Positions 1-64,000 of a stretch of DNA of 64,000 nucleotides are shown here, piece by piece (positions within the stretch are counted from its first letter, which is position 1; every line of letters starts with the position of its first letter). The position numbers were made by a program, and so were the translations under genes. Location: assembly GCF_004403305.1 (NCBI RefSeq), contig NZ_SOHE01000069.1, forward strand, positions 62,001 to 126,000, read 5' to 3'. This stretch comes from Cryobacterium frigoriphilum. Lineage in GTDB: Bacteria > Actinomycetota > Actinomycetes > Actinomycetales > Microbacteriaceae. The notes beneath the pieces are model-generated. The model saw only the letters and a program-made list of their open reading frames with translations. It did no database searches and was not told the origin of the DNA.

Positions 1-515
1 CGAACCTCAACGCGGTGCGCCGCGACGTGGGCATGGTCTTTCAAGGCTTCAACGTGTTTCCGCACATGAAGGTGATCGACAACATCATGCTGGCCCCCAT
101 GAAGGTCGGCAAAGTCAGCCGCACCGAGGCGCGCACCCGCGGCATGGCCCTGCTCGAGAAGGTCGGCCTCACCAATAAAGCGGATGTCTACCCCAGCACC
201 CTCTCCGGCGGCCAGATGCAGCGGGTCGCCATCGCCCGAGCCCTGGCCATGGAACCCACCGTCATGCTCTTCGACGAGCCCACCTCGGCGCTCGACCCGG
301 AAACCGTCGGCGATGTGCTGGACGTCATGAAGACGCTCGCCGAGGAGGGGATGACCATGGTGGTCGTCACCCACGAGATGGGTTTCGCCCGCGAAGTCGC
401 CGACCGGGTGCTGTTCATGGACGCCGGTGTCATCGTGGAGGAGGGCACCCCCGCCCAGATCTTCGAATCGCCTCAGCACGTGCGCACGCAGACGTTCCTC
501 AGTAAGTTGCTCTGA
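1..515 (+). CDS. Polar amino-acid-type ABC transporter ATP-binding protein (5' truncated)
   Basis: This is the C-terminal part of an ABC ATPase of the HisP/GlnQ (polar amino acid uptake) type. The reading frame is open to the left edge, so the start and the Walker A motif lie outside the window. Visible motifs in order are the Q-loop ([10 protein letters not shown]), the LSGGQ signature, Walker B ([12 protein letters not shown]) and the H-loop histidine (VVTHEM), ending in the usual TFLSKLL-like tail. The next gene starts directly after the stop, so it belongs to the same operon. With sugar-acid genes downstream, the transported solute may be an acidic or hydroxy-acid compound rather than an amino acid; that is inference. 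Confidence 0.93.
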
Positions 516-1568
516 ATGAGCGCCTCGCGGTTGCGCGTCGTGATGGCCACGCCGCTCGATCAAGAGCTGTGCGACCTGATCGTCGCGCTCGAACCACGGA
601 TCGACCTGGTGTGGGAGCCGAGCCTGCTGCCGGTCAGCCGGTTTGCCACGGACTACCGGGGGGACCCCGATTTTCGGCGCACGCCCGATCAACAACACCG
701 CTACGAGAGCCTGATCGATTCGGCCGATGCGCTCTACGGCATCCCCGACCTCAACGCGACGGCGCTGCACCGCACCGTCAACGCGAACCCGAGCCTGCGC
801 TGGGTGCAGACCATGGCGGCCGGCGGCGGCGGCCAGGTGAAGGCTGCCGCGCTGTCGATCGACGATTTGCAGCGGGTGCGCTTCACGACCTCGGCCGGAG
901 TGCACGGCCGCCCGCTGGCCGAATTCGCCCTGTTCGGGCTGCTCGCCGGTGCCAAAATGCTGCCCGCGCTGCAGGCCCAGCAGCGCAACCATGACTGGCC
1001 GGCCCGCCGCGAGATGCACCACCTCGCCGAGCAGACGATTCTGGTGCTCGGCACCGGGGGCATCGGCCGTGAGGTGATTCGCCTGCTGGGCGCCTTCGGC
1101 GTTCGCGTGCTGGCCACGAGCCGGCAGGCCACGGCGATCGACGGTGTCGACGAGGTCGTGCACCCCGACGACCTCGCCGGGGTGCTGCCCGAGGTCGACG
1201 GCCTGGTGGTCACCCTGCCCGGCACCGATGCCACCGCCGGCCTTGTCGGTGAGACCCTGCTCGCTGCCATCAAGCCCGGTGCGACCCTGGTCAACGTGGG
1301 GCGCGGATCCGTGGTGGACGAGCGTGCGCTGCTCGCCGCACTGGGGCGCGGCCAGATCGGTTACGCCGCGCTGGACGTTTTTGAACACGAACCACTGGCC
1401 GATTCCAGCCCGTTGTGGGACCTGCCCAATGTGCTCGTCAGCCCGCACACGGCGGCGCTGACCGCCGCCGAACCGCGGCTGATCGCCGAACTCTTCGCCC
1501 GAAATGCCGGCCATCTGCTCGACGGACAACCGATGCTCAACCTCGTCGACACCGTGGAGTTCTACTGA
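516..1568 (+). CDS. D-2-hydroxyacid dehydrogenase family protein
   Basis: The 350-residue protein has the NAD-binding fold of D-isomer-specific 2-hydroxyacid dehydrogenases. A GTGGIG nucleotide motif lies at about residues 179-184, and the catalytic set is Arg263 (NVGRGS), Glu292 (FEHEPL) and His311 (SPHTAA). It would interconvert a 2-keto acid and a 2-hydroxy acid with NAD(P)H. The ATG abuts the TGA of the ABC ATPase gene, and its own stop overlaps the next start, so it is translationally coupled inside a five-gene operon. The partners (FAH hydrolase, KDPG aldolase, KDG kinase) suggest a sugar-acid or 2-keto-acid substrate; the exact one cannot be read from sequence. Confidence 0.92.
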   Translation: MSASRLRVVMATPLDQELCDLIVALEPRIDLVWEPSLLPVSRFATDYRGDPDFRRTPDQQHRYESLIDSADALYGIPDLNATALHRTVNANPSLRWVQTMAAGGGGQVKAAALSIDDLQRVRFTTSAGVHGRPLAEFALFGLLAGAKMLPALQAQQRNHDWPARREMHHLAEQTILVLGTGGIGREVIRLLGAFGVRVLATSRQATAIDGVDEVVHPDDLAGVLPEVDGLVVTLPGTDATAGLVGETLLAAIKPGATLVNVGRGSVVDERALLAALGRGQIGYAALDVFEHEPLADSSPLWDLPNVLVSPHTAALTAAEPRLIAELFARNAGHLLDGQPMLNLVDTVEFY

Positions 1569-2416
1569 TGCCGTCAACCGCGGGACCGTCCGTGGTGGCC
1601 GTTCCGACCCGTCTCGCCCGCATCCGCACTGCCGAGGGCCCGCGCGCGGTGACCTGGCAGGGTGATCAGTGGTGCGGCATCCGCGACCCGTTCGCGCGCG
1701 TGCCGGAGCTGACCGGCCGCACCTATGGCACCCAGGTGACGCTGCTGGCGCCGTGCGAGCCGCGAGTCATCGTGGGAATGGCCCACAACGGCCCCGGTGA
1801 TCGAGGGATGCCGCCGCAGGCGTTTCTGAAATCGGCCCGCACCGCGGTGGGCCCGCAGGCCGCGATCATGCTGGATTCGCGGGTCGGCGCCGTCAACGTC
1901 GAGGGGGAACTTGCCGTGGTGCTCGGTCGCACCGCGCGGTGCCTGCGGCCCGACGAGGTCAGCGACGTCATTCTCGGCTACACGATCGGGAACGACGTGA
2001 CCGCGATCGATCAGGTCGCACTCGATGAAAAAATGACCCAGGTCAAAAACGGCGATGGGTTCACTCCGCTCGGTCCGTGGATCACGACCGCGCTCGACTG
2101 GCGGGCGGTGAGCATCGATGTCTCGGTGAACGGCCTCGTGCGCGCCCAAGGGACCACAGCGGATCTGGCGTACAACGTGATCGAACAGCTCGTCTACCTG
2201 AGTTCGATCATGACCCTCGGGGCCGGCGACGTCGTGCTGATGGGGGCGCCGCACACCTCGGCGATCGTCGAGCCTGGCGATGAGGTGGCGATCAGCCTCG
2301 GCGGGCTCGGCACGTTGCACAACCCCGTCGCCGCGTTGGCCGGCGACTGGACGTCACAGAACGAGAACGAGAACACGAACGAGAACACGATACGAACAGA
2401 TCGGGAGTACGCATGA
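1568..2416 (+). CDS. Fumarylacetoacetate hydrolase family protein
   Basis: The start is taken at 1568, where the ATG overlaps the upstream TGA (TGATG); the open frame extends further upstream but inside the previous gene. The 282-residue product has the FAH fold, with metal-ligand candidates Glu112 and Glu114 (NVEGELAVVLG) and Asp143 (GYTIGNDVTA). Family members hydrolyse or dehydrate acylpyruvates and 2-keto-3-deoxy sugar acids with Mg or Mn. Between a hydroxyacid dehydrogenase and KDPG aldolase/KDG kinase, a role in sugar-acid breakdown is likely but unproven. The C-terminal tail is a low-complexity Asn/Glu/Thr stretch (NENENTNENT) encoded by a short tandem repeat, probably outside the catalytic fold. 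Confidence 0.9.
   Translation: MPSTAGPSVVAVPTRLARIRTAEGPRAVTWQGDQWCGIRDPFARVPELTGRTYGTQVTLLAPCEPRVIVGMAHNGPGDRGMPPQAFLKSARTAVGPQAAIMLDSRVGAVNVEGELAVVLGRTARCLRPDEVSDVILGYTIGNDVTAIDQVALDEKMTQVKNGDGFTPLGPWITTALDWRAVSIDVSVNGLVRAQGTTADLAYNVIEQLVYLSSIMTLGAGDVVLMGAPHTSAIVEPGDEVAISLGGLGTLHNPVAALAGDWTSQNENENTNENTIRTDREYA
2359..2399 (+). repeat. AACGAG-type short tandem repeat in the FAH gene tail
   Basis: The last codons before the stop contain five imperfect copies of gaacgag/gaacacg-type hexamers, encoding alternating Asn-Glu-Asn-Thr. Being a multiple of three, gain or loss of units changes tail length without a frameshift. Confidence 0.7.
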
Positions 2417-3138
2417 GCCTCACACCTATATATAGGAACGCCGTTGCCTCTGGCGTGGCCGGCCCAAGCGGTGGCACCGCCGAGGATGGGGTGCTGGCCC
2501 GGCTGCAGCGCGTCGGCATCGTTCCCGTGCTGGTCGCCGATGACGTCTCCGGTGCCGGCGACCTGGCCGATGCTCTCGTGAGCGGGGGTTTGCCGGTGGC
2601 CGAAGTGACCCTGCGCACCGCTGCCGGGCTGGACACCATTCGGCGCATGGCCGCCCGCGGGGACATGCTCGTCGGCGCCGGGACGGTCTTGACCGCCGAC
2701 CAGGTCGACCAGGTCGTCGACGCCGGAGCGTCTTTCGTGGTCAGCCCCGGCTTCAGCCTCGAGGTCGTTGAGCGATGCCACCGTCACGGCGTGAGCGTGG
2801 TACCGGGCGTCGCGACGGCGACGGAAGTGCAGGCCGCCGTCGCCGCGGGCCTGAGCCACGTCAAATTCTTCCCGGCCGGCAAGCTCGGCGGGCGCCCGAT
2901 GATCGAGACCTTTGCGGAACCGTTTGCCGGGGTGCGCTTCATGCCGAGCGGCGGGGTGAGCGCCGCGAACGTCGCCGACTACCTCGCGAGCCCGGCGATC
3001 TTCGCCGCGGGCGGCAGCTGGATGGCGTCGAAGTCGCTCATTGCCGAGAAGCGCTTTGACGACATTGCCCGGCTGAGCCGGGAAGCGAGCGCACTGGTGC
3101 GGGGCTCGGCCGGGGCGGGGTCGGAGGTGGCGCGATGA
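2413..3138 (+). CDS. eda: KDPG/KHG aldolase (2-dehydro-3-deoxy-phosphogluconate aldolase)
   Basis: This 241-residue class I aldolase cleaves 2-keto-3-deoxy-6-phosphogluconate (and related 2-keto-4-hydroxy acids) to pyruvate and an aldehyde. The family motifs are present: EVTLRT with catalytic Glu64, VGAGTVLT near 87, PGVATATEVQAA near 131, the Schiff-base Lys151 in VKFFPAGKLGG, and the phosphate site RFMPSGGVSAAN near 180. It is about 25-30 residues longer than typical Eda because of an N-terminal extension. The ATG overlaps the upstream stop by four bases and the next gene overlaps its stop in the same way. Together with the kinase downstream it can take free 2-keto-3-deoxygluconate into glycolysis. 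Confidence 0.94.
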   Translation: MSLTPIYRNAVASGVAGPSGGTAEDGVLARLQRVGIVPVLVADDVSGAGDLADALVSGGLPVAEVTLRTAAGLDTIRRMAARGDMLVGAGTVLTADQVDQVVDAGASFVVSPGFSLEVVERCHRHGVSVVPGVATATEVQAAVAAGLSHVKFFPAGKLGGRPMIETFAEPFAGVRFMPSGGVSAANVADYLASPAIFAAGGSWMASKSLIAEKRFDDIARLSREASALVRGSAGAGSEVAR

Positions 3139-4211
3139 GTGCGGGGGTGCGGCCGGGAGTGCGGCCGGTGATGCGGCCGGCCGCGGACTGCCGGTTCGAC
3201 GTCGTCTCGCTCGGTGAGGTGATGCTGCGATTGGATCCGGGGGAGAACCGCATTCGCAGCGCTCGTAATTTTTCGGTCTGGGAGGGCGGCGGTGAGTACA
3301 ACGCGGCCCGGGGGCTGTCGCGCACCTTCGGCCTGCGCACGGCCGTCGCGACCTCCCTGGTCGACAACGAGATCGGCCGGCTGACCGAAAACCTCATTCT
3401 GGCCGGCGGTGTCGATGCGTCGCTGATCGTGTGGCGTGATTTCGACGGCGTGGGCCGCGAGGCACGCAATGCGCTCAATTTCACCGAGCGCGGGTTCGGC
3501 CTGCGCGGGGCGATGGGAGTCTCCGATCGTGGCCACAGCGCCGCATCCCTGCTGCAGCCGGAGGAGATTGATTGGGATCATCTCTTTGGCACCCTGGGGG
3601 TGCGGTGGCTGCACACCGGCGGAATCTTCGCCGGTCTGTCGGAGTCGACGGCGCAGACCGCGATCGCGGCGATGACCGCGGCACGAAAATACGGCACCGT
3701 CGTATCCGTCGATCTGAACTATCGTCCGAGTCTGTGGCGCGGTGAGGCTGCGCGGGCTCGGGCCCGTGAGGTCTTCACCTCGCTGGCGGAGCACGCTGAC
3801 GTGCTGGTCGGCGGCACGACCGATTTCGTGGATCGGCTCGGTGTGGAGTCTGGGCAGCTCGACGGGGTTCTGGCCCGCTTCCCGAACCTGTGGCTGGTCG
3901 CCTCGACGCGGCGCACCGTGCACTCGGCGAACGTCAACGACTGGAGTGTGGTGGCGCAAGCCCGCACCGAGCGGGCGCTCACGTCGACGCAGTACGACCG
4001 GCTGGAGATTATGGACCGGGTGGGTGGCGGCGACGGTTTCGTCGCCGGGCTGGTCTACGGGCTGCTGGAGGGACACGATCTGGCGAGTGCCGTCGAGTAC
4101 GGAGCCGCCCACGGTGCTCTGGCGATGACGACGCCCGGTGACAACTCGATGGCCACGCGCGCCGAGGTCGAGGCGCTGGTTGGCGGGAACGGTTCCCACG
4201 TGCAGCGCTAA
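3135..4211 (+). CDS. kdgK: PfkB-family sugar kinase, probable 2-keto-3-deoxygluconate kinase
   Basis: The 358-residue ribokinase-fold protein has the N-terminal PfkB glycine pair (GGGEYNAARGLSR, about 51-63) and the C-terminal PfkB signature DRVGGGDGFVAG, with catalytic base Asp300. Its position directly after KDPG aldolase, with an ATGA overlap, makes KDG kinase the natural assignment: KDG plus ATP gives KDPG, which the neighbour cleaves. Substrate specificity within PfkB kinases cannot be settled from motifs alone. The N-terminus is extended by roughly 18 residues rich in Arg, Pro and Gly; a later in-frame ATG at about 3171 is an alternative start. The gene ends the operon, and mobile-element debris begins immediately after the stop. 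Confidence 0.88.
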   Translation: MSAGVRPGVRPVMRPAADCRFDVVSLGEVMLRLDPGENRIRSARNFSVWEGGGEYNAARGLSRTFGLRTAVATSLVDNEIGRLTENLILAGGVDASLIVWRDFDGVGREARNALNFTERGFGLRGAMGVSDRGHSAASLLQPEEIDWDHLFGTLGVRWLHTGGIFAGLSESTAQTAIAAMTAARKYGTVVSVDLNYRPSLWRGEAARARAREVFTSLAEHADVLVGGTTDFVDRLGVESGQLDGVLARFPNLWLVASTRRTVHSANVNDWSVVAQARTERALTSTQYDRLEIMDRVGGGDGFVAGLVYGLLEGHDLASAVEYGAAHGALAMTTPGDNSMATRAEVEALVGGNGSHVQR

Positions 4212-4592
4212 CACAGCGTTCACTTCACCCGGATGGATGATCTGGCCCGCCAGCTGGCCGTCGCCCGCGGCGACGGGATCGGGCATCAGAATATGCTCAG
4301 CAAGCTCGGTGATGTTAATTTGACGATCATCGACGACTTTCTGATGGTGGCATCGACCCCAACGCAGCCACCTTTCTCTTCTCGATTCTGGCGAACCATG
4401 CTCACCGGTGCCGACGATTATCGTCAGCGAATCCGGGCCGGGCTACTGGGTTGAGGCCCTACCCGACCGGATCGCCGACGACTCCACCTTCAACCACCCG
4501 CCAGCCAAGCCCGTACTGTCAACCTCGGCGAGGTCGACATGCGACGCCGACGCAATTACGAAGCGAAGACCTCCCCGGACTCCTGGGAGTAA
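4212..4592 (+). pseudogene. Remnant of IS21-family helper ATPase istB (multiple frameshifts)
   Basis: Three overlapping frames together spell the C-terminal half of an IstB transposition helper ATPase. The first frame gives HSVHFTRMDDLARQLAVARG, then GIGHQNMLSKLG and the Walker B-like TIIDDFLM (4212-4350). A second gives GIDPNAATFLFSILANH (4349-4399), and a third gives MPTIIVSESGPGYWVEALPD from 4408. The ending NLGEVDMRRRR..SWE reaches a TAA at 4590-4592 in yet another frame. The P-loop half is missing. Order and spacing match IstB throughout, so this is a decayed insertion sequence directly abutting kdgK, not a working gene. Confidence 0.85.
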
Positions 4593-4693
4593 CGTCCCGA
4601 ACTTCCTCGAGAGGGCCTGGCCGGATTGGCGACATCGCCAGCCCAGCGAGTTCCACCTTCCCGGAACAGCAATACCAACAACGTGGCCCACTA

Positions 4694-5455
4694 GTAGCAA
4701 AACTACTATGCCCGAACGTTTACCAGGCGGAGCTCACGGCCAACGCGGCCGCGCGCCGTTTCAAGCGCCAGCTCAGCCACCGGGGCCTGCCGTCCAAGCA
4801 GCTGCACCTGGCCACCGTTGCCGAGCGCCGGGCCCACGATCGCGACGCGGATGCCTACTTCACCGACCCCGCGCTGCCCGAGCACCTGCGCCAATTCACC
4901 GTCTTCGCCGAGAGGCTGACGAAACTCATGCTCCACAACGGCACCCGCATGCTGGACTTTGCCACCGCGTACGTCGCCAAACGCGCGCGCATGGGCCTCC
5001 CACCGGTCTCGGCCGAGACCATCGCCTACGGCCGAGCCGTTGAACTAGTCACGCAGGGGATGCGCCGGGTCGACCTCCTAACAGGCCGCGACGTCGCCGC
5101 CGTGGTCAGGAGCACCCAGGCCGAGGTCCTGCGCATTGCACGGCAGCAGCAGTTCGACCAGATCGTGAAGAGCGTCATGGCGCATGGGGACCGCTACCAG
5201 GTGCGACTCGCCGGCGACGCGAAGATGGAGAACAAGGCCAGGGCACATCGAGGGAAGCCGCAGGTGCCGGCCGAGTCGTTGGTGGTGGAGATCGCGATGA
5301 AGCAAGTCAGCGAGAGCATGCCCACGAACCGACTGACCGTGGACGATGCACGCGGGGCCGCCCGCATCATCGGGCTCCACGTTTCGACAATGCCTGAAGC
5401 TCGCCACGTTTGGGCGGGGGCGCTAACTCAAGGGCGCTCACTCGGGGCCCGATAA
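4694..5455 (+). pseudogene. Hypothetical protein fragment without a recognisable start
   Basis: The frame is open to the TAA at 5453-5455 and its amino-acid composition looks protein-like: a basic N-terminal part (ANAAARRFKRQLSHRG), an acidic middle (DRDADAYFTDPALPEHL) and predicted helices. No ATG, GTG or TTG with a ribosome-binding site is visible near the beginning, and upstream the frame runs into the istB remnant. I do not recognise the family. Position between IS debris and a small accessory gene suggests a plasmid- or element-derived gene that lost its 5' end. It could also be an intact gene with an unusual start. Confidence 0.4.
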
Positions 5456-5553
5456 AGGATCAACAGAGCTACGGCTCCCTGGCGCAATCGATCCCAGCAG
5501 CTTGGAATGCCAGATGGGCGGGGGAGTCAAGCCGGGCTAACCGCCTGTCGCGA

Positions 5554-6021
5554 TCAGAAAGAGATTCCTCGTCGTGGCGTCTCATCAGGGAGGCCATCGA
5601 ATCGGCGGTCAGACTCACATCTGGCCGCCAGAGGCTTGTTGCCGGGTGTTCGGCCAGGATTCGTCGGTGCGACCATGGGGTGCCAGGCGATTCGTCCTGA
5701 ATGCCGTGATGCGGCATCCAGATCATTGTCGATAGACGTCAGGTGCTGGGCCGCGTCGCGCAGTGCCTCGGCGGCCCGGTCCGCGGATGCGGCGCCAGCC
5801 GCGCTGTCGCCCAAGTCAGTGAACGCCCGGTCGCGGTAGTCGAGATGAGCAGATGCGACCTGGTTGAGCACCTGACCCAGCGAACGGACAACCGCGATCA
5901 CGTCGCCGAGCACATCGTAGGTTTGCGCTGGATCATCAAAGACGCGGGTCGCGTGTGCCAAAGTGCGCATCGATTCGCTCGCTGCGTCACCGATGGAGAT
6001 GGGGTCCTGGAACGTGGGCAT
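5554..6021 (-). CDS. Small hypothetical protein (accessory-element type)
   Basis: The start is placed at 6021 because an excellent GGAGGA ribosome-binding site sits just upstream on the minus strand; the frame extends further but with unlikely composition. The 155-residue product begins MPTFQDPISIGDAASESMRT, followed by helical, Ala-rich sequence (residues about 15-100) of the kind seen in small cytoplasmic proteins of actinobacterial plasmids and integrative elements. The C-terminal third is Arg/Pro-rich and may be read-through of a damaged end. No catalytic motif is visible and I assign no function. Confidence 0.55.
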   Translation of the reverse strand: MPTFQDPISIGDAASESMRTLAHATRVFDDPAQTYDVLGDVIAVVRSLGQVLNQVASAHLDYRDRAFTDLGDSAAGAASADRAAEALRDAAQHLTSIDNDLDAASRHSGRIAWHPMVAPTNPGRTPGNKPLAARCESDRRFDGLPDETPRRGISF

Positions 6022-6591
6022 CGGTCCTCCTCGACGATTGGGTCTGCCCAAAAGGTGCGCTTTGTGATCCACCTCTCCAGATTCGTGCGCCGCCCCACAG
6101 GTGCCCGACTGACCGAGGCCGCCGAGTGACATCCGGCCGCTGAAGCCTTCCTCTGCCACGTCCGGATGCCGTTGTGCGCGGGCGCTGCCTCGACCACAAC
6201 CCACTCGTCCTGGTTTGACGAGCTCGGAGAGTATTGACTAGGTCGTGGATGTCTCCCAGTCCTTTGCCGGTGGGTCATGGAGACGCTGCTATCGCTGCCA
6301 CCGTCGAGGGGGAGGAATACGACGCGCTTGCCACTAGATATGGCGAGCGTGTGTGGCGCGCCTCTATCCGGCGACTGTCTGACCCTGAGTTGTTGGACCG
6401 TCACCAGATTCCTGGATGTAGGGTCCCGCTCTCACGCCCCAGTAGGACCTATGCCGTCGTTGCACGGCAAGCGGCTGTCAGGCCACGAGCCGGTTGTCCC
6501 TGACATCGGGAACCCGCGACTTGTCGTAAACACTCCAATACACCTAGGTAGGGCTGTAGCCTTCCAAAGGACACCAGTCGGGTCGATGCAG
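6022..6591. other. Gap without a supported gene
   Basis: About 570 bases of mixed composition, lower in GC than the flanks. Frames on both strands are short, without ribosome-binding sites or recognisable motifs. I see no RNA gene. It is probably decayed mobile-element DNA. Confidence 0.5.
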
Positions 6592-7299
6592 CTAGTCCTC
6601 TTCAATCCTTAGGATCGCGTCGGGTTTGCTTGCCAGTCGAACGATCCCCGATAGTTGCTGGATTTTCGTGCGGCCCGCAATTGGTCTGATACCGCGTCTA
6701 CGCTTGATCGTCTTAGCCCCTTGCCACAAATGAGGCTCAGCCTGGGCCCTAGAAAGCCATCGACTGAAACGTACGCCGTCGTTACCGTTCATGATTTCGA
6801 GAGCCAATTCAGCTAACTTTAACGGTGTAGGGTCCGGCGCGCGATATTCTCGGCGCAGGTTCTCCGCTTCCGCATTCGCCTTGTTCGCTTGCGCATGAAG
6901 CTTGTGTGCCTCCGCAGTCTTTACGTCACCGCGCTTCCAGATGAGGCGCGCCGTGGCGAGCGCGGTAAACACGGACACGACCGACAAGGCGCCGACGAGG
7001 AGCTGTGGGCCAGCGACTACCAGCAGCTCGATTTCAGCATCGAATGGACTACCATAGCGAAGCGACCGAATGCGGAATCCCGTCGACGAAGCACTTTGGA
7101 TGGCACGCGGCGCTGGGACTTTGACCCGGTAACTCTCCGGTTGTTCTCCCGCAAGATCACCGGCGACGTCTAGGAGATCTTCAAGATCCAACATCGACTG
7201 TCGGAGGGACGCGGGGGCAGCGCCGGACTCTTCAGCGAATCTGAGGCGCAATAACTCTGAGCGTACCTTCACTGTGTTTCCGGTGACGACGTAGGACAT
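6592..7299 (-). CDS. Hypothetical membrane-anchored protein
   Basis: The ATG at 7299 (MSYVVTGNTVKV) is preferred; a TTG six codons upstream is also possible. The 235-residue protein has an N-terminal soluble region (about 1-80), one strongly hydrophobic segment (LLVVAGPQLLVGALSVVS, about 90-115) followed by a positively charged segment (RLIWKRGD), and an Ala/Asn/Glu-rich helical stretch (AHKLHAQANKANAEAENLRR) that may form a coiled coil. The C-terminus is basic (KTIKRRRGIRPIAGRTK). I do not recognise the family. Lower GC than the surrounding genes and location in the mobile zone suggest horizontal transfer. Confidence 0.55.
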   Translation of the reverse strand: MSYVVTGNTVKVRSELLRLRFAEESGAAPASLRQSMLDLEDLLDVAGDLAGEQPESYRVKVPAPRAIQSASSTGFRIRSLRYGSPFDAEIELLVVAGPQLLVGALSVVSVFTALATARLIWKRGDVKTAEAHKLHAQANKANAEAENLRREYRAPDPTPLKLAELALEIMNGNDGVRFSRWLSRAQAEPHLWQGAKTIKRRRGIRPIAGRTKIQQLSGIVRLASKPDAILRIEED

Positions 7300-7317
7300 G
7301 CGATGAGCATAGAGCAA

Positions 7318-7625
7318 TGAAGTCGCTGCTGAGTTGGCACTTTTTCAGCGTCCACGCAGCCGAGACCGTCGCTGACACCCATGGTCTTCTACATCTGCCA
7401 GCCGGCTGGCCGAGGCGACCGGGCGGACGGCCACATCCGCCGCGGCGGCGGCGTGCACACTTCGAGTCGTGGCGGTGCCCCACCGTTTACCCACCGAAAT
7501 CAACCGCGGCGGACCCAAGAATGCCGACTATGATCGGAAACAGCGAACCGCTCGGTTGCCTGTGAAGACAAGGGAATCCGCGAGATTCCAGAACATTCGT
7601 TGACGTTCAGATTAAGGCCTGATCC
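7318..7625. other. Gap upstream of the tRNA fragment
   Basis: About 300 bases with no convincing gene. It includes a small palindrome (GGAATC-CGCGA-GATTCC near 7572). No 5' half of a tRNA (acceptor, D-arm) is present before the tRNA fragment that follows. Confidence 0.5.
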
Positions 7626-7664
7626 TTCAGGGGGTCGCAGGTTCAAATCCTGGCAGCCCGACCA
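7626..7664 (+). other. tRNA-Pro 3'-end fragment, probable attachment (att) site
   Basis: The stretch ends with a T-arm (GCAGG-TTCAAAT-CCTG), the acceptor strand CAGCCCG, discriminator A and CCA (7662-7664). It is preceded by TCAGG, which fits the 3' strand of an anticodon stem. This matches the 3' half of an actinobacterial tRNA-Pro. The D-arm and 5' acceptor (expected CGGGCTG) are absent upstream, so it is not a complete tRNA. Duplicated 3' tRNA ends of this kind are left by integrases that insert into tRNA genes. Confidence 0.7.
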
Positions 7665-7700
7665 AAGGGCCGTTCACGAAACGGTCTGGTTGGAACAAAA

Positions 7701-7736
7701 AGAAGTCGCTCCTGAGTATTCTCAGGAGCGACTTCT
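7701..7736 (-). terminator. Strong intrinsic terminator (minus-strand polarity)
   Basis: A perfect 16-bp inverted repeat (arms 7701-7716 and 7721-7736, loop TATT) is flanked on the left by AAAA, which reads as a U-tract on the minus strand. It lies about 40 bases after the tRNA fragment. Confidence 0.75.
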
Positions 7737-7969
7737 GGTTCAAGCCGTGTGTGCGTCGGGTTATGTCGGCGATTCGTAGGCCGGGGCCATGTCGCCGGTG
7801 GCTTTTTGTGGTTTGGGGCGCGTTGGATCGTTGGCAGTGCGGAGAGGCTTGTGAATATTCGCTCTCCTGGGGGCCGGTGTTTTTGACCTTCGGGGCCACT
7901 GGTCAAAAGTGCTAGCAGCTTGTTCTGGGGCCACCGGATATCTTTGGTGGGGGCCATCCTAGGTTCCGG

Positions 7970-8192
7970 CGTCACGCCGACGCGATCATGGACGCCATCG
8001 TGCACAGTACGCTTCGGGCTGAGACCGGCGGGCCAAGATGTGCTCGAACTCGCCGCCGGCCAAGTCGAGATTCGAGCCCCTTGCGCGGTCGGAAACCACT
8101 GGCCCCCGACCGAGCGTGTGTTTGAGCACTCAGGGACCGGCCATTTCAGCACGTCATTCCGGCCATTTCATCACCTACATCCGGCCATTTCA
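7970..8192 (+). mobile_element. Right-end remnant of an IS21-like element (istB tail plus terminal repeats)
   Basis: From 7970 the plus strand encodes RHADAIMDAIVHSTLRAETG, matching the A-I-x-D-x-I-V-H block near the C-terminus of IstB. It is followed by three copies of CCGGCCATTTCA at 8137, 8159 and 8181. Multiple short terminal repeats are typical of IS21-family ends, where the transposase binds. The rest of the element (istA, most of istB, left end) is not here. It is a different copy or lineage from the istB remnant at 4212, whose tail ends differently. Confidence 0.6.
8137..8192 (+). repeat. Three CCGGCCATTTCA repeats at exact 22-bp spacing
   Basis: Identical 12-mers start at 8137, 8159 and 8181. 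The 22-bp period is close to two helical turns, so all copies face the same side of the DNA. They are best explained as transposase-binding repeats of an IS21 end. Confidence 0.85.
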
Positions 8193-8545
8193 GTGCCCGC
8201 CCGTGCTGGCCTGCGCGACTCCGAATAGTGATGGTCGTCTGCACCTGCCGCAGCGGCTAAATCGGCGCGAGAGCAGGGCTGGACGGAGCAGCGGCCATGC
8301 TCTGGGCGTGCACAGAGACGCCGCTAGCTGTCGCTACCGACGTTGAGCTCAGCAGATTCCCGGGCGCTCAGATGGCAGGAAAGTTAGCGCTCTTTTGGCC
8401 GGTTCCCAACTGACGAAACACACCGAGCGACTGCCTGGCACCTCAAGGCAATATCCGTGGCCCCCTGTCACGGGTTCAAATGAAGCAAGTGCATGGCTCG
8501 GGTACAGCCCCCGAGACGCTCGGGGCGGGGCACCGAGCTCAGCGA
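8193..8545. other. Gap between the IS end and the ABC exporter gene
   Basis: About 350 bases in which I see no gene. A CGGGTTCAAAT string near 8470 resembles a tRNA T-arm but lacks a pairing stem. Confidence 0.5.
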
Positions 8546-10447
8546 CTAGGTCCTGCTCAGTGCTTCCACATCGGCCGCAACATTCTTCTCCACGGCGAAC
8601 TGGGTCCGGTGCAATTCCTCGTACCGCCCACCCATAGCCAGCAGTTCCTCGTGCGTACCGCGCTCCACGATCGAGCCGTCCTCAACCACGAGGATCAGGT
8701 CCGCGCTGCGGATGGTGGAGAGGCGGTGTGCGATGACCATCGCCGTGCGTCCCTCGAGCGCCTCGCTGAGCGCCGCCTGCACGGCGGCCTCAGACGTCGA
8801 GTCCAGCGCCGCCGTCGCCTCGTCGAGGATAACGACGCGCGGCTGGGCGAGCAGCAGACGCGCGATGGTCATCCGCTGGCGCTCACCCCCGGACAGTCGG
8901 TAGCCACGCTCTCCCACCATGGTGTCCAGCTGGTCCGGCAGGGATCGGATGAGCGGCTCGAGCCGCGCACGGCGGACGGCGTCCCATACTTCGTCGTCGG
9001 TCGCCTCCGGCCTCGCGAGGCGCAGATTGGAGAGGATGGTCTCGTGGAACAGGTGGCCGTCCTGCGTTACCATGCCCAGGCTGTGCCGCATGGAGGCGAA
9101 AGTGACATCGCGGACATCCGTCCCCGCGAGGCGCACGGCGCCGCTGTCGACGTCATACAGGCGCGAGAGGAGCTGCGCAATCGTGGACTTGCCGGCACCG
9201 GAGCTGCCAACGAGGGCAACGGTCTGCCCTGGCTCGATCCTGAAGGACACGCCGTGCAGCACCTCGTCGCCGCCGCGGGTGTCCAGCGTGGCAACCTCCT
9301 CAAGAGAGGCGAGGGACACTTTGTCCGCGGACGGGTAGGCGAAGCGGACGTTGTCGAACTCGACGGCCACCTGGCCTTCGGGCACGGCGACGGCGTCGGG
9401 CTTCTCCTTGATGAGCGGGTCGAGGTCCAGCACCTCGAAGACGCGCTCGAAGCTGACCACCGCGCTCATGATTTCCACCCGCGCGTTTGCGAGGCCGGTG
9501 AGCGGCGCATAGAGGCGGGTGAGGAGGAGTGCCAGGGTGACCACGTCACCGGTATTCAGCTGACCGGCCAGTGCGAGGAAGCCGCCGAGCCCGTACACGA
9601 GCGCGAGGGCGAGAGCGGAGACGAGCATCAGTGCGGTGAAGAAGACGAACTGCAGCATCGCGGCCCGGACTCCGATGTCGCGGACACGGGCGGCGCGCAC
9701 GCGGAACTCTTCGGCCTCCTCGTCGGGCCGGCCGAACAGCTTGACGAGGGTGGCGCCGGGCGCCGAAAAGCGCTCAGTCATCTGCGTGCTCATGGCGGAA
9801 TTGTGATCGGCGGCCTCGCGGCGCAACGCGGCGAGGCGGCTGCCCATGCGGCGCGCGGGTACCAGGAAGATGGGGAGCATGATCACGGCGAGAACCGTCA
9901 CGAGCCAGGACGTGCTGAGCATGACGATCAGGGTGAGAATCAGCGCCACGAGGTTTGTGACAACACCGGACAGCGTGCCGCTAAAGGCTTGCTGAGCGCC
10001 GATCACATCGTTGTTGAGGCGGCTCACGAGGGCGCCCGTGCGTGTGCGGGTGAAGAAAGCGATCGGCATCTTCTGCACGTGGTTGAAGACGGCTGTGCGG
10101 AGGTCCAGGATCACGCCTTCACCGATCCGCGCCGAGTACCAGCGCGTCACGAGTGACACGGCGGCGTCGGCCACGGCCACGAGGGCGATGACGACGGCGA
10201 GCCACACGATCGTGGTGACCTCGCCCTGGGCGACGATGACGTCGACCACCTGGCCGGCGAGTACCGGCGTCGCGACCGCGAGGAAAGCTCCCGCGGTGGA
10301 GAGGGTGATGAAGATGAGCAGCTTGGATCGGTAGGGCACCGCGAACGTCATGATCCGCCGAACGGATTCACGGGAGAAGCCGTGCTTGCCGTCCCTAGCG
10401 GTCGAGATCTTGTGCAGCGAGCTCCAGGCCGCGCCTTCCATGCTCAT
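8546..10447 (-). CDS. ABC transporter, fused permease and ATP-binding protein (exporter type)
   Basis: This is a half-transporter of the ABCB/MsbA-like exporter class that would work as a dimer in the cytoplasmic membrane. Residues about 25-320 form the six-helix membrane domain; the ATPase follows with Walker A GSSGAGKST (about 411), signature LSGGERQRMTIAR (about 515), Walker B VVILDEATAALD (about 533) and the H-loop IAHRLSTI. The start is set at ATG 10447 because AAGGAA lies at good spacing; a TTG seven codons upstream is possible. It is transcribed divergently from the Clp ATPase across about 230 bases. Substrate (lipid, drug or peptide) cannot be inferred. The gene is a single unit, with mobile debris at its 3' side. 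Confidence 0.93.
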   Translation of the reverse strand: MSMEGAAWSSLHKISTARDGKHGFSRESVRRIMTFAVPYRSKLLIFITLSTAGAFLAVATPVLAGQVVDVIVAQGEVTTIVWLAVVIALVAVADAAVSLVTRWYSARIGEGVILDLRTAVFNHVQKMPIAFFTRTRTGALVSRLNNDVIGAQQAFSGTLSGVVTNLVALILTLIVMLSTSWLVTVLAVIMLPIFLVPARRMGSRLAALRREAADHNSAMSTQMTERFSAPGATLVKLFGRPDEEAEEFRVRAARVRDIGVRAAMLQFVFFTALMLVSALALALVYGLGGFLALAGQLNTGDVVTLALLLTRLYAPLTGLANARVEIMSAVVSFERVFEVLDLDPLIKEKPDAVAVPEGQVAVEFDNVRFAYPSADKVSLASLEEVATLDTRGGDEVLHGVSFRIEPGQTVALVGSSGAGKSTIAQLLSRLYDVDSGAVRLAGTDVRDVTFASMRHSLGMVTQDGHLFHETILSNLRLARPEATDDEVWDAVRRARLEPLIRSLPDQLDTMVGERGYRLSGGERQRMTIARLLLAQPRVVILDEATAALDSTSEAAVQAALSEALEGRTAMVIAHRLSTIRSADLILVVEDGSIVERGTHEELLAMGGRYEELHRTQFAVEKNVAADVEALSRT

Positions 10448-10639
10448 TGAGGTTCCTTCCGTGGGCAACAGCCCAGTTTAGACGGCGAGTTGCGCTTCGG
10501 TCATACCTGCGGGGGGTTGCTTGATGGTCACGGAGAGGCGATGACGGATGCCTCCTACGCGGCCTAACGGACGGAAATCCGCTTGGGGAAGCTGGCCGCC
10601 GATCTGAACGCGGGAATGAATTCCGCCCCTCCGCGTTAA

Positions 10640-10660
10640 GTTGAGTCAATGGCACTCAAG
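10640..10660 (+). promoter_or_regulatory. HAIR element (HspR operator)
   Basis: GTTGAGT-CAATGGC-ACTCAAG matches the HspR-associated inverted repeat CTTGAGT-N7-ACTCAAG at 13 of 14 defined positions. It lies 16 bases before the Clp ATPase start codon and overlaps an otherwise possible TTG start, which is therefore unlikely to be used. Confidence 0.88.
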
Positions 10661-10676
10661 TTTCACAGGAGGACAC

Positions 10677-13259
<2,583 letters not shown>

Positions 13260-13713
13260 CGCAAACAGACGTCGGCACACACGACCGGGCTCGTGATGGA
13301 GCAGATGGAGTCGTTGGTCCCCGGGTTTGCCGAGACCCGCGTGTGAACATGTTGACACTCGAGGGGTCCGGGCCGACCTTTCTGGCCTTCACGTCACCAG
13401 ACGCGATCATCGCGCGGACGGGGCGCGGACCGATTCCGTTTCGCTTCGCGACCTCGTCCACATCCATGACAGAACCATCCCGCCAGAATTGTGACAGTTC
13501 TACGCCGCTCAGCCTCAATGAGGTTGCGTCCCAAGCGACTTCACGAGCGCTTTTTCTCTCGTTTGGGCTACAGAAGAATGCGACTCCTGAGCCGTGGCCG
13601 CCATCCGCTCTGCCGTGGTGTCCGAGATGTGGGCGGCATTCGCGCACCCAATGCCGATCGAGACTGCACGTACCAACGCTGAGGCGACGGCCCATGGCGC
13701 CATGACCGGTACG
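13260..13713. other. Gap with gene scraps only
   Basis: Downstream of the Clp gene the plus strand reads ..TGLVMEQMESLVPGFAETRV to a TGA near 13345, which looks like the C-terminus of a lost protein. On the minus strand, from about 13467, MDVDEVAKRNGIGPRPVRAM followed by IASGDVKARKVGP looks like a small helical domain but lacks a sensible end. I see no intact gene. Confidence 0.45.
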
Positions 13714-13750
13714 AAAAACGGTCCCCGCCCCGACCGGGGCAGGGACCGTC
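13714..13750 (-). terminator. Intrinsic terminator of the small secreted protein gene
   Basis: On the minus strand a GC-rich hairpin (CGGTCCCTGCCCC..GGGGCGGGGACCG) is followed by TTTTT. It sits just past the 3' end of the gene at 13762. Confidence 0.85.
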
Positions 13751-13761
13751 GCCGACCGAGA

Positions 13762-14025
13762 TCAGCTGCGGCCAGGGGCGCGCGTCGAGGGGCTACCCGT
13801 GGTGTCGCGGCAGTTCGAGGCACCGGAAGTTCCAGCGTGCGGGCCGGGGTTGCCGCCCTCGGCGTGAGTCGCCTCCTTGACGTGGTCATTGCCGAAGTAG
13901 GAGAAGCCGGGAGAGGTCATCTCGGTATTTTGACAGTGCGCTGCCGATGCGGCCGTAGTGGTTCCTCCGACAACGCCGAAGGCGATAGCGGCCACGACGA
14001 ACGAGTAGCTCAGAAATTTCTTCAT
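13762..14025 (-). CDS. Small secreted protein with Sec signal peptide
   Basis: The 87-residue product starts MKKFLSYSFVVAAIAFGVVG with a classical signal peptide and a likely cleavage after the ASA at about residue 28. The mature part is about 60 residues, polar, rich in Gly, Ser, Thr and His, with two cysteines (HCQNTE and SNCRDTT) that could form a disulfide. It has a good ribosome-binding site (AAAGGAG) and its own terminator, so it is probably expressed. The ending TTGSPSTRAPGRS is of a type seen in small exported actinobacterial proteins of unknown function. No enzyme motif is visible. Confidence 0.75.
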   Translation of the reverse strand: MKKFLSYSFVVAAIAFGVVGGTTTAASAAHCQNTEMTSPGFSYFGNDHVKEATHAEGGNPGPHAGTSGASNCRDTTGSPSTRAPGRS

Positions 14026-14204
14026 TGAAATTCTCCTTTGTAGGTCAGCTTGCGAGGGGGGGGTCGTGCTGTTGGCTTACTGAGAAGGGTTCGGAACCGG
14101 AGTGAAATTGGATTGGACGCGCACCGACAGACGGACAAATGCGGAGTCTGGGCCGGCGCACAGTTCAAGAAAATCAGCGTCGAGCCTGGATCCGAGGTTG
14201 TTCA

Positions 14205-15296
14205 TCACAGCGCCGGTACCTCAGGCACGGATTGTCGCCGCACGTCGCGCGCGGTAGCGGTAGCCCTGGCGGTTGCCGCTCTCACGGCGGGGAGCACCTC
14301 GGTGGCAAGAAGTTCGATAGAGCGAAGCGTGTCGGCCTGAGAGAGGCCGCCGAGGCCGACCTGAGCGAGGAAGCGGGTGTGGCCGAGGATCTCGTGTTCC
14401 CAGAGGATTTTGTCGATGATCTCCGCGGGACTGCCGGCGAAAAGCGCTCCGCGGGGGCTCGCCCAGGCGTCGAAGGAGTCCCTGTCGAGGTGCCCCGCGC
14501 GCGGCATATTCTGGCCGATGTACGAGGAGTAGTGCGGGTAGAAGGTATCGCGGGCGCCTTGCGAGGTTGCCTCCACGTAGAAATGGGAGGTCACCCCGAT
14601 CCGGCCCGGAACGCGACCGGCATCCGCCGCGGACCGGCGATAGAGATCAGCGAAGGCAGCGAAGCGCGCAGGGTCGCCCAGGATGGCGAAGTAGGCTGGC
14701 AGGCCGAGAGTTCCGGCCCGTACCACCGAGGCGGGCGTGCCGCCGACGGCCAGCCAGATCGGCAACCCGCCACTGGTCGGGCGCGGCCAGACCCCCGCAT
14801 TCTGGAGTGGCGCGCGGGTTGTTCCCGACCACGTGACCGGGTTTTCGGCGCGCAGCCGCAGGAGGAGATCAAGGCGATCCTCGAAGTACTCGTCATAGCG
14901 GTTCAGATCCTGGCCGAACAGGGGGAAGGACTCGACATAGGCTCCACGGCCCGCGGTCAGTTCGGCCCGTCCAGCGCTGAGCAGATCGAGGGTGGCGAAG
15001 TCTTCGAACACGCGCACCGGGTCGGCGCTGGAGAGCACGGTGACCGTGCTCGTCAGGCGGATTCGGTGCGTCTGCGCAGCTGCGGCAGCAAGCACCACGG
15101 CGGGCGAAGACACCGCAAAATCCGGCCGATGATGCTCCCCGACGCCGAAGACGTCGAGGCCGGCCTCGTCCGCGACTCGTGCCCACTCCAGGAGGTCGCG
15201 CAGCCGCTGCTCGGGGGCTATGGGGCTGCCGTCGCCACCTCGAGTGAGCTCACCGAAGGTGAAGATTCCGATCTCAAAGGGCGTGGGGATGGTCAC
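14205..15296 (-). CDS. LLM-class flavin-dependent oxidoreductase
   Basis: This 363-residue luciferase-like monooxygenase has the TIM-barrel family features: FEIGIFTFGE at the first strand, the VGEHHRPDFAVSSP segment near residue 51, RIRLTSTVTVLSSADPVRVF near 79, the AGRGAY loop and WLAVGGTPASVVRAG near 180. It would use FMN or F420 for oxidation of a small organic substrate. The start is GTG 15296, overlapping the esterase stop (GTGA). It is the last gene of a four-gene minus-strand operon with an F420-type reductase, a VOC dioxygenase and a carboxylesterase. The set suggests processing of quinones or aromatic electrophiles. The exact substrate is unknown. Confidence 0.9.
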   Translation of the reverse strand: MTIPTPFEIGIFTFGELTRGGDGSPIAPEQRLRDLLEWARVADEAGLDVFGVGEHHRPDFAVSSPAVVLAAAAAQTHRIRLTSTVTVLSSADPVRVFEDFATLDLLSAGRAELTAGRGAYVESFPLFGQDLNRYDEYFEDRLDLLLRLRAENPVTWSGTTRAPLQNAGVWPRPTSGGLPIWLAVGGTPASVVRAGTLGLPAYFAILGDPARFAAFADLYRRSAADAGRVPGRIGVTSHFYVEATSQGARDTFYPHYSSYIGQNMPRAGHLDRDSFDAWASPRGALFAGSPAEIIDKILWEHEILGHTRFLAQVGLGGLSQADTLRSIELLATEVLPAVRAATARATATARDVRRQSVPEVPAL

Positions 15297-15946
15297 TCGT
15301 TGCTCACGGCGCCGGCGCCCACTTCGCGGGCGAGGAAGTCGTGCACATCGTCGATCTCCTGGGCGCTGATGCCGTGCGCCAGGCCGGGATACACCTTCTC
15401 CACGAGGGTGGAGTGCTGGGGCAGATAGGCACGGGTGCGCCCGATCGACGGCTCCCCGATGACCCGGTCCTCCGCGCCGCGTCCCCAGAACAGGGCGGGG
15501 CGTGAGTGGGTGAGGGCGTCATCGCCCGGCTGCGACGCGGCCTGAACGAAGCCGCCGAGAACGACCGGGGCAAGTACCCGCTCCGGTCGGGTGCGCAGAA
15601 GCTGGTTGGCCATGAGCCCGCCCTGCGAGAACCCGAGGGGGACCACCTTCGTAGACGGGTCCAGGTTCTCGTCGACCCAGGCCCAAATGGCATCGGTCGC
15701 CTCGGCGACGGGTGCGGAGTCGGGATTTCCGGGGGTCACGATGGAGAACCACGCGGCTCCGCCGTTCCCGGCCTCGAGCGGCGCTCGCAGCGATGCCCAC
15801 GGCATCGCGAGCTTGAGCGGTGCGGCCAGCCCGGTGAGGTCGGCCTCGTTCGAGCCGTAACCGTGCAGCAATATGACGACGGCGGGGGCGGTCGCCGCTT
15901 CCATTGCCCATGCCGGTGAGCGGATGTCTCTCAATGCCACGGTCAT
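15293..15946 (-). CDS. Phospholipase/carboxylesterase family alpha/beta hydrolase (MhqD-like)
   Basis: The 217-residue protein is an alpha/beta hydrolase of the carboxylesterase/thioesterase-like family. The oxyanion region is LLHGYGSNEADL (about 25-36), the nucleophile serine lies in GFSQGG (about 104), an acid candidate is the Asp in AEDRVIG, and the catalytic His is in GLAHGI near the C-terminus. Both ends overlap neighbours by four bases, so it is coupled to the VOC dioxygenase upstream and the LLM enzyme downstream. Bacillus mhqED/mhqNOP pairs the same two families under a MarR repressor (MhqR), which supports a role in quinone or ring-cleavage product handling. That parallel is inference. 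Confidence 0.9.
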   Translation of the reverse strand: MTVALRDIRSPAWAMEAATAPAVVILLHGYGSNEADLTGLAAPLKLAMPWASLRAPLEAGNGGAAWFSIVTPGNPDSAPVAEATDAIWAWVDENLDPSTKVVPLGFSQGGLMANQLLRTRPERVLAPVVLGGFVQAASQPGDDALTHSRPALFWGRGAEDRVIGEPSIGRTRAYLPQHSTLVEKVYPGLAHGISAQEIDDVHDFLAREVGAGAVSNE

Positions 15947-16857
15947 CGGGCAATCAGCTCCTCAAGCGACAGGTCGGGTAGTGCAACGGTGACCTGGGTG
16001 CCCCAGGGATCGGTGACGCTGACCGAGCGGCCGTCACCGCGAAACGGAATCGAGCGTGCACGCAGGCGCGTTGTCAGCGCTTCGATGTCCGCGGCTTCCG
16101 GTACGGTCACCGACACGCTTCCCAGCCCAAGGCTCGCCGCTCGCGGTCCGGACCCGGCGCTGTTCCACACGTTCATCGCGATGTGGTGGTGGTACCCGCC
16201 CGCCGACGCGAACAGCGCACCGCGGTACTGGGTTTGTGTGGTCTCGAAGCCGAGCGCATCGACATAGAAAGCACTCGCCACGGCCAGGTCGCCCACCTGC
16301 AGGTGCACGTGGCCGACCGTGCCGGCGAGTGATGAAACCGTGTCCAGGGTGTCCTGCGCCAGATGACTGCGCAGGTAGGCCTGAGGGTCTAGATATTCTG
16401 TCGTCATCTGGATTTCTGAACCGTGGTGAACCCACTGGTCGCGGTCCCGGTCGGTGGAGAGTTCCACGCCGTTTCCCTCCGGATCCGTGAAGTAGAACGC
16501 TTCACTGACCAGGTGGTCGCTCGCTCCGACGAATCGGCTGCGCGGGTCCTGCGCTGCGCGGTACACCGTGGCTGAGAGGCTCTCGGCGGTCTCGAACAGA
16601 AACGCCGTGTGGAACAGGCCTGCCTGACGGGGGTTCACCGCCGGCAGATCGGGAGTGTGAATGAGCCGCACGAAGGGGGTCCGCCCGCGGCCGAGCACAC
16701 GGTGGACCTCCCGCTCGCGGCTAACGTCCTCGAGCGGATCCAGGCCGAAGGCCCGTGAATAGTAATCGGACATGCTTTCCAGGTCGCCGACCCGGAGGGT
16801 CACGGCGCCCATCGATGTCTGGGCGTTCAGAACTCGATCATCATTCACGGCGGTCAT
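15943..16857 (-). CDS. VOC-family ring-cleavage-type dioxygenase (MhqO/CatE-like)
   Basis: The 304-residue protein has two tandem vicinal-oxygen-chelate modules (about 15-135 and 165-290), as in extradiol dioxygenases of the CatE/MhqO group. In the second module metal-ligand candidates His (GHVHLQVGDL) and His (YHHHIAMNVW) are clear. The expected C-terminal Glu position reads DPWGTQVTV, so the third ligand is not evident from sequence, and the first module lacks its His (MGAVTLRV). It could act on hydroquinones or catechols, or bind rather than cleave. It overlaps the esterase by four bases and follows the reductase gene by 57 bases on the same strand. Confidence 0.87.
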   Translation of the reverse strand: MTAVNDDRVLNAQTSMGAVTLRVGDLESMSDYYSRAFGLDPLEDVSREREVHRVLGRGRTPFVRLIHTPDLPAVNPRQAGLFHTAFLFETAESLSATVYRAAQDPRSRFVGASDHLVSEAFYFTDPEGNGVELSTDRDRDQWVHHGSEIQMTTEYLDPQAYLRSHLAQDTLDTVSSLAGTVGHVHLQVGDLAVASAFYVDALGFETTQTQYRGALFASAGGYHHHIAMNVWNSAGSGPRAASLGLGSVSVTVPEAADIEALTTRLRARSIPFRGDGRSVSVTDPWGTQVTVALPDLSLEELIAR

Positions 16858-16914
16858 CTGGTGCTCCGATTGAGGTGTGGTGGCGAGTGGTTTGGTGGCG
16901 AGTCAGCGAGTCGG

Positions 16915-17493
16915 CTAGTTGGCTACAGCGAAGCCGCCGGCCCAGGTGATCTTTTCACCGACGGCAAGCGTGAGCTGCAGAAAGCCGAGGGCTTCGAGCT
17001 CGTGAGCACGAGCCAGCGATCCAGCGTCGATAGCGGCCACGCCACCGGCCGTCACTGCCGCAGCGAGCGTGTTCTTGGCATCCGTGTTGTCTCCCGCGAT
17101 CAGAACGGTCGTCTTCAATCCGCCGACCTGTGCGCTTGCCAGCGTGGCGGCAAACGTCGTGTTGAATGCCTTGAGAACCGTGCTTCCGGCCAGTTTGGTC
17201 TGAATCTCTGCGGTGGCGGAACTGCCGACGGGAACGACCAGCGAGTCGAAGGTCTCGAAGTTCAGCGGGTTGGTGATATCGACGACGATCTTGCCCTGAA
17301 GCTGCTCGGCGTAGGCGGTGACGATGTCGTCGACGGCGGCGTACGGCACGGCCAAGATGACGATATCCCCGGTCAGCGGCGCGGTACCGACATTGGCGTG
17401 TGCGATGTGTGTGACGTCACTCCCGCCAGCGGCAAGGACGCCGCCGATTGCGCTGCCCATGTTGCCGGTACCGATGATTGTGAAGCTCGTCAT
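16915..17493 (-). CDS. NADPH-dependent F420 reductase-like oxidoreductase
   Basis: The start ATG 17493 (MTSFTIIGTGNMGSAIGG) is preferred over a GTG ten codons upstream. The 192-residue Rossmann protein has GTGNMGSAIG at the N-terminus and the FNO-like blocks VILAVPYAAVDDI, VVDITNPLN and KAFNTTFA. FNO-type enzymes exchange hydride between NADPH and F420, but many relatives act as plain NAD(P)-dependent reductases, so substrate is open. It appears to be the first gene of the operon with the VOC, esterase and LLM genes, starting just downstream of MarR-like operator sites at 17533-17577. A reductase feeding a flavin/F420 oxidoreductase in one operon makes biochemical sense. Confidence 0.85.
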   Translation of the reverse strand: MTSFTIIGTGNMGSAIGGVLAAGGSDVTHIAHANVGTAPLTGDIVILAVPYAAVDDIVTAYAEQLQGKIVVDITNPLNFETFDSLVVPVGSSATAEIQTKLAGSTVLKAFNTTFAATLASAQVGGLKTTVLIAGDNTDAKNTLAAAVTAGGVAAIDAGSLARAHELEALGFLQLTLAVGEKITWAGGFAVAN

Positions 17494-17532
17494 GATCTGA
17501 CCCTTTTCTGTCGTCGTCTCCACGTCTGTGGA

Positions 17533-17577
17533 TTACTTGTACCTCAAACTAACACAAGCTACTTGTAGATACAACTA
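17533..17577 (-). promoter_or_regulatory. MarR-like operator region of the reductase/dioxygenase operon
   Basis: An inverted repeat TACTTGTA-GA-TACAACTA (17560-17577, one mismatch between arms) is accompanied by a half site TTACTTGTACC at 17533. Nearly the same 16-mer (ACTTGCAGATACAACC) occurs in the MarR/DoxX promoter at 19545. Confidence 0.7.
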
Positions 17578-17596
17578 TTGACGAAAATTGGTCGCT

Positions 17597-17791
17597 TTAC
17601 GTCAAGCCCCGCTGCTCGGCCAGCGTGACGCCGCCCGAGAGCCAGAGCGCTGGCGGGATCTCTCGGACCAGCACGCGGATGCTCGAGCGTGGCGCTCCCC
17701 ATTCTTCGATCGCTGTGTGGACGCAGCGCATGAGGTCGCGCAATTGCTCCTCCGTGCGCCCCTCGGTGAGGGTGATTTCAACCAGTGGCAT
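17597..17791 (-). CDS. 4-oxalocrotonate tautomerase-family protein
   Basis: The start is ATG 17791, giving MPLVEITLTEGRT, so removal of Met exposes the catalytic Pro1 of the tautomerase superfamily; a GGGAGA ribosome-binding site precedes it. The 64-residue product has the single beta-alpha-beta unit of 4-OT-like enzymes, with Arg candidates in SSIRVLVREI and a Trp near PPALWLSGG. Such proteins assemble as hexamers and interconvert enol and keto forms of small acids. It lies between the reductase operon and a truncated isochorismatase-family gene, all on the minus strand, which suggests an older aromatic or quinone-handling gene set. Confidence 0.85.
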   Translation of the reverse strand: MPLVEITLTEGRTEEQLRDLMRCVHTAIEEWGAPRSSIRVLVREIPPALWLSGGVTLAEQRGLT

Positions 17792-17835
17792 GCTGTCTCC
17801 CGTACTCAATCAGTCAGAAAATGATCTGCGGTGGC

Positions 17836-17952
17836 CTAGTTGCGCAGCGCAGCGGCGGCGGATGCGGCGCCGCCGGCGTATGCGCCATCGGGGTGCACGG
17901 TGTCGTTCTGCATGTCGATGATGAGGAGGGCAGTGGTCATGGGGGAGGTCAT
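17836..17952 (-). pseudogene. Truncated isochorismatase-family cysteine hydrolase
   Basis: The minus strand starts at ATG 17952 with a GAAAGG ribosome-binding site. It encodes MTTALLIIDMQNDTVHPDGA.., the unmistakable N-terminal strand and catalytic Asp region of isochorismatase-like hydrolases, and then stops after 38 residues at 17836. Family members are about 180 residues with the catalytic Cys much later, so this is a 3'-deleted remnant. The tautomerase gene follows 45 bases further on. Confidence 0.8.
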
Positions 17953-18072
17953 TCGATGGCCTTTCGTTGGGGGGACTCGGGCGGACGCGTCGAAAAAATC
18001 CAGAGTACAGAACTATTGCCGGTACAACCTATTCTCAGGAACATATATGGGCGAGGACGAGAGAAAGAACGG

Positions 18073-18426
18073 GCGACCACTGCCCGCGTACAGGACATCT
18101 CCGCCGAGATGTCGATCACGGTCGGGGCGACGAGCAAGCTCGTCGGCCGGCTCGAATGGGCTGGCCTCGCCGTGCGTTCCGCCCATCCCCGTGATCGACG
18201 GTCTTCGGTTGTCTCTCTCAGCGACCGGGGCCTGACCTCCCTGATGGCGGTCGCCGAGGTCGCCGAGGCCCATCTTCGGGTGCTGGGCGACATCCTTCCG
18301 GCCGACCGAGCCGATCTCCTGTGCGGACAGCTATCTGCGCTTCGCGCGCACTCCAGGGCGGCGGTGAGAGCACGATCGAGACGATGCGTGCCGTCGTTAT
18401 CGACCGGCCGGGTGTCGGCACGGTAG
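18073..18426 (+). pseudogene. MarR-family regulator fragment lacking its N-terminus
   Basis: The frame encodes the recognition helix and wing of a MarR winged helix (VQDISAEMSITVGATSKLVG, then LEWAGLAVRS..DRRSSVVSLSDRG) and the C-terminal dimerisation helix. The first helices are missing; sequence upstream of about 18070 in this frame is unrelated. No start codon with a ribosome-binding site precedes the domain. It is therefore a 5'-deleted relic. It overlaps the quinone oxidoreductase relic that follows. Confidence 0.75.
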
Positions 18427-18845
18427 CGGATGCGCCCGGCGGCGAGTTCTCGGTTGGCGCGAGCGTCGCAGCGATGATGGGCGGCATGGGCCGGGGTTTC
18501 GACGGTGGCTATGCGGAATTCGTCTCCGTTCCTGCCGGCAGCGTCGTACCCTTCTCCGGCTCACTCGGCTGGGATATTCTCGGCGCCGTGCCGGAAATGC
18601 TGCAGACCGCGGCGGGCTCTCTGCGCGTCGGCCTGCAGGCAGTCGGTGGGCAGAGTCTGCTCATCCGCGGTGAAGCGTCGTCGGTGGGACTGGCTCTGGC
18701 CACCCTCGGTGAGCTTCGCGGAATGACCGTGCTGGCCACCACTCGCAACCCGGCGAGCCGGGCACTGCTCGAGGCCGCCGGTGTGCACCACGTCATCATC
18801 CATGACGGCGACACTGCCGCACAGGTTCGGCAGATCGTGCTCTTT
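18384..18845 (+). pseudogene. Zinc-independent alcohol dehydrogenase/quinone oxidoreductase with internal deletion and lost 3' end
   Basis: The frame begins MRAVVIDRPG, a typical quinone oxidoreductase/MDR N-terminus. It then jumps after about 15 residues to the region that normally starts near residue 80-90 (GRGFDGGYAEFVSVPAGSVV), continues through the cofactor-binding fold (LLIRGEASSVGLALATLGEL), and ends at VRQIVLF, well before the usual C-terminus. Both an internal deletion and a 3' truncation are needed to explain this, so it is a pseudogene. Its next neighbour is another fragment, on the opposite strand. Confidence 0.8.
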
Positions 18846-18871
18846 CGTGCACGAGGGTTTCAGGCCGGACT

Positions 18872-18938
18872 TAGGCCAAGACCATGCCGCCGTCGATCAT
18901 TCTGATCTGCCCGGTCATGTAGTACGTGGCGTACACGG
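18872..18938 (-). pseudogene. C-terminal scrap of a short-chain dehydrogenase
   Basis: On the minus strand VYATYYMTGQIRMIDGGMVL ends in TAA at 18872-18874. This is the conserved last strand of classical SDRs (..TGQxxxxDGG..). Further 5' the frame breaks (MADLPERRR in another frame). Only the gene end survives. Confidence 0.7.
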
Positions 18939-18959
18939 CGCCGTCGCTCGGGCAGGTCG

Positions 18960-18985
18960 GCCATCGTTGGAGTGCCAACGATGGC
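18960..18985. repeat. Perfect 11-bp inverted repeat
   Basis: GCCATCGTTGG-AGTG-CCAACGATGGC forms a perfect stem with a 4-base loop between the SDR scrap and the MarR gene. There is no U-tract on either side, so terminator function is uncertain. Confidence 0.7.
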
Positions 18986-19026
18986 CGGGCTGCCTGTTCA
19001 TGATTAACGGGCCTGAATTAGCCGTC

Positions 19027-19527
19027 TCAGCGGCGACCGTCAGCCTCAGAGTCGCTGGCGAGCATGCGGCCATCCGGATCAAGCTGTTTCAGCACGACGG
19101 TGAAGATTTCCGACAGGTTTTCAACCTGCGTCGGGGTCAGCGCATCGATCACGAGCCTGCGGACCGCCGCAACGTGGCCGGGGGCGGCCGCGACAACTTT
19201 TTGCCAACCAGCCTCGGTGAGTTCCACATTCGTGGCTCGACGATCCTCCGAGCAGGGGGATCGTTTGACGAGGCTGGCGGACTCGAGGTGGGTCACCACC
19301 CGAGACAGTCGCGGCAGAGTCGCGTTGGTCCGGGCAGCCAAGGCGCTGGTTCGGAGCACGCGATTCGGTGCCTCCGACAGCATGGCCAGAGTGAAGTACT
19401 CGAAATGGGTCAGGGCCTCGTCCCTGCTCAGCTGCAGGTCGAGTGCGGCCGGGAGCAGTTCGAGAACGGCCGTGAATTTGACCCATGTGCTGCGCTCGGC
19501 TGCCGATAGCCATTTCGTCTCGATCAT
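19027..19527 (-). CDS. MarR-family transcriptional regulator
   Basis: The 166-residue protein has the MarR winged helix: helices over about 15-60 (EYFTLAMLSEAPNRVLRTS), the recognition helix region NATLPRLSRVVTHLESASLV, the wing with DRRATNVELTEAGW (about 97-110) and C-terminal dimer helices. It is divergent from a DoxX gene. The shared intergenic region carries sites resembling those before the reductase operon at 17493, so it is the best candidate repressor for both units and for itself. It is a paralogue of the MarR protein at 24992 (shared APGHV-AVRR block). The ligand is unknown; quinones or electrophiles would fit the targets. Confidence 0.9.
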   Translation of the reverse strand: MIETKWLSAAERSTWVKFTAVLELLPAALDLQLSRDEALTHFEYFTLAMLSEAPNRVLRTSALAARTNATLPRLSRVVTHLESASLVKRSPCSEDRRATNVELTEAGWQKVVAAAPGHVAAVRRLVIDALTPTQVENLSEIFTVVLKQLDPDGRMLASDSEADGRR

Positions 19528-19543
19528 GACTCGATTCTATCGA

Positions 19544-19593
19544 AACTTGCAGATACAACCAACCCCGGTTACGTTGGTTGTACAAGCAAGTAA
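19544..19593. promoter_or_regulatory. MarR-like operator region between marR and doxX
   Basis: AACTTGCAGATACAACC (19544-19560) is nearly identical to ACTTGTAGATACAACT at 17561. GGTTGTACAAGCAAGTAA (19576-19593) gives a second, inverted TTGTA-type site. The region separates the divergent regulator and DoxX genes. Confidence 0.65.
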
Positions 19594-19738
19594 TTTTTGC
19601 TCGGCTCGTCTCACGGGCACAAAAAATCGTTCGCTCAATGCCCGCGCAGAAGCGCACGGAGCCGTTAGAGCGCTGGTACGCCGGTCGGCGGCCGCGAAAT
19701 TCATACAACCAAACTTCCATTGCTCTCGAGGACACATT

Positions 19739-20206
19739 ATGACTACATCCACCAGTTCCGCCACAAGCATCCAGCAGGGTTCCCCATCGCGTCTCCGCTC
19801 CTGGCCGGCGTCGCCGGCAATCGCCATGCTCGTCCTCCGCATCGCCGTCGGCGCAGTGTTCATTGCCCATGGCGCCCAAAAGGTCTTCGTCTATGGCTTC
19901 GCGGGGACGAGCGGTTCATTCGCTGAAATGGGAGTACCCCTCGCGTCGATCGCCGGGCCCTTGGTAGGCCTGCTGGAACTGCTCGGAGGGGCCCTTCTCG
20001 TTATTGGCCTGGCGACTCGGGTCGTCGCACTAGCCCTCGCTGCAGACATGGCCATCGCGTCAATCCTGGTGCACCTGCCCTTCGGTATCTTCGCGGCAGA
20101 AGGCGGGTACGAGCTGACGCTTGCCCTGGCAGCGACTGCGATTGCACTGGTCTTCGCGGGTGCCGGTCGGTTCTCGATCGATGGTGTAGTGACGCAAGGC
20201 CGGTGA
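19739..20206 (+). CDS. DoxX-family membrane protein
   Basis: The start is ATG 19739 after GAGGA; the frame is open far upstream but overlaps the regulator. The 155-residue protein has four predicted membrane helices, starting with the DoxX block LVLRIAVGAVFIAHGAQKVF (about 30-50), then GPLVGLLELLGGALLVIGLA, a third helix and a C-terminal helix (LALAATAIALVFAGAG). DoxX-like proteins are small quinone-linked or redox-stress membrane proteins; Bacillus MhqP belongs here. Divergence from a MarR regulator and operator sharing with the dioxygenase operon support a quinone or electrophile stress role. The leader between promoter and start is long (about 150 bases), with no recognised structure. Confidence 0.88.
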   Translation: MTTSTSSATSIQQGSPSRLRSWPASPAIAMLVLRIAVGAVFIAHGAQKVFVYGFAGTSGSFAEMGVPLASIAGPLVGLLELLGGALLVIGLATRVVALALAADMAIASILVHLPFGIFAAEGGYELTLALAATAIALVFAGAGRFSIDGVVTQGR

Positions 20207-20411
20207 CGTTACGCGCCGGCACGGTCTGAACCGGACTGGGTACGGCTGCTCTCTGGGACGCCCTCAGAGGGGTGGCGCAGCCAGAGTACGGTTTCATCGA
20301 CCCGCGGCTCACGACCGGCGACGGCCCGTTCCTCGTGCACGGGACCGCATCGTTTATCGTAGGAACAGGTCAATATCCGCTGTGTTCGGTCGATCCAAGG
20401 AATAGCTTCTG

Positions 20412-22535
20412 ATGCTCACCCAGGTCATGTCTCCCCAGCAGGTATTCTTCTCCCCGCAACGCCTGGTCGTTCCTTTGTTTCAGCGGCCATATGTTTGGTC
20501 GAGAGACGTGCAATGGGAGCCACTGTGGAATGACCTGACCCGTCTCATCGAACTGATCGCTGACGGTGACGGTCAGGCGACGCACTTCCTCGGCGCGGTT
20601 GTGCTGCAGGCCCAGGCGACCGCGCTTGGCGACCTGCCGCAGTACGTGGTGATCGACGGGCAGCAGCGTCTGACCACGCTGCAGATTCTTCTTGATGCCC
20701 TCCACGCTCAGCTGGAAACACGAGGATTCACCCACCTGGCCGGTCAAGTCCTCACCCTGGTCGAGAACCCGGCGTCGTTCCGGCAGGGACCTGACGATCG
20801 CTTCAAGGTATGGCCAACAAACCGGGATCGGGCCGCCTTCTCGGCCGTCATGTCCGCGGATGCACCGATCGAGTATGCCGGTCAGCCCGCCGGTCGATTG
20901 GTGGACGCGCACCGGTACTTCTCCTCGGTCATCGGGGAGTGGCTGGACGTGGAGCCCGCGGAATCCGAGCGGCGCGCCGGCCTGCTCGTGCCCGCCATCA
21001 CCACCCGGTTGCAGCTTGTGTCGATCCAGTTGCTCGCCCACGAAGACGCGCAGGAAATATTCGAGACGCTCAACGCACGGGGGACTCCGTTGACCGCCGC
21101 AGACCTCATCAAAAACTATCTGTTCCAACGCCTGGGCGCGGATGAAACGGCGGCGGAGCAGGCATATCACGAGTACTGGGCAGACTTCGAGACGCCGTTC
21201 TGGGAGGCCGAGGTTTCGGCCGGGCGCATCAAATATGCCCGGAGCTCGCTCTTTCTGACGCAATGGCTCACGGCGCGAATGTTGAAAGAGATTCCTGCGC
21301 GCCAGGTTTTCATGGAATTCAAGCGTTACGCGAGCTCGTCCGGCACGGACATCCTCAGCCTGCTGCGCGCGCTGCGCTCAGCCGCCGATCGATACCGAGC
21401 GTTTACCGAGAGCGCCGCAACGCGAGACGGGGTACTCAGCAGGCTCGACCTGTTCGTGTATCGCATGGGCACGCTGGACTCAGAAATCGCAAAACCGTTG
21501 CTGATCTGGTTAGGTGAGGCTCAGCAGGTCGCTCTGGACTCCGGCGATCACGATCGGTTGCTCGGCATCGTCGAGAGTTGGTTCGTGCGACGCGCGCTCG
21601 TGCGTGCACCGTCGCAGGGCACCAACCGGTTGATGTTGGATCTGCTCATCCAGCTGGCGAAGAGCGGCGCCGCACCCACCCTGGCTTGCGCCGCGGAGGA
21701 GTTTCTCGCCGCCCAAACGTCGACCACGGGCTACTGGCCCGATGATGCTGAAATACGACGTGAACTCACCGGATTGCAGGCCTACAAGAAGCTGCGCAAG
21801 GGCCGATTGAGAATGCTTCTTGAGGCCGTTGAGGACAGGCTGCGGGGATTTCCCGGTGGTCGTACCTTCTCGGTTTCACCGGTGTCACGTGGCGTGTGCA
21901 CCATTGAGCACATCATGCCCCAGGAATGGCGCGCGAACTGGAACGTCGGGGTGGACGCTGAATCCGAGAACGCGCGCGACGGCCTGATTCAGACGTTGGG
22001 CAATCTCACCCTCGTGACGCAGAGTCTCAACGCCCGACTCTCCAACGCCGCCTGGGCCGCACCCAACGGTAAGCGCGCGGCACTCATCAGGCACGACACG
22101 CTCTTGCTGACCCGCGACGTCGTGCATTCCGACACCTGGTCTGATCGTGACATTGGTGCCCGTACGGACGACCTCATCGAGGTGCTCATCGCAACGTGGC
22201 CTGTTCCGGAGGGCCATCGTGCGCCCACCGCCAGCGCCGTCGAGCGAGCCCAGTACCGCACGGAAGTCGTCGACATCATCCGCTCGGGCATTCTCCCGCC
22301 GGGGTCGACGCTCTACGCGAAACCTGCGGCCCACCGCGGGAATGTCGCATCCGTCAATCTAGACGGAAGCATCCTCATGGGCAGTGCGACCTTTGCGACG
22401 CTGAGCGGGGCTGCTCGGCAGCTGCAGGGCGGTGGAACGGTCGCCGGATGGCACTTCTGGTGCGTGGACCCGGCCTTGAGTCGCACGATGGCGGATCTTC
22501 GAGCCGAGCACGCTGTCGGAACAGACGGCACGTAG
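20412..22535 (+). CDS. GmrSD-type DUF262/DUF1524 nuclease with C-terminal RAMA-like modified-DNA reader
   Basis: The 707-residue protein has an N-terminal DUF262 (ParB/GmrS-like NTPase) domain, with PLFQRPYVW at about 21-29, the DGQQRLTTL motif near 80 and NARGTPLTAADLIKNYLF near 222. A helical linker follows, then a DUF1524 HNH-type nuclease with IEHIMPQEW (about 497) and the LGNLTLVTQSLN..SNAAW..KR block (about 525-555). The last 80 residues read GILPPGSTLYA..NVASVNLDGSIL..FATLSGAARQL..VAGWHFWCVD, which matches the RAMA reader fold pattern. GmrSD enzymes are type IV restriction systems that cut modified, often phage, DNA. No methylase or partner gene lies nearby, so it seems to be a stand-alone defence gene. 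Start ATG has AAGGA ten bases upstream. Confidence 0.87.
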   Translation: MLTQVMSPQQVFFSPQRLVVPLFQRPYVWSRDVQWEPLWNDLTRLIELIADGDGQATHFLGAVVLQAQATALGDLPQYVVIDGQQRLTTLQILLDALHAQLETRGFTHLAGQVLTLVENPASFRQGPDDRFKVWPTNRDRAAFSAVMSADAPIEYAGQPAGRLVDAHRYFSSVIGEWLDVEPAESERRAGLLVPAITTRLQLVSIQLLAHEDAQEIFETLNARGTPLTAADLIKNYLFQRLGADETAAEQAYHEYWADFETPFWEAEVSAGRIKYARSSLFLTQWLTARMLKEIPARQVFMEFKRYASSSGTDILSLLRALRSAADRYRAFTESAATRDGVLSRLDLFVYRMGTLDSEIAKPLLIWLGEAQQVALDSGDHDRLLGIVESWFVRRALVRAPSQGTNRLMLDLLIQLAKSGAAPTLACAAEEFLAAQTSTTGYWPDDAEIRRELTGLQAYKKLRKGRLRMLLEAVEDRLRGFPGGRTFSVSPVSRGVCTIEHIMPQEWRANWNVGVDAESENARDGLIQTLGNLTLVTQSLNARLSNAAWAAPNGKRAALIRHDTLLLTRDVVHSDTWSDRDIGARTDDLIEVLIATWPVPEGHRAPTASAVERAQYRTEVVDIIRSGILPPGSTLYAKPAAHRGNVASVNLDGSILMGSATFATLSGAARQLQGGGTVAGWHFWCVDPALSRTMADLRAEHAVGTDGT

Positions 22536-22593
22536 ACCACCGCTCTCGGGGGCGCCCAGCACGGCACGGTCCTCGGCTGGACAGCGCGCGTCC

Positions 22594-22667
22594 GGGCGCA
22601 GGTGTGCGGCCTGCTCCGCGGCTGGGCGCAGGTTAGATTCGCGGGCGCAGGTTCTAACCTGCGCCCG
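22594..22667. repeat. GGGCGCAGGT repeats ending in a hairpin between convergent genes
   Basis: GGGCGCAGGT occurs near 22594, 22624 and 22643. The last copy pairs with ACCTGCGCCCG (arms 22642-22652 and 22657-22667, loop TCTA). The hairpin lies between two converging genes and may stop transcription from both sides, but no U-tract is present. Confidence 0.6.
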
Positions 22668-22749
22668 GGAGACGAAGGTGCGCCCGGGCATCCGCCGCCG
22701 GCCGCGGTCGCCCGGATGCGGGAACCCGCAGCCCCACCGGGTGCGCGAG

Positions 22750-23850
22750 TCAGTGTGCGCGCAGCGGCGGCAGAACCTTCTGCTCCACAAGCTGGTCGAA
22801 GAGGTCGAGCATGCGCGATTCGGTGTCGAGCGCATCGGCGAAGCCAGCCTGACGGATCTTCACCGTCGAGCTGATGTTGTCGGCTTCGTGGTGGAAGAGA
22901 AAATCGCCGACGCCCCAGCCGACGAGCTTCTCGAATGGGGTCGGCACCAGACCATGACGCTCCACGAGGCGCTGCCAGACATGTGCCAGGGCGGGCATGG
23001 CCTCGACCAGGTGCATCTGCTGCGACGGCGCGTAGTCCATGCCGAAGTGCTCAGCGAATCGCGGCCACAACCCGGCCCACCGAAACTGGTCGCCGTTGGT
23101 GACATTGAAGATCTGGTCGGCGGCGTTGTCCGAGGAGCCGGCCCAGATGGTGGCCCGCGCGAGCAATTCGGCATCCGTGGTCTGGTAGAGCACGTCGTAG
23201 GAGCCGCGAGTGCCCGGGAACCGCATGGGCAGCCCGAGCTCCTTGCTGATCGCCGCGTAGACCCCGATCACCAGCAGCAGGTTCATGGGGTTGCCGATCG
23301 CATAGCCGGTGACGGCCTCGGGGCGCAGCGCGGTGAAAGCGAAGCCGCGTTCGGCGGCGGCGCGCCGCAGCAGGTCCTCCTGCGTGTAGTAGAAGTGCGG
23401 AGCGATCAGGCGCGGGTCGGTCTCTTTCGCCGGGGTGTTGAAGAAGCCCAGGTGATGTCCGTATGCCTTGCCGCCCTGGTACAGGGTGACGTGACGCAGG
23501 GGAGCGCCAGCGGCGGCCAGCGCATCGAGGGTGTTGCGCAGCAGGGCGTCATTGACCTCGATGAGTTCGGGGTCGGTGGGCTTCTCGATGTACGCGGCGA
23601 AGACGAGGTGGGTCACGTCTTTCAGCGCGGCGAGTCCCGCCACGGCCGCCTCGGGGTCGAGCAGATCGACGCTATGGTGCTGCCAGATCGCCTCGGGCAG
23701 ATCGCGACGGCTGACGCCGTGCACCGTCCACCCCAGCTCGGCGTAGGCGCGGGCGACATAGCTGCCGATCAGGCCGCCGTCTCCCGTGACGAGTACGGTG
23801 CCGCCGCCGGTCGGCAAGTCGGTGAGGTCGAGTCCGGGTGTGGTGGTCAT
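22750..23850 (-). CDS. PRISE-type SDR family oxidoreductase
   Basis: The ATG at 23850 (MTTTPGLDLTDLPTGGG) with GGAGAC upstream is preferred over a TTG four codons earlier. The 366-residue extended SDR starts with TVLVTGDGGLIGSYVA. Its layout fits the PRISE group (progesterone 5-beta-reductase/iridoid synthase-like enone reductases): LYQGGKAYGHHLGFF near 140 replaces the usual YxxxK, and FNVTNGDQFRWAGLWPRFAE near 255 is a group hallmark. Such enzymes reduce activated C=C bonds of enones with NADPH. Convergent with the nuclease gene and followed on the same strand by the aldo/keto reductase upstream, it is probably a separate transcript. Confidence 0.85.
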   Translation of the reverse strand: MTTTPGLDLTDLPTGGGTVLVTGDGGLIGSYVARAYAELGWTVHGVSRRDLPEAIWQHHSVDLLDPEAAVAGLAALKDVTHLVFAAYIEKPTDPELIEVNDALLRNTLDALAAAGAPLRHVTLYQGGKAYGHHLGFFNTPAKETDPRLIAPHFYYTQEDLLRRAAAERGFAFTALRPEAVTGYAIGNPMNLLLVIGVYAAISKELGLPMRFPGTRGSYDVLYQTTDAELLARATIWAGSSDNAADQIFNVTNGDQFRWAGLWPRFAEHFGMDYAPSQQMHLVEAMPALAHVWQRLVERHGLVPTPFEKLVGWGVGDFLFHHEADNISSTVKIRQAGFADALDTESRMLDLFDQLVEQKVLPPLRAH

Positions 23851-23915
23851 TGATGTCTCCAAGTCTGGGGTGCGGCATCCGTCTTGGCGCCGCTAAAGCT
23901 GTTATCGCGGCGGTG

Positions 23916-24878
23916 CTAGCGGACCGCGGCCGGGCTGAGTGCGAAGGGCTGCGAGGCGGCGTCGAGCACGGCGACCTCGGCGGCCGTGAGCTCGAGCGAG
24001 GTGGCGGCCATCAGGGCCGGTAGCTGCTCGGTGCTGCTGGCGGATGCGATCGGCGCGGTGATTCCCTTGGCCAGCAGCCAGGCGAGGGCGATGGTCGCGG
24101 GGGACGTGGAGCGTGCATCGGCGACCTCGACGAGGGCGTCAATGACCGTGATCGCGTCGGTCGTCAGCAGATCTGCCGCGAAGCCCTTGCGTGCTCGACC
24201 GTCGAGGTCGGCCGCCGTGCGGTACTTGCCCGTGAGGACACCGGAGGCGAGCGCGAAGTACGGGAAGACCGCGACGTCGAACTCGCGGGCGATCGGCGCG
24301 TAACCCTGCTCGTAGTCCGCCCGGTGGATGAGGTTGTACTGCGGCTGGATCGCGACGGGTACGGTGAGGCCGGCGCTGGTCGCGACCTCGAACCACTCGC
24401 GCATGCGCTCGGGGGTGAAGTTCGACAGCGCGATGTGGCGCACCCGACCCGATTCGACCAGACCGTGGGCGACACGCACCTGCTCGTCGATCGAGACGGT
24501 CTCGTCGTCGAAGTGGAAGTAGTACAGGTCGACGTAGCTGGTCTGCAGGCGCTCGAGCGACTCGTTCAGCGCGGCGTCGACGTTGTCGGCCGACAGGCCG
24601 GCGCGGGCGGGCAGGCCGCCGACCTTGGTGGCGAGGATGATCTGGTCGCGGTTGCCGCGCTCGCGCATCCACTCACCGATGATCTTCTCGGACTCGCCGC
24701 CCTCGTTGCCGTCGGCCCACATTGAGTAGGCGTCGGCGGTATCGACGAAGTTGCCGCCGGCGGCGACGAACGCATCGAGAACGGCGAACGAGGCCGCCTG
24801 GTCGGAGGTCCAGCCGAAGGTGTTGCCGCCCAGGTTCAGAGGAAAGATGTCGAGGACGGTGCGGGGGATGCGGTTCAT
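23916..24878 (-). CDS. Aldo/keto reductase
   Basis: The ATG at 24878 has AAGGAAG at good distance. The 320-residue TIM-barrel protein carries the AKR tetrad: Asp in FVDTADAYS and Tyr two residues later (about 44-48), Lys in ILATKVGG (about 76) and His in YYFHFDDETV (about 117). The C-terminal NADPH region (APIASASSTEQLPALMAA) is present. It reduces aldehydes or ketones with NADPH. It is divergent from a MarR regulator across a perfect palindrome, which is almost certainly its control site. Confidence 0.92.
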   Translation of the reverse strand: MNRIPRTVLDIFPLNLGGNTFGWTSDQAASFAVLDAFVAAGGNFVDTADAYSMWADGNEGGESEKIIGEWMRERGNRDQIILATKVGGLPARAGLSADNVDAALNESLERLQTSYVDLYYFHFDDETVSIDEQVRVAHGLVESGRVRHIALSNFTPERMREWFEVATSAGLTVPVAIQPQYNLIHRADYEQGYAPIAREFDVAVFPYFALASGVLTGKYRTAADLDGRARKGFAADLLTTDAITVIDALVEVADARSTSPATIALAWLLAKGITAPIASASSTEQLPALMAATSLELTAAEVAVLDAASQPFALSPAAVR

Positions 24879-24935
24879 GGAACTTCCTTGCCTGGTGACT
24901 GGTGGTAAATCCACTCATTGCGAATGACTTGCCGT

Positions 24936-24964
24936 GGAAAGTAATCTACGTGAGATTACTTTCC
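24936..24964. promoter_or_regulatory. Perfect palindromic operator between AKR and MarR genes
   Basis: GGAAAGTAATCT (24936-24947) and AGATTACTTTCC (24953-24964) are perfect 12-base inverted arms around ACGTG. The site lies 58 bases from the AKR start and 28 bases from the MarR start, ideal for repression of both promoters. Confidence 0.85.
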
Positions 24965-24991
24965 GCGTCAAGTTTTCGGTAGAGTCCTGCC

Positions 24992-25474
24992 ATGACCTCG
25001 ATACCCGAAGCTCGCTGGCTGGATCAGGATGAAAACCGCACCTGGCATGCCGTCTGGAAGCTGATGACCTGGCTGCCCGCGCGCCTCGACGCTCAACTGC
25101 GCGCCGACGCGGGCCTGAGCCTCGCCGACTACAACGCCCTCGCCGAGATCTCGGCGGCACCGGATCACACGGTGCGGCTCAGTGAGCTCGCCGCTTCGAC
25201 CAACATGACGCTGTCGCACCTGTCGCGAGTGATGTCGCGCCTCGAGACGCTGGGCTGGGTTGTGCGTTACCCGGACCCGACTGACGGTCGGTCCACGCTC
25301 GCGCACTTGACGGATGGTGGTTGGGCGAAGGTGGTGGCGACGGCCCCTGGCCACGTCGAGGCGGTGCGGCGCTACCTGTTTGACAACCTGTCGGCCGAGG
25401 AGTCGCGAGCTCTCGGAGCGGCGGCAGCCGTTGTCGCCAGCGCGGCCGCGCCGACCGGGTCAGCCCGGGAGTAG
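24992..25474 (+). CDS. MarR-family transcriptional regulator of the adjacent aldo/keto reductase
   Basis: The 160-residue protein has a MarR fold: WKLMTWLPARLDAQLRADAG (helix 1, dimer part), LSLADYNALAEISAAPDHTV, recognition helix NMTLSHLSRVMSRLETLGW, and wing PTDGRSTLAHLTDGGW (about 93-108). The C-terminal helix contains APGHVEAVRRYLFD, shared with the MarR protein at 19027. The divergent aldo/keto reductase and a perfect palindrome between the two start codons indicate local autoregulation and control of that gene. The inducer is unknown but may be an aldehyde or ketone handled by the reductase. Confidence 0.92.
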   Translation: MTSIPEARWLDQDENRTWHAVWKLMTWLPARLDAQLRADAGLSLADYNALAEISAAPDHTVRLSELAASTNMTLSHLSRVMSRLETLGWVVRYPDPTDGRSTLAHLTDGGWAKVVATAPGHVEAVRRYLFDNLSAEESRALGAAAAVVASAAAPTGSARE

Positions 25475-25528
25475 CGGCCGCGTGCGGCTGAACTTGGCGC
25501 ATCCGATTCACGCTGGTCACGTCAGCCT

Positions 25529-25543
25529 TTTCACTGGGTGAAA
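25529..25543. promoter_or_regulatory. IclR-like operator, copy 1
   Basis: TTTCAC-TGG-GTGAAA is a perfect 6+3+6 palindrome upstream of the ABC transporter operon. Three more copies of TTTCAY-N3-RTGAAA occur at 25610, 41707 and 41781, the last two in the promoter region of the IclR genes. Confidence 0.75.
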
Positions 25544-25609
25544 GGGCATTTTCGGGGTATTCGCCCCGTTGAACCACGAGGAGCGGGGTTCAGGTTCCGA
25601 AATAAAGTC

Positions 25610-25624
25610 TTTCATTCAGTGAAA
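25610..25624. promoter_or_regulatory. IclR-like operator, copy 2
   Basis: TTTCAT-TCA-GTGAAA, one mismatch from a perfect palindrome, lies 81 bases (centre to centre) after copy 1 and about 100 bases before the substrate-binding protein gene. Confidence 0.75.
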
Positions 25625-25666
25625 AGGTTCGCCTTCAGTAGGTCCGAGCGTCCCTAGTCTGGAGTC

Positions 25667-25703
25667 GTTCACGACGATGTGAGCCGTTCACCTCGATGTG
25701 AAC
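25667..25703. promoter_or_regulatory. Tandem GTTCAC-N6-GTGAAC palindromes before the ABC operon
   Basis: GTTCAC-GACGAT-GTGAGC (25667-25684) and GTTCAC-CTCGAT-GTGAAC (25686-25703) repeat with a 19-base period, ending 20 bases before the start codon. They differ from the IclR-like sites and suggest a second regulator. Confidence 0.6.
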
Positions 25704-25722
25704 ACTGACTGATTGGCGGATT

Positions 25723-27051
25723 ATGAAAATCCCATCTACCGGCTCGCTAACGCCAGTGTCTGCCCGCAGGGGTCTGGCCGTGGTTGCTGCCCTCTCTGCT
25801 ACCGCCTTCGTGCTGACCGGCTGTGCTCCGGCGGGTTCGGCGTCGAGCGGCGCAGAAGGCGACTCTGTCATCAAGATTGGCTACATCTCACCGGTGACCG
25901 GCGCCTATGCCGGGTTCAGTGACGGTGACGCCTACATGTTGGGCGTGGTGCGCGAGCAGTTTGCCGACGGTATCGACATCGACGGCACGAACTACAGCGT
26001 GGAGATCCTCGATCGCGATTCCGGCTCCGACCCGGCCAAAGCGGGGGAGCTGGCCCAACAACTCATCACGACCGACAAGGTCGACCTGCTCCTGGCGACG
26101 TCGACTCCGGAAACGGTCAACCCCGTCATCGCCCAGTGTGAGGCCAACGCCACTCCGTGCCTCACGACCCTTGCCCCCTGGCAGGCGGTCGTCTTCGGGG
26201 GTGGATTCAGCGCCGACAAGCCGATGGCCTGGTCGCACCATTACTTTTTCGGGATCGAGGGCTTCGCCGGCGTCGAGCCGTCGGCCTGGGACCAGGTCGA
26301 GACCAACAAGAAGGTGGGAGTGCTGTGGCCCAATGATGCTGATGGTGGCGCGTTCCGCGACCCGGCGACCGGATACACGCCGTTCGCGGAGGAGGCCGGA
26401 TACACCATCGTCGATCCCGGCGCGTATGAGAACGGCAACCAAGACTTCACGGCGATCATCTCGAAGTTCAAGGCCGAAGGCGTAGAAGTCATTACCGGTG
26501 TCCCGACGCCCCCGGACTTCGTCACGTTCTGGACCCAGGCGGCCCAGCAGGGGTTCAAGCCCAAGGTCGCTACGATCGGCAAGGCCTTGTTCTTCCCAGC
26601 CACCGTGCCGTCAATTCCCAACGACCTCGGCGATGGCCTGGCGTTCACCACCTGGTGGGGACCGACCTTCCCGTACGAATCCAGCTTCGACGGCACGACG
26701 CCGGAACAGTGGATCTCGAACTTCGAGGCGAGTCCGGATGGCGCGGACCTCACCTGGAACCAGGCGACCCCCGAGAATGAATCCCTGTTCGAAGTTGCCT
26801 CCGCTGCGCTCCAGGCCTCGGGGAACCCCCAGGACAAGGCCGCCGTCAACAAGGCCTTCGACACGATCAACATGATGACCCTGGCCGGCACGGTCGACTT
26901 CACGACCGGTCCGTTGCAGGGCGTAGCGACAATTCCGACCGCCGTCGGCCAGTGGCAGAAGACGTCGGCCGGCGAGTGGGAATGGGTTGTCATCGAGAAC
27001 AGCAAGATTCCAAACCTGCCGGTGGAGCGTTCGATCGAGCCGCTCAACTAG
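25723..27051 (+). CDS. Branched-chain-type ABC transporter substrate-binding lipoprotein
   Basis: The 442-residue protein has an N-terminal lipoprotein signal (hydrophobic GLAVVAALSATAFVLTGC, lipobox LTGC with the modified Cys near 34), a Ser/Gly linker and a type I periplasmic-binding fold beginning IKIGYISPVTGAYAGFSDGD. This fold is used by hydrophobic amino acid and amide transporters (LivK family), and in many actinobacteria for aromatic acids, amides or short carboxylates. It heads a five-gene operon with two ATPases, two permeases and an SDR. Two IclR-type palindromes lie upstream, shared with the carboxylase operon at 41623, so the imported compound is probably the precursor of that pathway. 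Confidence 0.92.
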   Translation: MKIPSTGSLTPVSARRGLAVVAALSATAFVLTGCAPAGSASSGAEGDSVIKIGYISPVTGAYAGFSDGDAYMLGVVREQFADGIDIDGTNYSVEILDRDSGSDPAKAGELAQQLITTDKVDLLLATSTPETVNPVIAQCEANATPCLTTLAPWQAVVFGGGFSADKPMAWSHHYFFGIEGFAGVEPSAWDQVETNKKVGVLWPNDADGGAFRDPATGYTPFAEEAGYTIVDPGAYENGNQDFTAIISKFKAEGVEVITGVPTPPDFVTFWTQAAQQGFKPKVATIGKALFFPATVPSIPNDLGDGLAFTTWWGPTFPYESSFDGTTPEQWISNFEASPDGADLTWNQATPENESLFEVASAALQASGNPQDKAAVNKAFDTINMMTLAGTVDFTTGPLQGVATIPTAVGQWQKTSAGEWEWVVIENSKIPNLPVERSIEPLN

Positions 27052-27055
27052 TCGC

Positions 27056-27799
27056 ATGAGTGAATCAGTGAGCACAGAAAAGTCCCTCCTGGAGGTGAAT
27101 GCGGTCGCGAAGTCCTATGGTGCCCTTCAGGTCTTGACCGAGATCAACTTTGCTGTCCCCACTGGGCAGGCGGTGGGCATTGTCGGCCCGAACGGAGCCG
27201 GTAAGTCCACTCTGCTGAGCGTCATCAACGGCACGGAGCGGGCAACCGCCGGCTCCGTGCTGTTCGACGGATGTGACGTGACCGACCTGGGCCCGGAAGT
27301 CCGGGCCCGGGCGGGCATGGGACGCACCTTTCAGATCCCCCGCCCGTTCACCCACCTGACCGTGTTTGAAAATGCCCTCTCCGGAGCCTCCTATGGCGCC
27401 GGTCTGTACGGCAAAGCAGCCGATGAGCAGGCGCTGCATGCGCTCGAGCTCTCCGGGATGCTGGATCTAGCCAACACGCCCGCGGGCAAGTTGCCGCTGC
27501 TGGCGCGCAAGCGACTCGAACTCGCTCGTGCGCTGGCCACGCGGCCGAGACTCCTGTTGCTCGACGAGATTGCCGGAGGACTGACAGAAGCAGAGTGCGA
27601 CAGCCTCGTCGAGACCATCGCGGGGCTTCACGCCTCGGGCATCACCATCATCTGGATCGAACACGTCGTGAAGGCGCTGCTCGCCGTCGTCGATCGACTC
27701 GTCTGTCTGGCCTCCGGAACGCTCATCGCCGACGGGCAACCGGATGCTGTCATGAGCAGCACCGAAGTTCGACGTGTCTACCTCGGAAGTGGGATCTGA
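27056..27799 (+). CDS. ABC transporter ATP-binding protein, LivG type
   Basis: The ATG at 27056 lies five bases after the stop of the binding protein. The 247-residue ATPase shows Walker A GPNGAGKST (about 43), Q-loop GRTFQIPRPF, Walker B LLLLDEIAGGL and the H-loop His in IIWIEHVVKALL, an HAAT-family feature. The signature motif is unusual: the LSGG region reads LPLLARKRLELARALA, lacking the SGG core. Since one of two sites in LivFG heterodimers is often degenerate, function may be retained. It pairs with the LivF-type ATPase whose ATG overlaps its stop. Confidence 0.9.
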   Translation: MSESVSTEKSLLEVNAVAKSYGALQVLTEINFAVPTGQAVGIVGPNGAGKSTLLSVINGTERATAGSVLFDGCDVTDLGPEVRARAGMGRTFQIPRPFTHLTVFENALSGASYGAGLYGKAADEQALHALELSGMLDLANTPAGKLPLLARKRLELARALATRPRLLLLDEIAGGLTEAECDSLVETIAGLHASGITIIWIEHVVKALLAVVDRLVCLASGTLIADGQPDAVMSSTEVRRVYLGSGI

Positions 27800-28551
27800 T
27801 GTCACTCCTCAGCGCACAACTGGTCAGCGCCGGCTACGGAGATTCCCGGGCGGTGAGCGACATCGTTCTCACCCTCGCGCCCGGTGAGCTCCTGGCCCTG
27901 GTCGGCGCGAACGGTGCCGGCAAATCGACGCTTCTGCGGGTGCTCGCCGGAGCGCACAAGCCCACTTCAGGATCCGTGTGGCTGAAGGACGTCGATATCT
28001 CACCCCTGACTGATTTTGAACGTAACCGGCTGGGCATCTCGCTCGTGCCCGAAGGCCGCCGGCTGTTCGCCAGCCTGACCGTGCTGGAGAACCTGATGGT
28101 TGGAGCGGGGTCCGGCCGGGTCGGCGAGTGGACAGCCGACCGCGTCGTCGACACGCTCCCCATGCTCAAGCCGCTCCTGAAACGAAACGCTTCACGACTC
28201 TCGGGCGGTCAACAGCAGGCGGTCTCGATCGGACGGGCACTGATGTCCAACCCGGAGGTGCTGCTGCTCGACGAGGTCTCTCTCGGCCTGGCACCGATCA
28301 TCATCGACGAGCTCTACGAGTCCCTGGCTGTTGTTCGCCAGAGCGGCCTCGGCATCATTCTGGTCGAACAGGACCTCTCGCGCACCGTCGCCGTGGCCGA
28401 TCGAATCATATGTCTGTTGGAAGGCCACGTCGTTCTGCAGGGGGCAGCCGGCGATCTTTCACACGAGCAGATCACCGACGCATATTTCGGACATTCGATC
28501 AGCTCATTCTCCAACCCTGAATTGACAACCGAGGAAGGCCTGCAGGCATGA
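27799..28551 (+). CDS. ABC transporter ATP-binding protein, LivF type
   Basis: The ATG at 27799 overlaps the upstream TGA. The 250-residue ATPase has Walker A GANGAGKST (about 37), Q-loop region LVPEGRRLFASLTV, a canonical signature LSGGQQQAVSIGRAL (about 135), Walker B EVLLLDEVSLGLAP and the H-loop IILVEQDLSRT. The PEGRRLF motif is typical for LivF. With the LivG-type partner, whose signature is degenerate, it would form the ATPase pair of a branched-chain-type importer. The stop overlaps the permease start (ATGA), indicating translational coupling. Confidence 0.93.
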   Translation: MSLLSAQLVSAGYGDSRAVSDIVLTLAPGELLALVGANGAGKSTLLRVLAGAHKPTSGSVWLKDVDISPLTDFERNRLGISLVPEGRRLFASLTVLENLMVGAGSGRVGEWTADRVVDTLPMLKPLLKRNASRLSGGQQQAVSIGRALMSNPEVLLLDEVSLGLAPIIIDELYESLAVVRQSGLGIILVEQDLSRTVAVADRIICLLEGHVVLQGAAGDLSHEQITDAYFGHSISSFSNPELTTEEGLQA

Positions 28552-29420
28552 TTTTTCTCAACGCACTGATCCAGGGAATTCTGCTGGGTGGCCTCTTCGC
28601 CATGGCAGCACTGGGACTCTCCATCGCCTTCGGTGTCCTGCGCGTGGTGAACCTCGCCCACGGCGAGATCATGACGCTCGGCGCCTATCTGGCCTACCTG
28701 TCATTGTCGGCCCTCGGGCTCAACGTCTGGATGAGCCTGCTGATCGTGGTGCCGGCCATGGGCGTGGTCGGCTACTGGGTTCAAAGGCTCATGCTCCAGC
28801 GTGCTCTGCGCCTCAGTGAGCTGTCGCCGCTCCTGGTCACCTTCGGTCTCGCGATCATGATTCCGAACGCGCTCGTCGAGGTCTTCTCCAACAATAAAAA
28901 GCCCCTCCCCACAGGGGACCTGGCCGTGCAGAGCATCACCATCGTCGATGGCATCACGGTCGGTGTGCTGCCGTTGCTCACGCTGGTTGTCGCCGTCGTC
29001 CTCATCGCGGGCATGCAACTCTTCCTCGCCCGTACCAAAATGGGGCGCTACATGCGCGCTGCCGCCGACGACTCGGACACCCTGCGCCTGATGGGTATCG
29101 ATTACCGCAAGGTCTATGCCTTCGCGATGGCCATCGCCTTCGGTATCGCGGCGCTGGCCGGGGTCTTCTTCGGCATCCGCCAGGGGGGAGTGACGCCGTT
29201 CGACGGCCAGCTCACCGTGCTGTTCGCCTTCGAGGCCGTGATCATCGGCGGACTCGGATCGCTCTGGGGGACCCTCGCCGGCGGCATCGTGCTCGGTGTC
29301 GCGCACTCACTGGCCGGGCAGATCAGCCCCGACCTTCCACTCCTGGTGGGGAACCTGGTGTTCCTCGCCATTCTCGTCTTCCGTCCGACCGGCATCGTCC
29401 GAAGCAAGGTGGCCGCATAA
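28548..29420 (+). CDS. Branched-chain-type ABC transporter permease, LivH type
   Basis: The 290-residue membrane protein has about eight hydrophobic segments and the LivH hallmarks FAMAALGLSIAFGVLRVVNL with HGEIMTLGAY at the N-terminus. The coupling-helix region RYMRAAADDSDTLRLMGID and the C-terminal VIIGGLGSLWGTLAGGIVLG block are also present. Start and stop overlap neighbours in the ATGA and TAATG manner. It forms the translocation path with the LivM-type permease that follows. Confidence 0.93.
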   Translation: MIFLNALIQGILLGGLFAMAALGLSIAFGVLRVVNLAHGEIMTLGAYLAYLSLSALGLNVWMSLLIVVPAMGVVGYWVQRLMLQRALRLSELSPLLVTFGLAIMIPNALVEVFSNNKKPLPTGDLAVQSITIVDGITVGVLPLLTLVVAVVLIAGMQLFLARTKMGRYMRAAADDSDTLRLMGIDYRKVYAFAMAIAFGIAALAGVFFGIRQGGVTPFDGQLTVLFAFEAVIIGGLGSLWGTLAGGIVLGVAHSLAGQISPDLPLLVGNLVFLAILVFRPTGIVRSKVAA

Positions 29421-30463
29421 TGACTACTCTCACCGCTGCATCCTTTCGCGTCGACCGGTACCAGAAGCGAGCGCTCATGGCGGGGGGTGTCTCCGCCGCC
29501 ATCTTCGTCGCGCTCGCCGCTGCGCCGTATCTGCTCGACCCCGCTATCACCAGTTCCTGGATCAAACTGTTCTACCTGATCACCCTCGCCACCATGTGGA
29601 ACCTGCTCGCCGGGTACGCCGGAATGGTCTCCGTGGGGCAGCAGGCCTACATCGGCCTCGGTGCCTACGGGGTCTTCGTCTTCAACGACCTGGGATTCGA
29701 CGCCTACAGCAGCGCTCTCATCGCGTCGATCGCCGTCGGTGCGATTGCGCTGCCGCTGTCCTTTGTCGCCTTCCGGCTTCGCGGCGGGTACTTCGCCATC
29801 GGAACGTGGGTGATCGCGGAGGCCGTGCGGCAGATCATCATCCGCTTCGATGAACTCGGTGCCGGTCGCGGGCGCAGCATCTCGACCTATACCGGCGACC
29901 CTGTTTTTCGCAACCTGTTCACGTACTGGCTGGCCCTGGGCATCCTGGCTCTCGCACTCATCGTCACCTTCTATCTGCTGCGCAGCCGCATGGGAATCGC
30001 CCTGCAGAGCATCCGTGACAACGAGGTGGCGGCGCGCGCGCTGGGAATCAACGTCAGCCGCACGAAGCGTATCGTCTTCACGATCGCGGCCATGGGCGCA
30101 TCACTGGCCGGTTCCGTCATCTGTATCCAGGCCATCGGGGTTGCCTCCCCGAACCAGATCTTCAGCGTGAGCTATTCGGCGTTCATGATCTTCATGGTCC
30201 TGATCGGCGGCATCGGCACCATCGAAGGCCCGATCGTCGGAGCCGTCATCTACTTCGTGATGGATTTCTACTTCAGCCAGCTGGGGTTGTGGTATTTGGT
30301 TGTTCTCGGCCTACTGGCCATCCTGGTCACGCTCTTCCTTCCGAAGGGCATCTGGGGCGCCATCCATGAGCGGTTCAACATCTCCCTGTTCCCGGTCGGC
30401 CACCGCATCGTGCCCATTGCCGACCACATTCCGACGAAAGTTCTGAGCAATGCCGACGTATGA
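29420..30463 (+). CDS. Branched-chain-type ABC transporter permease, LivM type
   Basis: The 347-residue protein has about nine hydrophobic segments and LivM features: MWNLLAGYAGMVSVGQQAYI near residue 55, the FRLRGGYFAIGTWVIAEAVR segment, and the coupling region SIRDNEVAARALGINVSRTK (about 196-215). A C-terminal GGIGTIEGPIVGAVIYFV block completes it. The ATG overlaps the LivH-type stop. The C-terminal cytoplasmic tail (after about 315) is short and polar. It completes the importer; the downstream SDR starts at or within its stop. Confidence 0.93.
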   Translation: MTTLTAASFRVDRYQKRALMAGGVSAAIFVALAAAPYLLDPAITSSWIKLFYLITLATMWNLLAGYAGMVSVGQQAYIGLGAYGVFVFNDLGFDAYSSALIASIAVGAIALPLSFVAFRLRGGYFAIGTWVIAEAVRQIIIRFDELGAGRGRSISTYTGDPVFRNLFTYWLALGILALALIVTFYLLRSRMGIALQSIRDNEVAARALGINVSRTKRIVFTIAAMGASLAGSVICIQAIGVASPNQIFSVSYSAFMIFMVLIGGIGTIEGPIVGAVIYFVMDFYFSQLGLWYLVVLGLLAILVTLFLPKGIWGAIHERFNISLFPVGHRIVPIADHIPTKVLSNADV

Positions 30464-30477
30464 GGAAGCGGGACACA

Positions 30478-31308
30478 ATGGGAGATTTTGACGGCAAGGC
30501 CGGCCTGGTATCGGGTGCGGCCGGGGGAATCGGTCGCGCAACCGCGCTCGCTTTCGCCCGGGAGGGGGGCAGCGTCGTCGTCGCCGACCTCGAAGCGCTC
30601 CGGCCGCAGGCCGAGGAGACGGTGCGCCTCATCACCAGCAGCGGCGGTTCGGCCATCTTCGTGCCGACCGATGTCACTCGAGCCGCAGACGTCGAGGCAC
30701 TCGTCAACGCGGTGGTCGAAACCTACGGATCCCTTGATTTCGCGCACAACAACGCGGGCATTCTCAAGGTTGGATTCACGGCGGAGATTGACGAGGCCGA
30801 TTTCGACCAGATCATCGCGGTCGACCTCAAAGGGGTTTGGCTGGCCATGAAATACGAGATCCTACAGATGCAGAAGCAGGGTGGCGGAGCAATCGTGAAC
30901 ACGGCGTCGGAGGCCGGTCTGGTGGGCACGCCCCTCGCGGGTCCCTACGTCGCGGCCAAGCACGCGGTTGTCGGTTTGACCAAGACTGCGGCCGGCGAAT
31001 ATGCGAATCAGAATATACGCATCAATGCCGTCGCACCCGGAGCCATTGAGACGCCGATGATCACCGACCTTCCCCAGCAGGCTCGGGATTCCCTGCTGGC
31101 ACCCCAGCCACTGCACCGTTTCGGAACGGCCGACGAGGTAGCGGATGCCGTTCTCTGGCTGGCATCGTCCCGGTCATCCTTTGTCGTCGGCGCCATCCTG
31201 TCCATTGATGGCGGGGCGACGTCGAATGCCCAGTCGTACAGCAGTGAGAACAGCCCGCCATCGTCAGCGGTGGTCGATGCCGAGACCTCACGCACGATCA
31301 ACGTCTGA
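30478..31308 (+). CDS. Short-chain dehydrogenase/reductase in the transporter operon
   Basis: I prefer ATG 30478 ([17 protein letters not shown]) because GAGGAAG lies upstream; an ATG at 30460 overlapping the permease stop would add six residues. The 276-residue classical SDR has the GAAGGIGRA cofactor motif, NNAGI (about 87), catalytic Ser in [10 protein letters not shown] (about 142) and YVAAKHA (Tyr and Lys about 155-159). A C-terminal tail beyond IDGGAT adds roughly 25 polar residues. It would oxidise an alcohol or reduce a ketone with NAD(P). Operon membership suggests it acts on the imported compound, for example converting a secondary alcohol to the ketone used by the carboxylase cluster; this is inference. 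Confidence 0.9.
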
Positions 31309-31325
31309 AAGGAACTCTGCTGCTC

Positions 31326-31924
31326 TTGGAAGGCAAAACAGCGCTCGTCACGGGGGCGGGGGCAGGGATCCGTCGTGCCATCGCCCTGAGGCATGCGGCC
31401 GAGGGGGCCCGGGTCCTCGCTTCCGATATCGACGACGAGGGGGGAGCGGCAACCGTCGACCTGATCCGGGCGGAGGGTGGGACTGCGGTCTACCAGCATG
31501 CCGATGTGAGCTCCCTCGGTGACAACGAGAGTCTGGTCGCCGCCGCTCTGGACCACTGGGGCAGACTCGACATCGCCTGCAGGCCATCGTGAACATCTCG
31601 AGCATTCTGGGCCAGGTCGCCTTCACGGGCGTCGGCCCCTATATCGCCGCCAAGCACGGCGTCGTCGGACTCACGAAGAGTGTGGCGCTGGAATACGCGG
31701 CACAGGGCATTCGCGCGGTGAGCGTGGGCCCGGCATTCATCACGACGGGTCTGGAGAATCAACTCGACGAGGTGTCCCGGCGTGGTCTGGTGGCCCTGCA
31801 TCCCGCCGGGCGGATGGGCGAACCGAAGGAGGTCGCCGAGCTGGTCTCCTGGTTGAGCAGTGATCGCGCGTCCTTCGTCAACGGCGGCTATTTTCCCGTT
31901 GATGGCGGATACCTGACGCGGTAA
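31326..31924 (+). pseudogene. Second SDR gene with internal deletion and frameshift
   Basis: The 5' part reads [20 protein letters not shown] to GRLDIAC and stops at 31592. The 3' part, in another frame from about 31589, reads [20 protein letters not shown] with the catalytic Tyr-x3-Lys region and ends normally in VDGGYLTR. The segment between (NNAGI and about 40 more residues) is missing at the junction near 31580, and the glycine motif has Arg where GIG is expected. It is therefore a dead copy lying just after the intact SDR. The 3' end is well preserved, so the loss is probably recent. Confidence 0.82.
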
Positions 31925-31965
31925 GCGGTCGACCGAGCCGTACCGCACGGGCAAGTCACGCCGGG

Positions 31966-32024
31966 CGACAACAGAGAGAAGGGGATGTGATCTGTTGGAT
32001 CGCATCCCCTTCTCTGTGTTGTCG
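31966..32024. terminator. Long bidirectional-type terminator hairpin between convergent operons
   Basis: CGACAACAGAGAGAAGGGG and its partner CCCCTTCTCTGTGTTGTCG form a stem of about 22 bp including the ATG/CAT continuation, with one mismatch. It separates the plus-strand transporter operon from the minus-strand carboxylase operon. The 3' arm is followed by a second copy of CTCTGTGTTGTCGTG. Confidence 0.75.
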
Positions 32025-32051
32025 TGTTCTCTGTGTTGTCGTGCTGTGCGT

Positions 32052-32084
32052 CTGCTACTGCTACTGCTACTGCTGCTGCTGCTG
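32052..32084 (-). repeat. CTGCTA/CTG triplet repeat at the ligase stop codon
   Basis: Three CTGCTA units run into five CTG units. On the minus strand these encode five Gln codons followed by TAG, then further CAG-TAG pairs. The stop codon is part of the repeat, so unit gain or loss would vary only the poly-Gln tail. Confidence 0.75.
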
Positions 32085-34079
32085 GGCCAGGTAGTTCCGG
32101 GCCCGGTCGATGAACCAGTCGACGGCATCGGGATTGGCTAGAGAGCCGCGGTTGATGGCCGTCTCGGGGCTGTGGCCCGTGAACAGCTTCTTGATCGGCA
32201 CCTCGATCTTCTTCGAGGCGTGGGTGACGGGTACCGCCGGCGCCTGAACGATCTCATCCGGCACGTGTCGGGCCGAGGTCAGCCGCCGGATGGTGCTGCT
32301 TATGGTGGCCGTGAGCTCGTCGGTTAGCTCGCTCCCCGCATCAAGCACGACGAACAGCGGCAGGTAGTAGCCACCATCCGCTTGCTCAAGCCCGATGACC
32401 AGGGATTCCTTGACCTCGGGCACGTGCTGGAGTGCCGCGTAGATGTCTGCGCTGCCGAGGCGCACCCCGCCGCGGTTCAGTGTGGCGTCTGACCGGCCAT
32501 GCACGGCGAACCCACCGGTCGGTGTCTCTGTGATCCAGTCGCCCTGCACCCAGACGTTCGGAAACGTCTCAAAATAGGAACTTCGGTAGCGGGAGCCGTC
32601 GCCGTCACCCCAGAAGAATACGGGCATCGACGGCATGGGGCGGCGAATAACCATCTCGCCCAGTTCACCGACGACCCGTTGCCCAGATTCCGACCACGCT
32701 TCGACCGCAACACCCAGAAGCGGGCCCTGAAGCTCGCCCAGACGCACCGGTTCCAGCGGGTTCGACCCGATGAAACCACTGCAGATGTCGGTACCACCGC
32801 TATCGGAGCCCAAATGAACGTCGCGCTTGAGGTGGTCATGTACCCAGAGCCACGTGGAATCGGGGAGGGGGGATCCGGTCGACAGAATCGACCGCAGTCT
32901 GGACAGGTCCCGTGAGGGCACCGGGGCGATGCCGGATTTTTCGACCAGAGACAGGTACGCGGCACCGGTGGCGAACATCGTCGCCCGGGTCAGCGCAATC
33001 ACGTCGAACTGACGATCCGTGCGCCCAAACATGGGGGATCCCGAATAGGTGACGACCGAGGCCCCCGACATGAGGTTGTTGACCAGGGTGTTCCAGACCA
33101 TCCACGAGGTGTTCGCCGCGACGTAATAGCGATCACCCGGCCCCATGTCCTGGTTGAGCCCGGTGCCTTTCAGAGCCTCGAGCGTGATGCCGCCATGGCC
33201 GTGCACGATACCCTTAGGTTTTCCTGTCGTGCCGGACGAGAAGAGCACCCAGAGCGGATGTCCGAACGCCACGCGCTGGTACCGGGGCTCGACCGTGTCA
33301 GTCAGCAGGCCCGCGAAATCGAGGCGACCAGCCCCGAGTTGGCCGGTGCCGTGGGGGCTGCGCAGCAGAATCGTGTGCGTGCGTTCGGGCAGGCCGGCCT
33401 CGACCTCGGCCAGATAGTCGAGGCGGTCGAAGTACTTGCCGTTGAACTGGTAACCGTCCACGCCAATCAACAGTTTCGGCTGCAGCTGGCGAAGACGCTC
33501 GAGCGTGGCTGCGGCCGACAGGTCTGGTGAATTAATCGTCCAGATGGCGCCGAGGGAGGCCGTCGCCAGCAAGCCGATGATCGCTTCGGGCACGTTGGGT
33601 AAGACGGCGGCGACGCGGTCACCCTCGCCGATTCCCAGCCGGCGCAGGTGGTCGGCAAGCGAAGACACCCGGGACTCCAGCTCTCGCCAGGTCAGTTCGG
33701 TCATCGCGTCATCTTCCTGGATCGTCAGGATGGCGGTGGAATCTGCGAGCTCGGGGTTGGCGGCGTGACGCAGCACGTTTTCGGCGAAGTTGAGTTTCGC
33801 GCGGGGATACCAGACCGCGCCCGGCATCCGTTCCTCCGCGAGTGCGGGCCCGTCGAAGCCCTCGCCCACGACGTCGAAGTACTCGCGGACGGCATCCCAG
33901 AATCCGGACAGGTCGTCGACGGACCACTGCCAGGCTTCCCGGTACGTCGTGAGACCGATCTGCCGGTGTTCGCCGACCCAGGTCATGAAATCCCACAGGC
34001 GTGTTTTGTGCTGCTGTTCGACCGTGGGAATCCAGGTGAGGGGGGCTGCCGTCGCTGTTGCTGGGCTCTGTACTGACAT
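32067..34079 (-). CDS. Acetoacetate-CoA ligase family protein
   Basis: The start ATG 34079 (MSVQSPATA) has AAAAGGAC five bases upstream. The 670-residue ANL-superfamily ligase has the acetoacetyl-CoA synthetase layout: N-terminal WDFMTWVGEHR and AVWYPRAKLNFAENVL, DGYQFNGKYFDRL near 240, P-loop FSSGTTGKPKGIVHG near 300, SDSGGTDICSGF near 430, and GRSDATLNRGGVRLGSADIY near 555, with the C-terminal Lys in SKKIEVPIKK. It activates a beta-keto acid with ATP and CoA. It is the last gene of the carboxylase operon, where it would trap the carboxylation product as a thioester. Benzoylacetate-CoA ligase belongs to the same family, so aryl beta-keto acids are possible. Confidence 0.92.
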   Translation of the reverse strand: MSVQSPATATAAPLTWIPTVEQQHKTRLWDFMTWVGEHRQIGLTTYREAWQWSVDDLSGFWDAVREYFDVVGEGFDGPALAEERMPGAVWYPRAKLNFAENVLRHAANPELADSTAILTIQEDDAMTELTWRELESRVSSLADHLRRLGIGEGDRVAAVLPNVPEAIIGLLATASLGAIWTINSPDLSAAATLERLRQLQPKLLIGVDGYQFNGKYFDRLDYLAEVEAGLPERTHTILLRSPHGTGQLGAGRLDFAGLLTDTVEPRYQRVAFGHPLWVLFSSGTTGKPKGIVHGHGGITLEALKGTGLNQDMGPGDRYYVAANTSWMVWNTLVNNLMSGASVVTYSGSPMFGRTDRQFDVIALTRATMFATGAAYLSLVEKSGIAPVPSRDLSRLRSILSTGSPLPDSTWLWVHDHLKRDVHLGSDSGGTDICSGFIGSNPLEPVRLGELQGPLLGVAVEAWSESGQRVVGELGEMVIRRPMPSMPVFFWGDGDGSRYRSSYFETFPNVWVQGDWITETPTGGFAVHGRSDATLNRGGVRLGSADIYAALQHVPEVKESLVIGLEQADGGYYLPLFVVLDAGSELTDELTATISSTIRRLTSARHVPDEIVQAPAVPVTHASKKIEVPIKKLFTGHSPETAINRGSLANPDAVDWFIDRARNYLAQQQQQ

Positions 34080-34136
34080 CGCTGTCCTTTTCGTGGGTAG
34101 AAGTGGTGTGGGGCTGGCCGGGCGCATCCTGAGCAG

Positions 34137-35027
34137 TCAGTTGCGCCCGGCAGCGGGGGCCGCGGATGCCATCGCGAACCACTGCACCAGTTCGATCATG
34201 CTGTCCACAATAAAATCGGGGCGTTGCTCCGCGGGTGCGGCCGCGGCATCCGCAGCCGAGTGGGTGCCGGTCGTCACGAGACAGCCAAGTGCACCCGCAC
34301 GGCGAGCCATCTGGCATTCAAGCGTGAGGTCGTCGCCCACGATGAGCATCTGAGAGGGGTGCACCTGCAACCGGCGGGAGACGACCTTGATCGCTTCCTC
34401 CGAGGGTTTGCCGAGAACCCGGTACGGGCGTCCGGTGACGTGGCTGAGACCGACCGTGATGAATCCCGAGACGCCCACATTCAGACGTTCCTTCGACGCA
34501 AAGGAGGGGGCATCGGAGGTGCAGTAGAGCTTGGCACCGGCGAGCACAGCCTCGGCGGCAAGCTGAATTTTGTCCTTGCCGAACTCCGTGTCCCAGCCGA
34601 TCACGACGGCCGCCGCGTTCGTGGGTGCGCCAGCCAGCGCCCGGTCAATGTCGATGAGGTTGAGGCCACGACGTTCGAAGTCATCCACGACTCCGCTTCC
34701 GCCGAAAACGAGCAGCGGCAGGTCTGCGTACAGTTCCTGCATCGTTTCCGCGGCGACGACCGCGGGGGTCAGCACCTCGCTGTCGTGGATATCCAGGCCC
34801 ATTGAGCGAAGCGACGCAGCGATCTGAGCGGATGTCTGCATCGAGCCGTTCGTGAACGCTGCGAGACTGCGCCCGGACGAACGCACGAGCTCGATCGCTT
34901 CCGATGCCCCGGGAAGCACGCTGCCGCCGTGGCCGCTGGGACCGTCCGAGAGCACGAGGCATCCGTCGATGTCAAACATGACACCGCGTACCTCCGCGAG
35001 ACGTAATTGAACTTCGGCTGTATTCAT
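34137..35027 (-). CDS. HAD-IIA family phosphatase
   Basis: The ATG at 35027 overlaps the carboxyltransferase stop (ATGA) and has GGAGGA upstream. The 296-residue HAD hydrolase shows motif I VMFDIDGCLVLSDG (about 16-29; nucleophile Asp and DxD), motif II AAFTNGS near 61, motif III Lys in VLGKPSEEAI near 205 and motif IV VGDDLTLECQMA near 226, with the IIA cap between motifs II and III. Relatives dephosphorylate p-nitrophenyl phosphate, phosphoglycolate or nucleotides. Its tight coupling to a dikinase/carboxylase operon suggests removal of a phosphorylated side product or intermediate; the true substrate is unknown. Confidence 0.88.
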   Translation of the reverse strand: MNTAEVQLRLAEVRGVMFDIDGCLVLSDGPSGHGGSVLPGASEAIELVRSSGRSLAAFTNGSMQTSAQIAASLRSMGLDIHDSEVLTPAVVAAETMQELYADLPLLVFGGSGVVDDFERRGLNLIDIDRALAGAPTNAAAVVIGWDTEFGKDKIQLAAEAVLAGAKLYCTSDAPSFASKERLNVGVSGFITVGLSHVTGRPYRVLGKPSEEAIKVVSRRLQVHPSQMLIVGDDLTLECQMARRAGALGCLVTTGTHSAADAAAAPAEQRPDFIVDSMIELVQWFAMASAAPAAGRN

Positions 35028-36604
35028 GACGCTCCTCCGGCCGGCTCGCGGCGCAATTCCACGTTCTCGGCTCCCCGACGCACGGCGAGGTATTTCCATT
35101 TGGGCAGCTTGTGGGCGGCTGCGATGAAGTCCGTGACGCTCGTCACGGGGGTCGCCGCACGAGTTGCTCCGGTGGCGCTCCACCTCGGCGCCGGACCGGC
35201 GGCGAGCATGGCGTCGATCTGATCGCCCGGCAGCACCATGCGCAGCAGCAGTTCCTCTTCGCTGAGGCGACGACCGAATTTCTTACCGTACTCATCGTGC
35301 AGATCGGCCAGGGATCGCTCTACTGGTGGTTGGGCGAGTTCTTTCGCGCGGGGCAGCGAGGCAACCCTCTGCAGCACTTCGGGTGCGATCTCGCCCTCCG
35401 GTGCGCCAAAGTTTCCGAGTACGAATCTGACGACCTCATCCGGGATGCGGCTATAGCGTTCTTCCCCGGCCTTGATGGCCAGCACGTTCATGAGCGCCTG
35501 GCTGCCCACGAACTGACTGAACGGGGTCACCATGATGGGGTAACCCAGGTCGGCCCGCACCCGCCCGGCCTCCTCGATGACGGCGGGCAGGTCATCGAGC
35601 ATGCGCAGCTCGCCGAGTTGGCGCCGCAGGGTCGACATCATGCCGCCGGGTACCTGGTGCACGTGGGGACTGAGATCATACTCGGTCGGAACTCCGGCCT
35701 TCAGCCCCTGAGAGGCGGCAATGGCATAGAGGATGTCCGCTGCCTCGGCCGCCGCGTCGCGGTTGACCTGAACCGGTATGCCGAGGGCGTCGAGGTTGGT
35801 GATGAGGTTTTCCAGGCTGGGTTGAGCGGTCCCGTTGGACAACGGGCCGAGTCCGGTGTGCAGCACGTCGACGCCGAGTTCCGCTGCGGCGAGATAGAGC
35901 TGGGATGCAGCGCCGGTGGTGCAGTGACTGTGGAGTTCGAGGGATTTGGCCCCCACGGCAGCTCGGATGCCCGGGATCAGCTGGCGGGTGCGGTCGATGG
36001 TGAGCAATCCGCCGGGGTCCTTGAGATACACGGAATCGATGAAGGGACTGGCACTGAACAGCCGCGCGTTGCGACTGTAACTCTCGTCGGTGTGCACCGG
36101 GCTTTCGGTGAACGTCACGGCCGCGACGACCTGGGTGATTCCCTCATCGTTGGCCCATTCGGCCACCCTGAGCACGGACTCGACGTCATTCATGGGCTCG
36201 GCAATCTGAAGCCGGCCCAGGCCGTGGCTGGCCATCAACCGCAGCGCCATGCGCATCACGGTCTCGGAGGCCTTGTCCCAGGACATGAAACGCATTCCGG
36301 TCGAAATCGCCGAGAGCGGGGTATTGGGCATGACATCTTTCATGCGCGAAATGCGTTCCCAGGGGCTCTCCTGATGCCACTTCACGCCCATCGACAGGTT
36401 CGTCGAACTGGTGAAGTCGATGGCTTCGTAGCCCACCTGGTCGAGCAGCGGCCCGACCGCTTCGACCATTCCGGTGGTCAGCCCGGTGGCTCCCCACAGA
36501 CTCTGGTTGCCGTCTCGCAGGCTGGTGTCCAACAGACGCACCGGCTGTCGAGGCGCGGCACGATCCTGCCCGGTTTTGGCGTTGTTCTGCGGGGTTGCGG
36601 TCAT
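35024..36604 (-). CDS. Pyruvate carboxylase-like carboxyltransferase subunit with altered substrate site
   Basis: The ATG at 36604 overlaps the biotin carboxylase stop. The 526-residue protein is a HMGL/PYC-OADA carboxyltransferase: LDTSLRDGNQSLWG near 25 (metal Asp, Arg and Gln of the RDxxQS motif), the active-site Lys in YLKDPGGLL near 198 and the metal HxH in LELHSHCTTGAA near 228. A PYC_OADA C-terminal domain follows from about 300. Two substrate motifs differ from pyruvate carboxylase and oxaloacetate decarboxylase: WGGATFD is replaced by FTSSTNLSMG, and the LLRG(Q/A)N motif, whose Arg holds the carboxylate of pyruvate, reads AISTGMRF with Thr at that Arg. The acceptor is thus probably not a 2-keto acid; a ketone would fit. 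Confidence 0.88.
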   Translation of the reverse strand: MTATPQNNAKTGQDRAAPRQPVRLLDTSLRDGNQSLWGATGLTTGMVEAVGPLLDQVGYEAIDFTSSTNLSMGVKWHQESPWERISRMKDVMPNTPLSAISTGMRFMSWDKASETVMRMALRLMASHGLGRLQIAEPMNDVESVLRVAEWANDEGITQVVAAVTFTESPVHTDESYSRNARLFSASPFIDSVYLKDPGGLLTIDRTRQLIPGIRAAVGAKSLELHSHCTTGAASQLYLAAAELGVDVLHTGLGPLSNGTAQPSLENLITNLDALGIPVQVNRDAAAEAADILYAIAASQGLKAGVPTEYDLSPHVHQVPGGMMSTLRRQLGELRMLDDLPAVIEEAGRVRADLGYPIMVTPFSQFVGSQALMNVLAIKAGEERYSRIPDEVVRFVLGNFGAPEGEIAPEVLQRVASLPRAKELAQPPVERSLADLHDEYGKKFGRRLSEEELLLRMVLPGDQIDAMLAAGPAPRWSATGATRAATPVTSVTDFIAAAHKLPKWKYLAVRRGAENVELRREPAGGAS

Positions 36605-38010
36605 GAGACGGCCTCCTTCAGCTGAGCGTCGTGGAACGACGGATCGTTGCGGTGTTCCCAGGCGGGGGCAAACCACGTGGTGCTGACGCCTCCGCGGATG
36701 AAATCTGGGTGTGAGAGTACAAAATCGTGCAGGGGGAGCGTGGTTGTGACTCCCTCGATTACCACCGCTGCGGCGGCGGAGCGCAGGGCCTCGACGGCGG
36801 CGGTGCGGCTGTGGGCGCGAACGATCAGCTTGGCCATCAGGCTGTCGTAGAAGGGCGGAAATTGGTATCCGTTTTCGATGTGGGTATCGACGCGGATGCC
36901 GGGACCGACCGGCCACTCGACGCGGCTGATCAGACCAGGATTCGGCCGAAAGTCCTGGTCGGGGTCTTCTGCGTTGATCCGCACCTCGATTGCCACCACC
37001 GGCGGCACAGGGGGAACGTCGGGCAATTGCGGGTCCAGGCCGAGCGCGAGGCGCAGCTGGGCGGCCACCAGATCGATGCCGAAAGCTTCTTCCGTGACGG
37101 GGTGTTCCACCTGGATACGGGCGTTCATCTCGAGAAAGACGACGTCGTCGGACTCGGTGTCGACCAGAAATTCGACGGTTCCGGCGCCACGATAGCGCAG
37201 CGCCTTGACGAGCGCCCGGGAGGCATCGTGCAGTACCTGCCGGCGGGCCTCGGATAGTCCGGGAGCCGGGCACTCCTCGACGAGTTTCTGATGCCGGCGT
37301 TGCACCGAGCAGTCGCGGTCGCCGAACAGTTGCACGCCGCCGTCTCCGTCGCCGAACACCTGCACTTCAACGTGGCGGGCGGCGGGATAGAAACGTTCCA
37401 GGTAGAGGGCGCCATTTCCGAAGGCTGCCTGCGCCTCGGCCGCGGCCTGTGGGGCCAGTTCGGCAAGCTCAGACGAATTCCGCACGAGACGGATGCCGCG
37501 CCCGCCGCCGCCGTGAACCGCCTTGATGAGCAGCGGATAGCCCAGGGAATCGCCGAGGGCGGCTGCGGAGGTGGGGTCGCTGATCTCCACGGCGACGGCA
37601 ACGGGAACTCCGGCGGCCACCGCGACTCGGCGCGCACTGGTCTTGTCGCCGACGGCGCGCAGGGTTTCCGGCCGCGGGCCGGCGAAGGCGATGTTCTCGG
37701 CTTCGAGCAGTTCGGCCAACTCGGGTTGCTCGCTCAGAAATCCGTAGCCCGCGTGAACTACGTCGGCGCCGGCGTGCATGGCTGCTTCGGCCACGTATTC
37801 CGGCCGCAGGTAGGACTTCGTGGCCTGTGCCGGGCCGATGATGATGACCCGGTCAGCCAGACGGGCTGCCCGTGAGTCGGCGTCAGCAGCGCTCGCCGCC
37901 AGCACGGGGCTGGCTCCGATGCGACGCGCCGCCGCGATGATGCGCACGGCGATTTCGCCGCGGTTGGCGACGAGCACGACGGGAATTTTCGCCGCTGGTG
38001 CACTCGTCAT
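36601..38010 (-). CDS. Biotin carboxylase subunit
   Basis: The 469-residue ATP-grasp protein matches AccC-type biotin carboxylases: LVANRGEIAVRI at the N-terminus, HAGYGFLSE near 86, the glycine-rich loop HGGGGRGIRLV near 166, EVQVFGDGDGGVQLFGDRDC near 214, and EMNARIQVEHPVTE near 291 with the catalytic Glu, Asn and Arg region. It carboxylates BCCP-biotin with ATP and bicarbonate. It overlaps BCCP upstream and the carboxyltransferase downstream by four bases each. The C-terminal extension beyond the BC domain is short, so it is a separate subunit, not a fused acyl-CoA carboxylase alpha chain. Confidence 0.92.
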   Translation of the reverse strand: MTSAPAAKIPVVLVANRGEIAVRIIAAARRIGASPVLAASAADADSRAARLADRVIIIGPAQATKSYLRPEYVAEAAMHAGADVVHAGYGFLSEQPELAELLEAENIAFAGPRPETLRAVGDKTSARRVAVAAGVPVAVAVEISDPTSAAALGDSLGYPLLIKAVHGGGGRGIRLVRNSSELAELAPQAAAEAQAAFGNGALYLERFYPAARHVEVQVFGDGDGGVQLFGDRDCSVQRRHQKLVEECPAPGLSEARRQVLHDASRALVKALRYRGAGTVEFLVDTESDDVVFLEMNARIQVEHPVTEEAFGIDLVAAQLRLALGLDPQLPDVPPVPPVVAIEVRINAEDPDQDFRPNPGLISRVEWPVGPGIRVDTHIENGYQFPPFYDSLMAKLIVRAHSRTAAVEALRSAAAAVVIEGVTTTLPLHDFVLSHPDFIRGGVSTTWFAPAWEHRNDPSFHDAQLKEAVS

Positions 38011-38507
38011 GAGGGGGTGTTCTCGATGATGACGGCGAGCGGCTGGCCGAACTCGATCTGGGCGTTGTCGGCGACCAGGTATTCGCTCAGGATTCCCGCG
38101 CTGCCAGCGGCAACCGGGTTCATGAGTTTCATCACTTCGATGATTCCGATCGTGGTCTCGGCGCTCACCGTGGCACCGGCCTCGATGAAGGGTGCGGCGC
38201 CCGGGGTGGGGCTGCGGTAGAAGACACCGATGATGGGTGCCGTGACAATCGTGCCGTTCTGCACCGGTGCGGCCGGAACGATGGCGACCGGAACGGCTGC
38301 GGCGGGCGCGGTGGTCAGCGCGGGAGCAGCGACGGGAACAGCGAGGGCCGGCGCGGCCGATGCCGCCGGCGTGACGACCTCGGTCGAACGCCCGAGGCGC
38401 ACGCTGACGTCGCCGAATTCGACGGTGGCTGATTCGAAGGAACCGTCATCGAGCTGCGTGACCAGGTCCAGAACGTCCTGCCAGCTCGGGGTCGCGGAGG
38501 TAGTCAT
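38007..38507 (-). CDS. Biotin carboxyl carrier protein
   Basis: The 166-residue protein has an N-terminal helix domain (about 1-40), an Ala/Pro/Val-rich flexible linker (about 45-85) and a C-terminal biotinyl domain with the biotinylation motif EVMKLMN (Lys near 127). It resembles AccB in layout. It carries CO2 between the biotin carboxylase and the carboxyltransferase. It overlaps both neighbours with ATGA junctions in the order dikinase N-domain, BCCP, BC, CT. In this operon it most likely serves the ketone-type carboxyltransferase rather than fatty-acid synthesis. Confidence 0.93.
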   Translation of the reverse strand: MTTSATPSWQDVLDLVTQLDDGSFESATVEFGDVSVRLGRSTEVVTPAASAAPALAVPVAAPALTTAPAAAVPVAIVPAAPVQNGTIVTAPIIGVFYRSPTPGAAPFIEAGATVSAETTIGIIEVMKLMNPVAAGSAGILSEYLVADNAQIEFGQPLAVIIENTPS

Positions 38508-39607
38508 CAGTTGTCACCCTTCGTTGCGGCGGCGACGAAGCCCAGCAGGTTCGCGGTGCCCTTCGTCGTGTTCTTGGATTTTTCTTCCTTGCGCTTCTTC
38601 CAGTTCGTCTCGGGCCGGGACTGAAGCAGCATCACCTTGGCGGTACCGTCGGCGTGGTGCTCGAGAGCCCACTCGATGTCCTGCGGGCAGCCGTAGTGCT
38701 TTTCCACTCGCAGGGCGATCTCGGCCAACTGCAACACCTCTGCTTCGGTGAGGCAGGCGATGTCGCGCCGTTCCACTTCGACGTCACGAAAGAGCACACC
38801 GGTTCCGCCCGGGGCCGGCACGTACTCGTGCGCTTTGGAGGCGATGCGGGTGGTGGTCAGGGTTGGGCCCAGTTTGTTGAGCCAGTATTCATCCGGGGTG
38901 ACTTCGCCGGACACCACGGACTGGCCGAGGCCCCAGCTGGCGTTGATGGCGATGACGGATCGATCGCCGGTGCGCGGGCTGACGGTGAAGGTGACACCGG
39001 CCACGTCGGCGGTGGCCATCAGCTGTACGGCTACCGAGATCTTGGATGCCTCGGAGGCGTCGGCGACGGACAGCTCAGACCGGTACGCGATCGCCTGCGG
39101 GGTGTACAGGCTGGCCCAGCACTCGCGCACCTTGTCGATCACGTCATCCGCTCCGACGACCCAGAGGTAGGTCTCCTGCTGGCCGGCGAAGCTGGCCGCA
39201 TCGCCGTCTTCATCGGTAGCCGAGGAACGCACGGCCACGGGGATGCGGTCGGCGTCGTCGGTGCCCCGCCGCGTCGCCGTCTCGCGGGAGAGTGCGAGAT
39301 AGGCCGTACGGATCTCCTGCTCGATCGCGGCCGGCAGCTCGCTGCCGAGGATCAGGGCGACGGATTCGTTGTGGGCCTGCTGCAGGGATGCGTGGTTCTG
39401 CGCGTCCGCGCCCAGCACGATCCTGAGCAGTTCCTGGCGCAGGTTCGACGCGTCGCGGTAGTCCTCATAGGCATCCACGGTGACCGCGAAGCCGTCGGGC
39501 ACGGGCAGGCCGGCCTGCACCATTTCGCCCAGGCTGGCGCACTTACCGCCCACGAGGGGACGATCATGACGATTGAGTTCGGTGAATTTTCTGGTGTACT
39601 TTCCCAC
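38507..39607 (-). CDS. PEP synthase-like ATP-binding subunit (phenylphosphate synthase beta-like)
   Basis: The start is GTG 39607 with an AAGAAG-rich leader. The 366-residue protein corresponds to only the N-terminal PEP/pyruvate-kinase-type ATP-grasp domain of PEP synthase: VGGKCASLGEMVQAGLPVPDGF near 22, VAVRSSATDEDGDAASFAGQ near 120, INASWGLGQSVVSGEVTPDE near 220, QDIEWAL and LLQSRPET near 320. The His and PEP domains are absent and are partly supplied by the 639-residue neighbour. The same split occurs in phenylphosphate synthase, which uses ATP to give AMP, Pi and a phosphorylated phenol. Here it should phosphorylate the mobile His of its partner. The C-terminal tail is Lys/Thr-rich. Confidence 0.87.
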   Translation of the reverse strand: MGKYTRKFTELNRHDRPLVGGKCASLGEMVQAGLPVPDGFAVTVDAYEDYRDASNLRQELLRIVLGADAQNHASLQQAHNESVALILGSELPAAIEQEIRTAYLALSRETATRRGTDDADRIPVAVRSSATDEDGDAASFAGQQETYLWVVGADDVIDKVRECWASLYTPQAIAYRSELSVADASEASKISVAVQLMATADVAGVTFTVSPRTGDRSVIAINASWGLGQSVVSGEVTPDEYWLNKLGPTLTTTRIASKAHEYVPAPGGTGVLFRDVEVERRDIACLTEAEVLQLAEIALRVEKHYGCPQDIEWALEHHADGTAKVMLLQSRPETNWKKRKEEKSKNTTKGTANLLGFVAAATKGDN

Positions 39608-39703
39608 GGTCTTCTTCTTTCTAGGTGGGTGTCGAGGCCACAGGCAGCGCGCCGTTCGGCGGCCTGTGGAGGTGTGTGGTGGCGGGGGAGCGCCTCGGTC
39701 GGG

Positions 39704-41623
39704 TCAGACGCCGGTGGGCTCGTCCAGAATCGTCACGGTGCCGGCGTTGCCGTCGACACGGATCAGCTGGCCGGTCTTGATGGTGGTGGTCCCGAATCCG
39801 GTACCGACGACGGCCGGCAGGCCGTACTCGCGCGACACGATGGCGGCGTGGCACATGATGCCGCCGATGTCACTGACCGAGGCGCGGATTCGTCCGAAGA
39901 CCGGCGTCCAGCTGGGGCTCGTGACCGGAGAAACCAGGATCTCACCGTCTTGCACGGTGTCGAGCTGGTCGGGGCGCAGCACGACGCGGGCGCGACCCTC
40001 GGCGATGCCGGGGGAGCCGGCGAAGCCCGTCAGCTGGGTTCGGCTGCCACCGCCGTCCTGTGCGGTCAGCCAGCGTTCGACGGTTTCCGGCGTGATGCCC
40101 CACAGCATGATGGTCAACGGCTCGTTGACCTCACCGGGAACCGGACCCAGGGCGGGCGGCGGATTCCAGTTGCTGAGAGCCTCATAGATTTGTTTGCGCC
40201 GTGTGATGATCGCGGGCCAGTGATGCCCACCCTGCGGGTTGCCGCCGGCCGACCAGGCCATCTGCAGGTCGACGATGGCTTCTTCGACCTCGGCCCGACG
40301 CAGAAAGAAAATGTCTTCCACGTCGTTCCAGAATCCCCACTTCTGCATCAGGCTGCTGAATTCGCGTGCCTTGTTCCAGAAGTTGGTCAGGAACCAGTGT
40401 TCGATATAGAAGTTGTGGTTTTCCACGTACGGAAAAACCGTTCGGGACAGGGCCAGGGTCTCGTTGAAGGCGGGAAGGTCTTCCTCGTCGAGCAGCGAGC
40501 GGTAGTGCGTGACGAGTTCGTCTCGTTCCTTTTGGAGCTTGTCGATGGGTCGGGTCAGGTCGTCGCCACCGCGCAGGCGGTGGATGTAGTCGCCGATGGC
40601 CTGGATGGGTAGGCGCAGATCGTCGATCCAACTCCGGTGGGAGTGGTACATGCCAGACCCATAGGAGAAGGAGAACCACGGGTCCTTGCTCACGTCCAGA
40701 GCGCTCAGCCAGGTTTGGCCGGCTTCGGAGTCTGCGAGGTTGCTCAGCAGCTCGGCCTCGGTCGTGGCCGCGATCACCAGCTCGCCGACTCCGAGCTCCT
40801 CGGCCCGGCGCGCAAGCGCCCGCAGCTCGTCATCGGGACGAAACAGCAGCACGTCGACGCCGCTCACCATGCGGGAGATGGTCTGGTCGTCGATTTCCGG
40901 AAAGTGTTCCTTGCACAGAGTGAGGAATTGGAGGTACGCGGCGTAACCCAGGTTCAGGAATTCTGAATGCAGGGTCCAGATCTGATCGCCATGTTCCAGC
41001 AACCGGTGATACGCGACCAGGAGCTGATTGGCCTGGGTCGGCCCGCGATCTTCCGTCACACGCTCCAAGGATTCAAACTCCGACAGCGGTGGAACTTCGA
41101 TGTCGCGCACGGCCCGGATGGCGGTCGTGACCCGGCCTTCCCACTCGGCGTACAGGGCGTCCCAGTTCTGAAAGTAGTAGCCGGCGCGTTTGCCGAACTC
41201 CTCCGCCCGGCGAGCCTGCTCATCGGCGTCGGGGCTGGCGATCGTGGACATGTAGGTATAGCCGTTGATGACACGCACGTCCAAACCCTTGGCCGGCGGC
41301 AGGGCGAAGACGCGGGTGTTGGTCACCCCGGTCCCGGTGAAGGCCCCGTCGATGGTGACCTGGTCGAACGGATACGAGACTTCCGGGTAGTGCAGGGAGT
41401 TGCGAAACCAGGTCTTGGCGGAATCCTCGGCCTGACGCGAGGGCAGAAAACGGTTGTGGTAGGCGTACATGTCCTCCCACCCCTCGGCCCCCTCGGGCGT
41501 CTCGATCTCGTACGGATCGGGGAAGCTGCGTTCCGTCGGTGTGGTGACGTCCGACGACGACGGTTTTGCTGCTGCACCTTCTTCCACTGCATTTTCTTCC
41601 ACTGCATTGTCCGTGGTGGTCAT
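39704..41623 (-). CDS. PEP-utilising His-domain subunit (phenylphosphate synthase alpha-like)
   Basis: The ATG at 41623 has AAAGGAG upstream and heads the operon. The last 100 residues of this 639-residue protein form the swivelling phosphohistidine domain, with GGIMCHAAIVSREYGLPAVV carrying the catalytic His near 596. The first 530 residues are a large helical domain, not the TIM-barrel PEP domain of PEP synthase; it is rich in Trp, Tyr and Phe (for example HNFYIEHWFLTNFWNKAREF) and presumably binds the substrate. Phenylphosphate synthase alpha and rifampicin phosphotransferase use the same logic. The likely reaction is transfer of phosphate from His to an enol or hydroxyl of the pathway substrate. 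Confidence 0.85.
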   Translation of the reverse strand: MTTTDNAVEENAVEEGAAAKPSSSDVTTPTERSFPDPYEIETPEGAEGWEDMYAYHNRFLPSRQAEDSAKTWFRNSLHYPEVSYPFDQVTIDGAFTGTGVTNTRVFALPPAKGLDVRVINGYTYMSTIASPDADEQARRAEEFGKRAGYYFQNWDALYAEWEGRVTTAIRAVRDIEVPPLSEFESLERVTEDRGPTQANQLLVAYHRLLEHGDQIWTLHSEFLNLGYAAYLQFLTLCKEHFPEIDDQTISRMVSGVDVLLFRPDDELRALARRAEELGVGELVIAATTEAELLSNLADSEAGQTWLSALDVSKDPWFSFSYGSGMYHSHRSWIDDLRLPIQAIGDYIHRLRGGDDLTRPIDKLQKERDELVTHYRSLLDEEDLPAFNETLALSRTVFPYVENHNFYIEHWFLTNFWNKAREFSSLMQKWGFWNDVEDIFFLRRAEVEEAIVDLQMAWSAGGNPQGGHHWPAIITRRKQIYEALSNWNPPPALGPVPGEVNEPLTIMLWGITPETVERWLTAQDGGGSRTQLTGFAGSPGIAEGRARVVLRPDQLDTVQDGEILVSPVTSPSWTPVFGRIRASVSDIGGIMCHAAIVSREYGLPAVVGTGFGTTTIKTGQLIRVDGNAGTVTILDEPTGV

Positions 41624-41706
41624 GACTGCTCCTTTGCGTCCATGGGTGCCCGGCGAGGGGACTGGATGTCAGTATGAACGGTTCCCCGGCCCGTCGCACG
41701 ACATCT

Positions 41707-41721
41707 TTTCACTCAATGAAA
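41707..41721. promoter_or_regulatory. IclR-like operator, copy 3
   Basis: TTTCAC-TCA-ATGAAA within the longer near-palindrome CTTTTCACTCAATGAAAAG, about 85 bases upstream of the dikinase subunit gene. Confidence 0.78.
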
Positions 41722-41780
41722 AGAATCTTCGGGGGATGCCGAGTCATCATCCTGAATCGAACGGGTGACAGTAAATGGCT

Positions 41781-41795
41781 TTTCATCAAATGAAA
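41781..41795. promoter_or_regulatory. IclR-like operator, copy 4
   Basis: TTTCAT-CAA-ATGAAA is a perfect palindrome 74 bases after copy 3 and 55 bases before the IclR start. Copies 3 and 4 lie between the divergent carboxylase and IclR operons. Confidence 0.78.
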
Positions 41796-41850
41796 TTGAC
41801 ACTAGGGTGAGGTCATCAGCGACTCGCTGGTGTCCGACGAGGAGGTCGAG

Positions 41851-42639
41851 ATGGCTCAGTCCGGTATCTCCGTGCCCGACCAGACCGCAGGGCCGGGCAA
41901 GTCCGTCACCGAGCGGGCGTTCGCCGTGCTCATGTCCTTCGACATGATGCACCGCTCGATGACCCTCTCGCAGATCTCCCGGCGCAGCGGCCTTCCGCTG
42001 GCGACAACATTTCGACTGCTCAACCACCTCGAAGGCATTTCTGCAGTGCAACGGGACACCGGCGGACGTTACGCAATCGGACCCAAAATCTGGGAATTGG
42101 GCATTCTGGCACCCACCCACGACGTGATCGGAATGGGCACCCGGCCACTGTTGGTTCGGCTGGCCGCCAAGACGAACATGATGGTCAGGGTGTTCGTCTT
42201 CAACGGACAGAAGGCCCTGTGTGTTGAGGAGGTACTGGCCAATGGAGCGAGCTCCCCGAGAACCGGACCCGGAACCGTGCTCACCCTGATCGACTCGGCC
42301 GTGGGGCACATTCTCATGGTGCAGATGTCCCAGGCTGATCGCGTCGCACTGCCGCTGACTCGAACGCAGTATTCCCGCCTCGAAGAGCGATTGGCCGTGA
42401 TCGGCGAGCGCGGCTGGGCGCGCCGAACCGACGACGATGGCGACGTGGAATACGCCGTACCCATCTACTCTGACGGGCGCCCACCGATGGCGCTGTCGCT
42501 CAGCACGCCGCCGTCGGAGACATCCGTTCTACTCCGCCACGAGCCACCCATCGACAGACTGATCCCCGAGCTTCGCGGCGTCGCCCGCAGCATCGCGGCC
42601 GTGCTGTCCTCGACAAGAGAGGAATCCGACCATGAGTGA
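41851..42639 (+). CDS. IclR-family transcriptional regulator (first of a tandem pair)
   Basis: The ATG at 41851 is chosen because GAGGAGG lies six bases upstream; a GTG at 41830 is the alternative. The 262-residue protein has an N-terminal winged helix (SVTERAFAVLMSFD..SLSQISRRSGLPLATTFR-type region, about 15-70) and a C-terminal effector domain containing RLAAKTNMMVRVFVFNGQKA and later segments. It is divergent from the carboxylase operon, and two TTTCAY-N3-RTGAAA palindromes separate them. A homologous regulator follows with an eight-base overlap. The pair probably senses the ketone, its precursor or a product. Whether the two form heteromers is unknown. Confidence 0.9.
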   Translation: MAQSGISVPDQTAGPGKSVTERAFAVLMSFDMMHRSMTLSQISRRSGLPLATTFRLLNHLEGISAVQRDTGGRYAIGPKIWELGILAPTHDVIGMGTRPLLVRLAAKTNMMVRVFVFNGQKALCVEEVLANGASSPRTGPGTVLTLIDSAVGHILMVQMSQADRVALPLTRTQYSRLEERLAVIGERGWARRTDDDGDVEYAVPIYSDGRPPMALSLSTPPSETSVLLRHEPPIDRLIPELRGVARSIAAVLSSTREESDHE

Positions 42640-43438
42640 TGAGCCGTACAAGAGTTCCGCCAAGTCCGTCACCGCGCGGGCTCTGGCGGTGCTGGCGGCC
42701 TTCGATGTCGACACACCGCTTCTCTCCCTCAGCCAGCTCGCCCGCAAAGCGGGACTTCCCGTCGCAACCGTGTACCGACTTGCCGGTGAACTCGAGGACG
42801 GACGCTTTCTTGACCGCGACAGCGCCGGGCGTTATGGACTCGGGGTCAGACTCTGGGAGATGGGCCTCCTCACCCCCATCCATGGTCGACTACGCGAGAC
42901 AGCCATGCCGTTTCTGCTCAATCTGCAGTATGAGTGTCGCGAAACCGTGCAGCTGGCGGTGTGCGACGGCACGAACGCCATCTATATCGAAAAATTGACC
43001 TCCGAAATTTCCGTGCCGGTGCAGAGCCGTATCGGTGCCCGGATACCGTTACACGCCTCCGGAGTCGGCAAGGCTTTGCTTGCCTTCAGTTCTGAGGACT
43101 TCACGGAGGCGATTCTCGCACTGCCCCTCACGCAGTACACCCCGGAAACCGTCACCGATCGACGGCTCCTGCTGCGGCAACTCGCGCAGATTCGACAGCG
43201 CGGCTTCAGCCTCAGCCATCAGGAATACCAGCGGGGAGCCAGCTCTCTCGCCGCCCCCGTGATGGTCAACGGAACGGTTCAGGCGGCAATCGGTATCGTC
43301 AGCTACGAACTCAGGACCGACCTGGTTCAGTACGCACCGGCGTTGCTCGGCGTGGCGAGCAGGCTGGCCCAGCGTTTGCAAGATGCGGCCGGAGTCGCGT
43401 ACCCGAGCATCAAAGACCCCATAAGGAGTGCTGAATAG
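42632..43438 (+). CDS. IclR-family transcriptional regulator (second of a tandem pair)
   Basis: The 268-residue protein has the IclR winged helix (SVTARALAVLAAFDVDTPLL, then LSQLARKAGLPVATVYRLAG) and the effector domain (ECRETVQLAVCDGTNAIYIE, RIGARIPLHASGVGKALLAF, RGFSLSHQEYQRGASSLAAP). Unlike the first IclR, its effector domain keeps the canonical P(L/M)HxSxxGKA region (IPLHASGVGKA), so it is the more typical effector-binding member. GAGAGGA lies upstream of ATG 42632 inside the previous gene. The stop overlaps the GTG start of the amidohydrolase gene, so regulators and enzymes are co-transcribed. Confidence 0.92.
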   Translation: MSDEPYKSSAKSVTARALAVLAAFDVDTPLLSLSQLARKAGLPVATVYRLAGELEDGRFLDRDSAGRYGLGVRLWEMGLLTPIHGRLRETAMPFLLNLQYECRETVQLAVCDGTNAIYIEKLTSEISVPVQSRIGARIPLHASGVGKALLAFSSEDFTEAILALPLTQYTPETVTDRRLLLRQLAQIRQRGFSLSHQEYQRGASSLAAPVMVNGTVQAAIGIVSYELRTDLVQYAPALLGVASRLAQRLQDAAGVAYPSIKDPIRSAE

Positions 43439-44316
43439 TGCCATACGAACCCCGGCTCGACATCGACGCGCTGGTCGCAATTGACACCCACGTGCATGTG
43501 GAAGTGGATGATCATGGTCACCACGCATTACCGCAACAACTGGTCGACGCGGCCAGTAAGTACTTCAAGGCTGCCGGGCCTCGGCCCGGACTCGATGCGA
43601 TCGCCGACATGTACCGGGAACGCAAGATGGCGGCGGTGGTGTTCACCGTCGATGCGTCGAGTCACCTCGGACATCCGCCGAACAGCAGCGAAGAGATCGC
43701 ACGCGGTGCCGCTCGCAACAACGACGTTCTGATTCCGTTTGGGTCGGTGGACCCCCACCACGGATCCGCCGCGATTGCTACAGCCCAACGGTTGGTGAGC
43801 GATTTCGGTGTGCGCGGCTTCAAATTTCATCCGAGCGTGCAGAACTTCGACCCGAGCGATACAGAGCACTACCCCCTGTATGAGGTCTTACAGTCGTTCA
43901 ACCTGCCCGTGATCTTTCACACTGGCCAGACCGGAATCGGCTCCGGGCTGCCGGGAGGATTCGGGATCAAGCTGGGACTATCGAATCCCATGCTGCTCGA
44001 CTCGGTCGCGGCCGACTTTCCAGAATTGCAGATCGTGATGGCTCACCCGTCCGTGCCCTGGCAGGACGAAGCGTTGGCGGTCGCAACCCACAAGAAGAAC
44101 GTCTGGATCGACCTCTCGGGGTGGTCGCCAAAGTACTTTCCCCCCAGCCTGGTGCGCCAGGCCAAGTCAATTCTGCAAGACAAGGTCCTCTTCGGCTCCG
44201 ACTTTCCGCTTATCTCCCCGGACCGGTGGATGAAGGATTTTGCCCTGCTCGAATTCGATGACGCGGTTCGCATGAAAATCGTCAAGGACAACGCCGTGCG
44301 GTTGCTGGGGCTCTAG
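43438..44316 (+). CDS. Amidohydrolase family 2 (TIM-barrel) hydrolase or decarboxylase
   Basis: The start is GTG 43438 with AAGGAG upstream, overlapping the IclR stop. The 292-residue protein has the metal-site set of amidohydrolase-2 enzymes: DTHVHVE near 17, KFHPSVQ near 123, HTGQTG near 158, the MAHPSVPW segment near 200 and FGSDFPL near 254 with the catalytic Asp. Family members hydrolyse lactones or amides or decarboxylate aromatic acids. In a ketone-carboxylation neighbourhood it could open or cleave an intermediate of the imported compound. The sequence does not decide between hydrolase and decarboxylase. Confidence 0.88.
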   Translation: MPYEPRLDIDALVAIDTHVHVEVDDHGHHALPQQLVDAASKYFKAAGPRPGLDAIADMYRERKMAAVVFTVDASSHLGHPPNSSEEIARGAARNNDVLIPFGSVDPHHGSAAIATAQRLVSDFGVRGFKFHPSVQNFDPSDTEHYPLYEVLQSFNLPVIFHTGQTGIGSGLPGGFGIKLGLSNPMLLDSVAADFPELQIVMAHPSVPWQDEALAVATHKKNVWIDLSGWSPKYFPPSLVRQAKSILQDKVLFGSDFPLISPDRWMKDFALLEFDDAVRMKIVKDNAVRLLGL

Positions 44317-44348
44317 CGCCCCGCGCGGCCCGGTTCGAAAGGATGACA

Positions 44349-45803
44349 ATGGTGTTTTTTGAACAGTCAAAATGGGACGGCAAGACCTTTCTGGGTGGAT
44401 GGACCAGCCTCGCGGGAACGACAGCCGTCGTCTCTCCGGCGTCGGGTGAGCGGATCGGCGCGTATGCCACGGGCTCGGCCGCGGACATTGCGGCGGCAGC
44501 AGATCTGGCCGTCAACGCCCAGCAGCTCTGGGCGACGACGTCGCCGGAGGTTCGCTCGGCGGTGCTGCGACGGGCCGCGATGCTCATCGAGCAGAACGTT
44601 GGCGTCCTCGCCCAGTGGCTGTCCGATGAGGCAGGGTCCGCGAGCGGCAAGGCAGGCTTTGAAGCCGGACTCGTCGCCGCGGAGTTCCACCTCGCCTCGG
44701 CCACGGCACTGATGCCGTACGGTCAACTTCTGCGAACCGGGCGTCCTCGTCTGAGCATGGCTCGCCGTCTCCCCGTCGGAGTGGTCGGCATCATCTCACC
44801 GTTCAACTTTCCCTCCATCCTCTCTGCCCGGTCGATAGCACCGGCCCTCGCGTTGGGTAACGCCGTCATCATTAAGCCCGACCCTCGCACGACCATCACG
44901 GGAGGTTTGTTCTTCGCCGAGGTGCTCGAGCAAGCCGGGTTGCCGGTGGGCCTGTTCAGTGTCGTCCCCGGCGGCGCGGATGTCGGCTCGGCGCTGGTCG
45001 ACGAGCCCCGTGTGCCCGTGATCTCCTTCACCGGCTCGACTCCGGCCGGTCGCGCAATCGGCGCGCGCGGGGGCGAATTGCTCAAACGCGTGCACCTTGA
45101 GCTCGGTGGAAACAACGCTCTGGTCGTGCTGGACGATGCCGATGTGGAAGCCGCCGCATCTGCCGGTGCCTGGGGTTCGTTCCTGCACCAGGGGCAAGTC
45201 TGTATGACGACCGGTCGCCACCTCGTTCATGAGAGCCTCTATGCCCGATACGTCGATCTGCTGACCGAAAAGGCACTCAACATCCCGGTCGGGGCTCCCG
45301 CCAGCGGCGCTCCTCTGGGGCCGATCATCGACGCCGGACAGCGCGACAAGGTTCACTCGATCGTCACAGACAGCGTCGCGGCTGGCGCGCGGCTAACGGC
45401 TGGCGGTGCCTACGACGGACTGTTCTACCGGCCCACGGTGCTGGCTGATGTGAGCGTGAACCACCGCGCGTTCGCTGAGGAGATCTTTGGACCGGTCGCC
45501 CCGGTCACGAGTTTCTCGACGATCGATGACCTCGTCCAGCTCGTCAACAGCTCGAAATTCGGGCTTTCCCTGTCGCTGCTGACGGGCAACGCCTACCGCG
45601 CGTTCGAGATCGCAGACAGGATGCCGAGCGGCATCCTGCATGTCAACGATCAGACCGTCGACGACGAAGCGCAGGCGCCGTTCGGCGGGGTCGGCGACTC
45701 GGGAACGGGCGCTCGCTTCGGCGGGCACGACGCGAATATTGAGGCTTTTACGGAGACCCAGTGGGTGACCATTCAAGGCGAGATTGCCCCCTACCCGTTC
45801 TAG
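44349..45803 (+). CDS. Aldehyde dehydrogenase, benzaldehyde dehydrogenase-like
   Basis: ATG 44349 (MVFFEQSKWDGKTFLGGW) is preferred because GAAAGG ends six bases before it; ATG 44343 sits on the ribosome-binding site. The roughly 484-residue ALDH has the Rossmann SFTGSTPAGRAIGARGG region, general-base Glu in LELGGNNALVV (about 258) and the catalytic Cys in HQGQVCMTTGRH (about 292). The N-terminus GGWTSLAGTTAVVSPASGE and GVVGIISPFNFPSILSARSI resemble benzaldehyde and vanillin dehydrogenases. It would oxidise an aromatic or aliphatic aldehyde from the pathway to the acid with NAD(P). It is the last gene of the IclR-amidohydrolase-ALDH operon. Confidence 0.9.
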   Translation: MVFFEQSKWDGKTFLGGWTSLAGTTAVVSPASGERIGAYATGSAADIAAAADLAVNAQQLWATTSPEVRSAVLRRAAMLIEQNVGVLAQWLSDEAGSASGKAGFEAGLVAAEFHLASATALMPYGQLLRTGRPRLSMARRLPVGVVGIISPFNFPSILSARSIAPALALGNAVIIKPDPRTTITGGLFFAEVLEQAGLPVGLFSVVPGGADVGSALVDEPRVPVISFTGSTPAGRAIGARGGELLKRVHLELGGNNALVVLDDADVEAAASAGAWGSFLHQGQVCMTTGRHLVHESLYARYVDLLTEKALNIPVGAPASGAPLGPIIDAGQRDKVHSIVTDSVAAGARLTAGGAYDGLFYRPTVLADVSVNHRAFAEEIFGPVAPVTSFSTIDDLVQLVNSSKFGLSLSLLTGNAYRAFEIADRMPSGILHVNDQTVDDEAQAPFGGVGDSGTGARFGGHDANIEAFTETQWVTIQGEIAPYPF

Positions 45804-45882
45804 CATTCGGGGTTGTTGCCGCTCTGGGTCAGGCGTAGCTTAAAAAGAAACGGCGTCACCTCGTTCTGAGGAGGTGGAGAAG

Positions 45883-46032
45883 ATGATGCGACGACTTCGT
45901 TGTCGGGTTGGGTTGCACCGATGGGTCCTCAAGCAGGACTCACGGGATGCGCCGAGGTACTACGGCTGTCGCTTCTGCGACAAGATGATGGAATTTGACG
46001 GTCGTCCCGCGGCGTACTTCGGTGGCTTCTGA
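45883..46032 (+). CDS. Short zinc-ribbon-like protein (49 residues)
   Basis: This very short gene has a strong ribosome-binding site (GAGGAGG) before ATGATG at 45883. It encodes a basic N-terminus MMRRLRCRVGLHRWVLKQ and a CxxC unit in YYGCRFCDKMMEFDG. Cys7, His12, Cys29 and Cys32 could hold one zinc. Composition and layout resemble small actinobacterial zinc-ribbon proteins of unknown function. It stands alone between the ALDH gene and the USP gene on the other strand. Confidence 0.6.
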   Translation: MMRRLRCRVGLHRWVLKQDSRDAPRYYGCRFCDKMMEFDGRPAAYFGGF

Positions 46033-46060
46033 GCATCCGTCTGGGCATCCGTCTGAGGCA

Positions 46061-46543
46061 TTAGGGCCGTGGCGGTACCACCAAGACCAGGCACGCTGCG
46101 TGCCGTAAGCACTGCCTGCTCACGGACCCCAGCAGCATTCCCGCGAAATCACCGCGCCCGCGCGTGCCAACGACCAGCAAACGGGCGTCGTGTGACAGGG
46201 CGATGAGCGCTTGTGCGGGCGCCGCATAGACGGGCCGGTAGAAAATCGACACCAGAGGAAATCTCTCGATCAGGGCGCGCGAATCCTGCTCGAGTTCGTC
46301 GTGCACGGCGGCCTCATACTCTTCGAGTGAAGACACGTAGCCGAACTCCCAGACGGATGGCCGCGGCGCGGTCGTGATGGACCAAGCCCGGACGAGAACG
46401 ATGGGGACGTACAGCTCATCGGCAAGCTCCAGTGCCACGGCCAGTGCGGTGTCCGCACCCGCGGATCCATCGTGTCCGACCACGATGCTTTCGCTCGGAG
46501 CTGGCACCAGATCCGAGTTGTTCATTGCGCCGTCGAAGCGCAT
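46061..46543 (-). CDS. Universal stress protein family
   Basis: The 160-residue protein has one USP domain: SIVVGHDGSAGADTALAVAL at about 19-38 and the ATP-binding motif VVGTRGRGDFAGMLLGSVS (G-2x-G-9x-GS) near 125-143, ending in LVLVVPPR. ATP-binding USPs act in stress survival. GGAGAACC precedes the start, which lies only 12 bases after the stop of the TerC gene, so both are probably one transcript. Confidence 0.92.
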   Translation of the reverse strand: MRFDGAMNNSDLVPAPSESIVVGHDGSAGADTALAVALELADELYVPIVLVRAWSITTAPRPSVWEFGYVSSLEEYEAAVHDELEQDSRALIERFPLVSIFYRPVYAAPAQALIALSHDARLLVVGTRGRGDFAGMLLGSVSRQCLRHAACLVLVVPPRP

Positions 46544-46555
46544 TGACGGTTCTCC

Positions 46556-47743
46556 TTACCGGGCCAGATATTCTGCGTGCTGTCGGTGGGCATCCGCTAC
46601 CTGCTCGCGGATCGTGTCAACGTCCTTGGCCTTGTTGCGGTACTTCAGGTCCATTTTCAGAATCTGAGTTTCTTCGTCGGCCAGCAGCTGGTAGATACGC
46701 TCGCGCTCGGCGTGATCGGCCGTGTAGGCCAGGTCCAGATAGCTGCCGGCATGGCGGCGTGCGTTGTTGATGGCGGTCTGGGCTTTGCCGGCCTTGCTCA
46801 GAAGCGAGGCCACAACGGTCACGATGAGCGTGCCGATGATGACGCTCAGGGACAGGCCCGTGCTGATCTCGACGACCGGCACCGGTTCGCCGTCATTGAT
46901 GAACGGCAGGTTGTTCTCGTGCAGAGCGTGGAGCACGAGCTTGACACCGATGAAGGCCAGGATGACTGCCAGGCCGTAAGAAAGGTAGATGAGGCGGTCC
47001 AGCAGTCCGTCAATCAAAAAGTACAGCTGGCGCAGGCCCATGAGCGAGAAGGCGGTGGCGGTGAAGACGATGTAGACATTCTGCGTCAGGCCAAAAATCG
47101 CGGGTATCGAGTCCAGCGCGAAGAGGATGTCGGTGCCGCCGATCGCCACCATGACCAGCAGCATGGGCGTGAGTGCCCTCTTGCCGTTGTGCATGGTGAA
47201 CAGTTTGTCGCCGTCGTAGTGCTCGGTGGTGTGGAACAGTCGCCGGGCCAGACGGATCATCACGTTGTCGGCTTGGCTGTCACCATGCGCTTCGGGCTTG
47301 AGCAGATTGCCCGCCGTGATCAGCAGGATCAGGCCGAAAATGTAGAACACCCACGCGAAGGAATTGATCAGGGCCGCGCCCAGAAAAATGAACCCGGTAC
47401 GGGCGATCAGTGAGAAGACAATTCCGAACAGCAGCACCTTCTGCTGGTCCTCGCGGGGCACCCGAAAGCTCGCCATGATGATCAGGAAGACGAACAGGTT
47501 GTCCACCGACAGCGCCTTCTCCGTGATGTAGCCGGCGAAGTACTCCGACCCCATCGTGCCCCCACCGAAGATCAGAACCAGAATTCCGAACACGATGGCA
47601 AGCCCGACGTAAATGGAAGACCAGAGCGCCGCTTCCTTCAGCGTGGGAACGTGGGCCTTGCGGATGTGGAAGAAATAGTCGAAGGCGAGCAGTGCCAGGA
47701 TGACGACGATGGTCATGCCCCAGACGAGGGGTGAAACAGTCAT
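46556..47743 (-). CDS. TerC/Alx-family integral membrane protein
   Basis: The 395-residue protein has about nine hydrophobic segments and the TerC signature acidic residues in membrane helices: ITEKALSVDNLFVFLIIM near 75 (Glu and Asp) and GGTDILFALDSIPAIFGLTQ near 205. The C-terminal about 80 residues are cytoplasmic and helical (ERERIYQLLADEETQILKMD). TerC/Alx proteins export or buffer manganese or other metals. I looked upstream for a yybP-ykoY (Mn) riboswitch and saw none. The USP gene follows on the same strand. Confidence 0.93.
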   Translation of the reverse strand: MTVSPLVWGMTIVVILALLAFDYFFHIRKAHVPTLKEAALWSSIYVGLAIVFGILVLIFGGGTMGSEYFAGYITEKALSVDNLFVFLIIMASFRVPREDQQKVLLFGIVFSLIARTGFIFLGAALINSFAWVFYIFGLILLITAGNLLKPEAHGDSQADNVMIRLARRLFHTTEHYDGDKLFTMHNGKRALTPMLLVMVAIGGTDILFALDSIPAIFGLTQNVYIVFTATAFSLMGLRQLYFLIDGLLDRLIYLSYGLAVILAFIGVKLVLHALHENNLPFINDGEPVPVVEISTGLSLSVIIGTLIVTVVASLLSKAGKAQTAINNARRHAGSYLDLAYTADHAERERIYQLLADEETQILKMDLKYRNKAKDVDTIREQVADAHRQHAEYLAR

Positions 47744-48083
47744 GAGACCTTGCTTTCCAGTGGTGGTGGCCGAGCATCGAGCAGTGACATGGCGCGGTCG
47801 ATCAATTACCGCCGTTAGCGATACGATAACCCGTTCATCTGTGCACGGGTAGCGAGCGGTGGGTCCCGGTTAAGCGAGCCGTGGCTCCCGCGTGAGGTAT
47901 TTCAGCGGTGTCATCCCTGCTCGAAGGTGAATTGCGCTTCGAGCCAATGATCAAAGTGATACGTGATGCCATCCAGCCACGACGCATCAAGCTGACTGAC
48001 ATGGGTGCCGCGAGGCTCGCGTGACAATGCTGCTCGCGCAGGCCGAGATCAAGATTTCCTCTGCGACCCGCACCTGGAGGTTT
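47744..48083. other. Gap with a possible minus-strand protein scrap
   Basis: No firm gene. On the minus strand, from about 48027 to a TGA at 47911, one frame reads LSREPRGTHVSQLDASWLDG then ITYHFDHWLEAQFTFEQG, which is convincingly protein-like but has only a TTG start and no ribosome-binding site. It may be the end of a lost gene or a very short one. Confidence 0.35.
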
Positions 48084-48335
48084 ATGAAACTGGTGCGGAA
48101 CGCGCTTGTGCTCATCGCCGTGCTCCTGGTGTTCTGGCTCGCCTACCAGTTGACCCAAGCATTAAACGTCACCGACTTTATCCGCGCCGCGGGCGCGCTC
48201 GTTATCGGGGGACCGGGACTGTTCATCACGGGCATGGTGAAGTCGGCGGCCGAGGAACTCACGCTGGCCGAGACCGGTCGACAGGACATTGCGGAGCGAA
48301 TCGCCGCTCTGAGCGAGCACTCCGCAGCCGGTTAG
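48084..48335 (+). CDS. Small membrane protein of unknown function
   Basis: ATG 48084 (MKLVRNALVLIAVLLVFWLA) follows GGAGG closely; a GTG at 48021 would add 21 residues that look less natural. The 83-residue product has two hydrophobic segments (about 6-24 and 35-55) and a polar helical C-terminus (SAAEELTLAETGRQDIAERI). It may sit in the membrane as a hairpin. I do not recognise the family. Confidence 0.5.
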   Translation: MKLVRNALVLIAVLLVFWLAYQLTQALNVTDFIRAAGALVIGGPGLFITGMVKSAAEELTLAETGRQDIAERIAALSEHSAAG

Positions 48336-48406
48336 GAGTAGGCGCTTCTCCATCACGATCTGTTCGCGGAGCGCGCGACAGAGGGGCGCAAGCCCGACAC
48401 CGCCGA

Positions 48407-49711
48407 TCATTCCGCGGCGAGGTTGTGCAGCGCCCACCACGTCACTGGCGTGTTCACATCACCGTGGTCAGCAATCGCGGCCTTGCCGTCGATGGCTCCT
48501 GAGCCGTCGATCGAAATAACTCGTGCGTCTGCGTTGAGTTTGTACTTGGTACCGGGTTTCTTCGCCGTCTCATCCGTGAAGGCGATTCCGTGCGGACGAT
48601 ATCCACCGAGTGCTCCATACTTGTCGGTGTTTCCCCACGCGTCAGTGTCCGCCCGCACGGCGGCATTAAACTCCGCGAAATTGTCTCCACGCAGCGCGTG
48701 ATGAAAGAAGTCATGCAGCGGCTGGTCGAAGTCCGACCGGGTTGCCATGATCGGGCGCACGACGCGGTCAGGCACCATCGCGTACCCGGCCGCTCTCCCG
48801 CTCGTTGCCACGTCGCGTGCAAAGCACCAACGGTTGACCGCGGGTTGCAGCAGCAGCAGAGACTGCACCGGGTGGTCGTCGAGAAGTGGGCAGTGCGCTA
48901 CCGCCGAGAGCATCACGCGCGCCCCGAACGAGTGTCCGATGAGATGGATGCGCAGCCCGGGCTTGGCGATTCGGGTGAGCAACGGACCAACGCCCAGCTT
49001 GCCGACCTCGCCGGCGCGGCCCTTCATCTTCCACACGCTCGCCATTCGAAGAAGCCCGCGCGGGTCGAACGAGACACTCTCTGTCGCATCCGCCAGGCCG
49101 TTCGACGACTGTTCACCACCCTCGATCTCCTTCCAGGCGTCGAGGATGTTCTCGATGTCGGGCTGCGCAGACAGGCCGTCATCATCGACGGGCCACTGGT
49201 CGAGAATGATCGCCGCCATCTCACGAGCCTCGGCCGAGGTGAGCCTGTCGACGCCGTCGACCAGGTCGAGCAGGTGCACACGGGTCTCGGCCTCCCATCC
49301 GTCCGTCACTTCGGAAAGCATCGCTTCGGTCGCACCGGAACCCGTGTGGTCGCTAACCGAATCGTCGAGAACGGAAATGATCGGGCCCATCTCGGAGTTC
49401 AGCACAAACCACGTGGACGGCCAGACAATCCCTATCAGCACCGGACGATAGCCCTGCGGGACCGCGAGCTGAAACTCCGCGCGCTGGGCGATAAAGCCTT
49501 CCGCAAAACGGGTGTAATTGTGCAGCGCATCCCCATAGGTGTTGTTCCATCCGTGGGAAAAAATGAAGACATCGCTGGCTGCGCGTGCGGCGTCCACGGC
49601 GAGCTTCGCGGTCGTGGGGCTCTCGAGACGCCCATCCTTTCCGAACCTCAAAAGATAGAGGTCGAGCAAGATTCCGTTCCCTGCGGGGATCTGAGCGACT
49701 GGACCGATCAT
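48407..49711 (-). CDS. Alpha/beta hydrolase-fold protein of unknown substrate
   Basis: ATG 49711 (MIGPVAQIPAGNGILLDLYL) is preferred to a GTG eight codons earlier. The 434-residue protein has a serine-hydrolase layout: oxyanion-side strand VFIFSHGWNNTYGDAL near 48, a nucleophile elbow HLIGHSFGARVML near 260, and a final His candidate in DHGDVNTPVTWWALHN at the C-terminus. A long insertion (about 100-240) between first strand and nucleophile forms a cap. Such large single-domain alpha/beta hydrolases (DUF900-like shape) are often lipases or esterases. It stands alone on its strand; no signal peptide is present, so it is cytoplasmic. Confidence 0.8.
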   Translation of the reverse strand: MIGPVAQIPAGNGILLDLYLLRFGKDGRLESPTTAKLAVDAARAASDVFIFSHGWNNTYGDALHNYTRFAEGFIAQRAEFQLAVPQGYRPVLIGIVWPSTWFVLNSEMGPIISVLDDSVSDHTGSGATEAMLSEVTDGWEAETRVHLLDLVDGVDRLTSAEAREMAAIILDQWPVDDDGLSAQPDIENILDAWKEIEGGEQSSNGLADATESVSFDPRGLLRMASVWKMKGRAGEVGKLGVGPLLTRIAKPGLRIHLIGHSFGARVMLSAVAHCPLLDDHPVQSLLLLQPAVNRWCFARDVATSGRAAGYAMVPDRVVRPIMATRSDFDQPLHDFFHHALRGDNFAEFNAAVRADTDAWGNTDKYGALGGYRPHGIAFTDETAKKPGTKYKLNADARVISIDGSGAIDGKAAIADHGDVNTPVTWWALHNLAAE

Positions 49712-49893
49712 GGCTTCTCGCTTTCGCGCTGCCACGCGGCCGAGCGCGCCGTTGGCACAGGTTGGTTTCAGGGCACGTCATCGCGCCCTCGTTGCCTTAC
49801 CGCTCCGGCGATCTGCTCATTTCAGCCGTGGCCGCCGCTGCTCGGTGGAACTGTACGCCTCAGGCCCGCCGTCGACAAGCTCCGCCGCGTGGG

Positions 49894-50787
49894 TCAGTGC
49901 GCGATGCCGGCGGGCTGGTTCTTGCTGCGCAGACGTGATACTCCGAGAACGATCGCGGCAATGATCAGGCCAAGAACCAGCCCGAACACGGCCGATATCG
50001 CCGTGTCGGTGACCCAGACGATGACGGGGCCGGCGGCTTCGACCGCGTGGGTCACCGCGTGCAGCAGATCGTAGGGTCCGTGCCAGAAGGTCTCGGCGAG
50101 GTTGGCGATCACCAGGTGGCCTCCCACCCACAACATGGCGACCGTTCCGATAATGCCGATGACCGTGAAGACGGTGGGCATCGATGCCACGATGCGGGCA
50201 CCGATGCGTCGCACCCGTCGGGCCGGATTCTGCATGAGTGACAGCCCGACATCGTCGATCTTGACCAGCACGGCGACGGCGCCGTAAACGATCACGGTCA
50301 TGACCAGACCGATCACGACCAACGCGCCCAGCGTCATCCAGATGCCGAAGTCGGGATCGAGGCTGGCCAGTGCGATGAGCATGATCTCGGTGCTCAGAAT
50401 GAGGTCGGTGCGGATGGCCCCGAAAATGAGCTTGCCCTCGTCGCGCGCCTCGGTCTCTTCGGCGGCGTGATGCACGCCGAACCATTCGGTGACCTTCTCC
50501 GCACCCTCGAAGCACAGGTAGGTGCCGCCGAAAATCAGCAGATACGGCAGCACCAAGGGCGCGAACGCGGACAGCAGCAGTGCGAGCGGAATGATGATGA
50601 CGAACTTGTTGAACAGGCTGCCGAGCGCGATGCGCCAGACCACGTGCAGCTCGCGGGCCGGCGACAGCCCCTGAACGTACTGCGGCGTGACGGCCGCGTC
50701 GTCGATGACGACGCCCGCGGTCTTGGCACTCGCCTTGAGGGCGGCAGTCAGAATGTCATCGACAACGGCGAGTAGGCCGACCGACAT
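49894..50787 (-). CDS. DUF808-family membrane protein
   Basis: ATG 50787 (MSVGLLAVVDDILTAALKAS) has GAGGAG seven bases upstream. The 297-residue protein matches the DUF808 (YedI) family: VVIDDAAVTPQYVQGLSPAR near 26, the RELHVVWRIALGSLFNKFVI segment, and LLIFGGTYLCFEGAEKV near 83, followed by several hydrophobic helices (about seven in total). Its function is unknown. It is a monocistronic unit between the hydrolase and mmsA genes. Confidence 0.9.
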   Translation of the reverse strand: MSVGLLAVVDDILTAALKASAKTAGVVIDDAAVTPQYVQGLSPARELHVVWRIALGSLFNKFVIIIPLALLLSAFAPLVLPYLLIFGGTYLCFEGAEKVTEWFGVHHAAEETEARDEGKLIFGAIRTDLILSTEIMLIALASLDPDFGIWMTLGALVVIGLVMTVIVYGAVAVLVKIDDVGLSLMQNPARRVRRIGARIVASMPTVFTVIGIIGTVAMLWVGGHLVIANLAETFWHGPYDLLHAVTHAVEAAGPVIVWVTDTAISAVFGLVLGLIIAAIVLGVSRLRSKNQPAGIAH

Positions 50788-50940
50788 GTGGTTCTCCTCG
50801 GATGAAAGCGTCAACCTCGTGCGGGTCGACGGCGATGGTGTCCACAGTACCTGTCGCCATGGTGCATCCCGGTGCACGGCCGTCGCTGAGCCCAAGAACG
50901 GATGCCCGCCCCGGGCCCGGCCGGCGAGCCGACCTGGCGG

Positions 50941-52437
50941 CTAGGCCATTTGCGGAAAGCCAAGGTCGATCTCCGACGTGGCCGGGTCGGGCCACCGGGT
51001 CGTGACGACCTTTCCCCGCGTGTAGAAGCGGATGCTGTCGGGCCCGTACATGTGCGCGTCGCCGAAGAGGGAGTTCTTCCACCCGCCGAACGAGAACGAT
51101 CCCACCGGCACGGGGATCGGCACGTTGATGCCGACCATGCCGGCCTCAATCTCGAACTCGAACTGCCGCGCCGCCCCGCCGTCGCGCGTGAACAGCGCGA
51201 CACCGTTGCCGAACTCGTGGTCGTTGACGAGTTTCACGGCCTCGTCGAACGTGTCTACGCGCACGACCGAGAGCACCGGGCCAAAGATTTCGTCGTCATA
51301 GACCTTCATGCCGGGTGTGACATGGTCGATCAGGCTGACGCCCAGAAAGAAGCCGTCGCCATCGAAATTCTGGGCGCGGCCGTCGACGACCATCGTGGCG
51401 CCGGCATCCGCTGCTCCGGCAAGGTAGGACGCGACCCGGTCACGGTGTTCACCCGTGATGAGCGGGCCCATCTGCGAAGACGGGTCGGTTCCCGGTCCGA
51501 CGTGGAGGGTTTTCATGCGCTTCGCGATCGCTGCCACGAGGTCGTCGGCGATGCCGCCGACCGCCACGAGCACGCTGACGGCCATGCAGCGTTCGCCGGC
51601 AGAGCCGTATGCGGCGTTGATCGCGGCATCCGCTGCCATCTCCAGGTCGGCGTCGGGCAGCACCACCATGTGGTTCTTGGCACCGCCGAGGGCCTGCACT
51701 CGCTTTCCGTTCGCGGCCGCCCTGGCGTAGATGGACTTCGCGATCGGCGTGGATCCGACGAAGCTGATGGCCTTGACCTCTGGGTTATCGAGCAACTCAT
51801 CGACGGCCTCTTTGTCGCCCTGCACCACATTGAGAACGCCGGCGGGCAGGCCGGCCTCCGTGAAGATCTCGGCGATGAAAATGGCCGATGACGGGTCTTT
51901 CTCGCTCGGCTTGAGCAGCACCGTGTTACCGCAGGCGAGGGCGCTGCCGATCATCCACAGCGGCACCATGGCGGGAAAATTGAAGGGGGTGACGCACGCG
52001 ACGACACCGACGCTCTGGCGCACCGAGTGCACGTCGATTCCATGGGAGACCTGCTGCGAGAAATCGCCCTTGAGCATCTGCGCGAGGCCCGTGGCGAATT
52101 CGATGTTCTCGAGTCCGCGGGTGATCTCACCGGCGGCGTCGGACAGTACCTTGCCGTGCTCGCTCGTGAGAATCGCGGCGAGCTCGTCCGTGCGCTCGGC
52201 GAGCAGTTCACGCACCTTGAAGAAGATGGCCGTGCGCTTGGCGAGGGTGCTGGCTCGCCACTCGGGCAGGGCGGCCCGGGCGGCATCGATGGCGTCGACG
52301 ACAACAGCGCGGGACGCCAGCACGACCTGCTTGTCTTGCACGCCGGTCGCCGGATTGAAAACCGGGCCGAATCGCTCGGCCGTGTCGACGCGCTGGCCGT
52401 TGATGTAGTGGGGAATTGTGTGCATGGGAGTGCTCAT
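50941..52437 (-). CDS. mmsA: Methylmalonate-semialdehyde dehydrogenase (CoA-acylating)
   Basis: The 498-residue ALDH-fold enzyme oxidises methylmalonate semialdehyde to propionyl-CoA in valine (and inositol) breakdown. It has the MMSDH traits: PHYINGQRVDT at the start, VTPFNFPAMVPLWM near 150, QALGGAKNHMVVLPDADLE near 250 (Gly-Ala replacing the Glu of hydrolytic ALDHs), the catalytic Cys in GSAGERCMAVSV near 285, and IPVPVGSFSFGGWKNSLFGD near 450. The next gene on the same strand upstream is mmsB, giving the usual mmsBA order. ATG 52437 is used; ATG 52425 is also possible. Confidence 0.95.
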   Translation of the reverse strand: MSTPMHTIPHYINGQRVDTAERFGPVFNPATGVQDKQVVLASRAVVVDAIDAARAALPEWRASTLAKRTAIFFKVRELLAERTDELAAILTSEHGKVLSDAAGEITRGLENIEFATGLAQMLKGDFSQQVSHGIDVHSVRQSVGVVACVTPFNFPAMVPLWMIGSALACGNTVLLKPSEKDPSSAIFIAEIFTEAGLPAGVLNVVQGDKEAVDELLDNPEVKAISFVGSTPIAKSIYARAAANGKRVQALGGAKNHMVVLPDADLEMAADAAINAAYGSAGERCMAVSVLVAVGGIADDLVAAIAKRMKTLHVGPGTDPSSQMGPLITGEHRDRVASYLAGAADAGATMVVDGRAQNFDGDGFFLGVSLIDHVTPGMKVYDDEIFGPVLSVVRVDTFDEAVKLVNDHEFGNGVALFTRDGGAARQFEFEIEAGMVGINVPIPVPVGSFSFGGWKNSLFGDAHMYGPDSIRFYTRGKVVTTRWPDPATSEIDLGFPQMA

Positions 52438-52456
52438 TTCAGGTCGGTGACGGGTT

Positions 52457-53359
52457 TCAGGCGCGTGGCTGCAGGGTGCCGTCGACGAGCTTGACGATCA
52501 TCGAGCAGTCCTTGCCGCCCTCGCCCTCATCGATGAGGCGCTGAAAGAGCTCGGCAACGTGTTCGCCGATCTCGAGCGGGGTGTCGGTCGCCCGCGCTGC
52601 GGCGATCGCGAGACCGATGTCCTTGCTCGCGAGTTCGGTCGTAAACGTCGGGGCGAAGTCGCGGTTGGCGGCGGCCGTCGCGACGACGTCCTTGACGGGA
52701 TACCAGGTGCGCAGCGCCCAGCTGTCTCCCGATGAGACGGATGCGATGTTCCAGAACACCTGCTTGTCCAGTCCCAGCCGATCGGCCAACACCGCCCCTT
52801 CGGCTGTCGCGGCGAGGTTGATGAACAGCATGAGGTTGTTGCAGATCTTGGCGGCCTGTCCGGTCGTCGCGCCTCCGGTGGGGATGATGTTCGCCGCCAT
52901 CGGCTCGATGAATGTCGTGGCGTCGGCAACCGCTGTCGCCTCGCCGCCGATCATGAAGGTCAGTGTTGCTGCCTTCGCGCCGCTGATTCCACCGGAGACC
53001 GGGGCATCGACGAAGCGAAAGCCCGCTGCCGCCGCTGAATCATGCAGGGCCTGGGCGGTTTCGATGTCGATGGTGGAGGAATCCACCAGAAGGGTGGCCG
53101 TATCGGTGTTCGCCAGTACCCCGTCGGCGCCGAAGTACACCGAGCGTGCATGCTCGCCCTTGGGCAGCATCGTGAACACGACATCGGCGCCCGCAACGGC
53201 GTCGGCAATGCTGTGGGCGGCGGTGACGCCCGCCGTGACGGCGGTCGCGAGGGCCTCCGCACTCAGGTCGAACCCGCGTACCTCGTGGCCGGCGGCCACC
53301 ATGTTTGCCGACATGGGTCCGCCCATGTTGCCCAACCCGATCCATGCAACTACCGACAT
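52457..53359 (-). CDS. mmsB: 3-hydroxyisobutyrate dehydrogenase
   Basis: ATG 53359 has AAAGGAG upstream; the frame stays open much further but antiparallel to the LysR gene. The 300-residue beta-hydroxyacid dehydrogenase has the GLGNMGGPMSANM cofactor motif (about 8-20), the substrate motif DAPVSGGISGAKAATLTFM near 118, the catalytic Lys in GQAAKICNNLMLF near 170 and a C-terminal KDIGLAIAAA block. It oxidises 3-hydroxyisobutyrate to methylmalonate semialdehyde, the substrate of its downstream neighbour MmsA. A LysR gene is divergent, probably the pathway regulator. Confidence 0.95.
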   Translation of the reverse strand: MSVVAWIGLGNMGGPMSANMVAAGHEVRGFDLSAEALATAVTAGVTAAHSIADAVAGADVVFTMLPKGEHARSVYFGADGVLANTDTATLLVDSSTIDIETAQALHDSAAAAGFRFVDAPVSGGISGAKAATLTFMIGGEATAVADATTFIEPMAANIIPTGGATTGQAAKICNNLMLFINLAATAEGAVLADRLGLDKQVFWNIASVSSGDSWALRTWYPVKDVVATAAANRDFAPTFTTELASKDIGLAIAAARATDTPLEIGEHVAELFQRLIDEGEGGKDCSMIVKLVDGTLQPRA

Positions 53360-53477
53360 GACGAAGCTCCTTTGCTTGTGTGCGCTGCCTCTACCCTCGC
53401 AGCCCGATAGAGTGCGATCAAGGCAATATTTCACACGGGGCATGTGCGCAGATGCACATGCTCGAGAGGATTGATTC

Positions 53478-54380
53478 GTGAGTTCACACCAGCTTCCGAG
53501 CCCGAACGACCTGCTCGTGCTGCTGACCGTGGCCCGGCTGGGCCGGTTCAACGCGGTCGCCGAGGCGCTCGGTACCACGCACACGACCATTTCGCGGCGA
53601 ATTCTCTCGCTCGACCGGGAGCTGGGTGGTCGCACGCTCGAACGCAGTGCGCACGGCTGGGAACTCACCGAACTGGGGCGGCACGCGGTCGGTGCGGCCG
53701 AGGCGATCGAAGACCGCTTGGGCGCGCTCACCACGGCGATCAGCCAGAAAGACCCGCTGTCCGGTCTGCTGCGCATCAGCACGATCGATGGCTTCGGGGC
53801 CGAGATCGTCACGCCGGCGCTCGTGAAGTTGCAGCAGGGCCACCCCCGCATCAATATCGAGATGTTCAGTGCCACCCGCAAGGTGAGCCAGAACCGATCG
53901 GGGGTCGACCTGGAGATCGTGGCCGGACGCAACGACGTCGACAAGGCGGAGGCGATGTTTCTCACGAACTATTTTCTGCGCCTCTACGCAAGCCGTGAGT
54001 ACCTGCTGGCCCACGGTGTGCCGCAATCGCTCGACGATATTCGGTCGCACAGCTTCGTGTCGTACGTCGAGAGCGCCCTGCTCGTGGCCGAACTCGGCTA
54101 CCGCTCGTCGCAGTTGCCTGAACCCGCGACGACCTTTCAGTCGACCAGCCTGTTCGCCCAGCTCGAGGCGGTGCAGGCGGGCGCCGGAATAGGTCTACTG
54201 CCGAACTTTCTCGTACATGATCGGCCGGAATTCGTGCCGGTGCTGCCGCACGACTTTCAGCGACAGCTGCCGATTTGGGCCGTCGCCCGGGCCGAATCGC
54301 TGCGCTCACCCGTGGTGCGCGCAGCGATCGAGGCGATCACCCTCGAGATCACCGAGCGACCGGCGGCGTTCACCGCCTGA
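53478..54380 (+). CDS. LysR-family transcriptional regulator
   Basis: The start is GTG 53478 with AGAGGA eight bases upstream. The 300-residue protein has the LysR helix-turn-helix (LPSPNDLLVLLTVARLGRFN, then AVAEALGTTHTTISRRILSL, about 5-45) and a C-terminal substrate-binding domain from about 90. Divergence from mmsB across 118 bases is the classic LysR arrangement, so it likely controls mmsBA with 3-hydroxyisobutyrate or a related acid as inducer. The domain is shorter-looped than many LysR effectors (SGLLRISTIDGFGAEIVTPA). Confidence 0.92.
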   Translation: MSSHQLPSPNDLLVLLTVARLGRFNAVAEALGTTHTTISRRILSLDRELGGRTLERSAHGWELTELGRHAVGAAEAIEDRLGALTTAISQKDPLSGLLRISTIDGFGAEIVTPALVKLQQGHPRINIEMFSATRKVSQNRSGVDLEIVAGRNDVDKAEAMFLTNYFLRLYASREYLLAHGVPQSLDDIRSHSFVSYVESALLVAELGYRSSQLPEPATTFQSTSLFAQLEAVQAGAGIGLLPNFLVHDRPEFVPVLPHDFQRQLPIWAVARAESLRSPVVRAAIEAITLEITERPAAFTA

Positions 54381-54431
54381 TCCGGCCGCCGGTGCAGTGG
54401 GCATGACCGGGGTCTGCCTGGCTACCAGAAA

Positions 54432-55841
54432 CTACCGGCCGGGGGTGCCGACCAGATCGGCGGCCGCGGCGGCGCGATCGGCCGAATCCGCGGCATCCGC
54501 TGCATCGATATCGTGAAGAGCGAGCCCGCGCGTCTCTTTCAGGGTCAGCACCACGAGGGCCGTCACGAGGCAGGCTGCCGCGAGGTAGATGGCCACCGGC
54601 ACCGAGGACTCGAAGCTCGAGAGCAGGCTGACCGCGATGATCGGGGCGATGGAGCCCGCGATCACCGAGGTGACCTGATAGCCGAGTGAGACGCCGGAGT
54701 AACGCATGCGGGTGGGGAACATTTCGGCCATGATGGCGGGCTGTCCGGCGTACATGAGTGCGTGAAACAACAGGCCCATCATGATCGCGACGATGATGAT
54801 GACGTCGTTCGCGGTATCCATCATGGGGAAGGCGAAGAAGCCCCAGGTGCCGGCGAGTACGGCGCCCACGAAGTACACCGGGCGGCGGCCCACCCGGTCG
54901 GAGAGGTGGCCGACAACCGGGATAACCAGAAAATGGATGGCGTGGGCGATGAGCAAGAGCAGCAGCACGCGGGAGGTGTCCATCTGCACGATGATCTTCA
55001 GATAGGTGATGGAGAAGACCACGACGAGGTAGTACAGGATGTTTTCGGCGAAGCGCAGGCCCATGGCGGTGAACACGCCACGCGGGTAACGGCGGAAGAC
55101 CTCGATGATGCCGTAGCCCTGGTCTCCCGCGACGACCTCCTTTTGTGCCTTGAGAAAAATCGGGGCATCGCTGACCTTGGTGCGAATGTAGTAGCCGACG
55201 AGAACGATCACGGCCGAGAGCCAGAACGCGACGCGCCAGCCCCAGCTCAAAAAGGCCTCGTCGGACAGGGCCGAAGCGAGAACGAACAGCACGGCGGTGG
55301 CGAGCAGGTTGCCCATCGGCACGGCCGCCTGGGGCCAGCTGGCCCAGAACCCACGTGATTTCGCCGGGCTGTGCTCGGCGACGAGCAGCACGGCGCCACC
55401 CCATTCACCGCCGACCGCGAAACCCTGGATGAACCTCAGGAGCACGAGCAGAATCGGTGCCAGGTAGCCGATCTGTTGAAAGGTGGGCAGGCAGCCCATC
55501 AAGAAGGTGGCGACGCCGACGAGCACGAGGCTGAACTGAAGCAGTCGTTTGCGGCCGAATTTGTCACCGAAATGTCCAAACACGATGCCGCCGATGGGGC
55601 GGGCCAGAAATCCGACCGCGTAGGTCGCGAACGCCGCGATGATGCCCTCGAGTTCGCTGCCGGCGTTCGGAAAGAACAGGGTGCCGAAGACCAGGGTGGC
55701 CGCCGAGGCGTAGAGAAAGAATTCATACCATTCGACGACCGTGCCGGCCATGGAGGCCGCGACGACCTTTTTCAGTCCCGACGTCTCTGTTTCTCGTGGG
55801 CTACCGGAATCGTCTCGGGCAGTGGATCTGGTCGTGCTCAT
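54432..55841 (-). CDS. MHS-family (MFS) metabolite:proton symporter
   Basis: The 469-residue protein has twelve predicted membrane helices and the metabolite:H+ symporter hallmarks: MAGTVVEWYEFFLYASAATL (about 31-50) and the loop motif GHFGDKFGRKRLLQFSL near 88, then the LLVLLRFIQGFAVGGEWGG block near 130 and HLSDRVGRRPVYFVGAVLA near 310. Members carry carboxylates such as alpha-ketoglutarate, shikimate or betaine-like solutes. The C-terminal tail is Ala/Asp-rich. It is divergent from the GH13 gene and adjacent to a LysR gene, so it may import a valine-pathway-related acid, but evidence is positional only. Confidence 0.92.
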   Translation of the reverse strand: MSTTRSTARDDSGSPRETETSGLKKVVAASMAGTVVEWYEFFLYASAATLVFGTLFFPNAGSELEGIIAAFATYAVGFLARPIGGIVFGHFGDKFGRKRLLQFSLVLVGVATFLMGCLPTFQQIGYLAPILLVLLRFIQGFAVGGEWGGAVLLVAEHSPAKSRGFWASWPQAAVPMGNLLATAVLFVLASALSDEAFLSWGWRVAFWLSAVIVLVGYYIRTKVSDAPIFLKAQKEVVAGDQGYGIIEVFRRYPRGVFTAMGLRFAENILYYLVVVFSITYLKIIVQMDTSRVLLLLLIAHAIHFLVIPVVGHLSDRVGRRPVYFVGAVLAGTWGFFAFPMMDTANDVIIIVAIMMGLLFHALMYAGQPAIMAEMFPTRMRYSGVSLGYQVTSVIAGSIAPIIAVSLLSSFESSVPVAIYLAAACLVTALVVLTLKETRGLALHDIDAADAADSADRAAAAADLVGTPGR

Positions 55842-56042
55842 GGGTGTTCCCTCGTGTCGTCATTGACACAACGTGCTCGGCGGGCTCACATCATCACCGC
55901 CGTGACACACGTCGTCTGGCTTGTCTTAGACTGCGCGCTGCGGACGGTGCTGTCAAAGGCGATTCGCACAGAGGTACAGTGCAAAAATGCACAGGGCCCT
56001 TCGCTCTGGTCTCGGTGCCGCTCGCCATGGCATACTGTCGCC

Positions 56043-58133
56043 GTGATAGAGCGCATCGGCTTTGGAACGGGTCAGGTCGATTCCGGTACCTTTCGGGTGC
56101 GGCTGTCGCTGGGGGAGTCGCTGACCGTGGGCCTCGGCGTCACGGCCACGTCACCGGCCGAACTGGCCGGTGCGGCGGCGTTCGTCTGGACGAACTACGG
56201 CGCCCAGAATCCCGGCAACTTTTCGGCGCTTCCGATGACGTCAACCCCGCCGACGGATGCCCACCAGCAGGCGTTCGCGTTGACGCTCGACCCCGCGGTG
56301 CCCGGAACCGTCATTGCGACCGCCTTCGTCGTGCTCGACGGCATCTGTTACTGGGCACCCGAATTCGCCGCCCCCGGCACCCGCGGTGCCGAATACGGGT
56401 TGGTAAACCGGCTGGTCTTTCGGGTATCTGACCCGGCCATCGTTCACCTCAACGTTCGAGAGCTTCCGATCGACAAGGTCAACGCGAGGTCGGACAGCAC
56501 GGACATTTCCCTGATTGAAGACCTCATCGACGACCAGCCCAACTGGTACACGCTGCAGAAGCTGCACGACGAGGGTGTGAACTGTGTCTGGCTGCAGGTG
56601 CCGTATCGGCTGGATCCCTGGGACGGTCGGGACACCCACGACGACGCCGGAAGCGACTACGCGAGCAACGACTGGTTCTCGATTGACCCCGACCTGTCGC
56701 GCGAGTCGCGCGGTGTGCCGCCGTGGGACCTGGACCGCCAGCACCGACTCGCCAACATCGCTATGAAACGTCTGGTCGACAAGGCGCACGACCTGGGCCT
56801 GAAGGTGCTGCTTGAGATCGCCCCCAACCACGTCGGGCACAATTTCATCTACCGTGACGCGTTTGGGGCGGGCCCGGGAACGGATGTTCCGCGCCGCGAC
56901 TATGCGCAGTCAGCGATCGACGTGGCCCAGCGCGCGCAAATCGGACAGCGACTGGCATCGGGCGACTATCCGGACGAGCTCAAGAACTATGCCGAGTACA
57001 TGCTGCCGCAGATGTACGCCGCGCATTACTCCGACGGGCGCTACAACCCCCAGGGCGCGAACTCGGTCTACGAGACCTACTCGCCCGACTGGGCGGGGCT
57101 CTGGGCCGACGTCAAACACCTCAACCACGGTGGCCACGGCGGACAGGGCATCTGGACCGCGTCGACACCACAGAATTTTCACGTTTTGGCCTACATCGGC
57201 CGCGCGATGGCCTGGGCCGCAAAGGAATTCGGGGTGGACGGATTTCGAATCGACCACGTCTTCGGCATGCCGTTCCACTTCTTCGAGCAGACACTGCCGT
57301 GGGTGGAGATGAAGGTTCGCGAACAACGCGGGCCGGCCGCATCCATGATCTGGGTGGCGGAGGATCACAATCGCAAGGACTATACGAGCTGCGTCAGCGA
57401 CGTGATTCAGGCCACCGGTTACATGGGCATGCTGCAGGCCTTCGCCGACCGAGACATCAATCGGGTGTGGGGCGCTCTGACCGCGGTGGAGCACGCGCAC
57501 GAATTTCTGGCCACCGGCAACCACGACGAACGGCGCGGAATCGAATTCTTCGGCGGCGACCTGCTGGCCTTCGGTAACGCGATCATGACCATGCAGTTGC
57601 TCGGCGGTGCACTGTTGACGCTCACCGGTGACGAGTATGGCGAACGGCAGCAACTCGCCTTCAAATCCAAGGGCGGTATCCCCACGGTGTGGCAAAAACG
57701 CCAGGGCTTGCTGCCGATCGAGTGCGCCAATCTCGCGTACTGGGTCGGCCGGGGAGCGCAGCTGAGAAACGAGCACCCCGCCCTGCGGGGCTCCCGCCGT
57801 GAGCGACTCGCGCAAATCACTGCGGGCGGTCCCCAACCGATGCTGGCCTGGAGCCGGTCCGGAACGGATGCTGCCGACGCACCGCTTCTCTTCGTCAGCA
57901 GCCTCGACCGAGCGAGGTGGGCCACCGGGGTGTTCGACGTGGGCGGCTCAGCCCGCAGTTGGCTGCTGCAGCATCCCGCCGACTACTACCAGGTGCGGGA
58001 TCTGATCGGCTTCGATCCGGGCCGCTACCTGTGGAGCCGGCCCCTGCTGGGACAACAGCTGCTCGACGCCGGCCTCGGCATCGGACTGCAGCCGAACCAG
58101 ATTCAGGCGCTGCAGCTCGAGCGGGTGGTCTGA
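56043..58133 (+). CDS. GH13 alpha-amylase-family enzyme
   Basis: The start is taken as GTG 56043 (VIERIGFGTGQ); no ATG with a ribosome-binding site is visible, so the true start could differ. The 696-residue protein has an N-terminal beta domain (about 1-140) and a GH13 barrel: region I LEIAPNHVGH near 256, region II GFRIDHVFG near 400 with the nucleophile Asp, region III MIWVAEDHN near 436 with the acid Glu, and region IV FLATGNHDE near 484. In region I the usual D(x)3NH reads with Ala before PNH. Such proteins include maltosyl- and trehalose-modifying enzymes and amylases; this one looks like an uncharacterised cytoplasmic subfamily (no signal peptide). Confidence 0.85.
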   Translation: MIERIGFGTGQVDSGTFRVRLSLGESLTVGLGVTATSPAELAGAAAFVWTNYGAQNPGNFSALPMTSTPPTDAHQQAFALTLDPAVPGTVIATAFVVLDGICYWAPEFAAPGTRGAEYGLVNRLVFRVSDPAIVHLNVRELPIDKVNARSDSTDISLIEDLIDDQPNWYTLQKLHDEGVNCVWLQVPYRLDPWDGRDTHDDAGSDYASNDWFSIDPDLSRESRGVPPWDLDRQHRLANIAMKRLVDKAHDLGLKVLLEIAPNHVGHNFIYRDAFGAGPGTDVPRRDYAQSAIDVAQRAQIGQRLASGDYPDELKNYAEYMLPQMYAAHYSDGRYNPQGANSVYETYSPDWAGLWADVKHLNHGGHGGQGIWTASTPQNFHVLAYIGRAMAWAAKEFGVDGFRIDHVFGMPFHFFEQTLPWVEMKVREQRGPAASMIWVAEDHNRKDYTSCVSDVIQATGYMGMLQAFADRDINRVWGALTAVEHAHEFLATGNHDERRGIEFFGGDLLAFGNAIMTMQLLGGALLTLTGDEYGERQQLAFKSKGGIPTVWQKRQGLLPIECANLAYWVGRGAQLRNEHPALRGSRRERLAQITAGGPQPMLAWSRSGTDAADAPLLFVSSLDRARWATGVFDVGGSARSWLLQHPADYYQVRDLIGFDPGRYLWSRPLLGQQLLDAGLGIGLQPNQIQALQLERVV

Positions 58134-58224
58134 TCGGCAGCTCTGACGGGTACTGTCAGGCACTCCCGGGACGCTGGGCCGCGCCGTAGCGTGGAAACGA
58201 TCCCATCGTTAGAAGGAGAGTTTC

Positions 58225-59241
58225 ATGGACTACCGCCTACTCGGACGCACCGGCGTTCAGGTCAGCCCGCTGTGCCTCGGCACGATGATGTTCGGCCCCT
58301 GGGGCAACCCCGACGTGGCCGACTCGATCCGCGTCATCCACCATGCCCTCAACGCCGGCATCAACTTCGTCGACACCGCCGATGTCTACTCGGGCGGTGA
58401 GTCCGAGCAGATCGTGGGTCAGGCTCTGAAAGGGCGCCGCGACGACGTCGTGCTGACGGCCAAGTTCTGCATGCCGATGGGGGAGGGCCCCAACCAGAGC
58501 GGCGGATCTCGCCGGTACATCATGACAGCCGTCGAAGACTCGCTGCGGCGCCTCGACACCGACTATCTCGACCTGTACCAGGTGCACCGCCCGAGCGCCC
58601 TCATGGATGTCGACGAAACACTCGGCGCCCTGACCGACCTCGTGCGGCAGGGCAAGGTGCGCTACATCGGCTCATCGTCCTACTCCGGCAGCCAGATCGT
58701 CGAGGCGCAGGTTGCTTCCCGTGACGGCCACCTCGCCCGATTCGTCACTGAGCAGCCGCCGTACTCGATTCTTGTGCGTGGCATCGAAGCGGACGTCCTG
58801 CCGACGGTTCAGCGCCACGGCATGGGCGCGTTGACCTACAGCCCGCTCGCCGGCGGCTGGCTCTCGGGCAAGTGGCGAGCGGATGCCCCGCCCAGGCCGA
58901 CCTCATCGGCGCGCCCCCGCATCCGTTTTGATATGACGAGTGTCGCAAACCAGCAGAAGCTCGAGGTGGTTGAGGCGCTGACCCAGGTCGCCGACGAAGC
59001 CGGCATCAGCCTGATCGAGCTGGCGATCGCGTTCGTCATCAACCATCCGGGGGTCACCTCCGCGATCATCGGGCCGCGCACGATGGAGCAGCTCGTCTCG
59101 CAGCTGCCGGCCGCCGACGTGAGGTTGAGCCCCGAGATTCTGGACCGGATCGACGAGCTGGTGCCGCCCGGCGTCACGATCAACCCGGGCGACAACAGCT
59201 ACGGCGCGGCCGAGCTGGCGTGCGCCGCCCGCCGCCGCTGA
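58225..59241 (+). CDS. Aldo/keto reductase
   Basis: ATG 58225 has AAGGAG upstream. The 338-residue AKR carries NFVDTADVYSGGESE (Asp and Tyr, about 47-60), Lys in VVLTAKFCMP (about 79) and His in DLYQVHRPSAL (about 120). The C-terminal SAIIGPRTMEQL block is present near 276. It belongs to the AKR group near YajO/GSP69 and would reduce small carbonyls with NADPH. It stands alone on the plus strand after the GH13 gene. Confidence 0.93.
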   Translation: MDYRLLGRTGVQVSPLCLGTMMFGPWGNPDVADSIRVIHHALNAGINFVDTADVYSGGESEQIVGQALKGRRDDVVLTAKFCMPMGEGPNQSGGSRRYIMTAVEDSLRRLDTDYLDLYQVHRPSALMDVDETLGALTDLVRQGKVRYIGSSSYSGSQIVEAQVASRDGHLARFVTEQPPYSILVRGIEADVLPTVQRHGMGALTYSPLAGGWLSGKWRADAPPRPTSSARPRIRFDMTSVANQQKLEVVEALTQVADEAGISLIELAIAFVINHPGVTSAIIGPRTMEQLVSQLPAADVRLSPEILDRIDELVPPGVTINPGDNSYGAAELACAARRR

Positions 59242-59414
59242 CCGGCCCGGTCGTCTTTCGCCGCACGCCAGAGGCTTACGCCCTTCCACGCGAGGCTCGA
59301 GGCCACGAGGTCGATGATGGCGCCGCGCATGCTGCCAGAAACCTCTGCTGTACCGCCCGAATGCGTCATGTGAATCCGATTCTCTTCGTTGCCGGGGCCG
59401 CGTACGATCGGGGG

Positions 59415-60332
59415 GTGCCCCCGCGTTCTCCTCTGCCACAACGACACGGGTTGGATGCGGCCTGGGTGGTCACCCCAGAACGATCCGAGCACCAGCCCTG
59501 GGCGACGATGGCGCACTGGCTGAACGAGCGAATGTCGGACGTCGTCGACGTGACGGGGTTTCTGGGCGCTGAACGATTTGTGTACGGGACAGGAGCTCCG
59601 GTACGTGGCCGTGACCCCTACCGGCCGCACACCTTTATCTGGTTTTATCGCGACCTGGCCGGCGAGACCGTCGTGCCGGGGGACATCCATCTGATCTACC
59701 GCGATGAACGAATCGTGGTGATCGACAAGCCGGCCTTTCTCTCCACGATTCCGCGCGGCCGGCATGTCGTGCAGAGTGTCGTGGTGCGCCTGCGCGACCA
59801 GCTCGAGCTGCCCGAGCTGTCGCCGCTGCATCGCCTCGACCGGGTGACGTCGGGGCTGGTGATTCTGGCGACCGAGCGACGCTGGCGCGGTGCGTACCAG
59901 TCGATGTTTCAACGCCGGGAAGTCGGCAAGACCTACCGGGCACTGGCCCCGCTGCTGCCGGGCCTCGAACTTCCCGTCACCGTGCGCAACCACCTCACCA
60001 CGCGGCGCGGTCAGTGGCAGGCCGAGGTTGTGCCCGATGCACCGTTCAACGCCGAATCGCTGATTGAACTCGAGACCGTCAGCGGCGCGATGGGTGTATA
60101 CAAGCTGACGCCCCAGACCGGGCGCACCCATCAACTGCGCATGCATATGCTCGGCCTGGGAATTGCCATCAGCGGTGATCCGCTGTACCCCATCGTTCAG
60201 GATATTGCGGTGAACGACTTCTCTCGCCCGCTGCAGCTGCTGGCAAGCCAGGTGAGGTTCACCGACCCCATCGATGGGGAGGCGCGGCAGTTCGACTGCG
60301 TGCGCACGCTTCCGCTCGGCAGCGAGGCTTGA
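59415..60332 (+). CDS. RluA-family pseudouridine synthase
   Basis: GTG 59415 gives the typical actinobacterial N-terminus VPPRSPLPQRHGLDAAWV; an in-frame upstream ATG exists but adds unlike sequence. The 305-residue protein has the pseudouridine synthase core: IVVIDKPAFLSTIPRG near 105 and LHRLDRVTSGLVILATERR near 140 with the catalytic Asp. The motif TPQTGRTHQLRMHM near 233 follows. It isomerises uridines in rRNA or tRNA. No S4 domain is present. Confidence 0.93.
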   Translation: MPPRSPLPQRHGLDAAWVVTPERSEHQPWATMAHWLNERMSDVVDVTGFLGAERFVYGTGAPVRGRDPYRPHTFIWFYRDLAGETVVPGDIHLIYRDERIVVIDKPAFLSTIPRGRHVVQSVVVRLRDQLELPELSPLHRLDRVTSGLVILATERRWRGAYQSMFQRREVGKTYRALAPLLPGLELPVTVRNHLTTRRGQWQAEVVPDAPFNAESLIELETVSGAMGVYKLTPQTGRTHQLRMHMLGLGIAISGDPLYPIVQDIAVNDFSRPLQLLASQVRFTDPIDGEARQFDCVRTLPLGSEA

Positions 60333-60361
60333 CGCGCTGGCCTGTCGTGCCGGCCTGTCGA

Positions 60362-60417
60362 TGATCAGCGCATCAGCGCATCAGCGCATCAGTGCATCAG
60401 TGCATCAGTGCATCAGG
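60362..60417 (+). repeat. 8-bp tandem repeat (GCATCAGY)n at the LysE gene end
   Basis: Six full 8-base units (GCATCAGC twice, GCATCAGT three times, GCATCAGG once) follow a partial unit. An 8-bp period shifts the frame, and the stop of the LysE gene lies inside the array. Confidence 0.88.
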
Positions 60418-61028
60418 ACCAGCAGGACGGCGACGGCCATGAACAGCGACCCAAAGGTGCGGTTGAGAATAGTCTGCCCGCGCACGGTGTTCGTAAAGCG
60501 TTGAAACGACTTCGCCGCCGCCGCGAAAAATAGCCACATCACGACGATGTCGATCGCCACCACCGTGATGGTCAAGACGACGTACTGGGGCAGCAGTGGC
60601 TGCTCGGGCCGGATGAACTGCGGCATGAAGGCGAGAAAGAACACGAGTGCCTTGGGGTTGAGCAGATTGACCCAGAGACCGCGGCGAAACATCGACCAGG
60701 CCGGCACTCGGGTGAGCAGAGTCGTCAGGTCGCGTTCGGCCTGCGGTTTCTGCACGAAGAGACGGATGCCCAGAAACACCAGGTACGCGGCTCCGGCGTA
60801 GCGGATGATGTTGAAGAGCACGGGGGACCCGGCCACAAGAACTCCGACACCGAGCGCAACAACGATCACGTGCACGACGAGCGCGGCCTGCTGGCCCAGG
60901 ATTCCCCAGATGGAGCGTCGAAACCCAGAATTCAGCGAGTTGTTCATGGTGTTGATGGCGCCCGCGCCGGGGGTGAAGCTGATGAGTACGCCGGCGCCCG
61001 CGAGGGCCAGCCACAGGGAGAGTTGCAC
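60405..61028 (-). CDS. LysE/RhtB-family amino-acid exporter
   Basis: The start is GTG 61028. The 207-residue membrane protein has six hydrophobic segments and the family N-terminus LWLALAGAGVLISFTPGAGA followed by INTMNNSLNSGFRRSIWGIL (about 5-45), plus the loop FRRGLWVNLLNPKALVFFLA near 113. Such proteins export amino acids or homoserine lactone-like solutes. Its last codons (VLLVLMH) run into an 8-bp tandem repeat carrying the stop codon. Confidence 0.92.
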   Translation of the reverse strand: MQLSLWLALAGAGVLISFTPGAGAINTMNNSLNSGFRRSIWGILGQQAALVVHVIVVALGVGVLVAGSPVLFNIIRYAGAAYLVFLGIRLFVQKPQAERDLTTLLTRVPAWSMFRRGLWVNLLNPKALVFFLAFMPQFIRPEQPLLPQYVVLTITVVAIDIVVMWLFFAAAAKSFQRFTNTVRGQTILNRTFGSLFMAVAVLLVLMH

Positions 61029-61083
61029 ACGCCAGCGTATCGCGGGCGCGTGCGGTGCCCGTCACCGCACGCGCTCTGCGGAC

Positions 61084-62100
61084 TCAGCGATGGTGGGCGG
61101 CGATCCTGGCCAGGCCGTCGGCCGCTACGAAATCGCGGTGGATGGCGGTTTGGGAGAGCGCAGAAAACAAGAAGAACCCCTCGAGCCTGTTCCATCCGGC
61201 CGTCCAGGTCAATCGCTCGGCGATCTGCCAGATGGTGGAGTCGGGGCTGTCGGCCACCACCTCGGCGACTTCGCGTGAGCGCTTGAGGTGGTGCCTGGCC
61301 GACTTGCCGGCGCGCTTGGCGAGCCCGGAGAAGCGATAGCCGTGCCCGGGCAGCGCTTCGTGGTCGGGGTAGACGCTCACGGTGTCGAGTGAATCGAGAT
61401 AGTCCGTGAGTGCGTTGGTGTTCGTGGGACCGCCGAGACCGAGACCGGCATGCATGGTCGGCAACAGGTGATCACCGGTGAACATGATCGACCGCGCGTC
61501 ATCGCGCAGGCTCAGGTGCCCGGGCGTGTGACCGGGGGTGAGCATGGCCACGAGGTCGAATCCGGGGATGTCGAGGCGCTCGTTGTTTGCGAGTACGCGG
61601 TCAACGTGCACGTCGGGGTGCGGGGGAGTAGCGCTGAGTATCGCCTCGATTTCTGCGCGTCGGTTCGCCGGAACGCCCCAGTCGTCGAGCACGTGTGAGA
61701 ACACCGACGGTGACCACCCGCCGACGCCGCGCGCGTACAGCGCCTCCTTCTCGGTGGCGTGCACCTGCAGCGGGGCGCCCGAGGCCTGCTTCAGCCGGGG
61801 CCCCATACCGATGTGGTCGGGGTGCAGATGCGTTGCCGTGATCGAGCGGATGTCGGTGGCCGCGGCGCCGAGGCTGGCCAGGGCGCGCAGCACCCGCTGC
61901 AGGTTGCTCTTCGAGTCCCATCCCGGGTCGATCACGTGGATACCGTCGGCCGAGTCGCGCAGCAGATACAGCAGTGAGTACGGAATATGACCGCCGGGCA
62001 TGGGCATGCCGAGCGCCCAGACGTCGTCACGGACCTGTTCGAGGTCGGGTGCGATCCGCGTGGTGCTTGAGGCGAACTGTGCGGCGCTTGTCGCGTGCAT
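61084..62100 (-). CDS. MBL-fold metallo-hydrolase
   Basis: The 338-residue protein has the metallo-beta-lactamase signature THLHPDHIGMG near 90, a further His in TPGHTPGHLSL near 190, Asp in FTGDHLLP near 210 and GHGYRFSGLAK near 250, enough for a dinuclear zinc site. The C-terminal HHLKRSREVAEVVADS helix resembles LACTB2-like hydrolases. The substrate may be a thioester, lactone or phosphodiester. It starts six bases after the menB stop on the same strand, so the two are probably one transcript. Confidence 0.9.
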   Translation of the reverse strand: MHATSAAQFASSTTRIAPDLEQVRDDVWALGMPMPGGHIPYSLLYLLRDSADGIHVIDPGWDSKSNLQRVLRALASLGAAATDIRSITATHLHPDHIGMGPRLKQASGAPLQVHATEKEALYARGVGGWSPSVFSHVLDDWGVPANRRAEIEAILSATPPHPDVHVDRVLANNERLDIPGFDLVAMLTPGHTPGHLSLRDDARSIMFTGDHLLPTMHAGLGLGGPTNTNALTDYLDSLDTVSVYPDHEALPGHGYRFSGLAKRAGKSARHHLKRSREVAEVVADSPDSTIWQIAERLTWTAGWNRLEGFFLFSALSQTAIHRDFVAADGLARIAAHHR

Positions 62101-62106
62101 CGCTGC

Positions 62107-62994
62107 CTAGAATTGCCAGGGGAAGGGCGACCAGTCCGGTTCGCGCCGTTCCAGGAACGCGTCCTTACCCTCGACGGCCTCATCGGTTCCGTACGCCAGC
62201 CGGGTGGCCTCACCGGCAAAGATCTGCTGGCCCACCATCCCGTCGTCGACGGCGTTGAACGAGAACTTGAGCATGCGGATCGCAGTGGGCGACTTCGTCA
62301 GAATCGTGTTGGCCCAGTCCAGCGCCGTCGTTTCGAGTTGGGCGTGCGGCACCACAGCATTGACCGCACCCATCTCGTAGGCGCGCTGCGCGTCGTAGGG
62401 ACGAGCGAGAAAGAAGACCTCTCGCGCGAATTTCTGCCCGACGTGTTGCGCGAAGTACGCGCTGCCGTAACCGCCGTCGAAGGACCCGACATCGGCATCC
62501 GTCTGCTTGAACATGCCGTGTTCCTTGCTGGCGATGGACAGATCGCAGACCACGTGCAGCGAGTGACCGCCGCCCGCGGCCCAGCCCGGAATGACCGCGA
62601 TGACGACCTTGGGCATGAATCGAATGAGACGCTGCACCTCGAGAATGTGCAGGCGCCCGGTGCTGACCGTTCCGTCACGATACTGGTAGCCGTCGCGGCC
62701 ACGGATGCGCTGATCTCCGCCCGAGCAGAACGCCCAGCCGCCGTCTTTCGGGCTCGGTCCGTTACCGGTGAGCAGAACGACGCCGATGCGGGTGTTCTGC
62801 CGGGCATCATCGAGCACCCGGTAGAGCTCATCGACCGACTGCGGGCGGAAGGCATTGCGTACCTCCGGCCGGTTGAAGGCGACCCGGGCGACCCGGCCGG
62901 CAATGTCGTGGTGGTACGTGATGTCCTGCAGCGCGGAAAAGCCGTCGACGGGCTTCCACAGGGACGGGTCAAAGATCTCGGAAACCTGGGTCAT
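62107..62994 (-). CDS. menB: 1,4-dihydroxy-2-naphthoyl-CoA synthase
   Basis: The 295-residue crotonase-fold enzyme cyclises succinylbenzoyl-CoA in menaquinone synthesis. The MenB traits are ITYHHDIAGRVARVAFNRPE near 25, SGGDQRIRGRDGY near 87, PGWAAGGGHSLHVVCDLSIA near 140, and the KQTDADVGSFDGGYGSAYFA block near 170 with the Asp/Tyr pair specific for MenB. No other men genes are in the window. The MBL hydrolase follows on the same strand. Confidence 0.96.
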   Translation of the reverse strand: MTQVSEIFDPSLWKPVDGFSALQDITYHHDIAGRVARVAFNRPEVRNAFRPQSVDELYRVLDDARQNTRIGVVLLTGNGPSPKDGGWAFCSGGDQRIRGRDGYQYRDGTVSTGRLHILEVQRLIRFMPKVVIAVIPGWAAGGGHSLHVVCDLSIASKEHGMFKQTDADVGSFDGGYGSAYFAQHVGQKFAREVFFLARPYDAQRAYEMGAVNAVVPHAQLETTALDWANTILTKSPTAIRMLKFSFNAVDDGMVGQQIFAGEATRLAYGTDEAVEGKDAFLERREPDWSPFPWQF

Positions 62995-63018
62995 GGTTTC
63001 AGCTTAGGTGCGGGTTGC

Positions 63019-64000
63019 TCAGGCGTCGGAGCCGAAGGTGGCCACGTCGATGACGAAGCGGTAGCGCACGTCGCTGCGGATGACGCGCTCGTAGGCCTCG
63101 TTGACCTGGTCGACGCTGATGATCTCGACGTCGGCGCCGATACCGTGGGCGGCGCAGAAATCGAGCATCTCCTGCGTCTGACGGATGCCGCCGATTTTCG
63201 ATCCGGCGATCGACCGGCGCTGGGAGGCGAGCCAGAACATCTTCACCTGGTCGGGCTCGGTCGGGATGCCCACGTGCACGAGGGTGCCGTCGAGGGCGAG
63301 CAGGCCGAGGTAGCGCTCCAGGTCGAGGTTCGCGGCGACCGTGTTCACGATGAGGTCGAAGTGGTTCTCGAGCTCGGTGAAGGTGGCCGGGTCGTTCGTG
63401 GCAAAGTAGTGGTCCGCGCCGAAACGCAGGCCGTCTTCTTGCTTGCTGAGGGTCTGGCTGAGCACGGTCACCTCGGCGCCGAGCGCGTGGGCGATCTTCA
63501 CGCCCATGTGGCCGAGCCCGCCCATGCCGAGAATGGCCACCTTCTTGCCGGGGCCGGCCTTCCAGTTGGTGAGCGGCGAGTACAGGGTGATGCCGGCGCA
63601 GAGCAGGGGAGCGGCTTCTGAGAGTTCGATGCCCTCGGGGATGCCGAGCACGAAGTTCTCGTCGACGACGACGGCGGTGCTGTAGCCACCGTTGGTGGGG
63701 GTGCCGTCGTAGTATCGCGAGTTGTAGGTGCCGACCTCGCCCTTCAGGCAGTACTGCTCTTCGCCGGCGAGGCAGTTGGCGCACTCGCGGCAGGAGTCAA
63801 CGAAGCAGCCAACACCGACGCGGTCGCCCACCCGATAGCGGGTGACCTCGGTTCCGACGGCGCTGACGATGCCAGCGATCTCGTGGCCGGGAACCATGGG
63901 GAAGAGGCCAACGCCCCACTCGTCGCGGGCCTGGTGGATGTCGGAGTGGCAGATGCCGGCGAACTTGATGTCGATCGCCACGTCGTTGGCGCCTGGTGTG
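63019..64000 (-). CDS. Zinc-dependent NAD(P) alcohol dehydrogenase, CAD/YahK-like (5' truncated at the window edge)
   Basis: The frame is open to the right edge ([20 protein letters not shown]), so the first about 25 residues are outside. Visible features are the catalytic zinc ligands in GICHSDIH and GHEIAG, the structural four-Cys site [15 protein letters not shown], the Rossmann [18 protein letters not shown] and a late [20 protein letters not shown]. This is the cinnamyl-alcohol-dehydrogenase/YahK type of MDR that interconverts aldehydes and alcohols with NADPH. It ends 24 bases before menB on the same strand. Confidence 0.93.

Follow-up and report, generated by a model that had tools for sequence, protein, structure and literature searches.

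An hpe-type operon, probably for growth on 4-hydroxyphenyl methyl ketones, in a Cryobacterium-type actinobacterium

Analysis of the window, that is, the whole stretch of 64,000 nucleotides, revealed seven adjacent genes on the minus strand that make up an hpe-type operon (positions 32067–41623; Table 1). As judged from the encoded proteins, the cluster is an hpe operon and represents a known pathway rather than an unknown ketone carboxylase; with a probability of roughly 0.93, it would allow a Cryobacterium-type actinobacterium to grow on 4-hydroxyphenyl methyl ketones, 4-hydroxyacetophenone being the likeliest of them, a substrate assignment drawn from orthologues with 54%–83% identity. In the Hpe (hydroxyphenylethanone) pathway, described in 2022, a phenolic ketone is tagged with phosphate, CO2 is added and the product is then cut to a simple aromatic acid (PMC9618137); a paper on the kinase structure in 2025 and a comparison of three operons in 2026 have followed (PMC12167813, PMC13101465). 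These publications supersede the claim of the original prediction that no system with such an architecture had been described. All seven minus-strand genes of the families that it had named were nevertheless found, and its outline, in which ATP and biotin serve to carboxylate a ketone and the beta-keto acid so formed is then activated with CoA, matches the Hpe pathway.

Table 1. Coordinates of the hpe operon, the divergent operon, the importer/SDR operon and the candidate operators in the window.
Feature	Position	Strand	Properties
hpeH	39704..41623	-	Kinase alpha subunit, substrate-binding and swivel/His domain, 639 aa; PEP-utilizers mobile domain
hpeI	38507..39607	-	Kinase beta subunit, ATP-grasp, 366 aa; PPDK_N
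hpeC	38007..38507	-	Biotin carboxyl carrier protein (BCCP); Biotin_lipoyl; MKL biotin motif, residues 126-128
Biotin carboxylase (BC) subunit, HpeB position	36601..38010	-	49.9 kDa
Carboxyltransferase (CT) subunit, HpeA position	35024..36604	-	56.8 kDa; HMGL/PYC_OADA
hpeD	34137..35027	-	HAD-IIA (NagD-like) phosphatase
hpeE	32067..34127 (or ATG start at 34079)	-	AMP-forming acyl-CoA synthetase, acetoacetate-CoA-ligase-like
IclR-family regulator 1	41830..42639	+	60-61% identical to genes upstream of hpeH in L009 and L010
IclR-family regulator 2	42632..43438	+	77-80% identical to L009/L010
Probable hpeF, beta-ketoacyl-CoA hydrolase	43438..44316	+	Amidohydro_2; named by position
Aldehyde dehydrogenase	44343..45803	+	Aldedh; role suggested by position
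Periplasmic binding protein, branched-chain-amino-acid-type ABC importer	25723..27051	+	Peripla_BP_6
ABC importer ATPases	26987..27799, 27595..28551 (starts uncertain)	+	ABC_tran twice
ABC importer permeases	28548..29420, 29420..30463	+	BPD_transp_2 twice
SDR dehydrogenase	30460..31308	+	Candidate aryl-alcohol dehydrogenase (putative role)
Second SDR, broken	31310..31924	+	Reading frame changes and the middle is missing; open in sister locus L006
Candidate operator TTTCAYTNNRTGAAA, hpe promoter site 1	41707..41721		Pattern search
Candidate operator, hpe promoter site 2	41781..41795		Pattern search
Candidate operator, importer promoter site 1	25529..25543		Pattern search
Candidate operator, importer promoter site 2	25610..25624		Pattern search

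Five of the genes are joined by overlaps, as had been predicted, but the four-base ATGA form is found at three of the four junctions (BCCP/BC, BC/CT and CT/HAD), the ATP-grasp/BCCP junction being a one-base TGATG; hpeH and hpeI are separated by 96 bases, and the phosphatase and ligase genes hpeD and hpeE do not overlap. Linkage of the dikinase and carboxylase genes in relatives had been put forward as a check; of the 22 best-matching loci (L006–L027; HpeH 55.4%–92% identical), 19 encode BC and CT in one locus with the kinase. The three loci without BC and CT (L014, L015 and L025) are cut short by the end of the contig, either within hpeH or hpeI or some 200 bases past hpeI. The linkage of the kinase and carboxylase genes is not due to chance.

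The window contains the two-component dikinase of Hpe (HpeH and HpeI), in agreement with the predicted phenylphosphate-synthase-like split enzyme, the adjoining three-component biotin carboxylase (BCCP, BC and CT) and, at positions 6 and 7, the NagD-like HAD phosphatase and the acyl-CoA synthetase. HpeI is identical at 288 of 365 positions (79%) to PDB 9goj, the deposited HpeI crystal structure. Complete syntenous hpe clusters have been named in Actinomadura macra NBRC 14102 and a Rhodococcus MAG (PMC9618137), the latter of which we infer to be our locus L009. Both L009 and the A. macra locus (L010) carry all eight hpe genes in order, 54%–83% identical to those of the window, with values of 81%–82% for hpeH, 81%–83% for BC, 79%–80% for CT, 75%–76% for hpeE, 72% for hpeD and 54%–56% for hpeC, the least alike of the seven. 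In the HpeH tree, the window protein falls within a supported set of 18 rows (SH-aLRT 100) that includes L009 and L010 and stands apart from the Cryobacterium cre-type copies. The HpeH motif GGIMCHAAI (Met590-Cys591-His592), with Cys preceding the catalytic His, has its counterpart in M579/C580/H581 of R. rhodochrous GD02.

By analogy with the steps demonstrated in orthologues, HpeI would bind ATP and phosphorylate His592 in the swivel domain of HpeH, whence the phosphate would pass to the phenol hydroxyl of the ketone. BC would then carboxylate the biotin of BCCP with ATP and bicarbonate, and CT would transfer the carboxyl group from biotin onto the phospho-ketone at its methyl carbon. Dephosphorylation by HpeD would yield a 4-hydroxyphenyl-beta-keto acid, which HpeE may convert to the CoA thioester and HpeF may split into 4-hydroxybenzoate and acetyl-CoA; PobA and PcaGH, encoded elsewhere in the genome, could take 4-hydroxybenzoate to protocatechuate and onward. 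The PobA-like protein scores 465.9 bits, under the TIGR02360 cut-off of 538.7, PcaGH is present, and VanA_C had zero matches in a profile search of the genome. This combination suggests 4-hydroxyacetophenone as the likeliest growth substrate; acetovanillone might be carboxylated and yet fail to support growth. A full-text search of the literature collection used here found no paper on Cryobacterium and acetovanillone.

Since the cluster is orthologous to characterised hpe operons, the phosphate is very probably placed on the phenol hydroxyl and not on an enol. The original prediction held instead that phosphorylation takes place at the enol oxygen of an aliphatic or aryl ketone and that carboxylation of the resulting enol phosphate yields the beta-keto acid, a model which accommodates the order of phosphorylation, carboxylation and CoA activation implied by the gene families but is very improbable in the light of work on GD02. 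There, HpeHI transfers phosphate to the phenol hydroxyl when given 4-hydroxyacetophenone or acetovanillone, the products matching synthetic 4-phospho-acetophenone and 4-phospho-acetovanillone; HpeCBA acts on phosphorylated ketones, supplied as synthetic compounds, and not on free ketones, and HpeD takes the phosphate off after carboxylation (PMC9618137). No enol phosphate is proposed in that account, and a separate phosphatase would be needless if the phosphate left upon carboxylation. Acetone, butanone and isopropanol, also suggested as substrates, are disfavoured by the statement of the Hpe authors that the ring hydroxyl is required (PMC9618137). A housekeeping carboxylase of pyruvate or acyl-CoA that happens to have a neighbour resembling PEP synthase is exceedingly improbable, even though the pyruvate/oxaloacetate and acetyl-CoA carboxylase families, taken broadly, include CT and BC. 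The window CT retains the Lys of LKDPG and the HSH motif but carries ISTGMR where LLRGQN is expected. The Arg of LLRGQN binds pyruvate, and its motif is present in four comparison chains (pyruvate carboxylase beta, oxaloacetate decarboxylase and two transcarboxylase 5S), whereas [ST]TGMRF occupies this position in all 29 aligned CTs, window included, in an alignment that left out L002, L086 and L087 (copies of the window operon and the sister) and matches of up to 350 aligned residues; the lack of LLRGQN argues against pyruvate as the substrate. Furthermore, CT reaches 273 bits with the pyruvate carboxylase subunit B profile, whose cut-off is 402, and of the 57 genomes of the genus only 2 contain a close HpeH.

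The 4-cresol (Cre) or phenol (Pps) pathway hardly comes into question. A P450 in the kinase cluster is a feature of the Cre pathway; none is found among the seven window proteins, whereas the same genome carries, apart from this operon, a cre-type cluster (C89) in which a P450 gene lies between the IclR and ATP-grasp genes, and the window HpeH is just 47% identical to the cre-type copy, notwithstanding the reported homology of HpeHI with CreHI and PpsAB (PMC9618137). Other candidate systems were also rejected. Pps/Ppc features a UbiD-type phenylphosphate carboxylase, and AcxABC and the acetophenone carboxylase Apc have hydantoinase-type subunits; neither family is represented among the seven proteins, and the kinase neighbours are biotin carboxylase genes. 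Within the Hpe reading itself, the same mechanism might be tuned to acetovanillone, acetosyringone or a longer-chain ketone, or be fed by a 1-arylethanol, which we regard as unlikely, yet considerably less so than the preceding alternatives. The importer/SDR operon with the common palindrome suggests additional substrates, and its SDR matches PDB 4ure/4urf (189 bits, fourth of 669 sequences; listed as cyclohexanol dehydrogenase), which we take to be the Aromatoleum 1-(4-hydroxyphenyl)ethanol dehydrogenase, although the match falls in a very large family. Differences in substrate preference have also been described among the sets from SYK-6, A. macra and GD02 (PMC13101465). The catabolic complement of the genome outlined above, however, fits 4-hydroxyacetophenone.

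The eighth gene, hpeF, appears to reside in the divergent operon rather than at the end of the main one; the candidate is 62%–63% identical to the gene directly after hpeE in L009 and L010. Because SYK-6 lacks HpeF, its eighth position is best seen as a gene-order trait of GD02-type clusters that does not define the pathway. The adjacent aldehyde dehydrogenase is possibly a vdh counterpart.

In the 4.38-Mb genome, the candidate operator has just four occurrences, two in front of hpeH and two in front of the ABC-importer/SDR operon; this rarity is post hoc, as these sites, together with upstream regions of relatives, supplied the pattern. It lies upstream of hpeH in 14 of the 22 loci, a set overlapping those used to shape the pattern, and the pattern search did not find it in L009, L010, L015, L022–L024, L026 and L027. 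The sites rest on pattern searches; an inverted-repeat scan with a minimum length of 12 bases, longer than their arms, did not return them. The importer gene order is the same in the sister genome. The main text of the 2022 paper contains neither ‘transporter’ nor ‘permease’ and discusses passive diffusion (PMC9618137); none of the three Hpe papers mentions such an uptake system under the word transporter in its main text. The common palindrome suggests a two-operon regulon with active uptake, in which IclR-type regulation would extend to the ABC importer and SDR. We tentatively propose, at somewhat less than even odds, that TTTCAYTNNRTGAAA, probably bound by one of the two IclR-family regulators, drives both operons in this lineage, that the phenolic ketone or its precursor 1-arylethanol is imported with ATP rather than by diffusion and that, in related freshwater operons devoid of hpeI, the cre-type ATP-grasp subunit may work in trans with HpeH as well as with CreH. 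Such hpeI-less operons occur in related freshwater Microbacteriaceae and raise a small testable question, the sharing of dikinase subunits.

CreHI of Corynebacterium glutamicum and PpsAB of Thauera aromatica are likewise two-component phenol dikinases, but they act on 4-cresol and phenol, respectively, and CreH and PpsA have Ser, not Cys, before the catalytic His. To our knowledge, the Cre and Pps pathways lack a biotin carboxylase step. XccABC of Aromatoleum aromaticum EbN1, from an anaerobic context, is a homologue of HpeCBA (45%–51%; Table 1 of PMC9618137). AcvABCDEF of Sphingobium SYK-6 is, by the same account, homologous and syntenous to hpeHICBAD, but SYK-6 is without HpeEF and appears to use VceA/VceB (PMC9618137). 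The A. macra locus shares with the window the eight genes and two IclR genes (identity of 54%–83% for hpeH to hpeE and of 62% for hpeF), but there hpeF directly follows hpeE and the palindrome was not found. In RHA1, A. macra hpeHICBAD forms beta-ketopropionates from HAP, AV and AS, with weak activity (2.3–2.5 U/g versus 97–107 for GD02; PMC13101465), and its combination with GD02 hpeEF is described as not supporting growth; the eight GD02 genes enable RHA1 to grow on the ketones. With hpeHICBADEF of R. rhodochrous GD02, the window shares the seven genes in the same order, the split kinase, three-part biotin carboxylase, NagD-like phosphatase and CoA ligase, two putative regulator genes upstream and four-base overlaps (PMC9618137, PMC12167813). 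A recently described lignin-ketone pathway is extended to a Cryobacterium-type genome, which differs from GD02 in that its hpeF candidate lies in a divergent operon with IclR genes and an aldehyde dehydrogenase gene, and in that an ABC importer/SDR operon also has the candidate operator, offering a testable operator and a candidate uptake system for Hpe.

The operon is real and well preserved, and it belongs, as an added member, to the known hydroxyphenylethanone (Hpe) pathway, for which hpeHICBADEF of Rhodococcus rhodochrous GD02 is the reference set. All seven minus-strand genes of the original prediction are present as described, judging from domain and profile matches, at G000:C67:62001-126000 of a 4.38 Mb genome. 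Five genes are indeed joined, but not all by ATGA overlaps as had been stated: read directly, only three of the four junctions are of this type, that between hpeI and the BCCP gene being a one-base TGATG. The two kinase genes are separated by a 96-base gap, and the ligase gene does not overlap the preceding gene.

Features of the operon and its surroundings (window positions unless a contig is named)
Feature	Position	Strand	Basis or remark
hpeH, split dikinase	39704-41623	-	
hpeI, split dikinase, ATP-grasp	38507-39607	-	
HpeI/BCCP junction	38507		TGATG
BCCP/BC junction	38007-38010		ATGA, read directly
BC/CT junction	36601-36604		ATGA, read directly
CT/HAD junction	35024-35027		ATGA, read directly
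hpeD, HAD-IIA phosphatase	34137-35027	-	
hpeE, CoA ligase	32067-34127	-	
Amidohydro_2 gene	43438-44316	+	candidate hpeF
TTTCAYTNNRTGAAA sites upstream of hpeH	41707-41721, 41781-41795		pattern search
TTTCAYTNNRTGAAA sites upstream of ABC-importer binding protein gene	25529-25543, 25610-25624		pattern search
Second SDR after importer operon	31310-31924		broken: frame change, middle stretch absent
GmrSD-type restriction enzyme with RAMA domain	20412-22535		upstream of the region
L105, cre-type (4-cresol) cluster with own split dikinase	G000:C89:94000-110449		same genome as window

Membership in the pathway is indicated by the proteins themselves. The window HpeI shares 288 of 365 residues with chain 9goj, the deposited HpeI (9GOJ) of the crystal structure study, which also reports that the HpeH variant H581Q is inactive (PMC12167813, 2025). 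In a tree built from the window HpeH and those of 80 loci (81 proteins), the window pairs with L006, the sister locus of Cryobacterium glaciale, and the next larger well-supported set (18 rows, SH-aLRT 100) includes a Rhodococcus MAG (L009) and Actinomadura macra NBRC 14102 (L010); the carboxylase is present in 15 of these 18 rows, the remaining three being cut by contig ends. The claim that no such system had been described thus falls, the pathway having been published by Dexter et al. (2022; PMC9618137). There, HpeHI places the phosphate on the phenol of 4-hydroxyacetophenone (HAP) and acetovanillone (AV), HpeCBA carboxylates 4-phospho-acetovanillone and 4-phospho-acetophenone, with no detectable transformation of the free ketones, and HpeD dephosphorylates the carboxylation product. 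The phosphate, placed on an enol in the original prediction, accordingly very probably belongs on the phenol, and the predicted chemistry needs this change. Table 1 of the same paper labels HpeB as carboxyltransferase and HpeA as biotin carboxylase; set against the window (35024-38010; BC 49.9 and CT 56.8 kDa), the quoted masses (HpeB 49.3 and HpeA 57.4 kDa) and the order of the genes agree better with the two labels exchanged.

The carboxyltransferase differs from pyruvate-type enzymes at one motif. In the four chains used for comparison, which come from pyruvate carboxylase beta, oxaloacetate decarboxylase and transcarboxylase 5S, this motif is LLRGQN, the arginine of which binds the pyruvate carboxylate. 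All 29 aligned CTs, including that of the window, carry [ST]TGMRF instead, but retain HSH and the KD-motif lysine. Elsewhere in the genome, a PobA-like protein scores 465.9 bits, below the curated cut-off of 538.7, and PcaH, above its cut-off, lies beside a second dioxygenase subunit; their cluster also holds a Lyase_1 protein and a CMD/hydrolase fusion. A profile search of the genome for the demethylase type VanA_C returned no match. Taken together, this gene content would favour HAP as the growth substrate.

The last gene of the operon is the ligase, and the candidate for hpeF is an Amidohydro_2 gene on the opposite strand, 62%–63% identical to the gene following hpeE in L009 and L010 and placed identically in L006. 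If this gene is hpeF, as its position suggests, it sits in a divergent operon behind two IclR genes, and the pathway would be complete within the window.

A palindrome may tie the operon to an importer. Allowing at most one mismatch, TTTCATNNNNTGAAAA, a pattern shaped on these same sites, matches the window six times when both strands are counted, the matches falling at four places; none of 100 shuffles reached six (mean 0.03). Genome-wide, TTTCAYTNNRTGAAA is confined to four places, all inside the window, and the reversed control pattern is absent. The sites precede hpeH and the binding protein gene of a convergent ABC-importer operon (Peripla_BP_6, two ABC ATPases, two BPD_transp_2 permeases and an SDR); the second SDR, broken in the window, is open in L006. 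In another genome of the genus (G014), the site likewise precedes hpeH and the binding protein gene, as well as an IclR gene adjoining the latter. Among loci L006-L027, a site lies near hpeH in 14 of 22, in three of them also upstream of a divergent ligase, compared with 1 of 58 among L028-L085 (L038, away from the matched genes); pattern searches found none in L009 and L010. We put forward the specific hypothesis that the hpe and importer promoters, sharing this palindrome, would form one regulon. For GD02, passive diffusion is named as the entry route (PMC9618137); the words transporter, ABC and permease are absent from the main text of that paper, and transporter from those of PMC12167813 and PMC13101465.

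The neighbourhood search proposed with the original prediction upheld the kinase–carboxylase linkage: HpeH occurs together with BC and CT in 19 of the 22 loci L006-L027 and in 9 of the 58 loci L028-L085, all drawn from the best 80 of 353 confirmed HpeH matches. Among these 80, the closest HpeH is that of C. glaciale (92%). Within the genus, a close HpeH (93%–100%) is found in 2 of 57 genomes, the window's own counted, and this patchy presence fits horizontal transfer, which has also been proposed for GD02 (PMC9618137). Copies at about 45%–50% occur in 20 of the 57, including the window's genome and G014; one is in two pieces (41% and 50%) and three have one internal stop. The copy on contig C89 of the window's genome neighbours IclR, P450, ATP-grasp, SDR, reductase and ALDH genes, and from this gene content we take its cluster to be probably of the 4-cresol (Cre) type. 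In all six Microbacteriaceae-type MAG loci (L016-L021), the BCCP gene follows hpeH within about 25 bases and hpeI was not found in the locus, although the MAGs may be incomplete; the sole PPDK_N match per genome is 43%–45% identical to HpeI and, like its counterparts in cre-type clusters, has a P450 gene next to it. Seven alphaproteobacterial loci (L038, L047, L053, L055, L061, L070 and L080) represent a more distant variant, with the kinase pair and BC, CT and HAD homologues (30%–51%) on the opposite strand, some 4–10 kb downstream, joined in six loci by a ligase homologue (39%–41%). Six Chloroflexi loci (L028, L029 and L031-L034) combine the kinase pair with a HAD phosphatase homologue (31%–36%); no biotin carboxylase was found within these loci.

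When six-gene sets of GD02, SYK-6 and A. macra were expressed in Rhodococcus RHA1, all three converted HAP, AV and acetosyringone to beta-ketopropionates; rates on HAP and AV were 2.3–2.5 U/g for the A. macra set versus 97–107 for that of GD02, and once GD02 hpeEF were supplied as well, RHA1 grew on HAP and AV with the GD02 set but with neither the A. macra nor the SYK-6 set (PMC13101465, 2026). Because of these low rates and the lack of growth, the A. macra orthologues demonstrate the chemistry rather than an efficient pathway in RHA1. In best tblastn segments, the window proteins are 81% (HpeH), 77% (HpeI), 54% (BCCP), 83% (BC), 79% (CT), 72% (phosphatase), 75% (ligase) and 62% (hydrolase) identical to those of A. 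macra NBRC 14102, and, protein by protein, 82%, 79%, 56%, 81%, 80%, 72%, 76% and 63% to those of the Rhodococcus MAG, whose genes follow this order behind two IclR genes. The catalytic motif of the window HpeH, GGIMCHAAI, has the cysteine of HpeH, where CreH and PpsA have serine.
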